Assembly: GCA_013368445.1 (NCBI GenBank)
Contig: JAACJO010000010.1
Coordinates: 1 to 64,000, forward strand
Reading direction: 5' to 3'
Origin: Leucocoprinus leucothites
Taxonomy: Eukaryota > Basidiomycota > Agaricomycetes > Agaricales > Agaricaceae
DNA: 64,000 nt
The notes under the pieces were generated by a model that searched no databases, was not told where the DNA came from, and saw only the letters and a program-made list of their open reading frames with translations. How positions within the stretch are numbered: the first letter of the stretch is position 1; every line of letters starts with the position of its first letter. Below are positions 1 through 64,000 of this stretch, in pieces. Both the position numbers and the translations under genes were made by a program.

Positions 1-780
1 ACGATCCACGCCCCTATGCCGCTCGGTCATCGAAACCACGCATTCTATGGGATCTCTGCAAGGAGGATAAGGGATGGAAAGGATTTCAAGAGAGTGTACG
101 ATTTCGGGATGAAGGTTACAGTAAAATATAAGGTTCGTGCCCTGTTATATCTCTGGCTTTCGCTCAGTACTGAATATCTGCTCTACAGAGAAAGGTTAAT
201 GTCTAACGCAATGTATTCCGTAGCATTGGTTCCGTCATCTTGGAAGAAATAGTAAGATTCTTGAAGAGACTACGCTCCGTAGCGATCGACCGACCGAGCA
301 TTCAATACGGTTCGTTATTTTATTTCACTGGAAGTTGCCATGTTTCTAAAGAAGCCTACTAGCTCTTACAAACTCTACTGCTATACACCCGCTCATTCGA
401 TCGAGTCCCCCATGCGTACGTGCTTTTCTTACACTTCTCTTGTAGTGCACCACTACTCACTGCATCTAAATGTTTATCGAGGGATAATATAACCAATGAA
501 CACCATGAAAGGAATCGGTAGCTCGTGAGCAGAACAACGATCAGTTGAAGAGCTGTGTTGGAGGTATGGAATATATATTGACACGGACATCACTCTTGCT
601 GATATGAGTACAAAGACATGATTTTGACTTGGTCACAAATATTGATTAATAGCCGGCAAACTTGTACATACTCACAAATCTAATATACATATATTTCACG
701 TCTATTACAGGCCTCGTTTCGTGTTCAACGCAAACCATCGAGCCGCGAAAAGTGAACTAAGAATACAATGAATGTGGCGG
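1..780. other. AT-rich non-coding stretch
   Basis: I see no convincing gene here. The only open frame of note (16-252, plus) has no homology that I recognise and no splice context. The stretch leads directly into the hairpin minisatellite. Confidence 0.5.
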
Positions 781-816
781 GACGTTTGTCTGGGATGAGA
801 AATGTCCCATCGGATA

Positions 817-1345
817 AATGTCCAGCGAGAGAAATGTCCGGTGGGACATTTGTCCTGGCAAGTAAATGTCCGGCGGGACATTTGTCCTGGCAATTAAATG
901 TCCGGCGGGACATTTGTCCAGCAAGAGAAATGTCCGGCGGGACATTTGTCCTGGCAAGTAAATGTCCGGCGGGACATTTGTCCTGGCAATTAAATGTCCG
1001 GTGGGACATTTGTCCTGGCAAGTAAATGTCCGGCGGGACATTTGTCCTGGCAATTAAATGTCCGGTGGGACATTTGTCCTGGCAATTAAATGTCCGGCGG
1101 GACATTTGTCCAGCAAGAGAAATGTCCGGCGGGACATTTGTCCTGGCAAGTAAATGTCCGGCGGGACATTTGTCCTGGCAATTAAATGTCCGGTGGGACA
1201 TTTGTCCTGGCAATTAAATGTCCGGCGGGACATTTGTCCAGCAAGAGAAATGTCCGGCGGGACATTTGTCCTGGCAAGTAAATGTCCGGCGGGACATTTG
1301 TCCTGGAAAAGATATGTCTGGCAGGACATTTGTCGTGTACACCAC
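817..1345. repeat. 32-bp tandem minisatellite made of hairpin units
   Basis: About fifteen near-identical 32-bp units follow each other. Each unit holds AAATGTCC and GGACATTT as inverted arms around a 4-base loop (GGCG or GGTG), joined by 12-base linkers of three kinds (ending CAAGT, CAATT or AGCAAGAG). A second, overlapping inverted repeat (GGACA-TT-TGTCC) spans each unit border. The linker and loop variants recur in the same order (AGCAAGAG, CAAGT, CAATT, GGTG+CAATT), which gives a higher-order period of roughly 128 bp near 1080-1335. Degraded units flank the array (787-830 and 1350-1510). The period is not a multiple of three, and the frames left open on both strands are by-products of the repeat. 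Confidence 0.9.
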
Positions 1346-1771
1346 AAATAAGGAAAGTAACACGGCGGGACATTTGTCCTGCGGGACAAATGTCTTGCCA
1401 CTACTAAATAAATTGCAATTGGTGACATAGACGCTCAAAACACGGTCAGTATTGAGTGCCTACTGCAATGTCCTGTCCCGGCGCCAACAAATGTCCTGTC
1501 CTGTCCTGTGAAACCACAGGTGTGTTCCCGGACTATATAGAGTAGGCCGCCATAATTCTCTGGGGAAAATATCACTCACCCGCGAGAGGGTGGTGGCCTT
1601 TATCGGTCTATAGCAGTAATTGGTACCATCAAACAGCAGGAGAGGCGAATATTCGACTGCCAGGTGTGTCGGACCGAGTATTGTGATGTTCTCAGACACA
1701 CCCACAGTGCTGGGTGAAAGTCCGAGGGCATCCAGTTGGCCCTTGCAATTATCAGGCAGGTAAGGAAGATC

Positions 1772-2597
1772 CTAATTGTAAATTGTGAGCATGGCGAGAA
1801 GCAGCGGCACATGTGCAGCTTGACTTGCCGATTCCGTGAGGAAAGCAATGTAACATGCGACCGCCGCAAAATTTGCCATGACACTCGAGTGCAGACTTTG
1901 CTCAGAGTGGATGGCGACGTGGGCAAAGATGGATTTAGCGTCAGTGATTGGCGGGAGACTTCCAACGCTAGCGGCAGGAGGTGGTTTCATGGCATTCCGA
2001 CCGGACTGCAGGAGCGAATTCCAGTCAATGTGCCTATCTTTCACCTACAAAAAGAATTTTATGGGGATCTCCTGTGAATAACAGAAGGTTCGACGCATTC
2101 GGCACTTACTATTGACCTCCAAGTCTGCGATTTTCCCCCAAGGAGTTGCCGCATTTCGGGGGATGGATTTGATTCTACATGAGAAGGACGAGATTTAAGG
2201 CCAACTCCCATTGATTTCGCAAGTATATCTACAAGTCGGTACGCAAAGAGAGCCTTGAGAGCGTTGGCCCTTGCCTCGTGCCGCCCGCTAACCTTGTCCT
2301 GGACCTTTTCACCCACAAAGGCTCGGAACTCTTGGTTGGAGAGAAGACCTCGTTCATGCCGATCCATCGCAGTGAGGAGTTTCTGTTGGCAAGAACAAAT
2401 GTGGGAGAAGGAGGGTTAGATTGTTTTATATTCAAGTGTTTAATATGCTCTGGTCTTGCCTTCATCCCAATCCGGCGCTCGGGCGGGAACAGCTCATGGC
2501 CACTCTCGAGTTGTGAAAACTCGAACAGGTAGTCCGTCCTCCACGGGAGCGTGTACGCTTGCTTGTTATTCTTATTACGCCAGGTTACAGCCGACAT
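1772..2597 (-). CDS. hypothetical protein, three exons
   Basis: No family recognised. The reading starts at the ATG at 2597 (MSAVTWRNKNNK), and runs to about 2466. It then needs a GC-AG intron (AAG|GCAAGA ... CCAACAG) to join an exon containing KLLTAMDRHERGLLSNQEF. A GTAAGT intron with acceptor TTTTTGTAG then joins the last exon (KDRHIDWNSLLQSG...), which stops at 1772. The result is about 235 residues with a moderately hydrophobic C-terminus (VMANFAAVACYIAFLTE) that could be one membrane segment. The joins are frame-consistent. The GC donor is the weakest point, so the first exon could belong elsewhere. Confidence 0.4.
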
Positions 2598-2860
2598 GGT
2601 CGATCAAATTGGTTTGAGAGTCGTCGCGGCGATCACTTTGTTGATCCGTTGTCAACTTGAGATCAGGTGACCGCGGGCGCCGGGCTTCCAATCTATCGCG
2701 GACCCTGAGCACGAGGAGTGTTGGATATACCGGAATTTATCACGCCCCTGAGTTAATTATTATTGAATCACCAGCGCAGTGTGTGTAAGAAAATCAAATG
2801 CAGCGTGCATGCTACGACTACTGGAAAGGACGATATATTGACCCCTTGTACCACTACAGC

Positions 2861-3271
2861 TTAGAGAACCCTCGTACTCCTTTGGCTACAGATTCGTCTG
2901 GTGAATACCAAAAAGTTCCAAAAAGCCAAAAGGCGCTCACGGGGAAGGTTGGACGCAGAGTATCCTTGGACTGGTACAAATTCGATTTCAAGTTCCCCAG
3001 CAGTCCACCCATAGCTGTTCACAAACAATATCTCCTTGCTGGCTTCTTGGAGAGCGCACTCGAACTCGGGATTTTCATCTGAAAGGCCTTGTATATTTTC
3101 CTTGAACTTTGTGGCCATGAGGGGATCAACGACGTAACGATGTTGGTGGTCTGGAAGGGACATGTCTCGGTAGTTACAAAGGGGTAGAAGTTGGCCCAAG
3201 TGCCCGCTATTTTCCCCCCTGCCTCCTCTTCCTGCGCCTGCGGTTGCGCCCACTCTGTAAGCCATGAACAT
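2861..3271 (-). CDS. hypothetical protein fragment
   Basis: An open frame begins MFMAYRVGATAGAGRGG and includes a second possible start at 3163 (MSLPDHQHRYVVDPLMATKF). Composition from 3163 to about 2960 looks like an ordinary soluble protein (KFKENIQGLSDENPEFECAL). The last 30 residues look like read-through of an intron. No family recognised. It could be an exon of a larger minus-strand gene shared with the 1772-2597 reading, but I found no clean join. Confidence 0.28.
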   Translation of the reverse strand: MFMAYRVGATAGAGRGGRGENSGHLGQLLPLCNYRDMSLPDHQHRYVVDPLMATKFKENIQGLSDENPEFECALQEASKEILFVNSYGWTAGELEIEFVPVQGYSASNLPRERLLAFWNFLVFTRRICSQRSTRVL

Positions 3272-3454
3272 GCGCCCTCGGATGTCGCTTGACGGTATGC
3301 GTACCTGTTCTTTCGCTAGTGAATCATTTTTTGATGCCTATCAAGTGGAGCTTGCTCGGCATTGGAATGATTCTAGGACAAGGTAAGTAAACATTGTCGA
3401 ATGCCCAATCAAGCTCAACCCCACCAGGTTCTTCCTTTTCGGAAAACTCGACCC

Positions 3455-3757
3455 CTATTGCAAAGCCTCCATGGGAGTTCGGAAGCGTGCGCCAAGGACT
3501 ACCGCAGAAGCTGGGCGTAAGGGTCCGCTGGAAGACATCTCTTTGAGGTTGGAATCGTCCTCAGGAGTGTAGGAAATGGCGGCCGTCTCTTCCTCGCCAT
3601 CACCAACCAAGGAGACTTCATCTGCGGCAGCCTGTATAATGCCACCGGCGGTGATGTCGGCTGAGAGATAGTACGGGTGATAGTCATTCCCGCTACGCTG
3701 CGGTCAGTGCGTCAGCAAGTGTAAGGTGTAATAACTGAGCACTTACAGTGGGCATGG
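3455..3757 (-). CDS. small hypothetical protein, two exons
   Basis: A mini-exon (ATG CCC ACT) is followed by a GTAAGT...CGCAG intron of about 50 bases. It then joins an acidic open exon containing SGNDYHPYYLSADITAGG and DGEEETAAISYTPEDD, stopping at 3455. The product would be about 80 residues, acidic and Ser-rich, without signal peptide or known domain. It is supported only by clean splice signals and composition. It might be the 3' part of a longer gene. Confidence 0.3.
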
Positions 3758-5635
3758 CGATACTGGAACGAGCTCATACCAACCCGTGGCTTATATACGC
3801 TTTACTTTTCTATTGGCACGCCACGTTAGCCAAAGAGAGGGCTCCATGACAGGGACTTACAACAATGGCTGTACCGAACAATGGGTGTTTGCCAAGCTCT
3901 CCACTAGCGTGCTAACCCAGAAAAAAGGACAGAAAAGAGTGGCACCATAAGTCCATGCGCTGAGCTTAGAGGGTGAAGTGGCCAGTAAGCAATATGATAG
4001 AGGAGTTTTTCATGGAGCCACAGTGCCAAACTTTGCCGCTCCGGCCGATAGTGGTTCAGTAAACAATGAACAGAAAGCAGCGCATCATGATCATTCTGTA
4101 TTTGTCTCTGCTTGGTCTTCGGCGCTCTGTTACGTGAAACGAAATGAACATCCAAGGCCGACTGACAACCAACCTAGTAGGCTCAGGAGTGTACGCATTT
4201 TTAGACAAATCAACAAAGCCCCACCTATTACCTGCAGTCAGAAATGATCGAGACAACGAACATACAGGCCTGCGCGCTCACACTAGCACTCAACATAAAA
4301 TTCAATGTGCCATATTAAATTACCAAACACCAATGTCTGTGTGCGAGCTGGGCTCTTGACGTCAAATGCCACTAAGAAGATGCAAGGGTAATTGTGATAG
4401 ATACAAAGGTCTTCCCCTTGAAACTCGGCTCTTATTGACTGGTGGGCTAGCGGCCTCAATGCGCAGCCCCCATGGTACCCGAACCCAAGGGTACAATCGA
4501 ACACCACGCTCTCCACTGTTTGTTGCTTGGGGACCTCGGGAAGCGCATTTTCCGAGGTTAGTTGCTTGTTAGGGGACCGGACACTGTGAACCCCCAGAAC
4601 GTGCCTGCGAGCCGGATAATAATAAGCATTAAAATAAAATAACTTTTGCGAAGTCTACGAGTTTCACAGGTAGTGCGTCGTTGAGAAATTTGCACCTACA
4701 TACGAATCAGAATCATTTTCAGCTCTGTTTCTTATGTGCTGGTGCTTTACTCGGTCACGTATTCTTTCAAAATTTATCATTTTGTACTTACGGGTGATAA
4801 TATGAGAAATCGGCTTTTGAAGGGGAGTGGGAAATCGGGCCCCCATGAATAAATTAAATTTCTAATGTGAGCGCGACCGAATACAGTACTTGCTGAGCTT
4901 CAAAACTACAAGAATATGTCAGCAAGGATCCGTGTATAATTTTGAGAGGAACAGAGATGAAACTGAGTGAGATATAGCCAGGCGAATGAGATAGATAGAT
5001 AGAAGATGAACAAACGATTGAACTATTTTTCAACCTACGGACTGGGGCTAAGGCGCAGGTGATCATAATCCATCCACTGGCCCGAAACTACTGACTACGA
5101 CACGTTGACGCATATTACTGCAGTTTGGGGGGAAAACTAGTGTCCAGAACTTGAAACTGAAGTAAATAGCTTACACTGAAAAAGAGAATCAATGGACGCT
5201 ACGATAAAGGAGCTGATGAGTAGCCGTTGATGGGTGCTCGAATGAAAAATCCAAGCGCAGACAAGAGCCCATCTCCACAGTATCCGGGATATCATCCCTT
5301 CCTGATTCCGAGCTGTCTAATGGTGCTATTTTACCCTAAGTTCTCGGGTTTTGTTGACTGCCTTTTGCCAACAACCCTATTTTTTTTTTCAAGAAAAGTT
5401 CATTCAGTTCATTCCAATACCAAGCTTATCGCCCATTAGGCATACCTCGGAAGTCGGAGCTCGGATTTGTTACACCCGCTGCCAGTGGAGGCCCAGTGCT
5501 GACTAGGCAGTGGCCGCGCCCGAGTAGTCGGTATTGAAAAACGCCTAGTCGCATCAAGCGTCTATTAGGACGTACATTTAATAAATGGCTGCGCACCGTT
5601 CCCGGGAGTGGCAAGTTCCCGAGAGGACTGCAAAA
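3758..5635. other. intergenic, no supported gene
   Basis: Open frames of 60-90 codons occur on both strands but overlap each other, lack splice continuity and show no recognisable motif. I see no repeat or RNA gene in this stretch. Confidence 0.5.
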
Positions 5636-5640
5636 ATTGT

Positions 5641-5682
5641 AGGGGGGCGGGGGGCAGGGGGCGGGAGGGAGGGGGCGGAGGC
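5641..5682 (+). promoter_or_regulatory. G-run tract, possible G-quadruplex, upstream of the helicase gene
   Basis: The plus strand carries at least five runs of four to six G within about 40 bases (GGGGGG, GGGGGG, GGGGG, GGGAGGGAGGGGG). This is enough for intramolecular G-quadruplex formation. It lies about 180-215 bases before the proposed ATG at 5858 of the large zinc finger/recombinase-like/RecQ gene, in its promoter or 5' leader. A regulatory role is inference from position. Confidence 0.5.
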
Positions 5683-5857
5683 AATGTTCTCCGGTCCTGG
5701 AAATGAAGTGCAGTGGAGTTTCGAATAACCGGTGGCATTCCTGGGCATTATAGGAGGTAGTACTTAAGCTAGGTCGAGTGTTAGCCCAACTAGGAACACC
5801 CCTCCTTTCTCTCCACCGATCCTCACACAGAACCCTTTCTTGAAACCGCTCTCAGAA

Positions 5858-8800
5858 ATGTCTACCGCCAATAAAAATCCCAGAAAACATGCTGGAAGCT
5901 CTGATGCTCAACAGGATGAGAAGACCAATAAAAAAATAATTTTTCAATGTTGCCACTGCCACAAGACAATCGAGGTCGAGACTCAAAATCAAAGAAATGT
6001 ACATGTGGCGGGTTGTAGACCCAAGACCGTCACTGTCGGCGGAAAGGAGTATGCAGTACATCGTGACGAAGGCGGATATTATCATTGCAAGTGCACGGGG
6101 GATTGCAAAGGCAAATACGCTTCATTTCAGACAATCGTGAACCATTTAGTGGTGCCTGGTGTGGGGTGGAAGGATAATGGTGAGGGTGCTGAGAAGGACG
6201 TAAGTCATGGTCTTGTCGCGTTTACAAGTCGCGCATCTCATTATGGCTTGTAGAGACCAATCGCCGGTCTGCGGCATATAGGGATCGACGATGTAAGTTT
6301 GTATGCGTCTATGCTTTGGCGGTTTGTGACGCGAATTCCAGACAGATGAAGAAAAAGTAGAATTGATGGAAGGAGATTCTGCCGAGATCAGGAGCGGTGT
6401 AAAGGTGTGGAAAACAGGAAAAACCAAACATAAACATTGACTGACAAAGCTCGTAGATGATCATACAAGAAATACAACCACAAGTATTTTCCGACGAAGA
6501 CGTATGTTTGGCCGCTACTTCACTTCGAAAATTTTTAACAGAGACCATCAGGGAGGAAAAAAGGGAGAGAACAAAATAGAGAGCATAATACCAGAGAGCA
6601 ATTTGATGAAGCGAAGGGGTGCCAAGAAGGTGCGCAGTATTGAGTACCTGTGAAGCTATACTCTCAGCATCGCTCCAGAAGCAAGAGCATCGGATTGGTC
6701 TTGATCAGGTATGCATCTCGTTAACGCACGGGTGTGGAACCGCTTCTCTAATAAAAATAACCTAGATGATGAAGACCCGGGAAATACCCGTTGTGGATTT
6801 CCGTAACGCGCTACCCACCAGGCAGAAGGAAAGTCATACTCCCTCTCTATCAAGTTTATTTTGACATAAAAAATTCCTTAGGTGTCCAAGAACTTCGTTA
6901 ATACCCTTGTCACAAAGCCGAGTAAGGATGAAGGCCCTTACAAGAAAATTCAAGCTGAGGGTGAACCTACCAAAAAAAGGGTGAGAAGAAATAGTTTGTG
7001 GCTGACTGCAGCTGACAATACCTTCATGTACACTAGGTGGTGAAAGAAGTTAACGAGCACTCCAGCTCAGGAAAAAATCCAGATACAACTAAGGTATCTT
7101 CACTCCAGATTGGCCTGATCTCCTCTGACCATTATCCACTTCAATTCAGGCCCTGGAGGTTTCTACCAACAATACAAACTCATTGGCGCCTACCAGAGAA
7201 AAGGTGCGAGCAACACAAGCTGATTTCCATCCGCATCTAAAGATTACCTGGAACGCACACAGACACCTAAATGGATCTCCCAAGGCTCAGCCGAGCCAAA
7301 GCCAGGAGCCAGTGCAGAAAAGTCGGCGAGACAAAAGGTGTGTTTTCAGTTTTTCACCACTCAGTGTCTGATAGAAAGCTGATATATATTAAACTTACCA
7401 GAATTCTGGACTTCCTGCAGAAGTAACAAGCCAGAATTCTCAGGCGGATACACCAGGAGTGCAGATGGGCTCTGCTCCAGCAGAAAAAGACCCTGAGGAG
7501 CGATCCACCGATATTTCCACACCTGAGAAATTAAAATTGGTGAGTAGTTACATCTGGTGCAGTGGCTATGCGTGTACTCAAAGCGATCAGTCGCCTAAAA
7601 ACCACAAGTCATCGTTTTCTCCATACATCGGCCGCGACCTCATTCCAAAACCCAAGCTGTTGCCTTTTTGCCTATATTTCCAGGAGACTCTCAAACTCTT
7701 GATCTGCCCAACATGCTCGGTCGCTCTGACACCTGATATCGCTCTGGACCACGTCAGAAACCTTCACGAGGAGTCCGGGCTTAAGGGGAAAAAGATCAAA
7801 GAACCATATATGGAGGTCTGCAAGGAGCTCCAGCTCGCAGGGAATTACCCAGACTGGGAGAAGCTCTATGGTGGTCCAGCTTTGGGTGGGCTAATGCTTT
7901 ATGAGAGTGCTTTGCTCTGCGACCATGGTCGCTGCCAACAAATTCACTCAACGGCAGCGGCGATGAAGACCCATCACCAGAAGGTTCATAGTACCAAACC
8001 AGTCCCGAAAAGTTGGCCTATGGTTGCAGCTCAGAGGCTAAACAACGGCGACCAAAACTCTCTGTTTAGAGTTAAAGCACTTGATACATACGCAGGAAGT
8101 CACAAAGACTCCTGGGATACCTGGCTTGACGAGCTGGATGATCAAATAAAGTCAATCGTCCGACCTGTCAACCTCAATAACCCTGATCCACGAAATGTCA
8201 ATGCATGGCTGAAAACAACGGGATGGGCCGAGCATGCTGGAGGCCACAGCTCAGCATTCCTGTTTTCTCTGGTCGCTGCTCCGGCCAAAAACGAATTCCC
8301 CAAGCTCAGGGAGGCTATCGACTACATTTTCAGCAAGGCAATGCACTTCCTTAACGATACACCACCAATGATTCTTCGAAAGCTGAACACCAGCGATTCA
8401 AAGTCGTAAGTTTATTTCTGCATCGATTTACATCCGATGGCTGATAAATAAATGAAGTGCGATCAGTCATTACCCATTTCGCAAGCTCCAGACTTCAGGC
8501 TCGCTATCAAACTATGCTAACATCCTCTCTCGCCTTGTTTCATTCCTGATACGTCCCAAGGGAGACTACGTCCTCCCTCTCCCTGATCACATCCAGGAAT
8601 TGGCAGAAAATATTGGGAAGATGAAGCCCAGGAGCGGGATAGATCCCGCTTCTCCCGACGCTGACTTTGTTCAGTATGCAAAATTGATTGTCAACCTCTT
8701 GATCTCTGTTTGGACCAGGCTCTGGGATCCTTCGAACGAGAACTCGATCGGAGATCCTACTATGTGCTTTGTAGCACTTTCCTCTATTGATGGCAGTGGT

Positions 8801-11800
8801 ACCTGGATGCATCCGAAGCTCGTCACTCCAACCATTGCCAGCCTCTTTTTTTCTATTCGCTCCATTTTCCTCTTCCACATTCACAACACAACTACGCTCG
8901 GAGAGTCTGTCCGACGGCGGTTTGCACTCATTGAGATCTGGAAGGACGAAAGCAAAGAGTCAACCTGGTCCGAGCTCTGCAGCCTTCAGCATTTGGCAAC
9001 GGCGTATGCGCGCTCGCAACCCTCGCTCCCGCGCTATATTTGGCTCGATGATCAGAACACAAGATGTCTCTGGAAGGGTCATGAGATAACTCTCTTTCAA
9101 CTCCAGAACATGGCGCGCGAGTTACTTCGTCTCCAGTACAAGTCCTTCGTCGAGGATGTCATGCTCGGTTTCAACATACGGCTTGACTACAAGCGCATAT
9201 GGGATGATCTATCGGACGATGCTCCTCATTATGGCTTTGTTGAGGACTCAGCTAACGCCGAATTGGATCAACATAACCTTCTGATGCAGTGCATACGCAA
9301 CGACCCAAGGCGCCGGAAGGAGTTCCTTGTTGGCACCTTGCCTGATGGGAAACCTCTCTGGAACCCAACTCGAGTCCGACAATGGCTCGCTGCATATGCA
9401 GAGTTTTTACTTCTTCTGATGGCCAGCATTGAGGTCATGGCTGGTTCCCCAAGTAGAGGAACCGAGATGACCTGCATTCATATTCGCAACACCCCTACAC
9501 GAACACGAGGTCTATACGTATTAGGAGACCATGTTGCTATTGTCTGTCAGTACACCAAGACATCGAACCTCACATCACAAGACAGCCTCCTCCCTCATGG
9601 CTTGGACGCATTTAACAGCGACTTTATTGCCCATGTTGTCTTTGTGACCCACCCATTTGCACAGCGGCTCATCTCGTTCCTTTACCCGAACAACCCTGAA
9701 TTTGTCAAGCTTTATCACACGCATCTCTTTGTGAATGTGACAAAGGAGTTTGGGACTGAGGACCTGACGCGAATTTTGAAGTCAGTAACCCTCTCCACCC
9801 TGAAAGTTTCCATGGGTCTTAGCGACTATCGCCAAACCTCCATCGCGTTTCAGCGGGTTCACTGTTCTCGATTTGAGAAATTGATGCAAATGGATGATGA
9901 AGACACACCAGGGGCACTGCAAGCCGGTCACAGTCGCGCAACAGAGAACATGCACTATGGACGAAATGCAAGTTTCTTAGGAAATGTGGCGGATGATATC
10001 GCCATGCCGCTTGTTGTTGCAAGTACAGACTGGCAAACAATCCTCAGAATTCCCAAGGGTGGCCAGGTTCTCCCATACACGCTCCTTGAGACCGAGGACC
10101 GATGGTGCAAGTACATTTCCCCAGAAATTTCACCCTTCCTACGGCCAGACAAATTAAATAGTACGCGCAAGGAGAAAAATGGTACCCATCACACTCCTGG
10201 TGGATCTGCATTTCCATCGACTTTACCATCACCCAACCAACCTCAAATCCAAAACATGCAACTTCCTCCCCGAAATACACAGTCTTCCACTGCTGAGTTT
10301 GGAGCTTCTAAATCCGACTCCGAGAAGTGCGATATGCCTGAGGAAGACTTCGGAGTTAGTCATTTAGACCTAAGCGGAAACCGCAGCAACTACGCTCCTA
10401 CGGTATGTGGGCACCCTTAGCATCAAAATTTACTTTTCTGTAACCATTTATTAGATAAATGTTTCCCCTCTACCCCAGAGTAATACCGTTCCAGATCATC
10501 CAAATGCGACTGACAGGTGGATGGACAATGTGAGCAGATTTTGGGTTTGAATTATCACAGGATCTGCGATACTTACAAGTACCTATACAGAGTGAAGATA
10601 GCAGGAGCTCCATCAATCTCTACTGGAGCAAGGATGAAGTAATGGAAGAAGCCAATCGAAACGATGCTCAAGGCGCCAAATCAGGGGGAAATGTTAGTGC
10701 TAGTACTGCTCACTTATCTTACAATATTCTCATTCATTTTTCAAACAGGAAAACCGCGCTGATGGACATGTAGGACCGGGGAATATAGTTATAAATGACT
10801 ATGAATCTAATCTTGTGAGTAATTACTAGTGGTGCTTGACTCGTGCTTGACTCATATTATGAAGAATGAGAAGGCACTAATGGCTCTGCGGAAATTGCTG
10901 AAGGACCCTTCTGCCAATTGGGTGTCCCCGCATCAAAAGAATGCAGTACTTGCAGCAGTGCGCCGACAAAATGATGTTGTTGTTTCATTGCCGACCGGGA
11001 GTGGGAAAACAATGATTCCCGCCATTCCAGCATACCTGAACAAAACCAGGACAACCTGTATCATTGTCCCATTTATCTCCCTGCTTGATGACTATTCAAG
11101 GCGCCTACTCTCCTGGGGAATCAGCTTTGTCTTGTTTGACGGGATTATGTCAAAATTTCCTGAGAACTGCTCTGTGGTGCTGTCTACAGTCGAGATGGCA
11201 ATAACGGAGTCTTTCAGATCCTGCGTGTTTCTCGCTCATAGGAGTGCAAAATTGCAAGCACTTTTTATTGATGAAGTCCACGAGATTCACGCTGCAAAGG
11301 ACTATCGTCCAGCAATGAAAACCGCACAAATGCTCCGCTCCGCTGGTTGTCCTATTGTTCTGATGTCAGCAACCATCCCACCGCCAATGGAACCCCACCT
11401 CATCGATACCCTCAACCTGATACCAGATAACTTGACTGTCGTCCGCGCCTCTTCGAATCGCCCCGAGCTCGAATACATCATTGCTGAGCGAGTCCAGACT
11501 GACTCAGCTCACAAAGAGCTCCTCTTGGGAATAATAAATAACGAGCAGGCACTTTCCACGTCACTAGACGATCGTGGGCTTGTATTTGTCTCTGACCGAG
11601 CTCAAGGGTACTCTGCAGCTAAGGACCTGAACTGTGGATTCTATCATGCTCAACTTAACAAGAACCAAAGGCAAGAGGTTGTGACAAAGTGGACGTCCGG
11701 AACTAATAGAGTGATGGTTTGCACTACTGCCTACTCTGCTGGCAATGACTATCCTCATGTTCGCTATGTCATTTGGTATGGAACACCATTTGACATGATT

Positions 11801-13627
11801 ACAACCATCCAGGCAATGGGGCGTGCAGGGCGCGATGGTGACTCGGCGCGGTGTTACATCATTCCCCTCGACAAGATAGGCCCAAAACAGGTTGAGGAAG
11901 ACCCCTTGGACCTGATCGGGCGGCAGGCAATGTATGATCTATTGTGGAATTCCAATGAGTGCATTCGTCTATCACTCACTCGCTTTAATGATGGAAATGG
12001 AGTCTCCTGTGATGACTCTAAAAATATAAAGTGCTCTTTTTGTAAAGATGGAACCTTCCGGAACCCTCTGAAAAAGCAGTGCATTCAGAAATTTCCTCTC
12101 CCTCCTTCGGCCGAAAATGGCCGCCCTGCACCGAAATACACTAGTTCTTCATCCAAAACCATACTCCTACCAGCTCCTTGTAACAAACCTCCTCCTCACC
12201 AGTGCCAGCTTCAAACACAAGTGGTCGAGTCGTATTTCTTTCAGGGAGATGAGGCCGGGGAGGTCCTCGTACCTAGTACATCCCAGCTGTCGCGGTATCC
12301 ATTATCGTCCAAGTCATCGCACCACCCCTCATCATCCAATTCATCGCACTACCCCCCATCACCCAAGTCATTGCACTATTCCCTGCTGCCCGAGGAGGTC
12401 CTTGTACCTAGTACATCACAACTGTTGCAGTATCCATTATCATCCAAATCATCGCACTACTCCCCATCATCCAGTTCATCGCACTACCCCCCGTCGCTCA
12501 AGTCATCACACTATCCCTCATCGCCCAAGTCATCACACTACCCCGCATCATCCAATTCATCGCACTACCCCCCGTCGCCCGGGTCATCACATCATCCCTC
12601 ATCGCCCAAGTCATCACACTACCCCGCATCATCCAATTCATCACACTACCCTGCATCATCCAATTCATCACACTACCCCGCATCATCCAATTCATCACAC
12701 TACCCCACATCATCCAATTCATCGCACTACCCCGCATCATCCAATTCATCGCACTACCCTGCATCATCCAATTCATCGCACTACCCTGCATCATCCAATT
12801 CATCGCACTACCCTGCATCATCCAATTCATCGCACTACCCTGCATCATCCAATTCATCGCACTACCCTGCATCATCCAATTCATCGCACTACCCTGCATC
12901 ATCCAATTCATCGCACTACCCCGCATCATCCAATTCATCATACTATCCCCCATCATCCAATTCATCACACTACCCCTCATCTTCCAAATCATTGCACTAT
13001 CCCTCAGAATCTAACTTTTCTTCAGCCGGCAAGGGGAAGCGACCTGCTTCTGATGTGTTCCATGAGAAGGCACGAGAAGTAAAGTTAAGGAAGGTTCAGA
13101 AAGATCTCGCAGACGAGCGCTATGCCTCTAGGCTGCGATCTGCTCTTCGCATGCTTGAGAACATATGCTCTGCTTGTCTGGTTTCTCAATCAGATGGAAC
13201 AGTCACTGGCCACAAAGCAAATGGCTGCGACATATTGAAGGGTCCAGAGTTTACCGCATTCCGCACCTGGAGAAGAAAAGTGAGCCTGAAATACAATATC
13301 CATGGTGACTATTGCACTTGCTGCTGGATGCCGCAGATGAAGGAGGCTGTCCATCCAAATATTCCTCCAGGTACTAAAGCTGCGGATACATGCCCCTACC
13401 CAGACTTGATTCCACCTCTTCTCTACCTGGTCTATCATACTGCTAGGTGGTGCGAGATGGCACAGGGACACTTCAAAACCACATGGGACACTGACACCCA
13501 CTATGCAAAATGGCTCAGTGGACCTCCTGTGCTTGGACATCGCTCAAACATTGCAGCTGTGATGTTGTGGTATGTTGAGGATATTTGGGAGAAGCAACCG
13601 TCAGGAGACCTTAGTGATGATGGTTAA
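5858..13627 (+). CDS. giant zinc finger / tyrosine-recombinase-like / RecQ-like helicase protein
   Basis: Seventeen exons join in frame: 5858-6199, 6254-6292, 6342-6398, 6457-6501, 6542-6629, 6668-6708, 6882-6980, 7037-7093, 7150-7203, 7263-7337, 7435-7539, 7684-8405, 8467-10402, 10455-10529, 10591-10692, 10749-10814 and 10865-13627. They give 2,221 residues. Order of parts: Cys/His-rich N-terminus (FQCCHCHKTI, YHCKCTGDCKGKY); a disordered linker built from tiny exons; paired C2H2-like fingers of OrsD type (CPTC at 342-345, second finger near 413-437); a tyrosine-recombinase-like domain (R905, K939, R1030, H1063, Y1072); a second small-exon linker; an SF2 helicase with Walker A (K1349), DEVH (D1437), SAT and QAMGRAGRDG (1617 on), followed by a RecQ-like Cys cluster; SSNSSHYPA repeats (about 1780-2015); and a Cys-rich tail. 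OrsD-plus-RecQ proteins are, from general knowledge, multicopy and often subtelomeric in basidiomycetes. The recombinase assignment is mine. The segment 6709-6881 may hide another exon, and 7540-7683 stays open if unspliced. The alternative is two or three adjacent genes. Confidence 0.75.
7684..8050 (+). other. OrsD-type (DUF3505-like) double zinc finger region
   Basis: This part of the large gene encodes ICPTCSVALTPDIALDHV...LH, a first CxxC...HxxxxH finger. It is followed about 70 residues later by LCDHGRCQQIHSTAAAMKTH...VH, a second one. The pairing and spacing match the OrsD/DUF3505 domain found in fungal helicase-like proteins and in the orsellinic acid cluster protein OrsD. The likely role is nucleic-acid binding, but this is not shown by sequence alone. 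Confidence 0.7.
9380..9990 (+). other. tyrosine recombinase-like catalytic region inside the large gene
   Basis: Around 9446 the frame reads SPSRGTEMTCI, resembling the Arg-I box (G-x-R-x-x-E). About 34 residues later comes K939 in QYTKTSN, then LSDYRQTSIAF at the HxxR position with Ser replacing His (R1030). Last comes QAGHSRATENMHYGR, where His and Tyr are nine residues apart, the spacing seen in lambda Int and Cre-like enzymes (box II GHS...Y). The gap from the second Arg to GHS is 33 residues, longer than the usual 22-23. Flanking helices are rich in Leu/Ile. These features fit a diverged active recombinase, but a structure prediction is needed to exclude chance. Confidence 0.6.
12292..13010 (+). 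repeat. coding 27-bp minisatellite (SSNSSHYPA units)
   Basis: Twenty or more 27-base units encode nine-residue repeats of the type SSNSSHYPA within the last exon of the large gene. The block from about 12610 to 12940 is nearly perfect, while the left part is more diverged (SSKSSHYPP, SSKSSHHPS). Because 27 is divisible by three, copy number can change without a frameshift. All other frames also stay open and give His/Pro-rich or Met/Trp-rich artefacts. The block separates the helicase and its Cys cluster from the Cys-rich tail and probably acts as a flexible Ser-rich spacer. Confidence 0.9.
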
Positions 13628-14900
13628 GACTGCCTGTAAGCCTAAGTAGAAGGAGGATTCTCTTTTATAGTAATGGTATATAGTACGCTCCGGACAGTTG
13701 GTGTTATGACCATGACATTTCCTAGATATTTATTCAGATATTCCTTTTATTTTCCGTTCTTTTCCTAAGCTTCGTCCCTTTACAATTTACTTTCTTCTAT
13801 TGTTTAGTGTACCTATGGAATGAGCCGCATGTAACCTGTAGAGATGTCACGATCTGCGATCGTGACCTCTCCGATTTGATCTCCGACTATTTTTTCGATT
13901 TCCGATTCCCGCGATTTTTCATTATCTATCATTTCTATAAATATTTCACAGCCTGTCTCCGCTCATCATTCTATCATCCTTTCATTTGCGCTCATATTCG
14001 TTTCCGCCATTCCATTTATGTTTGTCGTTCTCCGTCGCGTCGCGTTTGTCGTTGTCTATTTACTTTTCGTTTATCTGTTTATTCGTTTATCGTCGCATTG
14101 TGAGCTTCGCGATATTTACGTGTTATTTGTCCAATTTCGCGTTATCTTAAATATGTCGCTACTAGCTCATGTATTATTCATTCTGAATATCGACTAAGAT
14201 TCCACTCTGAATTCTCTGTCTGTTATTCCTTCAGTGTTGAATTCCAATTCGCACTGTCTGTCATCTTCCTCGTAGACCAAATCAGTCGACGCGATATCGG
14301 AAGGGCGCAGCACATACGCTGAAGCCAACGACCGACCTCTCCGTAACTTTTGCGCGCTTCGTAAGCGCCGGAATTTCGCAAATCTTGACAAGAGACCCCA
14401 TTTCAAGTAAACCCTTGTAAGAATATTTAGCTCGGTCTATCTCTCATTAGCTATATAAGCTGCTGCACAATAGCTTGATTATTTAGTCTAGAATTGTTAA
14501 CGCCTCTTCTCTTTTTCATCTAAACTCCTGGTGTTCTAGAGACCGGCTTGACAATTGTCTGGATAACTAGACCCAAATCTGTATAGGTGGTCAATATTCA
14601 GATCAATTAGCTAAGGATCGCTCTACGTGATACATGATATATGCCATCCACTGCTCTTCAGAAAGACCAGGTATTTGCTGACATCATAATTCCTGTGAGC
14701 AGTGGTACACTGAGGACTAGCTTGAAAAATCCACCCTCCTTATAGCGGTCTAACACTTTTGCGCATGTGAAAGTAACTCTTTAGTCTCGGCTTCTGGAGA
14801 CTCCTCAGCATTCATCCCTCTTTCTGGGTAAGTCATTGTCCCCAAAGACCTCTTTTATACATTCTGAGGTTCTGGTGTCTCATTTTCACTAGACCCGCCA
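13628..14900. other. 3' flank of the helicase gene, AT-rich, no supported gene
   Basis: The stretch contains T-rich sequence and short repeats of CGATTT/CGCGATTT and ATCTGCGATCGTGA type near 13850-13915. I see no coding frame with recognisable content. It probably contains the 3' UTR and terminator of the large gene, followed by the flank of the Copia remnant. Confidence 0.45.
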
Positions 14901-15299
14901 TCCAGTGGTTGAGTGTCCACCTTCAGAACCACTCATTTAACATTCGAGAATGCTTCTCGCAAGCTCTCCGAGCTCCACGTTACTTCTGAGAGTGCAAGGA
15001 CCTTTCCTGTGTACAAGGGGCATGTAACAAGAATAGATTATGGACAACGTAGCGTGGGGGTAGAAAAAACGAGTGTCATTGTGTTCACACTGAAGTCTGA
15101 AGTCCACACGAAAGGTTTCAATTAGATGTGTACAATACGTCGAGAATACATTTAGCTCACCTGAAATTTTCTTTATATACAGAGATAGAAAATTGCCCAT
15201 GTTTACCAGCAACATCCGCTGATCATCAACGCCCATAAAAGGTAGGCTAGCCCATCTCCACGGGCCCGCAGTTGATGTCGACGACGTTCAACTTTTGAC
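14900..15299 (-). repeat. probable 3' LTR end of the Copia remnant
   Basis: On the minus strand the RNase H frame is followed by a purine-rich GAGTGGGAG and then TGTCAAAAGTTGAACG. This is the arrangement expected of a polypurine tract and the TG start of an LTR, placing its 5' edge at 15299. I could not fix the other edge or find a matching second LTR, so the extent is approximate. Confidence 0.35.
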
Positions 15300-15304
15300 A
15301 CTCC

Positions 15305-16620
15305 CACTCATCGAGATATCAGACTCCAGGTATGACCCCCAAGCGAGCACGGAGTTTTTTGAAGGCTTTGCGGGGGAGCTGTTTTGTTAAGATGTTGCCA
15401 AGCATGTCTTCTGTAGACATGTAACGTCTCGCCGCGCTCAATGCATTCGCAAATAAAATGATGTCGAATGTCAATATGCTTTGCGTGCGAGTGATTGACT
15501 GGGTTATGAGCGAGTGCAATACAGCCTTTATTGTCTGCGAAAATGATAGTAGCTGTTACCTGAGGGGAATCCATATCCTTCAGCAATATCCTTAATCAAA
15601 CTGCTTCCTTTGTAGCATTTGCCGATGCCATGTACTCCGCTTCAACAGAAGAAGTGGCTACTGTTGGCTGCTTCTTAGGCTACCATGTCACAATGCTCCC
15701 TGCAGCCTCAAATACAAAACCTCCAGCAGAAAGGTGATCATCTGGGTGCTGAGCCAAATTTGAGTCTGTCCACCCAACTAAGTCAAAACTCTCCAATCCA
15801 CGCTGGCCAAGAATGAGACCATATTCCGCTGTACCCTTGAGGTATCACAGAATGAATTTGGAAGCCTCTAGATGAGCGATGTCCGGGTTTCCTGCAAACT
15901 GAAAGATGAGACTGACTGCGTGTTGTATGTCGGGTTGAGATTGAGTGGCGAAGAGTAGGGATCCGATGATCGAGAGGAAATGCAAGTCACCTGCATATTC
16001 CTGGTGTTCCCACTTCTCATAGTCAGTGACTGGACATTGTGCGGTCGAGAGATCGTGCTTGACAGGTAGAGGTGTTGAGACAGGAGTTTCATTTTCCATT
16101 CCCAAACACGTGAGAATTTTGTGTACATATCCTGTCTGAGAAACATGGATCGCCCAATCCAAACAATCCATTGTGACGACTAGGCCTAAGATATGTTTGA
16201 GCTCACCTAGCTCAGTGATATCAAAAAGAACGCCCGATTTCAGCTTGAACCATTGGATTGCCTGTCATTGGGGTCGCCATAGCCATATTGTCCACATACA
16301 CCAGTACCAACATCACAATTTTACTGCCGTCTCGCAAGATGTAAAGGTATCCATCAGGGGTAGATTTTATTAAGCCAAGCTTTGACACCTCACTCAACTT
16401 GATCTTCCATTGTCTCCCCGCCTGTTTCAACCCATACAACACTTTCAACAATTTCCAGCATTGTTTACCACCCCCATGCTTCAGAAATACCTCCGGCACC
16501 TTCATGTAAATCTCCTCCTCCAGTTCTCCATTTAGTAATGCTGCGATGTGGAGATATGTCACCAGCTACTTGTGAACTTCGTATCCGATGACATCTCCCA
16601 CTAAAAGTCACCAGATCAAA
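15305..16620 (-). pseudogene. Ty1/Copia retrotransposon pol remnant (reverse transcriptase and RNase H)
   Basis: Reading leftward, the first frame (16562-16221) has NGELEEEIYMKVPE, KVLYGLKQAGRQW and LVYVDNMAMAT, the hallmark Copia reverse transcriptase blocks. The next frame (16171-15845) continues with VHKILTCLGME and a spacer ending ATQSQPDIQHAVS. The last (15586-15308) has FADNKGCIALAHNPVNHS and KHIDIRHHF, the RNase H end of Copia pol. Stops and frame changes separate the blocks, and the catalytic YVDD reads YVDN. Gag, protease and integrase are not visible. This is a dead 5'-truncated copy. Confidence 0.9.
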
Positions 16621-17507
16621 TGATCACACCAGAGTGCCCTTTACAGTACTCCACCAATTCCCCTCTACCTTCCGATCCCTGACACACCAAGCACTCTGAC
16701 TCATGCAACTTCTCAGAAATGACGCCGGTGGTTACTTACCAGGAATCTGATCCCTTGGAAATGGACATATTTGGGTATAGTCCTCTTTAATATCTCTTTA
16801 ACCTTCCTCCTTGATTTTTTTTTCGCTTTCATTGAAATCTTTGTTCAAGTTTTACATTCTAACTAGTCATAGAATCTCTCCTTCTGGTATCGCTTCTGTT
16901 TTAAATTTCATTATGGCTCTAAATATTAAATTACAGAACGAATTTTTGACACTAATTTACTGATGTCTTAGTTTTCTCCTTCATACAAAAACTCTGTGTC
17001 ATAAAAATTTTAGATATCGTTGTTAGATAAACTGTACAACGATAGTCGATATTTAGTAAATTCTAGACCCGTTTACCCCTGTTCCAAAGCTCTGAACTCT
17101 CTAAGAAATTTCCTTTACCTTTTCTACTCATTTTCTCTCTTGCCTCTCTCATCTCTCCTGTCACTTAATTTCCATCTCTACCCCTCGCTAATCACTTCGT
17201 CGACATCCTGGGTTGGTCTTGGAGCCCAGCGACTGTTGGATTTGGTCGCGCTCACATGTTATTTCGTCTTTTACCTGTTTCTCATCTCTTCAACTGGAGC
17301 CCACCGCAAGGGGCTTCAAAACCCATTCCGTCGACCAGTATTCCTTGAAATCTCGCCCACGAGATTTCTCTCTTGCTCCAAAATCCTAACAACGTCTCTA
17401 TCAACTCTCTCACCACTGTAGAAGAATTCTTTGATTTCAATTCTGAAGTCCCTCCTGGTTCTGACACCGTATCTGTACACTTGAGTAAACTCGATTCTGA
17501 AAATAGT

Positions 17508-18400
17508 ATGGCCTCGCATCAGAACCCCCACAAAGTCCCTGGTAGTCATCCTGACCTCGCTCCTCATGCGGATGAGAATCAGCCACCCCACGATGAGCAA
17601 CACCAACAGCCTCCCAACTATCCCCATCTTAACCCACCTCCTATTCACCACCCCCTGCCAGTCCCTCCTCATCCTCGCTTCGTCCCTGCATATTGGGGAA
17701 ATCAACAGCAGCTGCCAGCTGGCCAAAACTTCAGATACCCACCGATACAGCCTCCTCCACTTCCCTATCCTGTCTATCAACCTCCACCTCAGGTCCGCCA
17801 CATGCCTGGACAGTATGATTGCACCGCTCCCCATTTTGATGGACATCCTCACTCGCTTTGACGATTCTTGGAGGAGGTAGAGATCCTTGGCTGAGAATGT
17901 GGCCTTAACCAACAAGACTTGATCAACCACACTCTTCGCTACCTCGAGCCACACAACTATAATACCTGGAACAGTTGTCCATCAGTGTGCAGTGACAACT
18001 GGCATCAGTTTAAAGTAGATATCACCTCTCTGTACCCCGGATCCGAGGATTCCGCCTGATACACTGTCACCGATCTTGAGATCTTGGTTGAGAATAGCGG
18101 AGCAGTACCTATGCAAAGCAAAATTCAGCTTGGCAAATATTATCGAAATTTTATTACCCAAGCATCGTTCTTACTGGAGCAAAAATGCATTTTTCTTTGA
18201 GAGCGAAATAAACTCTTCGTGGCCGGATTCCACATTAATTTTCGTGGCCTCCTTTGTGAACAGCTTCGCATACAGAACCCACTTTATCCCCTAGATGAAC
18301 CATGGGATATTAGCACTGTCAAATGGGCTGCTAGATTCTTACTGGATGGAAGCACCACTGGGATGACACCTACACTTTCATCGATACCTCCTTCCAACCC
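17508..18400 (+). pseudogene. Ty3/Gypsy Gag-like remnant
   Basis: A Pro/His-rich N-terminus (from ATG 17508) is followed, with a frameshift and stops, by blocks RFLEEVEILG, LRYLEPHNYNTW, KIQLGKYYRNFI and WAARFLLDGS. This pattern is known to me from Gag of basidiomycete Gypsy elements. Internal stops occur near 17893, 18058 and 18198. It belongs to the same element as the protease-like and reverse-transcriptase-like blocks downstream. Confidence 0.65.
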
Positions 18401-19099
18401 AAAATCCTTTCCAGCCCCTACCAACATTCCAGTTGCTCCAGGACCTCGCGAGACATTTGATTTGTCCTCGCCCAAGTGGATCCTCAATTCCGAAGCATTC
18501 CTCACTCGCCTAGCTGGAAAAATTGGTGCTCCATTACATCCCTCCCCCCAGTCATCATTCCAGTTTCCCCCTGTCCAAAATCACCAACAACGTCACAGTT
18601 CCTGGGGATGTGGTGTGGAGATGGGCTTCCGTCTGCACTTGCATTTTGCATCCGGGCATCCATCACCGACTACTATATATTTTATATCAGTTTTGTTATT
18701 GAGCTCCTGTTGTTCCTTTTTTTAGAATAAGCCTATTTACTTTGGTTTAGAACTTTAGTCACTAGTTTTCCACAGGGACTTTAGTAGTGCACTTCAGCAT
18801 GTCATAGTCAGGAGTTTTCGAGCTAAAAAATGAACCACGACCACCTTTTCCTTGGTCTCTGTCCGAAAATCAGGAAATAGTATCGATGGAACAATCACTT
18901 TAACTCACAAGGAACTTTATGAGATCGCTCCGGAGGTTCGGAAACACGTCAGGGAGTAGCTAAACACTCGCAGAGTACCCACTACATCTGCTACAACTGT
19001 CTCTGCCCTTGGAGAAGCCAGCTGCGATGAAATTTTCACCCAAACTTCTTCTGTCAACATCATCTCCTCCTATCCAATCCTCTTGTTGTAGCCAACCAC

Positions 19100-19765
19100 G
19101 TCGAAGATTTGTGCACAATCTCGTTATAACTCAATGGGAAGGTCGCTGTATATGCCATTCTCAACGGAGGCCCGCAGATTATCGCTATCCAGAAGGATGT
19201 ATGGGGGAAACTTGGTCTCCCTCTCCTTGGGACTGAATGTATGGTCATGGAGTCTGTCAATGCGAGCAAGGAGTCGACTCTGGGCCTCCTCAGTATGCGG
19301 AATCATTTGGTGGCCATGGCTGTTATAGTGTATTTGATTTATTTGTTGGCTTTGATCAGCATGCCCTTGCTCCAGAATCTTGGGATGTGGATCTTACTAT
19401 GTTTTAAACTCCTCTCGGCAGCCTTCGGCTCACCTCTATCCCTAGGGGTACACCAATTCAATGGAGATCCAACATGGAAATCTCACTTTCCTTCTTTAAG
19501 ATGAAATCCCCAATGTCGCCTGTCCCTTTGTAGATGACATACCCGTCAAGGGACCTAAAACACACTTTGAGACACCCAATGACAACTTTGAAACTATACC
19601 TGAAAATCCCAAAAATTCGAAGATTTGTCTGGGAGCACCTCAATAACGTCCAAGATCTTGCAAAGGTGAAGGAACTTGTACTCAAGGCTCGCTTCAACTC
19701 CACACTACTATTGTCCTCGGGTGATTTTGAAGTCAGTAACTATTCAACCAGTTGGGTGTGTGGGC
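19100..19765 (+). pseudogene. Ty3/Gypsy protease-like and reverse transcriptase remnant
   Basis: Near 19133-19320 the sequence encodes VYAILNGGPQIIAIQKDVWG and MVMESVNASKESTLGLL, a retropepsin-like block in which the usual Asp-Gly is Asn-Gly. After a deletion it resumes at about 19515 with PFVDDIPVKGPKTHFETP and KIRRFVWEHLNNVQ, the YxDD block and the following helix of a Gypsy reverse transcriptase. Most of pol is missing between the two and afterwards. Stops and frameshifts confirm a dead element. Confidence 0.7.
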
Positions 19766-19844
19766 TGCAGGAACTGAAGGGTACAGTGACCCAATCGGGT
19801 AGGAAGCCATTGGGTGTGTCGACACCAAGAAATGAAGGGTATGG

Positions 19845-19920
19845 TCAGCCAATCAAGTGGGTGCAATCGGACCCGATCGGGTAGAGCCAATCAAGTGGGT
19901 GCTGTTGGACCCGATCGGGT
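19845..19920 (+). repeat. 38-bp tandem duplication with ACCCGATCGGGT palindrome
   Basis: Two copies of a 38-base segment containing CCAATCAAGTGGGTGC and the perfect palindrome ACCCGATCGGGT lie at about 19849-19882 and 19887-19920. A decayed relative is at 19785-19797. They lie in the 3' part of the Gypsy remnant. Confidence 0.75.
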
Positions 19921-20097
19921 ACCAAAAGTGGGGTAAATATTCAATATCTAGATGTAGGTTAGTTTATAGAGTCGTCTAATGGATCAGTATGGCATGTATT
20001 ATGGAAAAGGGCTTGCCAGAGTGGTCCAGGCTTAGATATATGGCCCGGAAGTCTGGGCAGACTTCCAGCTGCAAGAGTAGGGGGAGGATGTAGGGTA

Positions 20098-20745
20098 TGT
20101 GATAAAAATTAATTTTTGGCGCCCATTGTATTATACTCCCCTGGCTAGGATTTATTGGGACGGGCGCCAGAAACTAATTATCACACCTGAGCCTCTCCAA
20201 TATGAGTGTCAGAAATTAATTTCTGACACTCATACAATAAAATTATCGCGATGAGTGCCTAGAATTAAATTTATTATGCCCCTTGCTTATCTGCGACAAA
20301 TTAGTTTTGTATGGCGCCTAAAATTAAATTTATTGTGCCCCTTGCTTATCTGCGACAAATTAGTTTTGTACGGCGCCTAAAATTAAATTTATTGTGCACT
20401 CTGCCTATGTCTCTGTAGATTAGTATTACAGCGCTAAAAATTAATTTTGTCTCCTCTACCAAATCATTATCTTGGGCGCCTAAAACTAATTTTCATCGTG
20501 TACTTTACCTGTACCACCCTTCAGAATTGATTGTACAGCGCTTAAAATTAATTTTGTATCGTGCACTCTACCTGTGTATCTGTAGACTAATATATTCACT
20601 TAGGCGTCTAAAATTAATTTTGTTGTGTGCTGACGGGTGCTCGTGGGCGCTTATTCATGCGCATGCCAGTGGGTGTAGCCCCCCCTCCCATACTGAATAC
20701 AAAATTAATTTTAGGCGCCCACATACAAAAATTAATTTTGGAAGT
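20098..20745 (+). repeat. probable Gypsy 3' LTR rich in GGCGCC / AAATTAATTT modules
   Basis: A purine-rich tract (AGTAGGGGGAGGATGTAGGG) ends two bases before TGTGATAAAAATTAATTTTT, as expected at the polypurine-tract/LTR border. From there to about 20745 a module consisting of GGCGCC (or GCGCTT) plus AAATTAATTT recurs at least eight times. One 57-bp unit (TGCGACAAATTAGTTTTGTA plus GGCGCCTAAAATTAAATTTA) is almost exactly duplicated at 20270-20385. The first 88 bases (20098-20185) are themselves bounded by inverted copies, TGTGATA...TATCACA. I could not find a matching 5' LTR, so the LTR call rests on the tract and the TG start. Confidence 0.5.
20201..20234. repeat. 34-bp perfect palindrome
   Basis: The 17 bases TATGAGTGTCAGAAATT are followed at once by their exact reverse complement with no spacer, giving a perfect 34-bp palindrome centred between 20217 and 20218. 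It lies within the GGCGCC/AAATTAATTT module region. Confidence 0.95.
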
Positions 20746-21284
20746 CTGACCCCATCTCTCGGACTATATTACTAGTGTGACCGAAAAGCGATGGAATGAT
20801 CATGTTCGCGCTGCGATCCCAGGGTGGGATATAGTAGACCTTGAGCTGAAACCACTGGATAAGTTTTACAGGGAAGTGCTTTTCACATTAGAAGTCCATA
20901 ACTCACGTCTAGGAATAGATTCAGCCGTCGACTGTCAAGGCATCAGGGCTGTCCCAAAGAACAATGTCGAAGCTTCGAGTTAACTCAGACACCGACCGTC
21001 CAGTCAGGTGGGAGATGATGCAGTTTTACCAACAGTATTATCAGGGGGAGATCGCGGACATATGATCGCCGATGAGTGTCAGGTAGAACGATACGACTCG
21101 GAGCAATGGGGTGTATGAATGTCCTCGGCTTCAATGATGTCAGCTTTGTTTGTCCGTGTTGTCCATGACAATCAGTGATCCGGACGTGGCACTCAGACCT
21201 TGACAACTTCACTTCGCGACCTTTTCTCTCTCATCCCTGTCGCATGCCTCTCCATACAAATTATTCTCCGCTGCCTCACGTTGT

Positions 21285-22090
21285 ACCTGACACTCGTTGG
21301 AAGGCGCAAATACGTGGTTTCTTTCTGACACAGCTGTCGAAGGAGCCACGCTAGCTCCGCCTGACCGGATGGTCGGCGCTACGAATAGCCCTCACTCGCC
21401 TGTCTAAGTCTTGTTCTTCCCATCCGCAACTTAGGTATGGGGACAAGCACTTGTTTCCCTCTTCTGGTACGCCTTCCCTGGTTGTGGATTGTGTTGCCTA
21501 ATATGCTGATTCCCTTACCCTCAAGCATCTCGTGTATCCACACCTTACATGTCAAATTTATCAAGGTAGTGTTGCTTCATCTCCGTCCTTCATCGCCGTC
21601 GACAAAAATCACTGCTGATCTCATGCCCGCCTTCTTAATCTGCTCAGCGGACATTTCGCGCAGTAGTGGTTCCTTCTTATTAAGGACAATTGCTTGCTAT
21701 GGTATGTGCTGGATGTCCTGCGGTATCAGTCCGAGGGGTCGAAGGCATCGGGCTACATCCGTCATACTCGTGTTGAACCTGACACCCGTTGGTGGACATG
21801 CAGACGTGGCTTCTTCCTGACCAGCTGTCGGAGAACCACCTTAGTTTCACCTGACCCAGTGGTCGGTTCTATAGAAGACACTCTCGTCCTCGATCCAGCC
21901 TCCTTCCAGGTGCTCGCCTTTCGATTTCCTGCTGCGCTGCGACTTAGCTCAGTACAACCCGTGTTCGTACTTCGGTGAGCGCTCTGTCGCATTACTCGCA
22001 TTCCCGATTACTTGAAAACCCTGCTCTTTCAATTCAGCTCCTTCACAACCTCATGTATCCACCTCTCACGTACTCGATCAATCGAGGCTA
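21285..22090 (+). repeat. diverged tandem duplication of about 0.5 kb
   Basis: Segments near 21290-21375 (ACACTCGTTGGAAGGCGC, CAGCTGTCGAAGGAGCCACG, CCTGACCGGATGGTCGGC) recur in order near 21780-21865 (ACACCCGTTGGTGGACATGC, CAGCTGTCGGAGAACCACC, CCTGACCCAGTGGTCGG). A second matching pair is near 21525-21600 and 22045-22120 (TGTATCCAC...TCACGT/TTACAT...TCTCCGTC or TTCCGCTC). The offset is about 490-520 bases. No gene is evident inside. It forms the upstream flank of the broken unknown gene at 22394. Confidence 0.5.
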
Positions 22091-22393
22091 CTTCATTTCA
22101 TTTCCGCTCGTCGCCAATGGCAAAACTCCTGAATGACTCTGTGATTCCCGCCACCTGACCCACTCGATGCGATCATTGTGTCATAGGGAATCTCATGGTC
22201 ATCCACAATGGTACGGTCTGCGAATCATCGAATGTAGCTGCCAAATTAATAGTCTTATCCTTATTCGTTCTTTCAGTTCTGGCTGTGCTATCCTGAGATC
22301 TCAATCGCGTGTTTTTGCGGTAGTTACGCCTGATCTCGATATATGTAGCGTTTGAGCTCCAAATTCACGACGGCCCTTTCTTTGCCTCTCAGT

Positions 22394-25332
22394 ATGTCTG
22401 ATCTCTTTACAAACAACCCCAGCGCGTCCTTTACACTTGCTGAATACAACAATTTCGCCTCTCAACTGTATCGTGACCAACTTTTTGATGAATTCTGTCG
22501 ATTTTGTACGGTTGGCGAATATTCCGACCCCAATGAACCCTACCGTATACTCCAAGTCTTTTTGGATGCCCTTCGTGACCGCCCAGTAGCCCCTCCGTTG
22601 CTGATTCGACGCGATTACGACTCCCTACTCGGCGTGGCCACAACAATTCTTGTGCTTTGTCAGCTCAACATCTTTACGGTTCCCCATCCATCATATGCCT
22701 TAACAGCTTCAATTCACATCAAACATGAAATTCAATATCAGGGAGTAAGTTATCATCACCTACTTCATTGATACCCAGGCATTAATATGGCTTCAGGAAG
22801 CGCAGAAAGTCCCCTTTCACCATATACCAAATTTTGAATTTGGCGCTTGGGACGACTGACATCACCTCAACATTTTCTTCCCTGGCCTCTGGACGCCCAA
22901 CCACGCAAAGTTTAATCGACCGCACCACGTCACCGAAGAGCAGCGTGCCTTCTGGTACGAGAATGGCTTACGCCCAGCAATCCAGGAGTTGATGGGAGAA
23001 GATGTCGCCAGCGAATGGCCCGCCACCTATGCAGCGGAGAAGGAGAGAGCTAAAAACCACAACGGGAGCTTCTCGTGGTCAAAAAAAATCATTCCATCTG
23101 CGGTAGTCGGCCATCTCATGCCAACCGTGCGCCGTTACTTAGCGGATTATGTATTCGGGGACAATGAAGACGTTAGCTGGGCTCGTGATTTCTTCGTCCT
23201 GCATACAATACGCGGAGTGAAGCATGGAACACTTCATCATCTGGATCGCGCCTCTTCTCTTACCTATCTTATGGACTTCCTTGACTCGGCTCACCTTCCT
23301 ATTCATATTGTCGACAACCCTGGGTGCGGTGATTGGTTTATTGACGTCGGTATTGAGGTCTCTAGCCCCGTTGGCGACTGCGTACAGTGGATTACCTCCA
23401 CGCACCGACATATCGTTGAACAAGCACTACGAATTCCGACAAACCATGCCGTGCAGGTGACAAAAATCACCTCATCCAAGTACGAGCGAGACATCGCTAG
23501 TCACCTCCCAGCTATTTCCGGATTTCGCCTCGAGCCTGGACCTCAAGCCGAGGGTCCTTTCAAAGCGGTATATCTCCAGGCCTATACAACGGACAAAGCA
23601 GTCGTATACAACCTCGATGCCGGGCACCACTCGAAATTCGTCACCAGTCAGGACGTTATGGGATCAAAACTCCCCTCACCAGCAGTGCAGTCGATTCATC
23701 AAATTTATTCAGCAGCCAAAGTGGCAAATCCTTCGAAGGCTCGCCTTGAGGCCCGCGTTCCCTTGAGGTTTGCTACTGATACTCTCCTCGAGTTCAATCC
23801 TACCATAATGCAAACTTGCTTATGTACATTCTCGAGGCAAGACTGGTGGTACGTTCGTAGTACATCCACGCTGGCTCACTTCTGACCGATATCTGCACTC
23901 AGGAACTTTTGCATTGTTCGCCTGCTTGCTTTCAGCCAACTTCTCACACTTCAAGTCACTTCCTCCTCCCTCTCTCGTTTCCAGCCTGAAGCCCTCGCAC
24001 TCACAGCTGCGTGCATGTGGCTCATCAATAGTCTTCATTCCCGACCAGAGGATGGTCCCGCGGCTAGGCAACTGATGCAGGCTGCTCTTCCTCTTACTGA
24101 AGCAGATGGTGCAAGCGCTGATGTTTTGCTGTTTCGAGCATCCACTGGATGTAGGAGACTGGGCGAAAACACGGTCAACATCAGAGATGGAGACGCTGTC
24201 GGTGAGGAGGGCGACCCCGGCAATGAAGACCAAAATGCCAACGAGGACAACTCTGACAACGACGATATTGAGGTTATACAACTTCTTTCTCCTCCCGCCG
24301 TCCCCTACGCCCCTTACGGGTGCATATTTCTCTGTCGAATCGTCATGGCTGACGCACCACGCCTACGAATTGGTGGCGTAACTCTCTCTGACTCGGCTTT
24401 CGAGTTCTGGTTCAAGATGGATCGACAGCGCCTCGAAGCCAAATACCGCAAGACCGGGATTGTGGATAGGGAAGTTGTTGCTGCTACACGAGTTACAACC
24501 AACAAGAAGCGAACAGTAGAGCGTTATCGAGGCCCAAATGACATTGAGCCCAACCTCTTCGACTTCGCTGCCAACGGTCATTCCATTCCCAAGCCTGTCG
24601 TGGACGAAGGTTCCGATGTCGAATCTCCTGAGCCTGAAGAGCAGCCACTCTCTATTGACGATGAGCTTTCTTTGTTATGGAGACAATTCGTCACTGACCT
24701 CACCTGCAAGTCTCCCAATCCCCATGGTCAGACGAATGGATCATATCTCAGGATCGGCGAGATATCACGCCGGAAGTATGATGAGAAGCCCTACAAAACC
24801 CTTCACCTCGCCGAAATCTTCACTGCTGTGCACTACAAGCAAGCTCCGACTGAGGTCTGGAAGAGGTGTTTTGATTGGTACTTCCCTCCTCTGGGTAAGG
24901 AATTATGACTCAGTCTACGATAGCTCTAACGTTCAGTTCCTCAGGCAAGAAGATCTCAAGTAGCGCACAGAACTACACGACTGTGAAGTACTATGATGCG
25001 TGGTGCAAGATTATGGAACGCCTCAAAGATCAGCCCCAGCTAATCGAGAATATTCGGAGTCAGTTTTTCAATCACGTCCGGGAGTGGAGCTGGATGCCCT
25101 ATGCCCAAGCTGATAAGATGTGGTCGACCTCCGTCAAGAAGCCGTCATGCCGCTCATTCGTTCGCTGGCCACCCTGCGAAAAAAAATCACCTGCGCCATT
25201 GGTTCTCCTCAAAACAGGTGCCCTTCCCATCTTCACAATCCGCTGTAGCCAAGTGACGTCACAACATCCACTTGCGCAAGAAGAGGAAGAGGAAGGGGAA
25301 GGGGAAGGGGAAGGGGAAGGGGAAGGCGCATG
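22394..25332 (+). pseudogene. large unknown-family protein broken by an in-frame TGA
   Basis: Four exons join cleanly: 22394-22744, 22797-23848, 23903-24894 and from 24945 on. The joins read YQG|EAQKVPF, QDWW|NFCIVRLL and PPLG|KKISS. They would encode a protein of about 900 residues, with an acidic segment around NANEDNSDNDDIE. The frame is interrupted by one TGA at 22857-22859 (codon 138, in FGAWDD-stop-HHLNIFF). Past about 25140 the best-looking protein shifts frame (EAVMPLIRSLATLRKK in another frame), suggesting a second lesion, and a (GGGGAA)n tract follows. I do not recognise a domain. Long multicopy proteins of unknown function are common in Agaricomycete genomes. The TGA may mark a pseudogene or a sequencing error. 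Confidence 0.6.
25275..25328 (+). repeat. purine mirror repeat (GGGGAA)n
   Basis: A pure A/G tract built first of GAAGAG and then of GGGGAA repeats runs for about 50 bases. It lies at the 3' end of the broken unknown gene and encodes Glu/Gly or Lys/Gly repeats depending on frame. Such tracts can form triplex DNA. Confidence 0.8.
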
Positions 25333-26060
25333 ACTTTGGTTTGCCAGACCGTAACCGGCTTTGTCGCCAAAGATGTCGTATACCCATATTTTGGTATGTT
25401 CTTCAATTGCTGGTTTCTTGCCCGCTCGAATTCCTTCACGTTGCAGATGATGTTTCTTGACGTCATGTTATAGTACGTCATTGAGTATCCTCTCTCTCAT
25501 CTGCTCACGTTCTTGTTGCAGAAAATTGACTTCTGAAGTTTGTACCTCAGTGTGCTTTCCCTCAGCACCACCAAATAGCCATTCCGATACATAATACTGT
25601 CGTTCCTCAGTTATACAGTATTATACATTTGTGATCCCAATCCAGTTGTCGTTGTTCTCTGTCCTAGTTGCGTTTGATATATATTTGCCTGTCCATTTCT
25701 TGTACTATCACAGAGCAATAAACATTTCTCGCCCATATCGGGCCTCTGGGGATAGGTGTTTCTTCAGTATTTTCAGAAAGGATATTGACGAAGTAATTGA
25801 GTTCAAATATGTCTGTTATGAGTTACCATAATCCCTACTTCAACATTGTATCTCTAGTGTATACACAAAGTAAGAAAAAGTGGCATCCTCGTTTCACGAG
25901 AATGCCATTAGGCCATAAGGCCATACAATTCTTATTCTGCATGTGTCTGGTCTGCTCTTATTGATCGATACTGTACATGAAAAATAAACTATGCATGTAT
26001 ACTCAAATAATGTGTTATATCCATGAAATTGTATTTGGTACTTTTTTCTATCTATGCCCA
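25333..26060. other. intergenic stretch with a short inverted repeat
   Basis: No supported gene. A hairpin-forming pair, TGGCATCCTCGT and ACGAGAATGCCA (11 of 12 pairs), lies at about 25880-25906, followed by GGCCATAAGGCCATA. The rest is AT-rich and probably the 3' flank of the preceding gene. Confidence 0.4.
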
Positions 26061-26063
26061 TCA

Positions 26064-26165
26064 TCTGCTTGTCCCTGGCCTGTCCCTACCTGTCCCTGGT
26101 CTGTCCCTGGTCTGTCCCTACCTGTCCCTGGTCTGTCTTTGGCCTGTCCCTACCTGTCCCTGGCG
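26064..26165 (+). repeat. 10-11-bp minisatellite (TGTCCCTGGTC)
   Basis: Nine to ten units of TGTCCCTGGYC or TGTCCCTACC follow each other. They leave frames open on both strands. The array sits at the 3' end of the minus-strand zinc-finger-like gene proposed next to it. Confidence 0.85.
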
Positions 26166-26736
26166 AAAAACCCTACCCTGCTTTTCAAAATTCCACCCTG
26201 ATAACCCTGGGGTTTGACGATGAGGCCGTATTTACTGAGGAGGGGTGTCTGGAGGCTTTCGCCGGCTTCGCCATGGTGTAAGCTCCAGGTACTGCCCGCT
26301 GGCGATGGCGGCCTAGTGTTGGGTGGTATGCTGATGGTGTCAGGAATTGAGCTGGGCTGTGGTGACGGTGGGGCTGGTGCATTTTCCAGGGCTGCGATGG
26401 CAAGAGGTTGTTGAACGAGCAACCGAGCCGAGGTCCTTGGTGGTGCTGTTCGAGTCACACGTGGTCGAACAGCTGCAGGGGGAGCATTGGTGGTGATCAG
26501 TGGATTGGGGATCGTTGGTGGGCCCGGAATTCGACCAGTCACGATCGTCTGGGTTGAAGTCGATGCTTGCTCTGCTGAGCATGTTTTCGCGTGCTCCTGT
26601 TACTCTGATGAGTTGTTGAAATACATTGCCTGGGTACACTACTTGCCACAATGTCGTCCGTCGGGTAAAATTGCATCTCGCAAAAAATGCAGGTAAACTT
26701 TTTCGTCTGCTTGTCTCTCTTGATCTTGACTGCCAT
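26166..26736 (-). CDS. hypothetical protein with N-terminal CxxC...HxxxC motif and Pro-rich tail
   Basis: Starting at the ATG at 26736 (MAVKIKRDKQTKKFTCIFC), a CxxC is followed by EMQFYPTDD. An intron ending GTAACAG lets the frame continue as EHAKTCSAEQASTSTQT and then into a long Pro/Ala/Thr-rich exon (TGRIPGPPTIPNP...). That gives a C2HC-like zinc finger in front of a disordered tail. The tail reads on into the 26-kb minisatellite, so the true stop is uncertain. The donor choice (GTGGCA or GTACCC) is also uncertain. No family recognised. Confidence 0.4.
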
Positions 26737-27449
26737 GTTCCCTCTGCTGTACTGGACATGCGCAAACGGCCTGGTGCATGTCGCATGCGCGGTGCCTTTT
26801 CCTTTCATCGGCGTTGAACATATGGTGCACCTTTACCTTGTGAGTAGGGGGCTTTAATTCATGGATTTAAATTTCGACTCACGGCACTCCATCACTTGTA
26901 TGCTCACGCTGTCTTTTAGCTCTATTTTTCGCAGTTGAGTTTTGGTCTCTTACTGCGTATAGTGGTATACGCACTTTGGCTTTCCTTCAACTAGGCTGCT
27001 TGCCTGCGATTCGTTGGATCGGGTTCGTTTGGATCTGTGAATTTGCTTGTTAAATTTTTTCCCGACTCGTTGGGCGAAAGCTGGACTTACACAGTCTTGT
27101 TTTCCATCGGTGGCGGCTTTGCACGTTGGGGGTGGGCGAGGAAGGCTCTCTGGCAGGTGGTAAACGTGCCGTTTTTTTTTTGCGACCGGTGGATTCTCAA
27201 AGAAGCACAATTTCGAACAGGCGTTGCACGTCAAGCACCTGTCTGGCGGGGTCTCGACCCCAGCCTTCTCTCGCTTCTCATTCGTGATGGCTGCTGGTGA
27301 TGTTGGTGTTGCTAGTCGATCGCTCCGTCATTTGGGTGTATGTGCAAAAATGATTTATTATGGTGTATATACGCATTCTACAGTGTTTTAGTACCGAAAG
27401 ACTAGTCGAGCGTACTCACCATTGCTCAAGCGACGATCAATACCTAGTG

Positions 27450-28420
27450 GTGTATGCGATACACTGAGAAATATAGTTTATACTTGGATTGGCGGTACTC
27501 ACTTGTCCTCGGTTCGTCTCCTTCTCTCCCTCTTCCCTTTGGTCTGTTGGTCTCCTTGTGCTCGGATACGCACCTTTGTTTCATGCTTGCTCGGGTCCAC
27601 GTTGCTCAGAGTCGTCGCTGTTGCTGGTAGTGGTGGGTTCGGGTGTATCGGGTGTTGTAGTTCGTACTGTGACGGTGCATGTGCAGGTGTTGGAGCCGGT
27701 GATCACCGAGGTGTCAGTTGTGGGCCTGGTGTAGACGAAGATCACCAAGTTGCCCTAGTTGTATATGCGATGCGTTGTGAGAACCATGGTTTACACTCGG
27801 ATTGGCAGTACTCACTTTTCCTCGGTTCGTCTCCTTTTCTCCCTCATCCCTTTGGCCTGTTGCTCTTGAATATACGCCTTCGTTTCTGCTTGCTAGGTCT
27901 GTGGTACTTGAAGTCGTTGCTGTTGCCAGTGGTGACGGATCTGGGCTTGTTGGGCGTTGTAGTACTGCAGCGACGGGTGTGCAGGAAATGGAGCCAGTGA
28001 TCACCCACGTGTCGACTGTGGGCTTGGTGTTGACAACGTTCGCCGAGTTGCGATCGTTACCTAGTCATATATGCGGTGGGATGTGAGCTGCCAATAATAT
28101 ATACTCGGATTGGTGGTACTCACCTTTCCTCGGTTCGCCTAGCCCTCTCCCTCTTCAATATATCGTTTTATTTCGTACTTGCTGCGGTCCGTGGTGCTCA
28201 GAGTCGTCGTTGCTTGGCACTGTTGTTGGCTTTCCTAGCGTTCGATCCTTCGTTTCATGGTCGGCGCTGTTGCTGGTAATCGTGCGTTTGGGCGTGTTGG
28301 GTGCTATACCTGGTTCAGCGACAGTGGTGGCGTGTTTGGAGACAGTGAAGCTGGTACTCACCCTGGTGTCGGTTGTGGGCTGGACGTTGGCAAAATCGCC
28401 GAGTCGCGATCGCGTTGTGT
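27450..28420 (-). repeat. three tandem 0.3-kb units, probable duplicated exons
   Basis: Units begin near 27455, 27765 and 28068. They share TATGCGATRC, ACTYGGATTGG, GTACTCAC and CCTCGGTTCG in order, and Thr/Pro-coding sequence read on the minus strand. On that strand each unit carries a splice donor AAGTGAGTAC (or AGGTGAGTAC) directly after exon-like sequence starting PTTDTSVITG, PTVDTWVITG or PTTDTRVSTS. This looks like a Ser/Thr/Pro-rich exon copied three times with its intron. I could not join the units into one continuous reading frame. Confidence 0.6.
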
Positions 28421-28429
28421 ACCTATGCG

Positions 28430-28870
28430 ATCACGGGACCAGGGTGAGGGGGTTTGAGGGGGGCCATGGCGGCGTTGATGGCATTGGGCTCGGTGGCTGG
28501 GCCGGTGGTGGCAGCGGTGGGGAGAGACGTTGCTGATGCCATGTCTCAGTGGTCTGGCGATGGCTCGGGCGTTTCCGGAATGGCGATCAATGGCGTCATC
28601 GATGGTGGAGTGTGGTCGCGGTGGCAAGCGGCATGTCTCACCATGGTGGGAATGGCGGATGGAGGGGATGGTGGTCGATGGTAAGAGGCAGGGAGTGGTG
28701 GGGGGCTGTGCTGTCGATGGTCATTTGATGGCATCTGCAGGCCCGGGATGTTCCAGAGATGGTCGATCAATGGCACGGAATGTTCCGGCGATGGCATCAT
28801 CAGTGGTGGAATGGTCCGATGATGGTACGGAAATTGCCGGAAATGGTGATGGGCGTTCTTTATTCATCTT
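28430..28870. repeat. GATGGT/GGCGATGG-rich low-complexity region
   Basis: Imperfect short repeats (GGCGATGG, GATGGTGG, ATGGCG) make the plus strand G-rich and keep several frames open. On the minus strand it would encode a Pro/His/Ser-rich segment (PPSPPSAIPTM). It may be a further exon of the duplicated minus-strand locus, but there is no independent support. Confidence 0.45.
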
Positions 28871-28884
28871 TTATTCAGTAATAT

Positions 28885-29690
28885 ATTCGTTTCTCTCTCA
28901 GTTCTCGGGCGATGGCCATGTTTTTGGGGTCATTATGTAGCGTTTTTCGAGGGCTTTCCATCGGTGTATATTGCACTGGGGCCGCTCTGTCGGGTCGCGC
29001 AAAAAGGCATTACCATCGGAGTAGACCCCCTACTCCGACAGTGACTAGGGATAGAACGTTTGAGGTTGATAGCATGCCACTCTCGCCAGTTTGACTCTTC
29101 CAATCTCCATGAAACCAAAACCCACTGTAGATGAGTGTGGGGTCCACGTCATCATAGGTTTTATTGACAGCACTGGTCATAGAGCCCCTCGTCTAGGCTT
29201 CTGGCTACGATGAGTCATAAACGAACCTAGGGAAGAGAAGAGGTGGGGTCTTCTTCTTACCAGGTTGCGTTAACCGATGATGCTGCGAAAAAGGCTCCGA
29301 AGGGCATGCCATGAATCCAAGGTGCAAATAGAAGCTGAACCAATTAGATGAACATTGCTCGGTGACCAGAAGGTTGAAAGGGAATGGAGAGGCTTCAGTG
29401 ACGTGAATTTCCCAGATATTCATTGCACCCATCAGTCGCCAAAGCATGAGCGTCAGGCCCTCCTGTAACTGAATAACTGCCGCTAACACATTCCTTCTCC
29501 CTAGTTTTGCGCACAAAGGGCCCAAAATCCTGGTTTTCAGTGTCAAAGATAACAATCAGAGCATCATATATCACAATGATGGAAGAGAACAAAGCCATTT
29601 TGCAGAATCTCAGGAGATCGCTCAATGATGCTCAATCTGCCATCATTGTCCGGCTAAACCAAGTACAAGACTGAGGGTATGAAGGACAGG
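28885..29690. other. intergenic, no supported gene
   Basis: A small perfect stem (CGGAGTAG...CTACTCCG, five-base loop) lies at about 29018-29038. The remaining open frames on the minus strand (29205-29625) have no recognisable content. Confidence 0.4.
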
Positions 29691-29692
29691 AT

Positions 29693-30855
29693 TTATGGTT
29701 TAGTATTTGCTAAATTCGGAACACGTACAGGACGACTAGAGCTCGTTGACTGAGAGGCCCTTCTAAATACCTGGTCGTATTCTGGTGGAAGCGTATCATG
29801 ATCAATATCATTCACAGCTCCCGCATCTATTTCCCTCCTCTGAGCGGTTTCGGCTCGCTGAAGGCCCGAACTCGTCGTCGGCATCGTCCAGTTGGATGAC
29901 CCAAACGATGGACCTGAGCCGTGGTGTGTTGATTGGATTACGCCACGTATGTGTCTTCCTTTTGCGTTTGCAGCATTCATTGTGGAGGTCGTTGGAATCT
30001 CAGACATCGTGGAGCTCGGGTTTGCAAGAGACTGGGAAGGTAGGACCGCGGGAGTGGGATCGAATCCTTCAGTCCCAATGGTGTCTCGGTGGACGCTCCT
30101 CTTGCTTCTCCAGCGGCAGTACCACAGCGACAAGGCCAAGAGAATGGCCGCCAATCCGCCAATTACTCCTCCCACGATCGCGCCGATATTAGGATTGCTT
30201 GAACTGTTGGCCGAAGGTGAGGATGATGTTGAAGTGGACGATGATGTAGGATTCGGCGACCCGGAGGCAGTGATGGTCACGAGAGAAGGGGCATTTGGAT
30301 CAATGACCTCTATCTCGAACCTATCAACGGTAATTTGAGAATTGTTGTTAGGGAATCTGGTGTCGGGCTGGTTTCGGAGGATGATTCTGTGAGCACCAGG
30401 GGAATCGAAGTGGACGGAATAGAGGACGACCTTGTGTGTAGTTGGAAATGAGCATAATGGTCTTGAGGATAAAGAAAGATACTGACCGGCGGGTTCTTTC
30501 CATCGTCCGTTATATTGACAGCATCGATAGTCTCGAAGCTTAAGGCATTCTGGTCGCAATCAACGCAGATTCCGTAGCTGGCACCCCTCGCTCTTCTGAT
30601 TCCGTAGTAGTAGAATCCAACAGCGGCTTGTGGGAAAGTCTAAACAACACGCGGTAAGTTTCAAGTTGCTGCAAGAAAACATGAGGTACTACTGACGAAG
30701 GTAATGTTGGCATCAAATAGCACATTTGAGGTGGATAGCGTTCCGCTCTGTCCAGTGCTGCTCGCATTCCAAGTTCCGCGGTTCCAAAACCCACCTGGGC
30801 TATAAACAAGGGCGGTGTCGGTGTCATCGAAAGAGATATTCCTGGTCCCAACCAT
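29693..30855 (-). CDS. single-pass membrane glycoprotein, basidiomycete type
   Basis: Three exons joined by two GTCAGT introns: from 30855 (NISFDDTDTALVYSPGG) to about 30690, then TFPQAAVGFYYYGIRRARG... to about 30488, then VVLYSVHFDSPGAHRII... to the stop at 29693. The ectodomain resembles the beta-sandwich found repeatedly in Agaricomycete membrane proteins (DDxD...YSP...W, ATFPQ, FYYYG). A Ser/Thr/Pro stalk follows, then one membrane helix (GAIVGGVIGGLAAILLALSL), a basic stop (CRWRSKR) and a Ser-rich cytosolic tail of about 120 residues. No signal peptide is encoded at 30855. An acceptor GGCAG right before Ala-His-Ala suggests an upstream leader exon that I could not place. Function unknown; likely a plasma-membrane or wall-sensing protein by topology. 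Confidence 0.7.
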
Positions 30856-31079
30856 TGCGTGGGCCTGCCACGACAGCTAGTACCACAGGCGCCAGTTTGT
30901 TGGGTGTGGGAGAAAGACAGGAGGGTAAGATAGTGGCAACACTCTGGCTTCCATCACCAGAGGGCAGGAACAATCACGAGTGGGGTTGTAGGTGCGTCGC
31001 TTGATGGTCGTGGTGGGAACAGAAGGCAAGGGCTGACAACCATTGATTTCCCAGGACATATTCTTAAATTGTGATAAGA

Positions 31080-31472
31080 TAAAGCTTTTGATATCAAGTA
31101 ACTAAATTACTGGCCGACAGAATGCATGGCGTCAAGACCGGTTAAATTTGTGGTTATTCGGGCTTGGTAAAGTATGGGGCGCATCAAATTTAGGGTGATG
31201 ATTTGGATTAAATACGGCCATAATAAGATAAATCATTAGCGGTGCAACGCCATTTCAGGTTATATTGGCTCTAGAACATGATGAGGCTCAGGCCACAAGT
31301 CTGTCTAGTGGCTCAGAAAATGGAATTCTATACCGCACGGGGGTCGGGGGTTAAACGTACAAGATATAGACTGAATAGACATGGGCTCGATGAGGTCAGT
31401 AGTATAGCACAGGTTCAAGGTGGAGCTTTAGTGTGATGGCGTTTAATAGCTCGGGACAGGTAACGATCATCC
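31080..31472. other. intergenic region between divergent genes
   Basis: This AT-rich stretch separates the minus-strand membrane glycoprotein from the plus-strand glycosyltransferase-like gene and should hold both promoters. I see no further gene or repeat. Confidence 0.4.
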
Positions 31473-33251
31473 ATGTCTCCCTTCCACCACCACCTTCTCC
31501 GCATCCTCCGTCCCAAGCAACACGACTACGAGGCCGTCGCTACAGGTTTGCCTACTCTGCGGGCCCAGGGACATTACCTTCCATCCTCTCGCCATGCATA
31601 TAGACGCATATTGACGTGTCGAAGCGTCCTCCTGTTCATACCCTTCATACCCATTCTTCTAATCTCCATAATCCTTTTCAGCGGGTTCCCAGCTCTCTAC
31701 GCCGACATTCGTGGGTTCGAAAGTCGGTTTCCTCAGCACAATGTCAGCTATTCAGAGTCTCGCGGTGTCAAATACCTTGCTTTTCCTGATCACATGTGGG
31801 GACATGGCTGGAACAACGTGCTCCAGGAATAGTGAGTCCTTGTAATGCATCGTTCATAATGCCCGTTTATCTCTCGGATACGCACAGTTTAATGTATTCG
31901 TACCTCGCATACATCACTAACAGGTCGTATGTCTTCGACGACTACACATGGTCCCACTTTCCTCTTCCCTACACCATATATGACTTTGCGCTCCGGCCGA
32001 CGCGCGTTCCTCTCAATGCCTTTATCTCAGGGCCTCTCTCTGGCGGCCCTCTCCCTCCACCATCCAGATCTGCTCCGCGCGCCGTCCATTCAAAGTTTTG
32101 GGACAAAATATGCCCGCGGGAAAAGCGACACGTCATCTCTTCTACCGACGTGCCAGCCAACGTCTGGGGACTCCGTCGCATCGAGTGGTGGCGAAATGAG
32201 ATTGCGAAGTTCGAGGACCTGGATTGTCTACAGATTGATACCCATCAAGAGCCGATGTTTAGTTTCTCGTGAGCCCTGTATTTGATTTTTATCACATTTT
32301 TGATGGCTGAGCCAAAATTTCCCCATCAGATTCTTCGGAGGATACGAGCTTCTCGACGTCTGGCCCTCTCTATCTCAAACACCCATCGTGACCTCATTCG
32401 AGTGGTCTCCTCTTGTCTCATCTGCCGTAGATCGCAATTTCGTCGCGCTTTCCGACTCTCATGAACACCTATCGACACCCCAGGCCAACCAGGAACCAGC
32501 CCCACTTCAATCCGCGTCCTCGACGGCTTCAGCACTCACAGCAGTGCCCACACATCCTTCACTGGTAGCACTTCATATTAGACGTGGCGATTACAATCGT
32601 CATTGTACGCGACTTGCCCAGTGGGGGCTGTACTTCCACGGATTCAATTCATTCGAAGGTTTACCTGATCCTTGGATTCCATTCACAGGCTCCTTACCGG
32701 TTAGTCATCGGCCATACCTCTTGCTTGACGTTCTTCATACTCATGATGACTATAGAGTGATGAAGCAGAGGAATATTATCGCAAGCGTTGCCTCCCCACA
32801 CAAGATGAGATTGTCGAGCGCCTTCACTCAGTCCGCGCCGAATACGACTTGTTTATCACAGGCCAAAGCCCCGAAACCAACACCACGCAGCCCGCCATAA
32901 CCGAAAAAGCCTCTCCCCCACCGACCCATCGACTTCGACGCGTTTTCGTGCTCTCCAACGCATGGCCTGCCTGGCTCAATGGCCTCAAGCAGAAACTAAT
33001 CAAGGATGGATGGGACGATGTCGTTTTCGGTGGAGACCTCATACTGGATAAGGAGCAGAGGGGTGTTGACGTGGCTGTCGATATGAGCATAGCGGAGAGG
33101 GCCGAGGTATTTGTTGGCAATGGAGTAAGCACTCACGCTCTTTATCTCTGAATTTACGCTGATTTCCTCCTAGTTTTCGAGCCTATCCGGCAACATCATC
33201 ATGCTTCGCACCGCGAAAGGTTTCCACTCGCAGACCAATCGACTACTCTGA
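31473..33251 (+). CDS. type II membrane glycosyltransferase-like (O-fucosyltransferase-like) protein
   Basis: Five exons (31473-31831, 31888-32268, 32330-32699, 32756-33124, 33174-33251) give a complete 518-residue protein. Residues 51-69 (SVLLFIPFIPILLISIILF) form one membrane anchor after a short basic cytosolic tail, as in Golgi enzymes. The lumenal part carries YLAFPDHMWGHGWNNVLQEY and SYVFDDYTW, then LHIRRGDYNRHC (R331-R332-G333-D334), and ends with VFVGNG|FSSLSGNIIMLR. The HxRRGD loop and the C-terminal NGFSS/SNI motif are shared with GDP-fucose O-fucosyltransferase-like folds, where they bind nucleotide sugar. The family is widespread in Agaricomycetes and mostly uncharacterised, so donor and acceptor are unknown. 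All four introns are 49-61 bases with normal borders. Confidence 0.82.
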
Positions 33252-33705
33252 TGCGTTTCTTCCTTCTTTTTATATCGTACATTCTCCGTATGACTCCTTC
33301 CATTCGAGTGTTACAGGACTTTTCATTCCATCGTGTCTTCGGTTCAACCCTCAATTTCGCTCATTTTAGTGACTCTCTCGATCTCTCCGGACCTTCAATT
33401 CACTCTCCTGCAAAAATTCCTACCTGTATATAATATTGTTTTTAATCGGATCGCCGCATGGTTTTGCGTGCGCTTAATATTCTGGCTGCTGCTTACGCTA
33501 TTTTTCCTGACATATCCCTCGATGCGGATAGGCTCAGCTCTTAGTGTCCACGACCTGACCTGATAAGATCAGCGGGAACGATGATGATGACCTTTTAATT
33601 GATAGGATGATGCTCAAATGCCCGACCATCCGCTGAAATTCATCGCTCATTACCGTTGTGCAGCAGTCGTTGAGCGAGGAGGCCTCAGTGTGAGCGTTCT
33701 CACAA
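33252..33705. other. intergenic between the glycosyltransferase-like gene and tRNA-Lys
   Basis: T-rich 3' flank; no supported gene. The 30-60 residue open frames downstream of 33251 are in the 3' UTR direction and have no domain. Confidence 0.4.
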
Positions 33706-33797
33706 GCCCGCCTAGCTCAATCGGATAGAGCGTCAGACTCTTAGAACCAGGCGGTGCTGAAATCTGAAGGCTGCGAGTTCGACCCTCGCGGTGGGCT
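33706..33797 (+). tRNA. tRNA-Lys (anticodon CUU) with an 18-base intron
   Basis: The acceptor stem GCCCGCC pairs with GGTGGGC (one G-U), followed by discriminator T. The D arm has GCTC...GAGC. The anticodon stem TCAGA pairs with TCTGA around loop CT-CTT-AA once an intron of about 18 bases (33744-33761) is removed after the base 3' of the anticodon. The T arm is GCGAG-TTCGACC-CTCGC. The internal A and B boxes are intact. A T-run (CTTTTTTG) at 33803 should end Pol III transcription. Confidence 0.93.
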
Positions 33798-33799
33798 AT

Positions 33800-34700
33800 A
33801 AGCTTTTTTGTAGTAAGATTGTCTCATTAAAATCCATGCGCCTCATCCGATGTCCTCAAAGACGGATCTCTCCACGTTTTAGGATGCAAGAGCCCTTATA
33901 TTTATACTATCACTTATCAACTGCCCTAATGTTGGGCAGCCACTAATGACAATGAGCCTCAGATTTGCCAACCGTGATAGTCGTGGTAAGGTCATAGAAC
34001 CCCACGGTGACCGTAAGCATCCTCTTTATTCTCAAGAAGTAAAATAAGGTCGACTCATCTGATCCCTTCTCGGATGTGTATCTAATCCAGTGACAGTTGT
34101 ATTTGCGGGTCTATCTTGGCCCACGTAATTCGTTCCATTCGACTGCGCCAAGAATACTCAGCACAGCGTGGTCCTTGGTTTTAAAACACGTGCCCAGAGC
34201 ACCCACAATCGTCTGTCTGAACAAGTCCAATATTAGTGAATGCAACGTCATTTCATAGCATCCCTGATTCCAAAGTATATGGTTCGAATGCTGCGAGCAA
34301 CATCTACGACCTTGTTGAGCTTCATACACCGCCATGAACTTCGAAGACGAAGATCAGATGACAGAACGAGGGGATCGATCAAGAAGTATGTTTGGGAAAT
34401 TTGATAGCAGTGGCGAAGATCAAAGAGGCTTGACCCTGGCTTTGTCCTATTCTAATCAGCACTTGATCGGTCTTATTGTGGCGATTGTTACATCTCAGCA
34501 AACCAGGCATAAGGAAGTAGTTGTTGTGGCGAGTACAAACCAATCTCCACATATTAAACAGCTGTACTGGCACTAGAAACGACTCTATAAGCTGGTTTCC
34601 ATGGATATTGCAAGACAAAAGAGCGTTTTATTTAAACGCCATTCAGACTGATCGTGGCTGGGTGCAACGTTCCGATCCTCCCCTCGTTTGAATTGTACAC
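33800..34700. other. intergenic, no supported gene
   Basis: Short overlapping frames on both strands (34111-34335, 34334-34576, 34379-34618) have no recognisable motif or splice support. Confidence 0.4.
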
Positions 34701-34703
34701 AAA

Positions 34704-36410
34704 ATGCCTCTTACAGTTGATCCATCGACGCATATAGTGAGGCCATGGGGTGCGGTTTCCTCTCGTTGCAATCTCGCTGTAGCTAATCGATAATCAGGAG
34801 AATATCTACTCAACCCTACGAGATGGCTAGTCGCATTCAACAACCTCAACGCTCTGAGCAGTGACCAATGGCTGGACGGCACTCTCTTGGATTTCTACCT
34901 CCTTATGTCGTGGTCTGCTCGAATATCTCACTCGGGACGGGGAATGGCTAGATATATCCCGCTTGATTTCCTGCACCAGTGGCCGAACGACGATGATGTT
35001 GAAAGGTTTCGCAGGCTCTTTGACCTCCAGGTCTCGACGAATCGACGCTGCCCTCACCAACCGGTTGTAGGTGTCGTTCACGAACGGGATCACTTCTTCG
35101 TGGTCTATGTTCAACATGATCCTCCGGAAATCCACTTTTTGGGGCGAACGAGCTCAGATCAATGGACCGCGGGAAATATCTTGAATATTATCTGCAGATA
35201 CCACGGATGGGACGCCAGAGACTACCGAATCCTCAATGAGGCCTGCTATCAGAATGGTGTTGACTGTGGTCCAATTGTCTGCCAAGTGATTGAACACATT
35301 TGGACCCATGGCTTTCTCAAAGTCTCTGATGGCTCCTGGGACTCTTCCATTCAGTTGGGCTGCCCGCATCTGATGAGGTGGAGAATGATCCAGAACTTTG
35401 GAGAGCTTACGGAGAAACATTTGCAAGAGTTCGACGCTCTTTCTGAGGCCAACCAAGATGTCATAATGTCGCGATATGGATCACCTGAAGCGGTCAGGCT
35501 ACTTCAATCATTTCGAGAAGGTTGTGGGGTAGAAACACTCCAACCACAGTTTAACAGATTAATACCGATTATGCAGAGGTGCAGCTGGTGCCAATACCAA
35601 CAAGCGCAACAACCCAGAAATGTGTCTCCAAATCATGCCCAGTCAACGTCGCAGAGTTGGAGAAACTATCAGTCGAGCACTCCAGGTGGATTTTCAAACC
35701 ACCAGGCAAACGATTACAACCCAAATGACGAGCCACTAGTGTTCCCTCGTCCGAATTCAGATCCAGAGTACGTTAATCTTCCCGCTTCGAATGGACGCTC
35801 ACCCAAGATGAATAGCCGGTTACATATTGGTGGGCAGGGATTCGTTACTGCTAAAAATACCAGCCCACGTAAATCTTCTGAGCAGAAGTAAGATCCTTCC
35901 TTCGTCATCCAATTAAAGTATGAGCTAACACCGTCGTCACCTACAAGGATTAAATCCCGGAAATCAAAGCGCTGTTTTTTCGAGTCCATAATCGACGAAT
36001 TCTGTGGAAAAAGAAGCAAGTCTCATGGTTATTCTATGGAGAACGAGCACAAAGCACCTCATCCAAATTCAAGTCTACCTCCGAGCGCCATTCCTCCTGA
36101 ACCATTGTGGCAACAGCCGGATAGCCCGCCGAGGTGTTCCCCCAATGACGGGCTCTACTCAATCGTGCCCCGAATTGCGAGGCTTTCAAGCGATCCCAAC
36201 ATACATTATCTCATTATGCCTCCAATTACGGTCTCGATACCCAAGCGCCGACGAGGAAGCCGCCTGGCACGCCCATATTTTCCGCGTGCTGTTCAGACCC
36301 CTTGCCAATGCTGCGCTTGTAGGAATCGAATTCCTTCCGTTGAATATCCTGCCTCTGTTTCTATGCTTCAATCCTCACCTCAAGGCACAGAAAGACTACA
36401 CAAACTCTAA
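34704..36410 (+). CDS. Ulp1/C48-like cysteine protease homologue with a disordered tail
   Basis: Three exons (34704-34749, 34798-35887, 35948-36410) give 532 residues. The first donor, GTGCGG, is weak. The second intron (GTAAGA...CTACAAG) is clean. The N-terminal half has the Ulp1 layout: NNLNALSSDQWLDGTLLDFYL (like LxxxxWLNDxxINFY), the His block ERDHFFVVYV (H114) and the Cys block YQNGVDCGPIV (Q167, C172). The catalytic Asp, normally about 17 residues after the His, is Gly131 (IHFLGR). Activity on SUMO-like substrates is therefore doubtful. After residue about 200 the chain becomes Ser/Pro/Gln-rich, with basic IKSRKSKR, a segment FFESIIDEFCGKR, and CQCCACRN near the end. Fungal C48 proteins include both host deSUMOylases and proteases of transposons. 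Nothing transposon-like flanks this one. Confidence 0.75.
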
Positions 36411-39182
36411 TCCACCAAGACCTTCAACAAGACCAACAGCGACGATCAGGTGGCACAAGCGACTACCATAGTAATACTAATTCTCAGAACCTCTTTTATA
36501 CTAGCATTGATAATACCACATGTAGTTCATTTTTAGTTTCGAAAATAAATCATTCGACTAGGTTTCTTCAGCGAAAGGACGAATGCGAGCATACATTCGT
36601 AATAATCACACCTATGGTCTTCGAAGGTGAAGTTCGTGTATTTAAAGGATATGATGGAGCTGGAAGGCTCGGGAGTCGCTCTGCATCCCGGTCTCGCATC
36701 TCTACTGCTCGTGTTGTTTCTATCAACACACGTTGACAATCCATAAACCCGAGTTACGGCATCCAATGTAGTGTGCCATGAATATATTTTATTTGTTGTC
36801 GCCTGATCAGATGGAGAACTCAGAAAAAGGTTTCGGGCCTCTCTGTCTAAAAAATCCCCGAGTCATTTGCAAGCGAATGAAAGCACGCTCGGACCAGCTG
36901 TTATAGTAGTGCAATCACTCGTTAAACGGTTTTCCTCCCATCGTACTCCTATCGTTAACAGCTTTTCAGTGGTGGTGATGCGGTGTGCGTCTATTAGTCT
37001 CCACGTGGGTCGTTTACTGAGTATCTAACATTATGCACTACTATATGCGATCGTGAACGAGATTAACCTCGTGGTATCCTTCGCCAGAACCCTTTTAAGT
37101 CTCCAACGTTTTTGGGGTATAGCTCCACTTCGACGGATGAAGACATTTTATCACGAGCTTTGTAGTACATGTCTCACTCAGTGGCGAAGGAACTAGGTCA
37201 AAGATAGATTCCTTGAGAAGCTGAGAGATGTCCATCCTTTTTCGCCAAATCGAGCTTTTTAGACCACCATTGGAATTTTGGTCGACCATTCTGAACAGAA
37301 ATACAGATCATGTATAGTTTCATGTATAGTTTCAAGGGTTTAGCAATTGTATTGTAGCCATTAGAGAATGTAATGCTTGGCCAATCGGCGGTAGAATACG
37401 AGGGCTTGGCTCGGATTCTCCATTCAAAAAACATATCAAGAAGCGTATTCCCCAGGACACCGTCCGACACAATTCATCGTTGCTGCTCCTGGTAGTGTAT
37501 ACCTCAATGCTCATGGATATTTCGCGCACTTGACCATTGATGGAGTTATAAACCCAGGACGGCACCTTTCATTGATTCATCAGTATACATTTGATGGTCG
37601 ACGCAGATGATGATTTCATAGGACGGTGGTGGCCCGTCAGGCGCCTGGATCCCACTCCCTCTCCGTGTTCAACAGTTCGGACGTCAATCATCCCGTGAGT
37701 GAGTGTCATCAAGGAATTGATGGGGATTTCCACGGTGGACTGATTCTACAGTTTACAGAATACCTTCTGTTCCAAAGGTGGAAACATACCCACGATTTTG
37801 TTCGCAGATGTCAGTGTCAGAGACCTGAGCAGGAGCGGGAGCTAGTCCAATGGGATCCGTGGGGAGGCTTGCATTCTAAGCCAACCGTAGCCAGATGCCT
37901 CAGCGGTTTGCGAAGACTCCAAGGTAGTTACCGGTGGCCCATGGTTTAAGATCGACCAAGCCAGCTGGGACCCCGCTCTTCAGTCTCCTTGGGCTTTAGT
38001 GAGTAGTGACTGAGCGTGCGAAACGATGCCCATTCTCTCCTACGCTGAATTGGTAAAGTAGGGCGCCAGTTAGTTCACCGAAAGCATCGCAAGCGGAGGA
38101 TATGTTGATAAGTCCTTGTCTTTGCGGTTTTGTTCACAAGGTCCGTGCGTGGTGTGTTGATGGTGTGATTGGGGTACCTACAGGTACGATATCGAAGTCC
38201 TGGCTTGTACCTCGCCAGCGGTCGGTGGTGCACAGTCCTGACAGTCTTTATTATGTATGGGTGAAGGTTGCAAGAGGGGGATCGGAGGATCAGCTACTCC
38301 GTCTGCCCATGCACAGCCCAGCGCGTAGAGCCCAACCGAACCGTGAGTAGTACATTCAAACTGCTTGCCCACGGTTGGGTTTGATCTAACTGATCACGCT
38401 CATCGGATGTTCGCTCACGTACGCAGGGGTACTCGGACCCAACTCTCGCGTTACAGTTCATCTAATACCTTTTAATCATAAACTATTTAGGGGGATCTAT
38501 CGAGCAAGGATGAGCAGTATTGAAGAAGACAAACGATTATGTAGGGCCGAGAGGTTCATATGTCCGAACGTCAGCCATCCTCTATAAGCCATCGGAATGG
38601 CTAGTTCATTGGCTATGCCTGAAAACGTTGAAGTAATATAGCAGTTGTTGTATGGCAGAACCAGTGTGATTGGTGAGGGGTAATGTATCAGACAGGCTTC
38701 GTTCACTACCTGACGAGGTGAGGCCTGGGGTAAGCGACATACTCAGTATCTCATCTATAGCGGCAACGGGGAGCAGCTAGAAGAATCGAGAAAAAGAAAT
38801 GAAGCCGTTAAAAGTACCCGCGAGCAGGAGGTAGAACGGGGAGATGCATAGGGAATTAAAATTGAATTGTTCAATGTTTGTTTTGACGGGTTGCTTACAG
38901 TACACAACAAACCTAAGCTTTCTCAGAGGCCATCATCACCCGCTTTGCCTCGGTCTTTCAACCTTCCTTTTTACATTCCCCAAAGGTTTCCCCATCATTC
39001 CTGCTGCCATTTCGTAGCTGGCTGTCAACTTTTCATTGTAGTTTGGTGATTTTTTGGCTGGGCGCTTCCCTTTTCTCTGCGAGATCTCGAGACTTGCTCA
39101 TTTTGCAACCTGATTTCCGCTTCACCCATATTCTCTCCAGACCCCCTAACCCTATTGAAATCTTTGGATCCACCGTATTCAC
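36411..39182. other. 2.8-kb intergenic region, no supported gene
   Basis: Several 60-107 codon frames exist on both strands (for example 37095-37565 minus and 37626-37949 plus), but none shows family features or clean joins. The minus-strand frames at 37198-37565 have plausible composition and could be a decayed gene. The last 250 bases before 39183 are C/T-rich, as is usual for fungal promoters and 5' leaders. Confidence 0.4.
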
Positions 39183-42100
39183 ATGCCGCGGCCAGTAAAA
39201 GTCACACCTTCCCGGCCGACACCTCGCCCTTCCACTCGCTCCCAGCAGCCTTCACCCGGTCCCCAACGAAGTAAAGTTTTTATGAACGCCCTCAAGCAAC
39301 AGCAGAGTAATTCTAACGTAGCCCGAGGAGATGCTAGCGACAACGACAATGAAAGTGTCTGTTCTTCTTCAAAATCATCCGACGTCGTTATTGCACGTCC
39401 CGTGGTGAAGGGAAAGGGGAAGGACGAACCCGGGGTGATAAAAGCCCCGTGGCGACATCCTGACGAACTCGACTACTTTCGGCCTCACGACTGGTCGGAA
39501 GACAAGATAATCACTCAGCTTCGCGTGATGGTATTCACTGTTCCCCAGCCAGTCAGCGGAAAACAGTCATTTATCGAGATCACGCTTTACGACGATGGCG
39601 ATTTCGATAAACCCCGGCCAATAAAGGTTCCTCGCGGATATCGTGTTCCTCTTATGTTCGTTGCCAAGTTTCAATGGGCAAGCCTGAAACTCGTCCTCAC
39701 CAGTGGTCAGCGCGAAAAGGAGTGGTCAGATTACAAGTTCGATATCCTCCATCTTTCCCGCCTCTGCGAGCGTTTTTTCTCCGAAGCGCAAGCAGCGTGC
39801 AATGCCGGCGTTGTCGACATCCCTCCTATAAAGACCAGAGCCCCAGAGTTTCAGGTCGCTCCCGGTGCGATGAGTCGAAAATGGCGCTGCCCCACTTTCG
39901 ATCGCGCACTCGCTCGCTATAACAAGAACTGGCTCATTAGTCGGGAGGAGTTTCTGAGAGACTTTTACATCGAGTTCGAGAATGAGGAGTACGAGAAAGA
40001 CGTTCTGAAAATCGGTGTGTCTTTTCTTTCCAAGGCTTTACCTCTGCTTCTACTTTTCCCCGTTCGGTTCCTATTAATCGTCCGCGTTTTACATCACTTA
40101 CACGATGTCGGGCTCTGTTTCAGATTGGTCCCGGTGGGCGCTCAAGGGTCACAAGGGCTTTAAATTGACACAAGATGAACTGAAGAATGGGATCGATGCG
40201 CGAATGGTCACTCGAGGTTTAAAAAAGGACGACAGTGGGAAATGGGTATGGGTGGATGACTTCATGATCAAACAGGAGGAAGTGGCTGCGGCGGTGGTCA
40301 TACCAGCAGAAGAAGTTGCCACAGTCCCCCTGCCCAAGAGCTCTAAGCAGGGTAAAACGCCGATATCAAAACCTCGAAAAGACTCTGAGCCAGGATTACA
40401 GCGCAACGGAGCACCATCTACTCAATCCGAACCTCCAGGACATCCACTCACTCCGCCTCCACTGCCCACTGACGGGAAATCGCTTGATGCTCCTCCGCAA
40501 AACCAACTGGTCAAGCCATCACGACATACCTCTTCCGATGTGCGTAGTTCCTTGGTCACGCTTTACTTGATCGTGGATAGCTGAGTTCGAATTTCAGGCG
40601 CCTTCGGATCACACTGCAAAGCAACCCTCACCGTTTGTGGAGAAAGTGAGTGGGGACACTACACCACTCAGAAAGACACTGAATTTCCTTTTAGTTTCAT
40701 TCGCCTCTCAGCAGCTTACCATCGTCGGCCTCCCCGAGTGTAGCTCCACCGAGCTTCGCGGAGAAAACGGCTGTAGAGAAAACGGTACTGTCTCCCAACT
40801 TTTCGAACCGTACATTCCTCATTTCGGTATCTTGAATTGTAGACAACAGACACTCCTCAGGAGCCTTCAGATCCACCAGAGAAGGCAGCTGCGAATATAT
40901 CAAGACAAAGCAAGCCATTGAAAATTGTCATACCCGCTCTCTCGCCAGCGAAACCCCAACCATGTACTCTTTCAGCTTCTGAGGAAATCCAACATCCTAG
41001 CTCACATCCACCTCCCATTTCGAGTCCTGGCCGGACAGCTCAAAGTGTTGAGGCCGTCGATAGCATTTCACCGTTAACACCAGTACAGCCCGATACATCT
41101 TTCAGTGAACCAAGCCAAGACTCCATTCTCAAGCCCGAAGTCGAAGAAGTGAAACCGAACATTCATGCTCAGCGAAAACTCACACCTACGTCTATTGACT
41201 CGACACCGAACCCGAGTCCTGCCATCGCACCGCAGGACGCAGAGGAGCCAGTCGATCAGGTTGAAGCAATCCCCGAACTTCCCAGCGTTGTTTCGATGGG
41301 ACCGTGCGTTGCCGCTCTACAGGTATCTTCCGTTTCTGACAACAAAGCGGATTCAAACCCACCTTTCTTTGGTAATCCAACAAGCTCTCTCGAGGCGCCA
41401 CCCGAAGGGTAATCTTCTCTCGATGTTCATATATGTCGATATGGCCTGACATGTTAATCACCAGGACTGAATCTACCGTTACTGGAACAGTGGAAGAATC
41501 ACCTCCATCAACACCTTATGGCCCTCCTCGTCCTCCCCTGTCGCCGGCTGAGGAAACTCAGGGTATGTTAGCCAATTTTTAGTGGCTGACGACACTCACG
41601 AATCATATCAGTTCCTGAGCTGGATAGGGAGGAGGCTTCCCAAGAACCACTCAAAGAAGCCCCTCAGACACCGAAATCGTCGAATACACCCACTCGACGC
41701 CCGCCTCCAGTCATTCTCAACCCTCTTCTACCACCACCGGACCGGTCACGTTCACCATCGTTGGATGAGATACCTGGTTTAGGTGGTCTGTCGTCTCGCC
41801 AGCCACTTAGTCTCCCTCCTCAATTTGTAGCTCCGAAGATGACTGCGCGAACAGTGACGGATGGATCGAGTTGGCTTATGATGGCCTCCTCTGTATCATC
41901 GAATCAGGTCAGAACCTTTAAATTAGAGCCACAAGAACCAGATCTGTCGTTCATGGAAACGACAGAGGAAGTTCGAGTGCAAAATGAAACGAATGGAACA
42001 GGAGATGAGGAGACTCATATGCACAGTTCCGGACGCCAGATGGTGCCTTCTCGAGATACAGACGACCTGCACACAAGCTTCCGAGATCGTTCGAATCAAC

Positions 42101-44166
42101 GTCCTTCACTTCCCACTCCACAATCCCCTTCGACACCGCTTTCTACAGTGCAGACTGCCCAGAGCCAGACTCATATACCCGTTATCGAATACGACGACGA
42201 TTCCGATATGGACTTCGGTACGCCTGTGACGAGTCCTGTCATTATTGTTCCTGGGCCCAAGATCGAGAACATTGAGATGCTCCCTCCACCCTTTTCACCT
42301 TCACCCTCTCTCCTCAATGTTGGTATTGCCTCAGAAGAGGACAGTTCGCGAAATCAAATGATTTCACCTCAGGCGCCTGCAACTCCCAAACCAATATCGA
42401 GAAGGATGTCTCTTCCTGACGGTGCAGCATCCGCAACATCGTCGGGTCTACAATCTCGTACTCCCACACAAACGACACCAACAGGTATCAGCGTGACACA
42501 ACCAGAGCGTTCTAGGACTCCAGCGATTTTTGGAAATCCAGCAGGGTCATCGACTGACGTGCCGATAACAGTTACATCAGCTTTGGCGCAGGTGCAATTG
42601 ACCGAGAACACCTCGACTTCAGTGCAGGCATCTCTACCAGCACAGGATATGCTTCCCCTTCAGGTTCCTTCATTTCCATCGACATCTGGCTCCACTTTTA
42701 GCCAAAATACATTAACATCATCCGCCAACGCGCAACCAACTCAACGCACGGCTGTCAATAACCACGCTTTCCCTCATCTATCGCTCCCGCCACCCCGTAC
42801 CCAAATATTCGCACCTCCACCGGCGGAACTTTCCCATCCCAATGGACCTCTGACGCTTGTACCTGAGGTCCGAAGACCCTCAGAGACATCTTTCCATAGT
42901 CCTGCTCACCATCAATTCAATCGTCTGGACTTAGTCGCTGCAGGAGGCCCATCCCATCTACCACATCCACTTCAAACACAACCCACGGTTTTGGAGACTA
43001 CAATCCTCCAAGTCCCCGCTGAGTCTACCCCTCGCAGCGATCAGCATGCGGAAGTAGCATCACCAACGCGATCACTTTCCGGACATATTCAGCCCGAGAA
43101 CTCCATGGGCCAAATGTCGTTATCTCAGGCAATGGTACGGCACATTTCCTCATTCAATGGGAATAACTATGTTCAAACAAATACATGCAATCAGTCTGTT
43201 TCGCGCAAACGTCAAAGAGAAGACGAAGATGAGGATGGGGATGAAGTGACATTCAAGAGCAGAAAACGGGAAGGACTTTCGATCCGAGAAGGAGGTGTTG
43301 TGGTTCGCAAAGTGGTTTCAATGGTGCGAGATACTTTGACAGGATTGAATGATCTCCTGGAGATAGCCGCCGAAAATGAGCTCATACCATCGGAGAGGTT
43401 ACGAGCAAGCAAAGGCAAAGGGCGGGCAGTGGAGACACCAGTCAGAGATGGGGAAGAATCTCAGCTTTACACACCAGTGCTACCTTCACCCCTTGTTCAA
43501 ACTCCGACACGACCACAAGCGCCAGTGGAATCAAGTGATATCACTCGATTAAGCGAGGAATTGAGATCGATGCGAGCTGAAATGACGCAATTGAAGGAGA
43601 GAAATACGCCGAGGGAATCATCTGCAGAAAACGAGCATGTTCCTGCTATGCGGGCTGAATTAGAGGCACTAAGGGAGCAGGTTCGCATCCTCAAAGAGAC
43701 CAAAACCAACGCAGAGCCACCGGAGGTGCAAGCGATGAAGCACGAGCTTGTATCACTCAGGAACGAGATGCGGTCATTGCAGGATATATCACGCCGACCG
43801 TCTATCCCATCCGTCCCTTCCGCCCCTTCAACACCATTGACGCCCAATGTGACGCTACGTTTCAACAACTATACTATGGCGAATACGATCCATCCCTTGG
43901 CTCATCTCCTCGCTGTTGAACCCGAAACAAATCCTCCAACACCCACTGATGCCGACCCCAATCTTCGATCTGTCCCTACCCACATTGATAGCGACGCTGT
44001 CCAATCAGGAACATCTCAACCTTCTTCTGCTCTCCTTGGTAAGGAGGCTGAAAGGCGGCTAGACATATCTTCTTCGACGCCACATCCGCCGGTTGTCTTT
44101 GACGATATTCCACTTCCAGTGAAGTCGAAACGCAAAGCCCGCATGATCTTTGCTCAACGGAGCTAG
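39183..44166 (+). CDS. 1,534-residue disordered/coiled-coil protein of unknown function
   Basis: Seven exons (39183-40014, 40124-40539, 40598-40645, 40695-40784, 40843-41408, 41465-41562, 41612-44166) join in frame. The N-terminal 270 residues after a Ser/Pro leader form a globular-looking block (DELDYFRPHDWSEDKIITQL, IKVPRGYRVPLMFVAKFQWA), followed by KLTQDELKNGIDARMVTRGL. The long middle is Ser/Thr/Pro-rich with many SP/TP sites and short acidic stretches. Near residue 1214 lies a bipartite basic cluster (SRKRQRE...KSRKRE). Residues about 1325-1415 hold heptads of a coiled coil (ITRLSEELRSMRAEMTQLKE and MRAELEALREQVRILKE). I do not recognise the family. A nuclear, dimeric, phosphorylation-prone scaffold or regulator is a reasonable inference. 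Some short internal exons may be wrong. Confidence 0.72.
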
Positions 44167-47100
44167 GTTCAACTCCACCGTATTTATCTTACGCTACCTC
44201 TCACGGCTCATAACTGAATATCATTAGTAAACTACTCACGCCTTCGATTTCACTAGATGTATATCTTGCCATACATATCTACCCTCATGAACTAAGGTTT
44301 TGACCAAATCGTCATACCATGCGACTGAAAGTTCAATCATTCGTTTGGTTTGTTGAATCAGGAGATTCTATTCGGCTCTAGTTTGAACTATTGCCAGAAC
44401 AACTTGGTCTGATGATTCAAGACGCCGGCCAATCAGTCAATGGAGTTTGTAAGGCTACTGACAGCATTGCAAACCGGCGATCGGTCAGTAAACAATAGAC
44501 CGTGAAATCTATAAACACAATCAGCCTATGAAAAAGCAATTCATTCAGATGGTCTTCTGACGGTTAGCAAGCTTAGTTGATCGGTCGAAAGGCGGCTTGA
44601 ACCAATGCCTCAATATGAGGAAACCTCAAAAAGCTCATTTCACGGAATTTACCGTGTTTGAAATGGACATCTAGAGGAGTATGAACATGATACATCGATA
44701 AAATATGGGCCTACCAAACAAGCGCCTCATCTTATCTTCATCCACAGAGCCTAGGCCGATCGTTAAAGCGCCTGTAATTTAATCGCCATTAAAGCTAGCT
44801 AGACTGAAGCGATTTCGTAAAATGGCTGAACTGAAGACCCACTTCGGTGCACGCGGACTTGGCAATCTTGGTGGTTGCCATCTCTTCAAACCAGTATTTT
44901 CTCAACTCCAGGGACGCTTGAGGAATATTCGTCGCACGAAGCACGCTCGGCCAGTCGGTAAATATGACTAACTCCATTGGTATACTCTCTGCGGCATTCT
45001 TCGGTATTTAACCAACCTTCGACAATGTTAGAAACAGACCACCAGCTCTCAGACTCTCGGTGCTCGGAGAACACTGACTCGGGAACTTCTGATATTCCAG
45101 AGAGGTCAGCATTCTCATTTTTACCTGAAACCACTCCGACATACCCGACTCGGAAAAACGGAAGGAGAAGTCGTAGTGGCACGCGTATTTCGTGCAGACT
45201 CGGACATTTTCGCACTTGCGCCCGCTCAGGCGTTTGATAATTTCCACAATCACCGGATGTAGATGGTACACTCCTGCGCTCTCACCGATCGCTAATCGCC
45301 TTTGGATACGTAGGCGCTGATCAGAACGTTTCATGACCTGAACCCTTCTGATCATCTGTCCTCTCTCGGAGCTGTGCGTTAATGGATCCAGTTTCATACA
45401 CTCTCCAATCATTAACGAAAGGCGTACTGACTGGCACACAGTTTATGAGCGCTCAGTGACTTGAGCAACATGAAAAGCTGTTGTGGCTTTTATTAGGGCC
45501 AGTGAGATAATGGGTTCTTCTCCCGTTATTCTTTGCGCACTCACCACCTCGGCATCCTGACTGAGCCCGAGCTGCCCAACTTCTCCGAACACTCAGTGTT
45601 CTGATTTCGAACAATTCAACAGCGTTAATAGAAGAAGGTAACCGCATATTCAGGCTTTCTCCGATATTCTTTGGGGTGTTGTTCATGAAGAACCGGCATA
45701 AAACAAAACATTCTTTGATGAGCGCTTCGGCATGAGCAAGCTGGTTCATGGACACTCTCGTACCCGGCGAATTAAACGAGAATAGATCTTTAACCAAACC
45801 CAGAACGACCCAGCGCTGGACAAAGTGCTTGCAAGCGGTATTCAACTGATTTCCGGTTTCGTTGAATCTTGCCAGGCTGTCCTCTCCCCACTAGATTTGG
45901 TAGACAGGTCAGGGGCCGTGCGGTAAGCCGGGCAGATATTTTCACAAAGCTCCGGGTAAGCAGGGTTCGTATCGGAGGCGAGATGGGTACTAGAGGACGG
46001 GCAATTCCACTTGAGTGAAACGAAGGCCCTCTTCATAATGTCTGGTCCTTAATACGAGTGCATCACCATGGCCTATCCATCGCTTAACCCTCAACCATTG
46101 CACACTCCCAAAACCCATTACGATCTCAAAAGTAAAGGGGGATCCAGTGGTTTCGAGACCGATGACAGGTGCCAAGTTTACCTCAGCTTGGCTAAAAGAT
46201 GTTTAAAATATCACATCATTCCTATCATGCTGAAATCTCTTGTCAGGGACAGCAAAAGAAATGGGGATTCCAATCGTAGTTTGTGATACGTGTGGAGGCT
46301 TGAGCCCTCCACAAGGCGACATATTTTGACCATTGATAACCGCTATCGACTCTAACGCAACCCCAGCGATTGGAGATTTTCCTCCGATCAAATCTTCGGG
46401 ACATTGCGAAGTTAGCAACAGAGTTTGATCTCTAACATATGAACAATTTCCATGTTCGCTGGATCCAGACGGCTAGTCTACATGTATGTGATACGTTCGG
46501 CCTGCTACATTGACTTATATACTTTCTTCTTAAGGTTCCAAGGAGAGATTCCACAAATTGGGACAGGATCTATGGCCTTCCAGTGTTTCAAGCCGCTATA
46601 GATTTATACAGCAGCTTATGGAACGTTTATGGACAGGGTTAAGAAGCCAGTTTTCCGACATCAACGCACTTTCTATCCGTTTTTCCAGTGGTGTTGTTGA
46701 GCGTCCGTTGATGGGTGTACGACCTCTCGAAGGGGATTGGCTCCCTGATGTGCAACGCGTCATCTGAGAAGACCGCTTATTTAAAGAGATCCATTTAGTA
46801 ATCGAAAGTTTTAAGACGTATCGGGGTGCAGCGAGGCGTTCTTGGGGGCATCCGCATCGTTATCAAATGATATGTTGGTAATCACAGGCTCTGGGTAACG
46901 GGTTAGGCGATTGCTCAATATTGCAATCAAGGACACCTGATCTGTTGTGTTGTGTCGTAGGTTCTATAAAAACGACCCTGGCTTGTGGAAAGTAGACAAT
47001 GACATCAGTCAAATGACAGAGCGAGCAGCCACGCGTGTTAAGTAGTTGTGAGCGGATGATGAAGGGCGTGCGAAAATAGCCAAATAAATGACAACATATG

Positions 47101-47419
47101 GCTGAACATAGCGCCAGTGACTTGTCTATGAATGAAATTTTATACGCAAAATTTCTTTTGTGGTTGACAAATTAAATCTTTAGTCTTCCCATGCAGGAGG
47201 AGCACGAAATGGCCCGGAATTGTTTTCAGAGAGCTGGAGCAATATGTCGTAGCAAGTGGGGTGATATTCACATGTGAAGATGGAGGTGGGAGTTTACTGA
47301 GCGCCTGGGGGACTGCACCATTCTGTTGTCGATCAGGTGCCACGCTTCCCCGCATTTTTTGCGGCCCCGTATCGTATTTATTTCCGGTTCGTCCTTCCTC
47401 CCCTTCCTCAACAACAACC
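44167..47419. other. 3.2-kb region with possible decayed minus-strand gene
   Basis: On the minus strand between 46420 and 44800 several frames have protein-like composition (for example MNTACKHFVQRWVVLGLVKD at 45845-45453). They do not connect by clean splice sites and contain stops, so I leave them unannotated; an F-box-like relic is one possibility. The last 160 bases before 47420 stay open in frame with the IML2-like gene but precede its likely ATG. Confidence 0.35.
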
Positions 47420-50122
47420 ATGTCCAGCCCAGCCTCTCCCAGTGCGTCCTCTACTAGCGGTGGATCTATGATTTCCGCAACCTCACCGTCAAATTCTCGC
47501 CCAGCTAATGAAACCGATGACGTTCTTCTCACGCCCGCAACCTCGAGCATTTCCCCCGCTGACACCAAACAGACCGATACCAATACTCCATCCTGGAAAC
47601 CCAACTACGACTTACACTCGCCACCCGATGTTATTCGGCCCTATGAACCAGACGAGGCCCTTGAAGATATACCAGGCGTGAGCTATGCGTTAGAAGTCTT
47701 CCTGTCCTCGCACATGCTCGAGTCGGAGGACTACTGTAACAAGATGGATGAGATCAAGTAAGTGCATCTATTTTATCTTCTTTCTCATTCTTTCATACTC
47801 GCAGGGAACGCCTCTATTTCGCGACGGGATTTGGCCTTATACAGTGCGTCAAGGGGCTCATGTCGTACGAGGATGAGGTATGCATTGAGTACTTCTGCAC
47901 CTGCTCAATTTGAGAACACGTTCCGGACTAGGACCTTCTTGCTGGAATCCATCACACGAAACATGGAAATCATATTGCTAGTCAACATCGCAAGAAGCAG
48001 GCCTTCTTCGGCTCTCGCCTGGCTGGCTATGTTGTTTCCCATCTCAGCTCAGGCGTCAGTCACATCAGAGGCATGACTCCAGTGGAGCGACACGCAGAAC
48101 TTGTCTACGCCGAGAGTCTCTTCGAGAAGGTGTGGATCTCTCCGGTCCGTACTCTTTCTTCTCTGATTCTTTAACAGGCATTGCTCGGGATCGTTTATTC
48201 TGGTGATTGGTTAGCGTTCATCAAAGAAGCGTAAGTTGATGACAGCCTTCGTGTACTGTACTCCATGAACTGACAAGTCGGGAAGACTTAATATGCGGAC
48301 GATGATTGGTGTGTACCGACAACTGGGTCAATTCCTTGATGCAGTCGATGCCGAAGCAACCGCACGCGGTGAAGGTCCCATGGACAAGACGATCGATCCC
48401 CATTTCCGGACTGGTGTCTACCTAGGTGTCGGGCTTAGCCACATCATCCTGAGCCTCATGCCAGGGAAGCTGATGACACTCGTTGAGCTATTCGGATACC
48501 ATGGAGATCGTAAGCTCGGTTTGGAGCTTCTGATGAAAGCAGGAGGATGGTCGCATGAGAAGGATGAACCATCAATAAGTGCCAGTACGTATTGTCTTCT
48601 GCTCTGTTATTTTTCCATTCTTACTTGGCTTCACATCCTTTAGAGGAAGAGGGTGTCCGACGGTCAATCTGTGATATGGCTTTGCTCATATTCCATCTGG
48701 TTCTCTCGAGTTTTACCTTTGACGGTGTTGACATCACTGTCGCAGACAAAGTGCTGAAATGGAACCTTAAGCGATACCCTAATGGTATGTTAATCTTTGG
48801 TTTGTTCCTGCTTCAACTGACTTTCTACAGGTGTTTTCTTTTTGTTTGGTGCTGGCCGCCTCGCTCTCTGTCAATCTCAGCCTGCAAAGGCTGTCTATTA
48901 CTATACCCAAGCAATGGAATCGCAGAAACAATATCGTAATCTTCACCATATATCCTTCTGGGAAATAGCGATTGCTAACCTCGCATTGTGGGACATACCC
49001 TCGAGTCTGAAATGTTGGACGGATTTACGGGCCGAAGCCACAGTAAGTTACCTTTTTGCGGAACTACGGAGATACTCATATGCCGCTTTAGTGGTCGAAA
49101 GCTATTTATACTTATGGGATGGCTGTTTGTTTACTTGAAGTTGGGGATGACGCTCAGAAGAAAGAGGCTGCGAAACTGTTAGAGAAAGTCCCTGCCCTGA
49201 GACAGAAGATAGCTGGGAAGTCGATTCCCCTGGAGGTTTGTTACTCACTGCCCTCGACTTACAGATGATGGCTCATTTTCTTGTCATAGAAATTCGTGGC
49301 TCGCAAATCGCGGAAGTTTTCGCAACAGGGCAATCGTCTCGCTCTCCCTGCACTCGAGCTTGCATACATATTCCTCGGCATCGCGCATGCACCTCGGGAG
49401 ATTATCACTAGCAAGATGTTGCTCGAAGTCGAAAAGGTGCTCACCAAACTCGAATCGTTCAAGTCCAAACCGAAGAAATATGAAGGTGGACATGGGTACT
49501 GGGATGACTACTGTCTGGCCCAATTCCTGAAAGGAGTTTGCTTGCGCTACGTTGCATACCCGGTCCGTGGATTTGTTCTCAAGTAACTCTGCCCCTAATT
49601 TTTCTCCTCTTTCCGTTTTTGATCAGGATCCCGACGCGATACTTGACCCGCAGGAAGCCGTGGCCATCCCCAAGGAACAAGCAGTGAAACAGTCCCAAGA
49701 AGCATTCCGTCTTGTTCTGGAGAACGGCCCCAAGATTGAATTAGATCACCACATCGTATACCATACCCGTAAGTTCTTCAATTACCTACTATTCTTCGTC
49801 TAGCTTGACCAGTTGGATTATGTTAGATTACGAACTTGGGCGATTGCTCGCTTGCGAGGGAGACCATGAGAAGGCAAGGAATGAGTTTGAACTAGTCATT
49901 TCCGGGAAGCATCTAGAAGTCGGCCCGTCGGGGAAAAAGGTGTGGAATATTTACGTGAATGCCTGATGTCCTGACTGACGCTGGTGCTCAGGGCAAGTAC
50001 AGCATGGAGGTGCGCCAAGTTTTGATACCCTTAAACACTCGGTTTCTGATTCCTACTGACAGAACGCTCTTCATATGAGGTGCCATGCTGCCCTTGATGC
50101 GCTACATCAAAAGCGCCTATAA
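47420..50122 (+). CDS. IML2: IML2/TTC39-family protein (inclusion body clearance protein Iml2-like)
   Basis: About a dozen exons separated by 47-60-base introns, from the ATG at 47420 (MSSPASPSASS) to TAA at 50122. A Ser/Thr-rich leader of about 70 residues is followed by the family core: ALEVFLSSHMLESEDYC, ERLYFATGFGLIQCVKGLMS, SGVSHIRGMTPVERHAELVY, FRTGVYLGVGLSHIILSLMP, FGYHGDRKLGLELLMKAGGW, FLFGAGRLALCQSQPAKA and a TPR-like C-terminus ending HMRCHAALDALHQKRL. In yeast, Iml2 acts with lipid droplets in clearing protein inclusions; vertebrate TTC39 proteins are relatives. Nothing essential looks missing. Confidence 0.85.
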
Positions 50123-50758
50123 TTTATATTTTTTATTCTTTCTCCCTTTTGCCTCTGCTCCCGTGATTTATCTTGTATATCTAGTCCCCGCTCCTTGATT
50201 GTACTTAGGGAACGCAATGACGTTGCTGCAATGATTTGATGGCCCCGTCCTAAGAGTACCCGTCGATATTCTGGACTGTTAGCCTCACTAATCTGAAATC
50301 TCCATGACTGGACGCATGACCTGTCATTAGCTGAGCCTAGCAGGTAATTCTAACATTCTCAACGACCCAAAACCCAGCATATCTACCCGTACACCTGTAA
50401 GCTCCGTGAGAGTACCTACAGACGAATATTGCTTCTAGTATCATATTATGTACTTAGCTATAATTTTTGTAAAATTGACAACTCCGGGCGAACCTGTTGA
50501 TGACCCGTCCTAGCTGGATAGCCGGACCCGGCAATTAGACTTTTCAACCCTATACGGTTCAGCTCGATAATCATAGCGTGCTTTTCCTGCACTAAGGAGG
50601 AAAACACACTTAGTGCGCAGCTAGAAGCGATTCCTCACCACGATGGGGCTCCCAGTCAAAAGGAAGACTATGCTGTCAAAACCTGGAAGTCGGCTGAATA
50701 CCGTTCGGGTTCGCCTCTTCTTGTCGGCTATAGGGCACGAAGGCGCGGAAATTTGTTT
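50123..50758. other. 3' flank of the IML2-like gene, no supported gene
   Basis: AT-rich sequence with no coding signal. It ends at the left TA of the miniature transposable element. Confidence 0.4.
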
Positions 50759-50760
50759 TA

Positions 50761-51483
50761 CAGTTGTCTCTGTAATAACCCATATCAGTTCGGAGAAGGT
50801 CCGAGCTATGGGTTTTGACCGAGTATGGGTTATGAAAGAGATCAAAAAAATACCGTAAAAATAATCAATTAAAATTTGAATTCCTTCCATCGTTTTTCGA
50901 GTCATTTCACACTGGATGGGAACTGTTTAGGAGTAAAATAAGCTTCAAGATGTGTATCCTTCACCTTTTCCGCCTCCTCCAAGCAGAGTTTCCAGTTGAA
51001 GCTATGAGGAATCTGCTCCATCTTGCAGACAAAGGATCCGGAATTGTTGCTAGGCACCTCATTAGGAGAGAAAATGCTGTTCAGCGTCCTCATGTGCAAC
51101 CTTTTGACCCTGTGACTCAGAGCCTGTTCTGAAGGAGGGTCTGGTGGGGAAGAGGTTGTTTGAGTTTTTTGAGACATTTCTCAAATATCTTGAGTAGTTT
51201 GGTGGGGGATATAATGAATGTAGAGACTGTTTGTAAAATTCTGTCTCCTCAAATTCCAGTTGTCCGACTTCCGGCAACGGACAAGCACACAAAAGGAGTC
51301 CAATTACTGTATTTAGTGCCCGGCGCTATGGGTTTTTAGCCCTCGTGAGCTAAGGGTTACGGGTTAAACCAGAGTTATGGGTTTTTGCATCAAAACACCC
51401 GCGAACCAACTTGGGAGACCCCACATCCTATGGATTATTCCAGGGTATGGGTTATTACAAATGAGTTGTCACACAGACAACTG
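50761..51483. mobile_element. 723-bp TA-flanked miniature element (Tc1/mariner-like, non-autonomous)
   Basis: The left end reads CAGTTGTCTCTGTAATAACCC. The right end, reverse-complemented, begins CAGTTGTCTG and after a 14-base insertion continues TGTAATAACCCATA. Both ends are flanked by the dinucleotide TA (50759-50760 and 51484-51485), the target duplication of Tc1/mariner-type elements. Inside, GCTATGGGTTTT recurs near 50805 and 51327, and there is a minus-strand frame (51177-50902) without transposase motifs. No transposase is encoded, so movement would need one supplied from elsewhere. Confidence 0.65.
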
Positions 51484-51485
51484 TA

Positions 51486-51981
51486 CCTGAAACTACCAAT
51501 TTTACGTACGGAAACTTAAATTAGTCAAGACCAGGACAGTGTGAAGAAGCGCATGATAAATTGATTGGGAGCTGACGACAAAAGTATTGTACACGACAAG
51601 ATATTGAAAGTCCATGGTACGATTGTGGACCTATATTTTAGAGATGAAGGGGATATTTTATCGACGCGGAGAGAGATATCTCGCAAACCATTTTCTACTA
51701 CCGTGAGAGTAAAAGACTATTGGTGAATCCGGAGTATTAGTAAGGAATTAGGTATAGTGGTATTTTGAGTCGTGATTAATATTGAAGTCCCCTTCTAATA
51801 AATAGCGATGATGGGTCTCGGTGAGTGCAAGTTAACTGAGGAAAGTGGGTTACGGGAGAGGATAATAAGAATGACAAAAGACAGAGTGGCTCCGATGAGC
51901 CGACAATTCATGATGATAATGAGATGGCAAGTCGCCGGTGAGTAACGTCGTGCAGTCATCACTAGTCCAGCTATCAGCAAC
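51486..51981. other. intergenic, no supported gene
   Basis: AT-rich flank between the miniature element and the 3' end of the MFS gene. No gene or repeat seen. Confidence 0.4.
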
Positions 51982-54084
51982 CTAAATGGCAAACCGTGAC
52001 TGGCTCCGTAGGCGCGGTCCGATCTTCACGAGTACAAACCTACTGGTTGTTAGATGATTTACAGACTGCGAATACTGAGTATACGTACGGTAAAGGTGCC
52101 ATGATAGTCGTTAATCCAGCGAGAAGGGCGGTTGCACCAACAGTCCCCAATCCATTGTACATTGCGCCTGCAAAAAGTGGGAATGCGGCAGCGAATGTAG
52201 CTCTCATTGCGCCATTTGCTGCCAGGGCAGAGGCAGCGATTGGGCGATAGGTGGTCACGAGATATGTGTATACTGCGGTATACACAAAGTAAACACCAGC
52301 ACCGAAAGGGATCGACGCAATAATCGGCACAATCCAATGTACTGATGGATATGTCGTGAAAGCCAGCCAAAACAATCCTATTTGCCATGATATGTCGTCG
52401 TCATTCATGGGCTGTTAACAGAGCATCAAGTGAGATTACGTACCGATGGGTGTGCATATCGCTCCGACTTGACCCATATAAAGGCGTGGTTCCGGGGGTA
52501 GCTGGCCGCCGTTTTTCTTTCCGATGCTCGCCATATATCTTCACAGGGTATTAAATTACCGCAAAGCATAGAATTAAGAGACGAGCCCTCACCTATTCCA
52601 AAGAGGTTGCGTAGCCAGAGCAAGGACAAGTCCCACTCCCACACCAAGAAATCCGAGGCCTGTCTCTTGTTGGTTGAAACCATGCCCTCTCGCAAAGATG
52701 ATGGGATAAACTTCGAATGCCAAGTAGAGAATTCCCAGCACAAGGGCGGACCTGGAAAATGTGAGTTATCGGATACGGACGCACGACCGCATGATATAGC
52801 TCACCATACGTCCAGCAAGAGAGCCATACGGTCAAGAAGTATGAGTTCTAGAAAATGATCCGGTTTAGATGATTACAAGACCAAATGGCGAAAGTGACTC
52901 ACTGAAAGGGGTGTAGCAGCTCAACAAGATCGCTTGTCGGATTTCCCGCCAGTCACTCTTCACAATAGCCTGACCAGTTTCCCCTGCAGAACTACGGGAC
53001 GTTTAGGAGAGTACAGAAACCACGGAGGCACAACTCACATGCGGGCTTTCTTTTGAACCAAAACGGGAGCGTATGTCTCTGGCACAAACTAATACTCATT
53101 AGCCCATGAACGCAAACGCTGTCATAGCTGGACGACGTACGAGAAGTAAAGCGAGGAGTTGTCCGAAGCTCCAGCAGATAATGAGATAATAAGTCCATCG
53201 CCAGTCCAAATGCTATTGATGGCCAGACTGTCAGATACATGTTTTACAGTGCATGATCCTGAGCGGCTTACCTGATTGATGAAACTGTATTGATAGAAAT
53301 TGATAGAGTTTGTTTAAGGAAAATGATTGTGTGTGGTACAGGGTCGGACACTCACCCGCCGATGATAGGACCGATCACTGGTCCAAGGAAAGTACTGACG
53401 CTAAAAATAGCCATCGGACTTCAGGTGGATTAGAGTGCGTTCGGGTAAAGCAACGAATTGACACACCTTGCCACAACTTCATCAGCGAATAAATCGCTGA
53501 CACTTCCTCCCACGACGCTTAGGAATGCTGCGCCACAGAATCCAGTGAAGAATCGGAATATAAGCATGACGGCTAGGATGGTATTTATGAATATTCAGTT
53601 TTCGAGAGTTAATGAGAACCTTACCGATATGCGGCGCAAACGCAACCGGAAAGCTCAGCAAAAAGAAGACGGTGAAAGATATCCGGTAAACGGGGTTTCT
53701 CCCGTAGACTTCCGATAAAGGACCAACAATGAGTGGCCCAATACCCAAACCGAGAACAAAAAGACTCGTGGGGAGAATGGAGACGATGTGTCCCACGTTA
53801 AGTTCTTCCGCCATTCCAACTTCTGCTGACGCAGACTGACGTGTGCCATCAGAAATGAAGAGGAGTAAAATTATACCGGAACATACCAGAGTGGATGCAC
53901 AAGTAATGAACAGCGACGCAGCACTGATCACCAATACTGCCAGCCATTTCCTCCAGAGCGCAAAGTTTTGAGGACGCTCATGCTCCTCTAAAGACATATC
54001 GTCCATTTCCTTCTTAATCGGGGGGAGTTGACCAGCCTCCTTGTCATTTGCCTCGGTCATGGTACCAGTTGGAGATAACGACAT
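51982..54084 (-). CDS. MFS transporter, drug:H+ antiporter DHA1-type
   Basis: A multi-exon gene from ATG at 54084 (MSLSPTGTMTEANDK). The first exon has the basic/acidic N-tail, the first membrane helix (WLAVLVISAASLFITCAS) and the motif-A-like loop GPLIVGPLSEVYGRNPVYR. Later exons hold FRFFTGFCGAAFLSVVGGSV with FADE, STFLGPVIGPIIGG (motif C of antiporters) and the last helices (FGAGVYFVYTAVYTYLVTTY, AANGAMRATFAAAFPLFAGA). The frame would stop at 52040, but a GTACGT...CCAG intron there restores the family C-terminus (RFVLVKIGPRLRSQSRFAI) and moves the stop to 51982. This group exports drugs, polyamines or toxic metabolites at the plasma membrane; the substrate cannot be told. No cluster partners are adjacent. 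Confidence 0.85.
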
Positions 54085-55950
54085 TCGGGATCAGCAGGGG
54101 ATGGGGGTCGCTGTAGGTCTATGAGGAGGGAAGGAAAGATTGGAATGTAGGGACAATTCTCGGAGACGTAGAAATAAGCCTCTCCCCACCACCCGGGTCT
54201 CTTACTCATGCTGTGCGAAACAGGATTACCTGACGTGTCATCAATCAGTAGAGGACTCTTCTTCTCTTCACTCGAGTGTCTGAAGCTAGCCTTGGCTTGA
54301 GACTCGCGTTTCAAAGATTGCCGATGGTTACCAAGCGGTTACCGAGGGGCTGTTGCAGCAGTTATTTACATATAGGGAGAATTCATATTGCTGATTCCAA
54401 GCCAGAAGCGCACACGTTTCTCCTGTTCTCGGCCGTAGCAGTCCCGGTGGTCCTCATCTCATACCATGTCTCGTGTCTCGGTGATATACTCATCGCGCAC
54501 ATCTTGATTTTCCTACTCTCGATTCGCAGAACCAAAATCAAAAGTCGACCTAACTTGACGGATCAGTTTTTTTAGTGAGTTTTACACTTTCCAGCCCGCT
54601 CGGCACAGCCGGCTTGATGGATAGAGGTTCTTCCTATGCGGCGCTCAAGCGCTCAGGTAAGAGCATGACACATCATATCACCACAACGTGCGGAGCATCT
54701 ATTACGTGCTTAGTCTTGATACCGTGTGGTGTGCGGTGGCTTCGTATATTTTTATCAATTAGAAGCCTAAGTCCGCCCTGCCACTGCGCTCAACTCGAGG
54801 CGATGCCCTCCGGGTGTATAGCTCTTGGCTTGAAGGCAGTTATTTGCTCTCATCTCGGGTACAGGAGACGCGGATCCCCCGCGCATTGAAAGCATTGAAA
54901 GTCGGATCACTCCCGAGTCCCCTCGAATGCTGACGGGGGTGGGTTCTCGGAGCTATTATCGTGCACCGCAAGTTGCCGATGGGGCGATGTGGGTTCACGA
55001 TCGCCGCCGAAGCAACCAAGGAGTCACCGACTATTTCGGTATAGCTGACTTTAGTCAGGCGCCCCGCACCTGTGCACAAGTTTCATACTAAACAATACGC
55101 AGCAGCAAGTCAGACTAGCAGAATAAGTTACAACTAGTACTAGACCCCTTTTACATCAAGGCAAGTAAAGCAGAGCAGGCCCTTTCGAGTCAGCTGCTGT
55201 TCGCTGGTTGATGCTATTCCAGTCGCTTCCCCGACGTTCAGGAACTTGACGAATCAAGTAAGCGTACACCTTCGCACTTGTTATTCTAGGGTCACGCTGC
55301 ACCATCTCTGGTGCCTTCCTCGCGCTTATAACATCATGCTGATATCACTTGTAAAATTGGGGCAGAACAGCTTGTAAATTCAAACCAGGGTATATCACAA
55401 AACAAGGTGCATATTTGAGAAAAACATGGAGTCCATGTCACTTTGTGGAACCTAGGTCGCCTATACAAACTTCCACAATAATCAATATACAAGCTAGTTC
55501 TCATCATGGGGAATAGGCAACACTTGGGAAACCTAGTCTGACTAGTGGAATGGTAGATGCATAGTGGAATAAAAGTAATCCGAGTAAGCATTCTTGCAGT
55601 TAGCTGAGCAAGGTAACGCCACAGGAGAGAGCGCCTGATTGAGCAATGAGCAAAGAAGTCATGATACACGAAAGACAGGGGGATCAAAACAACTGAAGGA
55701 AAATTGTATACTTCTAAGTAAGCTTGTAACAACTTCATTCTGAGCCTCCATGTCAATTTTCCAGATGAACGGAGGTGATATAGGTAACGTTGACAGATCG
55801 CCCTCCTCAAAGTGATTTATTGTGACTCGCGTTGTTCATCACTGTCATGATTTCTTATCCGCTTAACCCATACGCACAGACAGGCCAATCGGAACGTCAG
55901 TTGTTCACTAACTCCCGGATGATGTAATCATCAATACTTTGGATTCCCAG
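54085..55950. other. 1.9-kb intergenic region
   Basis: Contains the MFS promoter on its left. Other frames (54276-54889 plus, 55334-55810 minus) lack homology that I recognise and splice support. No repeat or RNA gene identified. Confidence 0.4.
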
Positions 55951-55994
55951 GCTACATGCGGGCCGAAGGTTACAGCCTTGATTCTCGCTGTCAA

Positions 55995-56430
55995 GGACCT
56001 CACGTGATGATATGTGAGAGAGAGAGAATTCTATATTTATATACCGTTACAAGCAAACTAGTGCTAAGACACGGTGAACGTATAGGAAGAGGTCAGGCTA
56101 CTAATTACTACGTTCGTGCGGCTATATTATGCTACTGTAATGATTCCGAAGGGTTTGTGAATGGGTATAGTGGAGTGTGGAGTGTTCTGATGCAGAGGTG
56201 TATACGTGATGATATGTCTGATGCAAAACACCGTCACGCGAGCGAGAAGGAGAATTCTATATGTACTGTCACAAACAATCTAGTGCTAAGACGGTGAAGG
56301 TACAGTGAGAAATCAAGCCACCGGTTATTACGTTCAAGTTCATGCAGTTGTATTATACTACTGTAATGATTCCAAGGGATTTGTGGATGGGCGTAGTGGA
56401 GTGCGGAATGTCCTGATGCAAATAGTGTGG
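55995..56430 (+). repeat. diverged tandem duplication of about 215 bp
   Basis: The first copy (about 55995-56208) and second copy (about 56209-56430) share, in order, GTGATGATATGT, GAGAATTCTATAT, CTAGTGCTAAGAC, ATTACGTTC, CTACTGTAATGATTCC and GTAGTGGAGTG. Identity looks about 75-80 percent, with small indels. The block lies just downstream (in element orientation) of the non-LTR remnant and may derive from its 3' UTR. Confidence 0.75.
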
Positions 56431-56519
56431 GGTGGCGCCGAAGATAAAATAAAATCGTGTAATACGGATATGAGGGGGTTTATTCATCAGGAGTATTGTG
56501 GTCTCGGTTAGCGGTCTGT

Positions 56520-56840
56520 CGTGAAGGGAGGCCCCTGGTCGTGCGGAAAGGAGGGCACCGGCCGTTTTTAGTCAAAGCGCCGGATTCGGACAGGAATTCA
56601 GTTAAGGTCGATACCTCCTTTAGTTCCTAGGATGACTGGTAAGTAATGGGCGAGGGAAACTTCACAAAGAATATCTCTCTGCCATTTGTAGATTGGGCAT
56701 GATTGGATGAGGCGTTCAGGTCTGGGGGTTACACCACATAGGCAGGTGGAGGACTCTGGTGGAACAAACCTCAGGTAATATTCTGGATGGAAGGCACGGC
56801 CTGTCCGACATTGTACTAGGCATCCAGGGACCTCTTTCTT
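56520..56840 (-). pseudogene. non-LTR retrotransposon RNase H tail remnant
   Basis: Read on the minus strand: CRTGRAFHPEYYLRFVPPES, then a CxCG motif (STCLCGV), RLIQSCPIYKWQRD and VILGTKGGIDL, followed after a stop and frameshift by LTEFLSESGAL. This order (RTG...CxCG...CPxY...R...ILGTxxGI...FLxxSGA) is the C-terminal end of the RNase H domain in fungal LINE-type elements. Reverse transcriptase and endonuclease are absent. Confidence 0.65.
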
Positions 56841-58800
56841 GGCCCCGAGGTCTCGGAAATGTTTGGTTGTGCAGAGCGATGCAATACACGGAGGTTACAA
56901 GCAGCGCTGATGATGTAATCATTCCCTTTAACTTCAAATAAACACTGCCCCGACAACTCAAATTGTCTCCGGTCACATTGATAGCACACTGATGTAAAAA
57001 AGGAAAAGCACGTCAAATTGACCCCTTACCCTTTGTGAACTCACTCTGGTATCAATTTGACGCACGACAAATCGTGTCGTTGGCCTGGTGTAAAGCCATG
57101 TAACCACGTCGGAGTTTGAAACTGAAGGTAGCTTCGACTTAGAATACAAGAGGAGTTTGAAGTGGTACGTACCCGAATCAGCGACGGTCAGCATCTCAAT
57201 CTCTTTCGTTTGTGTCACCGAGCCAATTTTTTGTCGTATTGAATTTCGATTTTTGGAGAGGAGTAAATTCCGGGCTTGGTGTAAACTGTCCGATGGTCAT
57301 GTGCCAGGATATACTAGGCAGTGGAATCAAAATAAGTAAGGTTGCACCGCTGACGTTGACGGTATATATCGGAATCTTGTTTGGAAAATAGCCAGAACAG
57401 TGTTCTGTGGGTGTGTTTCCAACTGGATCCAGTCAGTCTTGGCCACTGTGACGATCTTTGGGGATAATTGGGAGGATGTATGGTCTGTGCTCTAACCCAC
57501 TGATCTTTCCTAACCAAAGTTAGAATGGAAATTTTGTTCACCCATGGCAAGCATATATTATCAGGAGTATTATTACAATACCGCATGAGTTGGGTGTAAT
57601 GCTTCCAGCTGGAGAGATCCTATCATGTCTGGCCTAAGATCGTTGGAAATCGTTCTCGCCTACATTCCCGGACAATATATCGACTCTCGTCATAACCTAT
57701 TCCGTCAGGCATGATAATGGTCATTTAATTGTTTGCGGACATCACCAAAATATGCTCTCAGTTAGTAAATGTAGGGCGAGGGAATAGTGATTTCTGACGT
57801 CTATTCATACTCAGTGTAAATAGCACATGCCCAAGTTTATACCTCACGTTTATCACTTATTAAGCATGGTTCACTCGTAATTAATACCAGTACCCCTCCT
57901 TTATATACCGGTTGTGCCACCTGTTCCCCTCGTGGCTTTTTCTGCGAGCTCTCTGAAGTCCTTTTGAGCGCTCCTGGACTTTCATGTCTCTTGCAGGTGG
58001 CGGGCCTGTTCCCCGCCTAGTTCTCAAACTGACCTGGGGATGGTTGCCCCGGGAGGGGGGATAACCTCGGTAGTCGAAACGGGAATGTCTCAAGCCGCTA
58101 AAGCCACCGTGGCAAAAAACCCAGAGCCATCTATCCCTTTGATTTAAGGCCACGAGGGTAGCGGATCACATTCCCTCTTCCAGCCGAACCACTTTTAAAG
58201 ACCGGGGCAAGTGCCTTTGTTTGAGAATGTCGTGCTCCCCTAACTCTCCCTCAATCTGTTTGAAAGAACCACAGGCTCCACATATGGAGTAGAAGATCAT
58301 AATTAGTTAGAATGCCCATCTGTTTTGTCAGAGCAGAAACCGTACTTATATTTGGTACGCTGCTACTGACTACTCCTTGGTACTGTATATCCGAATCAGC
58401 CTCGCCGAACTGAATGGAGGAAAAGATTCTCGCAGTGCTTTTTCTCTCTGCGCTGGGTCCGTACTGAACTTCTTACGGGGTTGCTTGCTATTTTGGTATT
58501 CGACAGCTTCCATGTCAAACTCAGGACCTCTGGTCAGTCTTGAAGGTTGACGGGCCTTTCACGTGCACGAACTTTGGTCGCCGATGATTACAACATTCAT
58601 ATGTAGAATGAATCGCCATCAGGCTTGTCCAGTGATCTCACGACAGGAGATCAATGGCGGGATCGCAGATCGTCGGATCCACTACAATCACAATGCGGAT
58701 CCCGTTTACTACGCGATTCGTCACCTAGTTACTCCGGGAGCGCGTTCAAAGGTACATCAGGCCAAAAGTCAGACAGATGAATAGTATGAAAATTGCTGTG
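56841..58800. other. 2-kb intergenic region without supported gene
   Basis: Minus-strand frames at 56973-57218, 57314-57586 and 57881-58153 have no recognisable motif. The one at 57881-58153 is Arg/Gly-rich and low in conservation signals. Probably transposon debris. Confidence 0.4.
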
Positions 58801-58804
58801 AATG

Positions 58805-59685
58805 TCACAGCTTCCAACAATGTATGCTAATATCTGCTCTACCGAAAGGGAATCGTCCATTCCATGTCGAGACATCCTTTCTGCTGTCCACTACAGCGAG
58901 TCTGAGTCTCTCAGCAGCATCTCTGACAGCAGTAATGTCATCAATCGAGCCACTTGCAATCTCTTCCTTGGTGCTCTGTTCGTTTTGTCAGGAGGGAGAG
59001 AAAAGTACAAGAGGTCAGACCGGTCCCACCTGGATTGCCTGGCTGATATCGTGATCAACGACGGCGAGAAGTTCGGTCATCTCTCCTCGCTCTCTCCACC
59101 GTATACCGATGGTGGCACGTACGATTGCCGTGAGAAGAGGAAGACTTGAGGATCCGAATCCGACACCGTACAGCTTTCGTGTTCGAGACAAAAGGTCGTA
59201 AAGAGATTGTGTTGGCATGTGGAACGAATCTTCTGCTTGCTGGAACAACGTCGCCGATAGGAGTTCAGCTGTGTTGTCGGCTCTACGAAGTCTGTTCCGT
59301 GCACAAGACTTGTAGCTTTGTGTCAGGCAGCTTGAATTGGTCGCCAACAGATTTCGTGTAATCGCGCGTAGACTAAGGAGCGAATCAGGTTACGACACAT
59401 CTGATCATTGCAACGCATGTTATACTCACTCTTCTACACTAGCATTAGCAATGAAAGTGTCGAGCATGAGGTTCCTAAGGCGAGCATCATGAGCTGGGTA
59501 GGTATAGTGACTGATTTTGACGCCTACACATGTCCGAGAGCGGGACCCGAGAGTGAAGGTGCCTGAAGTGCGGGCATGATGAAGTGCGAAAAGGAGCTGA
59601 GGTATTATGGGGGCAGAACGCGGTGAAGGAAAGTGAGGCAAGCTGGTCGTATTTATAACAAAGGTGCACCCCTCGAGAAGAATCA
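58805..59685 (-). CDS. hypothetical protein, three exons
   Basis: Start at 59685 (MILLEGCTFVINTTSLPHF). A GTGAGT intron after ANASVEE joins LRAITRNLLATNSSC..., which runs to AVVDHDISQAIQ. A GTGGGA intron ending AACGAACAG then joins STKEEIASGSIDDITAVRDA... to the stop at 58805. About 250 residues, mostly helical, without signal peptide or membrane segment. No family recognised. It lies head-to-head with the aldo/keto reductase gene, with about 220 bases between the two starts, so the promoter is probably shared. Confidence 0.6.
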
Positions 59686-59904
59686 TGCATCTACACCCCA
59701 GGGTCATCAACCTGCGATCGGAGATCTCAACTCGGCATTTTACTAAATCGGTGTCCATCCAACCCTCAGGCGTCAGGCCGGGTTTGCGCTGCTTCGAATC
59801 AATCCGAGCCGGTCTGGACTGTATATACGGTGTTATTCGAATTTGCCGAGCGACTATAAAGTTCATCGTCAATTTCAATACACCTTACACCGACACCGGC
59901 AATT
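59686..59904. promoter_or_regulatory. shared divergent promoter region
   Basis: About 220 bases separate the ATG of the minus-strand unknown gene from the ATG of the plus-strand aldo/keto reductase. Both promoters must lie here or in 5' leaders. I see no defined operator. Confidence 0.45.
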
Positions 59905-61503
59905 ATGACTTCTGTCCCTCCTCCCAGCGAATTCTCTTGGCTAGGTCCTGTGCGCACACCGCGCATCTGGACAGGACTTTGGCAGCTCTCTTCGTCAGCG
60001 TGGGGCTCAGCCGACGTTGAGGACATCAAGCAAAATCTGAGAAAACTCGTCGATAGCGGGTACTACTTTTTTGGTGCTTACATCCGCCACCCTTGAATAC
60101 GATTTTTACCACATCATTAACCTGGTTCTATAGACATGGTGAGCATCACCAAGCACTGAATTATAATCAATGGGACCTCAATGTTCAACATTCAACGTTC
60201 GAATCCTTCATTCATTGCTTGGCTTGCAATAAGGGTATGCTACGTTGACAGTCATTCATCATGCAGAGCCTTGGAGCTGATGCATCAAAATAGCCGACCA
60301 TTATGGTTCTGCTGAGAATATCATTGTATGCGAAGTTCTTGATTCAGCCGGGATCAAAGCTGACTGACAATAATAGGGTCAATTTTGTCGTGAAATCCCA
60401 GATCCGAGTCAAATGTTCATCGCAACAAAATGGTGTGTCTTTCACAAATGCGTCCCAACCAGGGAGGTCGTGTTGGAAGCCGTCAAAGCTCGATTGAGAG
60501 ATCTACAAACCACCCGAATTGATCTACTTCAAGTGAGTAAACTCCGATGTCCGTTCACACCAATTATTCCACGCTGACGCGCCCATAAGTTCCACTGGCA
60601 GGACTACAATGACAAGGGATATCTTGATGCTCTTCAACATCTCCAGTCTTTCCAGGCAGATGGATACATCTCAAACATCGGCCTTTGTAACTTCGACACT
60701 AGGAGAACGGACGAGATTTGTACCGTTCTTGGTCCTGGTGCCATTGTCTCTAATCAGGTTCAGGTTAGGAATTCAAATTCCGACAACTCGATCCTTGACT
60801 ACGTGGCTGATTGTTCGCGACAGTTCTCAATCATTGACACACGTCCACTCCATGGAATGGGCGACGTGTGTATGAAGCATGGCCTCAAGCTTCTCACTTA
60901 CGGCACACTGGTCCGTCCTTCATCGTGACTCGTGTTCTTGACTTAAACTTTGGCGATTGATCGCAGTGCGGGAATTTCTTGACCGACAAGTGGCTCGGAA
61001 AACCCCTCCCCGATCCTTATGGTGAAGGAAATGCACTGACACCGTCTCAGCGCAAGGCACGTAACCCACATTCTGATACTCAACTCCCAGCGATTCTCAA
61101 CTCAGTTTGGCCAGTATCTTGATGTAATCTTGATATCATGGGGGACATGGGAGCTCTTCCAGTCCCTCTTGAGAGTCTTGCGTGTGATTGGAGACCGACA
61201 CGGAGGTCGGAGCATAGCCAACATCGCCACGCGCTGGGTCCTTGACCACCCTTTTGTTGGTGCTGTGTTGATTGGTACGTCTAGCGCGCGCAGGCTCGTG
61301 GGATAGGGGAAGTTAGATGCTGAGTTTTGATTTTACTAGGCGCGCGACTCGGAGTTTCTGAGCACTTTGCCGACAACGCAAAAGTTTTCAACTTCCGACT
61401 GACTCCGCAGGACCGCGCGGACATCGAGGACGTACTAGCTAGCTCCAATAGCAGGAGGTTGATTACCTCTATAGGTGACTGTGGGGCAGAATATCGGGCA
61501 TAG
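59905..61503 (+). CDS. aldo/keto reductase family protein, possibly damaged
   Basis: Exons from ATG 59905 encode WLGPVRTPRIWTGLWQLSSS, then VDSGYYFF at 60073. After introns come ADHYGSAENII, QMFIATKWCVF (catalytic Lys), LLQFHW (catalytic His), ADGYISNIGLCNF, LKLLTYGTLCGNFLTDKWLG, IANIATRWVLDHPFVGAVLI and a C-terminus ending at TAG 61503. This is the NAD(P)-dependent TIM-barrel AKR fold. The tetrad Tyr (DHYG), Lys and His are present. The tetrad Asp (in FDMADHYG) is only supplied by a 5-base piece, ACATG, at 60134-60138, and joining it to the next exon leaves the frame one base short. Skipping it keeps frame but deletes Asp-Met. Either the gene is impaired or the join uses a non-standard site. 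Substrate unknown. Confidence 0.75.
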
Positions 61504-61780
61504 TTCCACTGTCCTCGGACGAACCACTGTGTTGACCAGGAAGACTGTCTTTAAGTTATGTTACAAGCCTGTAGGATTGATGAAATACCTTCGGCTTGTT
61601 CTCAGTTCTGACCTCATTTTCTGATGGAGTTAAGGACATTAATTACTCTTAATTCAAATATATGATATAGCGTGTTTGGAGCGGAGTACAGATGTAGAGA
61701 AATGCCCGAAGATAAATTGAAGTGTACAATGTGTTATGCATGCTTAATCAAGAGGCGCGAGCTGCCCCTGTCAGATGCCC
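61504..61780. terminator. convergent 3' intergenic region
   Basis: The aldo/keto reductase stop and the hydrolase-like stop face each other across about 280 AT-rich bases, where both transcripts must end. No sharper terminator signal is visible. Confidence 0.4.
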
Positions 61781-64000
61781 CTATAGTTTACTCGTGGAAT
61801 GTCCGGAATAGAAAGTCGGAGGCAATTTCTGAATTGGCTGTAATTTTCGTTTCAGATCTCGCAGAATGGACGTCTTGGGATACCAATCCCGGAAGGCATC
61901 ACGTAGTCCCGCAATCTCCTTTGAAAAAAAGTGAAGAACACGTTCATCGGCTATAACGTCGCGCAGCGCCCAAGGAATCTACATGATCCCCCAAGTGAGA
62001 CGGGCGCGATAACTCAAGACAATTATAACGCACCTCGTAATCGTTCTGCTCATGGCTAGCGTTGAAAGATTCCAGTGCGGCTTTTGGATGATCCGCGAGT
62101 CCATCATTCGTTAAAAAAAGATATTTAACAGCAAGCCTGTTACAGACAAATGACGTCGTCATTGCTCCAATCATGAATTGCAGCACTCAAGGGAATAACG
62201 TACGTATATGTGGCAAGCTCCTCATAAGCAGTTGAGTGCCCAACACCGCTCAGGGAGCCAGCGGTGGCTTCCGATAAATGTGCCAGCAGCCCGCTATCGC
62301 TGATCCCCGAATTAAGGATACGAAGCAGAAGAACCAACAGATTTGATAAAAAGTCTGAGGAGCTATACCAAACATAGCATGATGATATCACCTGTAAGCC
62401 CCAAATAGCATCTGGAAGAAATAGTAAAGACTCACTGATATGCATCGCCGTCGATATAGAGAGCTCGCAGTATCAGTGGATGTGAGATGGCGGTGAATAG
62501 TCCGGAATAGATTGGTACTACTTGATCGTTGAGGGAAGCAACGTAAACCATTTTCACCTGCAGGCCAATTCATGGTGGTTGAGTTGTGGCCTCGCCTCGG
62601 CAGGAGGGTATCCGGAACAAACGAACCTCGTTGTCCAGGACATGGCGAAGGGCATTGACATATGATTTAGACACGGCGCTCTCGGTATTCTGTAAACTTG
62701 TCGGGGATGTATGGCTAGTGATACATCTAATCTTACATACCTGGAACTCAAACAGCTCACGGGCGGCACTTGACTCAAAATACTATATCACGAAAATGAT
62801 TATCGCTATCAGTATCGATTCAATCACCATCATAAGAACGGCACAACACACCTGGAGATATGGCTGAACGAAGCTACTACCACTCAGATACCGCAGCGGT
62901 CCAAGATGGATGCCACACAGTGCTAGACAACAAACTCTCTGCGGCTTCGGAGCTGACGTGGTCGGAATCCGAGTCCCATCTGAGAATGATGGTCCCGAGG
63001 TGTCAACGAGCGGTGTGTTCCTCGCCGTACGAATATGTCGATCATGAATGAGGCGGTTCAGAAGATGGGTCGATACAACCGAGCCCTGAGAATGTGTAGC
63101 AACAAGTATTGCATCCGCAGCCCTGAGGTCATCCATCCATTCTTGGTTTGCAGTCAAGCTATTGTAAAGCCTATTTCATTAATTACGTCGATTGAGTAAT
63201 GCAGTAGTGCAGTGCGGATATCAAGTTTACACTCACTTGTCAACGCGACGGTCAATAGTTCCTTCGCCTTCTAGCGGAATTTCCGTGATCTTGTCCAATG
63301 ATACTCCATGCTCTTCCTGAAAACTGTCCAACGCTTGTACCATCATGTTCACAAACTTAGAACTTGTCCCCGTAGGCTGCGAGCCAGATCATTTAGCCCA
63401 AAAATTACAGCCGACCGATTGATATGCAGAAAGATCACTCACTTCACCCAAAACTGTCCTCACAACGGCACCTTTGTCCCGAGTTCTAATCAGCCAAATC
63501 CCGAAATCACGGAGAAGTGTGCGAAGGAAAACCTACCAGGGAACCAGCCATGTATCCCAATCACAACTACACGTCTACAACCCCTCAGCACATCACGCAC
63601 TTCCTCTTGTGCGTTTTTGTCTACTCCGACGTCCTTAGGATCCTTATCCCTCTCCATCGCCGCCATAAAGCGCCAAGGACTGTGCCTAGATATAGACTGA
63701 TTCCACAAAGTCTTGGAGGTCGACGAGGACGAGGCCTTAGCCCCGGACGGAGCCAGGCCTGATTCACCATCACCAGTAGAAGCAGTCGTAGCACGACCAA
63801 CTTGTCCATCTAGAACGTCCCAAGCTCTCGGCAACTCCTTACCAAAATATCGGAATCTCTCCTTCCGTTCCCTCACAGCCGGACTGAGTTGATGCTCTTC
63901 TTCTTCTTTCGCATTCTTATCAAGATCACTACCCGCACCCACATTTTGATCATCGCCTTTATTTGCCGCACCGGAAGGAGTCGAAAATAGCACACCGCTG
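61781..64000 (-). CDS. alpha/beta-hydrolase-like (lipase-type) conserved fungal protein, 5' end outside window
   Basis: The frame is open to the right edge, so the N-terminus is missing or starts near 63993. The order read leftward is: a charged N-part; RRVVVIGIHGWFPG (oxyanion-side strand); TGTSSKFVNMMVQALDSFQ; ITEIPLEGEGTIDRRVDKLY; AILVATHSQGSVVSTHLL, the nucleophile elbow with GxSxG-like HSQGS; CLALCGIHLGPLRYLSGSS; MVYVASLNDQVVPIYSGLF with the likely acidic residue; and a helical C-terminus ending FRDWYPKTSILRDLKRKLQP before the stop at 61781. Introns of about 50-60 bases separate the parts. The Ser-Asp pair fits a serine hydrolase; the His is not certain. It lies tail-to-tail with the aldo/keto reductase. 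Substrate unknown. Confidence 0.78.

What the first reader, a model, noticed from the sequence alone, without database searches (positions are those of the whole stretch)
9380..9990. Tyrosine-recombinase signature embedded between OrsD zinc fingers and a RecQ-like helicase
Seen: the frame holds SPSRGTEM (Arg-I box), K939, an HxxR-like SDYR, and QAGHSRATENMHYGR with His and Tyr exactly nine residues apart, as in box II of lambda Int/Cre-type enzymes. Known: OrsD-RecQ proteins are recurrent and often subtelomeric in basidiomycetes; fungal tyrosine recombinases occur in Crypton and Starship elements. Inferred: this protein fuses a DNA-cutting recombinase, a helicase and zinc fingers, and would be the single-gene engine of a mobile or telomere-linked element. 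I do not know of a described system with this architecture.
Basis: partly seen in the sequence, partly recalled or inferred. Interest (0 to 1): 0.9.

Follow-up and report, generated by a model that had tools for sequence, protein, structure and literature searches.

The report
Chromosome-end mobile element with recombinase-helicase
A mushroom gene found near chromosome ends encodes one protein with an OrsD (zinc-finger-like) part, a tyrosine-recombinase part predicted to fold like the DNA-cutting enzymes Cre and Xer, and a RecQ-like helicase, and it lies in repeated DNA blocks that are joined by one fixed end to many different sequences, so it likely drives a new kind of chromosome-end mobile element.

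Summary
In window 9380-9990 the frame carries Arg, Lys, Arg, His and Tyr in the order and spacing of tyrosine recombinases. All 61 distinct sequences (window included) that align over all five positions keep all five, down to about 18% identity to the window. A model of the domain matches XerH, Cre, other integrases and topoisomerase IB: the top 27 rows are all that fold. Pfam and PDB sequence profiles are blind to it.

The gene is a telomere-linked RecQ-like helicase of Leucocoprinus leucothites. Beyond the finding: it sits in block A (window 1546-20775), whose centromere-side end is exact (...CGGACTATATTACTAG|) in six places with six different flanks. Block B carries a 47% paralogue and ends ...CGGACTATATAGAGTAG| in seven places. 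Copies are truncated to different lengths, nested head to tail, and on telomere-bearing contigs face away from the telomere. Eight joints with a recoverable target share 0-4 bases with the end, more than chance.

The best reading is a terminal mobile element, probably driven by this recombinase-helicase; catalysis and joining are inferred. Block D shows the same one-ended pattern with no recombinase seen in its first 10 kb: the main caution.

The parts
1546..20775 (+). Element A (this copy truncated on its left, telomere side, by the end of element B; right end exact)
   Evidence: 98.7-99.7% identical block in C68 and C58; right end exact in C10, C15, C43, C51, C58, C68 with different flanks
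20760..20775 (+). Exact right (centromere-side) end of element A, CGGACTATATTACTAG
1..1545 (+). Right-end part of a second element (B), joined to element A; holds a 32-bp satellite array (819-1334)
   Evidence: 91-99% identical to C51:17215-18455, downstream of the 47% paralogue; exact end in C4 (three times), C10, C22, C43, C51 (array)
1529..1545 (+). Exact right end of element B, CGGACTATATAGAGTAG
5858..13627 (+). Telomere-linked helicase gene (22 blocks matching the NCBI model P0001, 2234 aa; some blocks are split by single substitutions, not introns; stop codon at 13625-13627)
   Evidence: ORFs
7678..7992 (+). OrsD (PF12013) domain, Cys/His-rich
   Evidence: E 6e-6, 27.1 bits against a cut-off of 26.6
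8468..9052 (+). N-terminal helical part ahead of the catalytic domain (core-binding-like region)
   Evidence: AlphaFold model mdc02a1a717af; alignment ranges of the best Cre/XerH rows start at residue 1
9053..10072 (+). Tyrosine-recombinase catalytic domain
   Evidence: model mfb576df64cb1 pLDDT 87, pTM 0.88; top 27 structural rows all recombinase/topoisomerase IB fold
9455..9457 (+). Arg-I codon
9557..9559 (+). catalytic Lys codon
9830..9832 (+). Arg-II codon
9929..9931 (+). box II His codon
9956..9958 (+). Tyr nucleophile codon
10928..11839 (+). RecQ-like helicase core (DEAD PF00270, Helicase_C PF00271)
   Evidence: E 4.3e-15 and 3e-17
12304..13006 (+). 27-bp in-frame repeat array (SSNSSHYPA-type) within the protein's C-terminal half
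13163..13345 (+). C-terminal Cys/His-rich stretch, also seen in the 47% paralogue
   Evidence: read by eye; no Pfam family over its cut-off reported there

Best explanation
The gene encodes an OrsD - tyrosine-recombinase - RecQ-like helicase protein whose recombinase part keeps all five catalytic residues and is predicted to fold like Xer and Cre, and it likely acts as the engine of the terminal element that carries it, cutting at the exact CGGACTATAT...TAG end and joining that end to another, probably broken, chromosome end. Shown by sequence: the residues, the exact right ends of A and B in 13 places, the different flanks, the different truncation lengths, the nesting, the orientation relative to telomeres, and 0-4 bases shared between the element end and eight targets. 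Predicted: the fold. Inferred: (1) the Tyr attacks next to the CGGACTATAT motif, which is shared by two otherwise unalike ends and would be the binding site; (2) the cut strand end (...TAG-3'-P-Tyr) is passed to an acceptor at a broken or unprotected end, helped by the short match; (3) the helicase opens the donor so that it can be copied out to its telomere, making a new telomere-capped copy; (4) later loss from that end and capping by another element gives the nested truncated arrays.

For: Ends: A right end exact in six places with six flanks, B in seven. In C51 the 47% paralogue ends 4.4 kb upstream of the B end, so B is also a carrier of this gene.

Truncation of A: at least 36.5 kb shared by telomere-bearing C68 and C58 (cut by the end of the stretch fetched from C58), 19.2 kb in C10, at least 8.5 kb in C51 (contig start), 1.5 kb in C15, 64 bp in C43. 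TTAGGG ends C4, C22, C58 and C68; there 6 of 6 A/B ends face away from the telomere, and the other 7 face away from the nearest contig end.

Targets: eight joints with an intact target share 1, 4, 2, 2, 2, 3, 1 and 0 bases with the element end; sum 15, against a mean of 0.30 per joint in random places; P about 1e-4 in 400,000 draws.
Against: No cleavage, covalent intermediate or new joint has been observed. Block D also has an exact centromere-side end with five different flanks, lacks the CGGACTATAT motif, and shows no recombinase or reverse-transcriptase match in any of its six ORFs of 150 aa or more in the first 10 kb; so one-ended attachment may not need a recombinase in cis. The 22-26% paralogues are not next to a CGGACTATAT end as far as one search shows, and the one on telomere-bearing C19 is transcribed towards the telomere. 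No fixed left end was found, unlike classical recombinase elements. One of eight resolved joints shares no base with the target. The His of HxxR is missing. Model confidence is low around His and Tyr (pLDDT blocks 53-77), and the best XerH rows stop before them. Foldseek alone is weak: XerH best E 0.11 and 0.25, and three unrelated WAVE-complex rows rank above it. The structural second look re-aligns only Foldseek's own candidates.
Confidence: 0.48

Rival explanations
1. Subtelomeres are copied by ordinary break-induced replication or microhomology repair, and the recombinase-helicase gene is a passenger, or acts in some other telomere task.
For: Short shared sequence at joints fits microhomology repair; D shows the same structure without a recombinase in the 10 kb read; subtelomeres exchange freely in fungi (established knowledge).
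Against: Repair alone gives no reason why 13 of 13 A/B joints fall at the same base of the element, or why two otherwise unalike elements share a 10-base motif beside that base. The recombinase pentad is kept in all aligned relatives.
Confidence: 0.27
2. The elements are added to chromosome ends by reverse transcription (HeT-A or Penelope style) with an enzyme supplied in trans; fixed 3' end, truncated 5' end and short target match are its signature, and the gene is cargo.
For: The anatomy is what target-primed reverse transcription leaves: exact end, ladder of truncations, head-to-tail nests.
Against: In A, 19 of 19 open frames of 110 aa or more outside the gene span were scanned; only a broken copia piece on the other strand matched a reverse transcriptase (window 15848-16565). 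None in 3 B frames, 6 of 6 D frames or 7 of 17 frames listed in distal C68. The A block shared by C68 and C58 is at least 36.5 kb, and the near-identical copies keep the gene's introns, unlike copies of spliced mRNA. No poly(A) or telomere-repeat tail at the A or B ends.
Confidence: 0.17
3. The recombinase part has been turned into a host telomere enzyme, for example an end-resolving or topoisomerase-like activity, and is not a transposase.
Against: Copy number and sequence differ between copies; Agaricus bisporus var. bisporus lacks these genes without telomere trouble (PMC7473861, Discussion read).
Confidence: 0.06
4. Chance motif in an unrelated helical domain.
For: No Pfam or PDB sequence match; weak Foldseek E-values with unrelated rows above XerH in one list.
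Against: Residue invariance and structural ranking.
Confidence: 0.02

Closest known systems
Telomere-linked (subtelomeric) RecQ-like helicases, TLH (Agaricus bisporus var. burnettii, Ustilago maydis UTASa/UTASb, Fusarium, Schizosaccharomyces)
   Same: RecQ-like core, multi-copy, at chromosome ends, often truncated; A. bisporus var. burnettii proteins P0027-P0031 and P0033 carry the same recombinase part (not checked which of the paper's 19 genes they are).
   Different: The A. [quoted passage not shown] Here a recombinase domain precedes the helicase, and exact element ends are found.
Crypton and Starship elements (tyrosine-recombinase DNA elements of fungi)
   Same: Eukaryotic mobile DNA with a tyrosine recombinase; no classical DDE transposase.
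   Different: No match to the DUF3435 or Phage_integrase Pfam models in 15 members; fused to a helicase; only one fixed end; at chromosome ends. Starship features taken from passages of PMC12134995.
HeT-A/TART/TAHRE telomeric retrotransposons of Drosophila
   Same: Works like them: fixed centromere-side end, truncation on the telomere side, head-to-tail nests at chromosome ends.
   Different: No reverse transcriptase of its own was found; A copies keep introns; TTAGGG repeats still cap chromosomes. HeT-A features recalled; only abstract starts of such papers seen in a listing.
Telomere-associated retrotransposons of fungi (FoTeR, MoTeR, Penelope-like elements)
   Same: Chromosome-end elements; FoTeRs lie beside TLH genes in Fusarium (PMC12857005, passages read).
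   Different: Those carry a reverse transcriptase; this carries a recombinase and a helicase.
Helicase-bearing DNA transposons (Helitron, AcademH, KolobokH)
   Same: Mobile DNA with a helicase; Helitrons also pair a Tyr-using nuclease with a helicase, have a precise end near CTAG and are often truncated (recalled). AcademH/KolobokH carry DEAD/Helicase_C helicases (PMC10799480, passages read).
   Different: Helitrons use an HUH nuclease and a Pif1-type helicase and insert between A and T, and Academ/Kolobok use DDE transposases (recalled); here the base after the end varies and the nuclease fold is a recombinase.

Membership tests
Tyrosine recombinase superfamily | Arg-I, Lys, Arg-II, box II His and Tyr nucleophile, His-Tyr nine apart | tested here: met
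   61 of 61 distinct rows with letters at all five positions keep all five; 14 invariant columns in A3 include them
Tyrosine recombinase superfamily | Catalytic-domain fold | tested here: met
   Predicted models only: top 15 rows and top 27 rows; low confidence around His/Tyr
Tyrosine recombinase superfamily | His three residues before Arg-II (HxxR); recalled as frequent but replaceable in accepted members, so not treated as defining | tested here: not met
   S in the window; R, S, G, N, H, A, L, T in relatives
Tyrosine recombinase superfamily | DNA cleavage through a 3'-phosphotyrosine | not testable with these tools
   needs biochemistry
Pfam Phage_integrase (PF00589) / Starship captain DUF3435 (PF11917) | match to the family model | tested here: not met
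   no such match listed at E up to 10 in 15 members (HMMER's filters drop most matches above about 0.1); PF00589 finds nothing in this genome
Crypton / Starship element | two element ends, often with short direct repeats | tested here: inconclusive
   only the right end is fixed; the other side runs towards the telomere or is truncated
Telomere-linked RecQ-like helicase | RecQ-like helicase core | tested here: met
   RecQ proteins among the profile hits
Telomere-linked RecQ-like helicase | multi-copy location near telomeres | tested here: met
   C68 and C58, which hold A, end in TTAGGG; C19 paralogue about 2 kb from TTAGGG
HeT-A-like telomeric retroelement | reverse transcriptase | tested here: not met
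   19 of 19 open frames of 110 aa or more in A outside the gene span scanned; only broken copia fragments in antisense
HeT-A-like telomeric retroelement | fixed centromere-side end, truncated head-to-tail arrays at chromosome ends | tested here: met

The most novel reading that the evidence does not exclude
A DNA-only terminal transposon: one protein uses a Cre/Xer-type tyrosine nuclease and a RecQ-type helicase to attach its element by a single exact end to broken or exposed chromosome ends, spreading from telomere to telomere and capping chromosomes. The long-known but functionally unexplained 'telomere-linked helicases' of mushrooms would be its engines. That is a class of eukaryotic mobile element apart from retroelements, DDE transposons, Helitrons, Cryptons and Starships.
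Probability: 0.4. Interest if true: 0.95.

Novelty: categorically new. Interest (0 to 1): 0.87.

Why it matters
Telomere-linked RecQ-like helicases have been reported at fungal chromosome ends since the 1990s without an agreed function, and the A. bisporus paper read here found no domain in them beyond the helicase core. A hidden recombinase with an intact active site, and exact element ends beside it, turns a vague 'telomere maintenance' idea into a testable mechanism with a named nucleophile, a candidate binding motif and mapped joints. If true, it is a DNA-based counterpart of the telomeric retroelements of flies and a driver of the fast change at fungal chromosome ends.

Tried and rejected
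Sequence profiles against Pfam and PDB: no recombinase match; the one PDB hit is an unrelated spike-protein construct with E 0.12. Phage_integrase search of this genome: nothing. Foldseek alone: XerH at E 0.11 and 0.25, not significant by itself, with three WAVE-complex rows above it. Crypton or DUF3435 proteins have no row in those lists, which says nothing either way. Looked for direct repeats or a fixed left end of A: none; in C68/C58 the block simply continues beyond the point where C10 is cut by B. Pattern CGGACTATATN{1,8}TAG over the genome: 17 places, 13 of them A/B ends, 4 elsewhere, while the reversed control pattern gives 10; so the motif is not rare by count, and the argument rests on exact ends, not on the count. 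Of the 13 A/B joints, 8 have a recoverable target; for the other 5 (A in C10 and C68; B in C51, C22 and C4:2833808) the flank matched only its own place. A reverse-transcription engine inside A: rejected for lack of a reverse transcriptase. Whether Ustilago, Fusarium or fission-yeast telomere-linked helicases carry the recombinase part could not be settled: of the 120 of 208 hits listed by the third protein search, those that match the recombinase profile are from mushrooms or from metagenome or unnamed sources, and the rest are ordinary helicases. The species name rests on P0001 (contig length 42240, as C68) and the other D9756 proteins.

Rows dropped before counts: P0004, P0009 and P0016 (broken, partial or locally divergent gene models) were left out of A3, A4 and A5; they are in the 34-row table. 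A3 holds the window and 29 of the 42 proteins then known. A4 holds 15 sequences and is the seed of the profile, so that count leans on its alignment. L027 (one stop) was printed, not used. Of seven dN/dS pairs, four were saturated.

Full report
1. What was checked. The frame 8456-10420 on the + strand carries the quoted motifs. The window is the first 64 kb of contig C10 (1.71 Mb) of a 47-Mb genome. A protein from a contig of 42,240 bases, the length of C68, is named Leucocoprinus leucothites D9756_011600 and matches the window's recombinase region at 100% (P0001). Mapped back to the window, P0001 gives 22 matching blocks from 5858 to 13624. Pfam finds OrsD, DEAD and Helicase_C and nothing significant in the recombinase region.

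2. Relatives. In this genome one search lists, besides the window's own, three near-identical copies (C58, C68, and C21 with one stop), three at 47% (C22, C51, C100) and six at 22-26%. Two protein searches gave 42 proteins, the named ones nearly all from mushrooms of the Agaricales (placement recalled), including Agaricus bisporus var. burnettii. Across 30 sequences (19 of the 29 relatives at 18-22% identity to the window) Arg-I, the Glu three after it, Lys, Arg-II, Gly-His and Tyr are invariant. In all 147 proteins held, 73 rows matched the profile, and every row with a letter at a catalytic position has the canonical letter: R 69/69, K 68/68, R 61/61, H 64/64, Y 64/64; 61 of 61 rows complete at all five have all five, and these are 61 distinct sequences. 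The residue three before Arg-II is not conserved as His. Among three distant paralogues dN/dS of the core is 0.04-0.07, with dS of 1.1-2.1, so the values are rough. A further protein in the genome (L029) has the same signature without a helicase in the frame read.

4. The element. Comparing the window with other contigs shows a shared block from about 1546 to 20775, 98.7-99.7% identical to C68 and C58. At its right end three contigs part company after the same base; a genome search adds C15, C51 and C43, so six places share ...CTCTCGGACTATATTACTAG and then have six different sequences. Left of the block the window holds another end...GTGTTCCCGGACTATATAGAGTAG, found exactly at seven places (C4 three times, C10, C22, C43, C51), again with different sequence after it. 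In C51 this second end lies 4.4 kb downstream of the 47% paralogue, so element B also carries this gene. Apart from the shared 10-base motif and the final TAG the last 60 bases of A and B look unalike by eye.

5. One fixed end, at chromosome ends. C68, C58, C22 and C4 end in TTAGGG. On these contigs all six A/B ends face away from the telomere; the seven ends on C10, C15, C43 and C51 face away from the nearest contig end. C68 and C58 share at least 36.5 kb, up to 0.5 kb short of the C68 telomere and to the end of the stretch fetched from C58, joined to different chromosome sequence. Elsewhere A is cut to 19.2 kb (C10, by B), at least 8.5 kb (C51, contig start), 1.5 kb (C15, by D) and 64 bp (C43, by B). 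In C51, A sits on a copy of the 47% paralogue broken near its start. C4 has a B end, a D end, then two more B ends within about 3.2 kb. The C21 copy (97%, one stop) lacks the right end and lies inside its contig.

6. Targets. Eight of 13 joints could be compared with intact target sequence: C58 (three intact copies, inside D), C43 (A; a dispersed repeat), C15 (a B-like stretch of 50 bases), C51 (C100), C10 (B on A), C43 (B on A), C4 (B on B, using another B subtype) and C4 (B on D, a 96% copy). The bases shared between target and element end are 1, 2, 4, 2, 2, 3, 1 and 0. The mean at random places is 0.30, and a sum of 15 or more over eight has P about 1e-4 in 400,000 draws. The joints were placed by eye and some targets are not exact alleles, so this is a guide.

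7. A complication. A third block, D, has the same one-ended habit...CTCCTGATAACCC(T) followed by five different sequences in C4, C15, C43, C58 and C59. It caps A in C15 and lies against a distant telomere-linked helicase gene that lacks its helicase part in C59 (P0022). It lacks the CGGACTATAT motif, and its six ORFs of 150 aa or more in the first 10 kb show no recombinase or reverse transcriptase, only one weak SNF2-type match. Either machinery works in trans, or one-ended joining here is wider than the recombinase.

8. Mechanism. The anatomy matches terminal attachment, as in HeT-A arrays (recalled), but A has no reverse transcriptase except a broken copia piece in antisense and keeps its introns. 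A Tyr nuclease that holds a 3' end and passes it to an acceptor, next to a helicase of a 3'-5' family, is a natural DNA-only means of doing this; the binding motif would be the shared CGGACTATAT. These steps are inference. Rivals are repair-driven exchange, a reverse transcriptase in trans, and a domesticated telomere enzyme.

9. Literature. Ten searches were made; those pairing recombinase with RecQ, telomere-linked helicase, Crypton or OrsD terms listed no paper whose title or shown abstract reports a recombinase in these proteins; most listed papers were not opened, and subscription papers are mostly not in the library. [quoted passage not shown] bisporus or other fungi, that var. bisporus lacks them without visible telomere defects, and that only part of the 19 copies are full length. 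PMC10532341 (passages) notes an OrsD domain in Ustilago subtelomeric sequence. PMC12857005, PMC12134995, PMC4522978, PMC4466345, PMC10799480 and PMC12210899 were read in passages only.

10. Verdict. The recombinase domain is very likely real (my estimate 0.95). That it drives the terminal elements is the best reading but unproven (0.48).

Noticed in passing
C4:2834.97k, C15:949.27k, C43:1.5k, C58:22.1k, C59:51.6k (L067-L071): A third subtelomeric block (D) with an exact end ...CTCCTGATAACCC(T) and five different flanks; its last bases resemble telomere repeat (CCCTAA). It caps A in C15 and lies against a distant telomere-linked helicase gene without helicase part in C59.
   Followed up: partly
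L029:838-2736 (-), C21:253149-254009: A further protein with the same Arg-Lys-Arg-His-Tyr signature and no helicase in the frame read; its C-terminal part looked to me like a cysteine-peptidase motif, but Pfam finds nothing.
   Followed up: partly
window 819-1334: 32-bp satellite array (unit with CCGGCGGGACATTT) just inside the right end of element B.
   Followed up: no
window 12304-13006: 27-bp in-frame repeat coding SSNSSHYPA in the helicase gene; alignments with the other copies break there, so repeat number probably differs.
   Followed up: no
window 15848-16565 (-): Broken copia reverse-transcriptase fragments nested in element A (RVT_2).
   Followed up: partly
G000:C2:3107124-3107237: Internal TTAGGG array about 40 kb from the one at C2:3147862: perhaps an element added on top of a former telomere.
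   Followed up: no
whole genome G000: TTAGGG x4 occurs 180 times on + and never on -, so telomeres seem to be present only at right contig ends in this assembly.
   Followed up: no
P0007: A protein named isoleucine-tRNA ligase in Leucoagaricus sp. SymC.cos contains the recombinase region, perhaps a fused gene model.
   Followed up: no
C68:24298-42165 (L007, L008, L053): Distal 17.9 kb of the C68 terminal block holds many open frames; 7 of 17 listed were scanned, without Pfam matches; cargo or other subtelomeric genes.
   Followed up: partly
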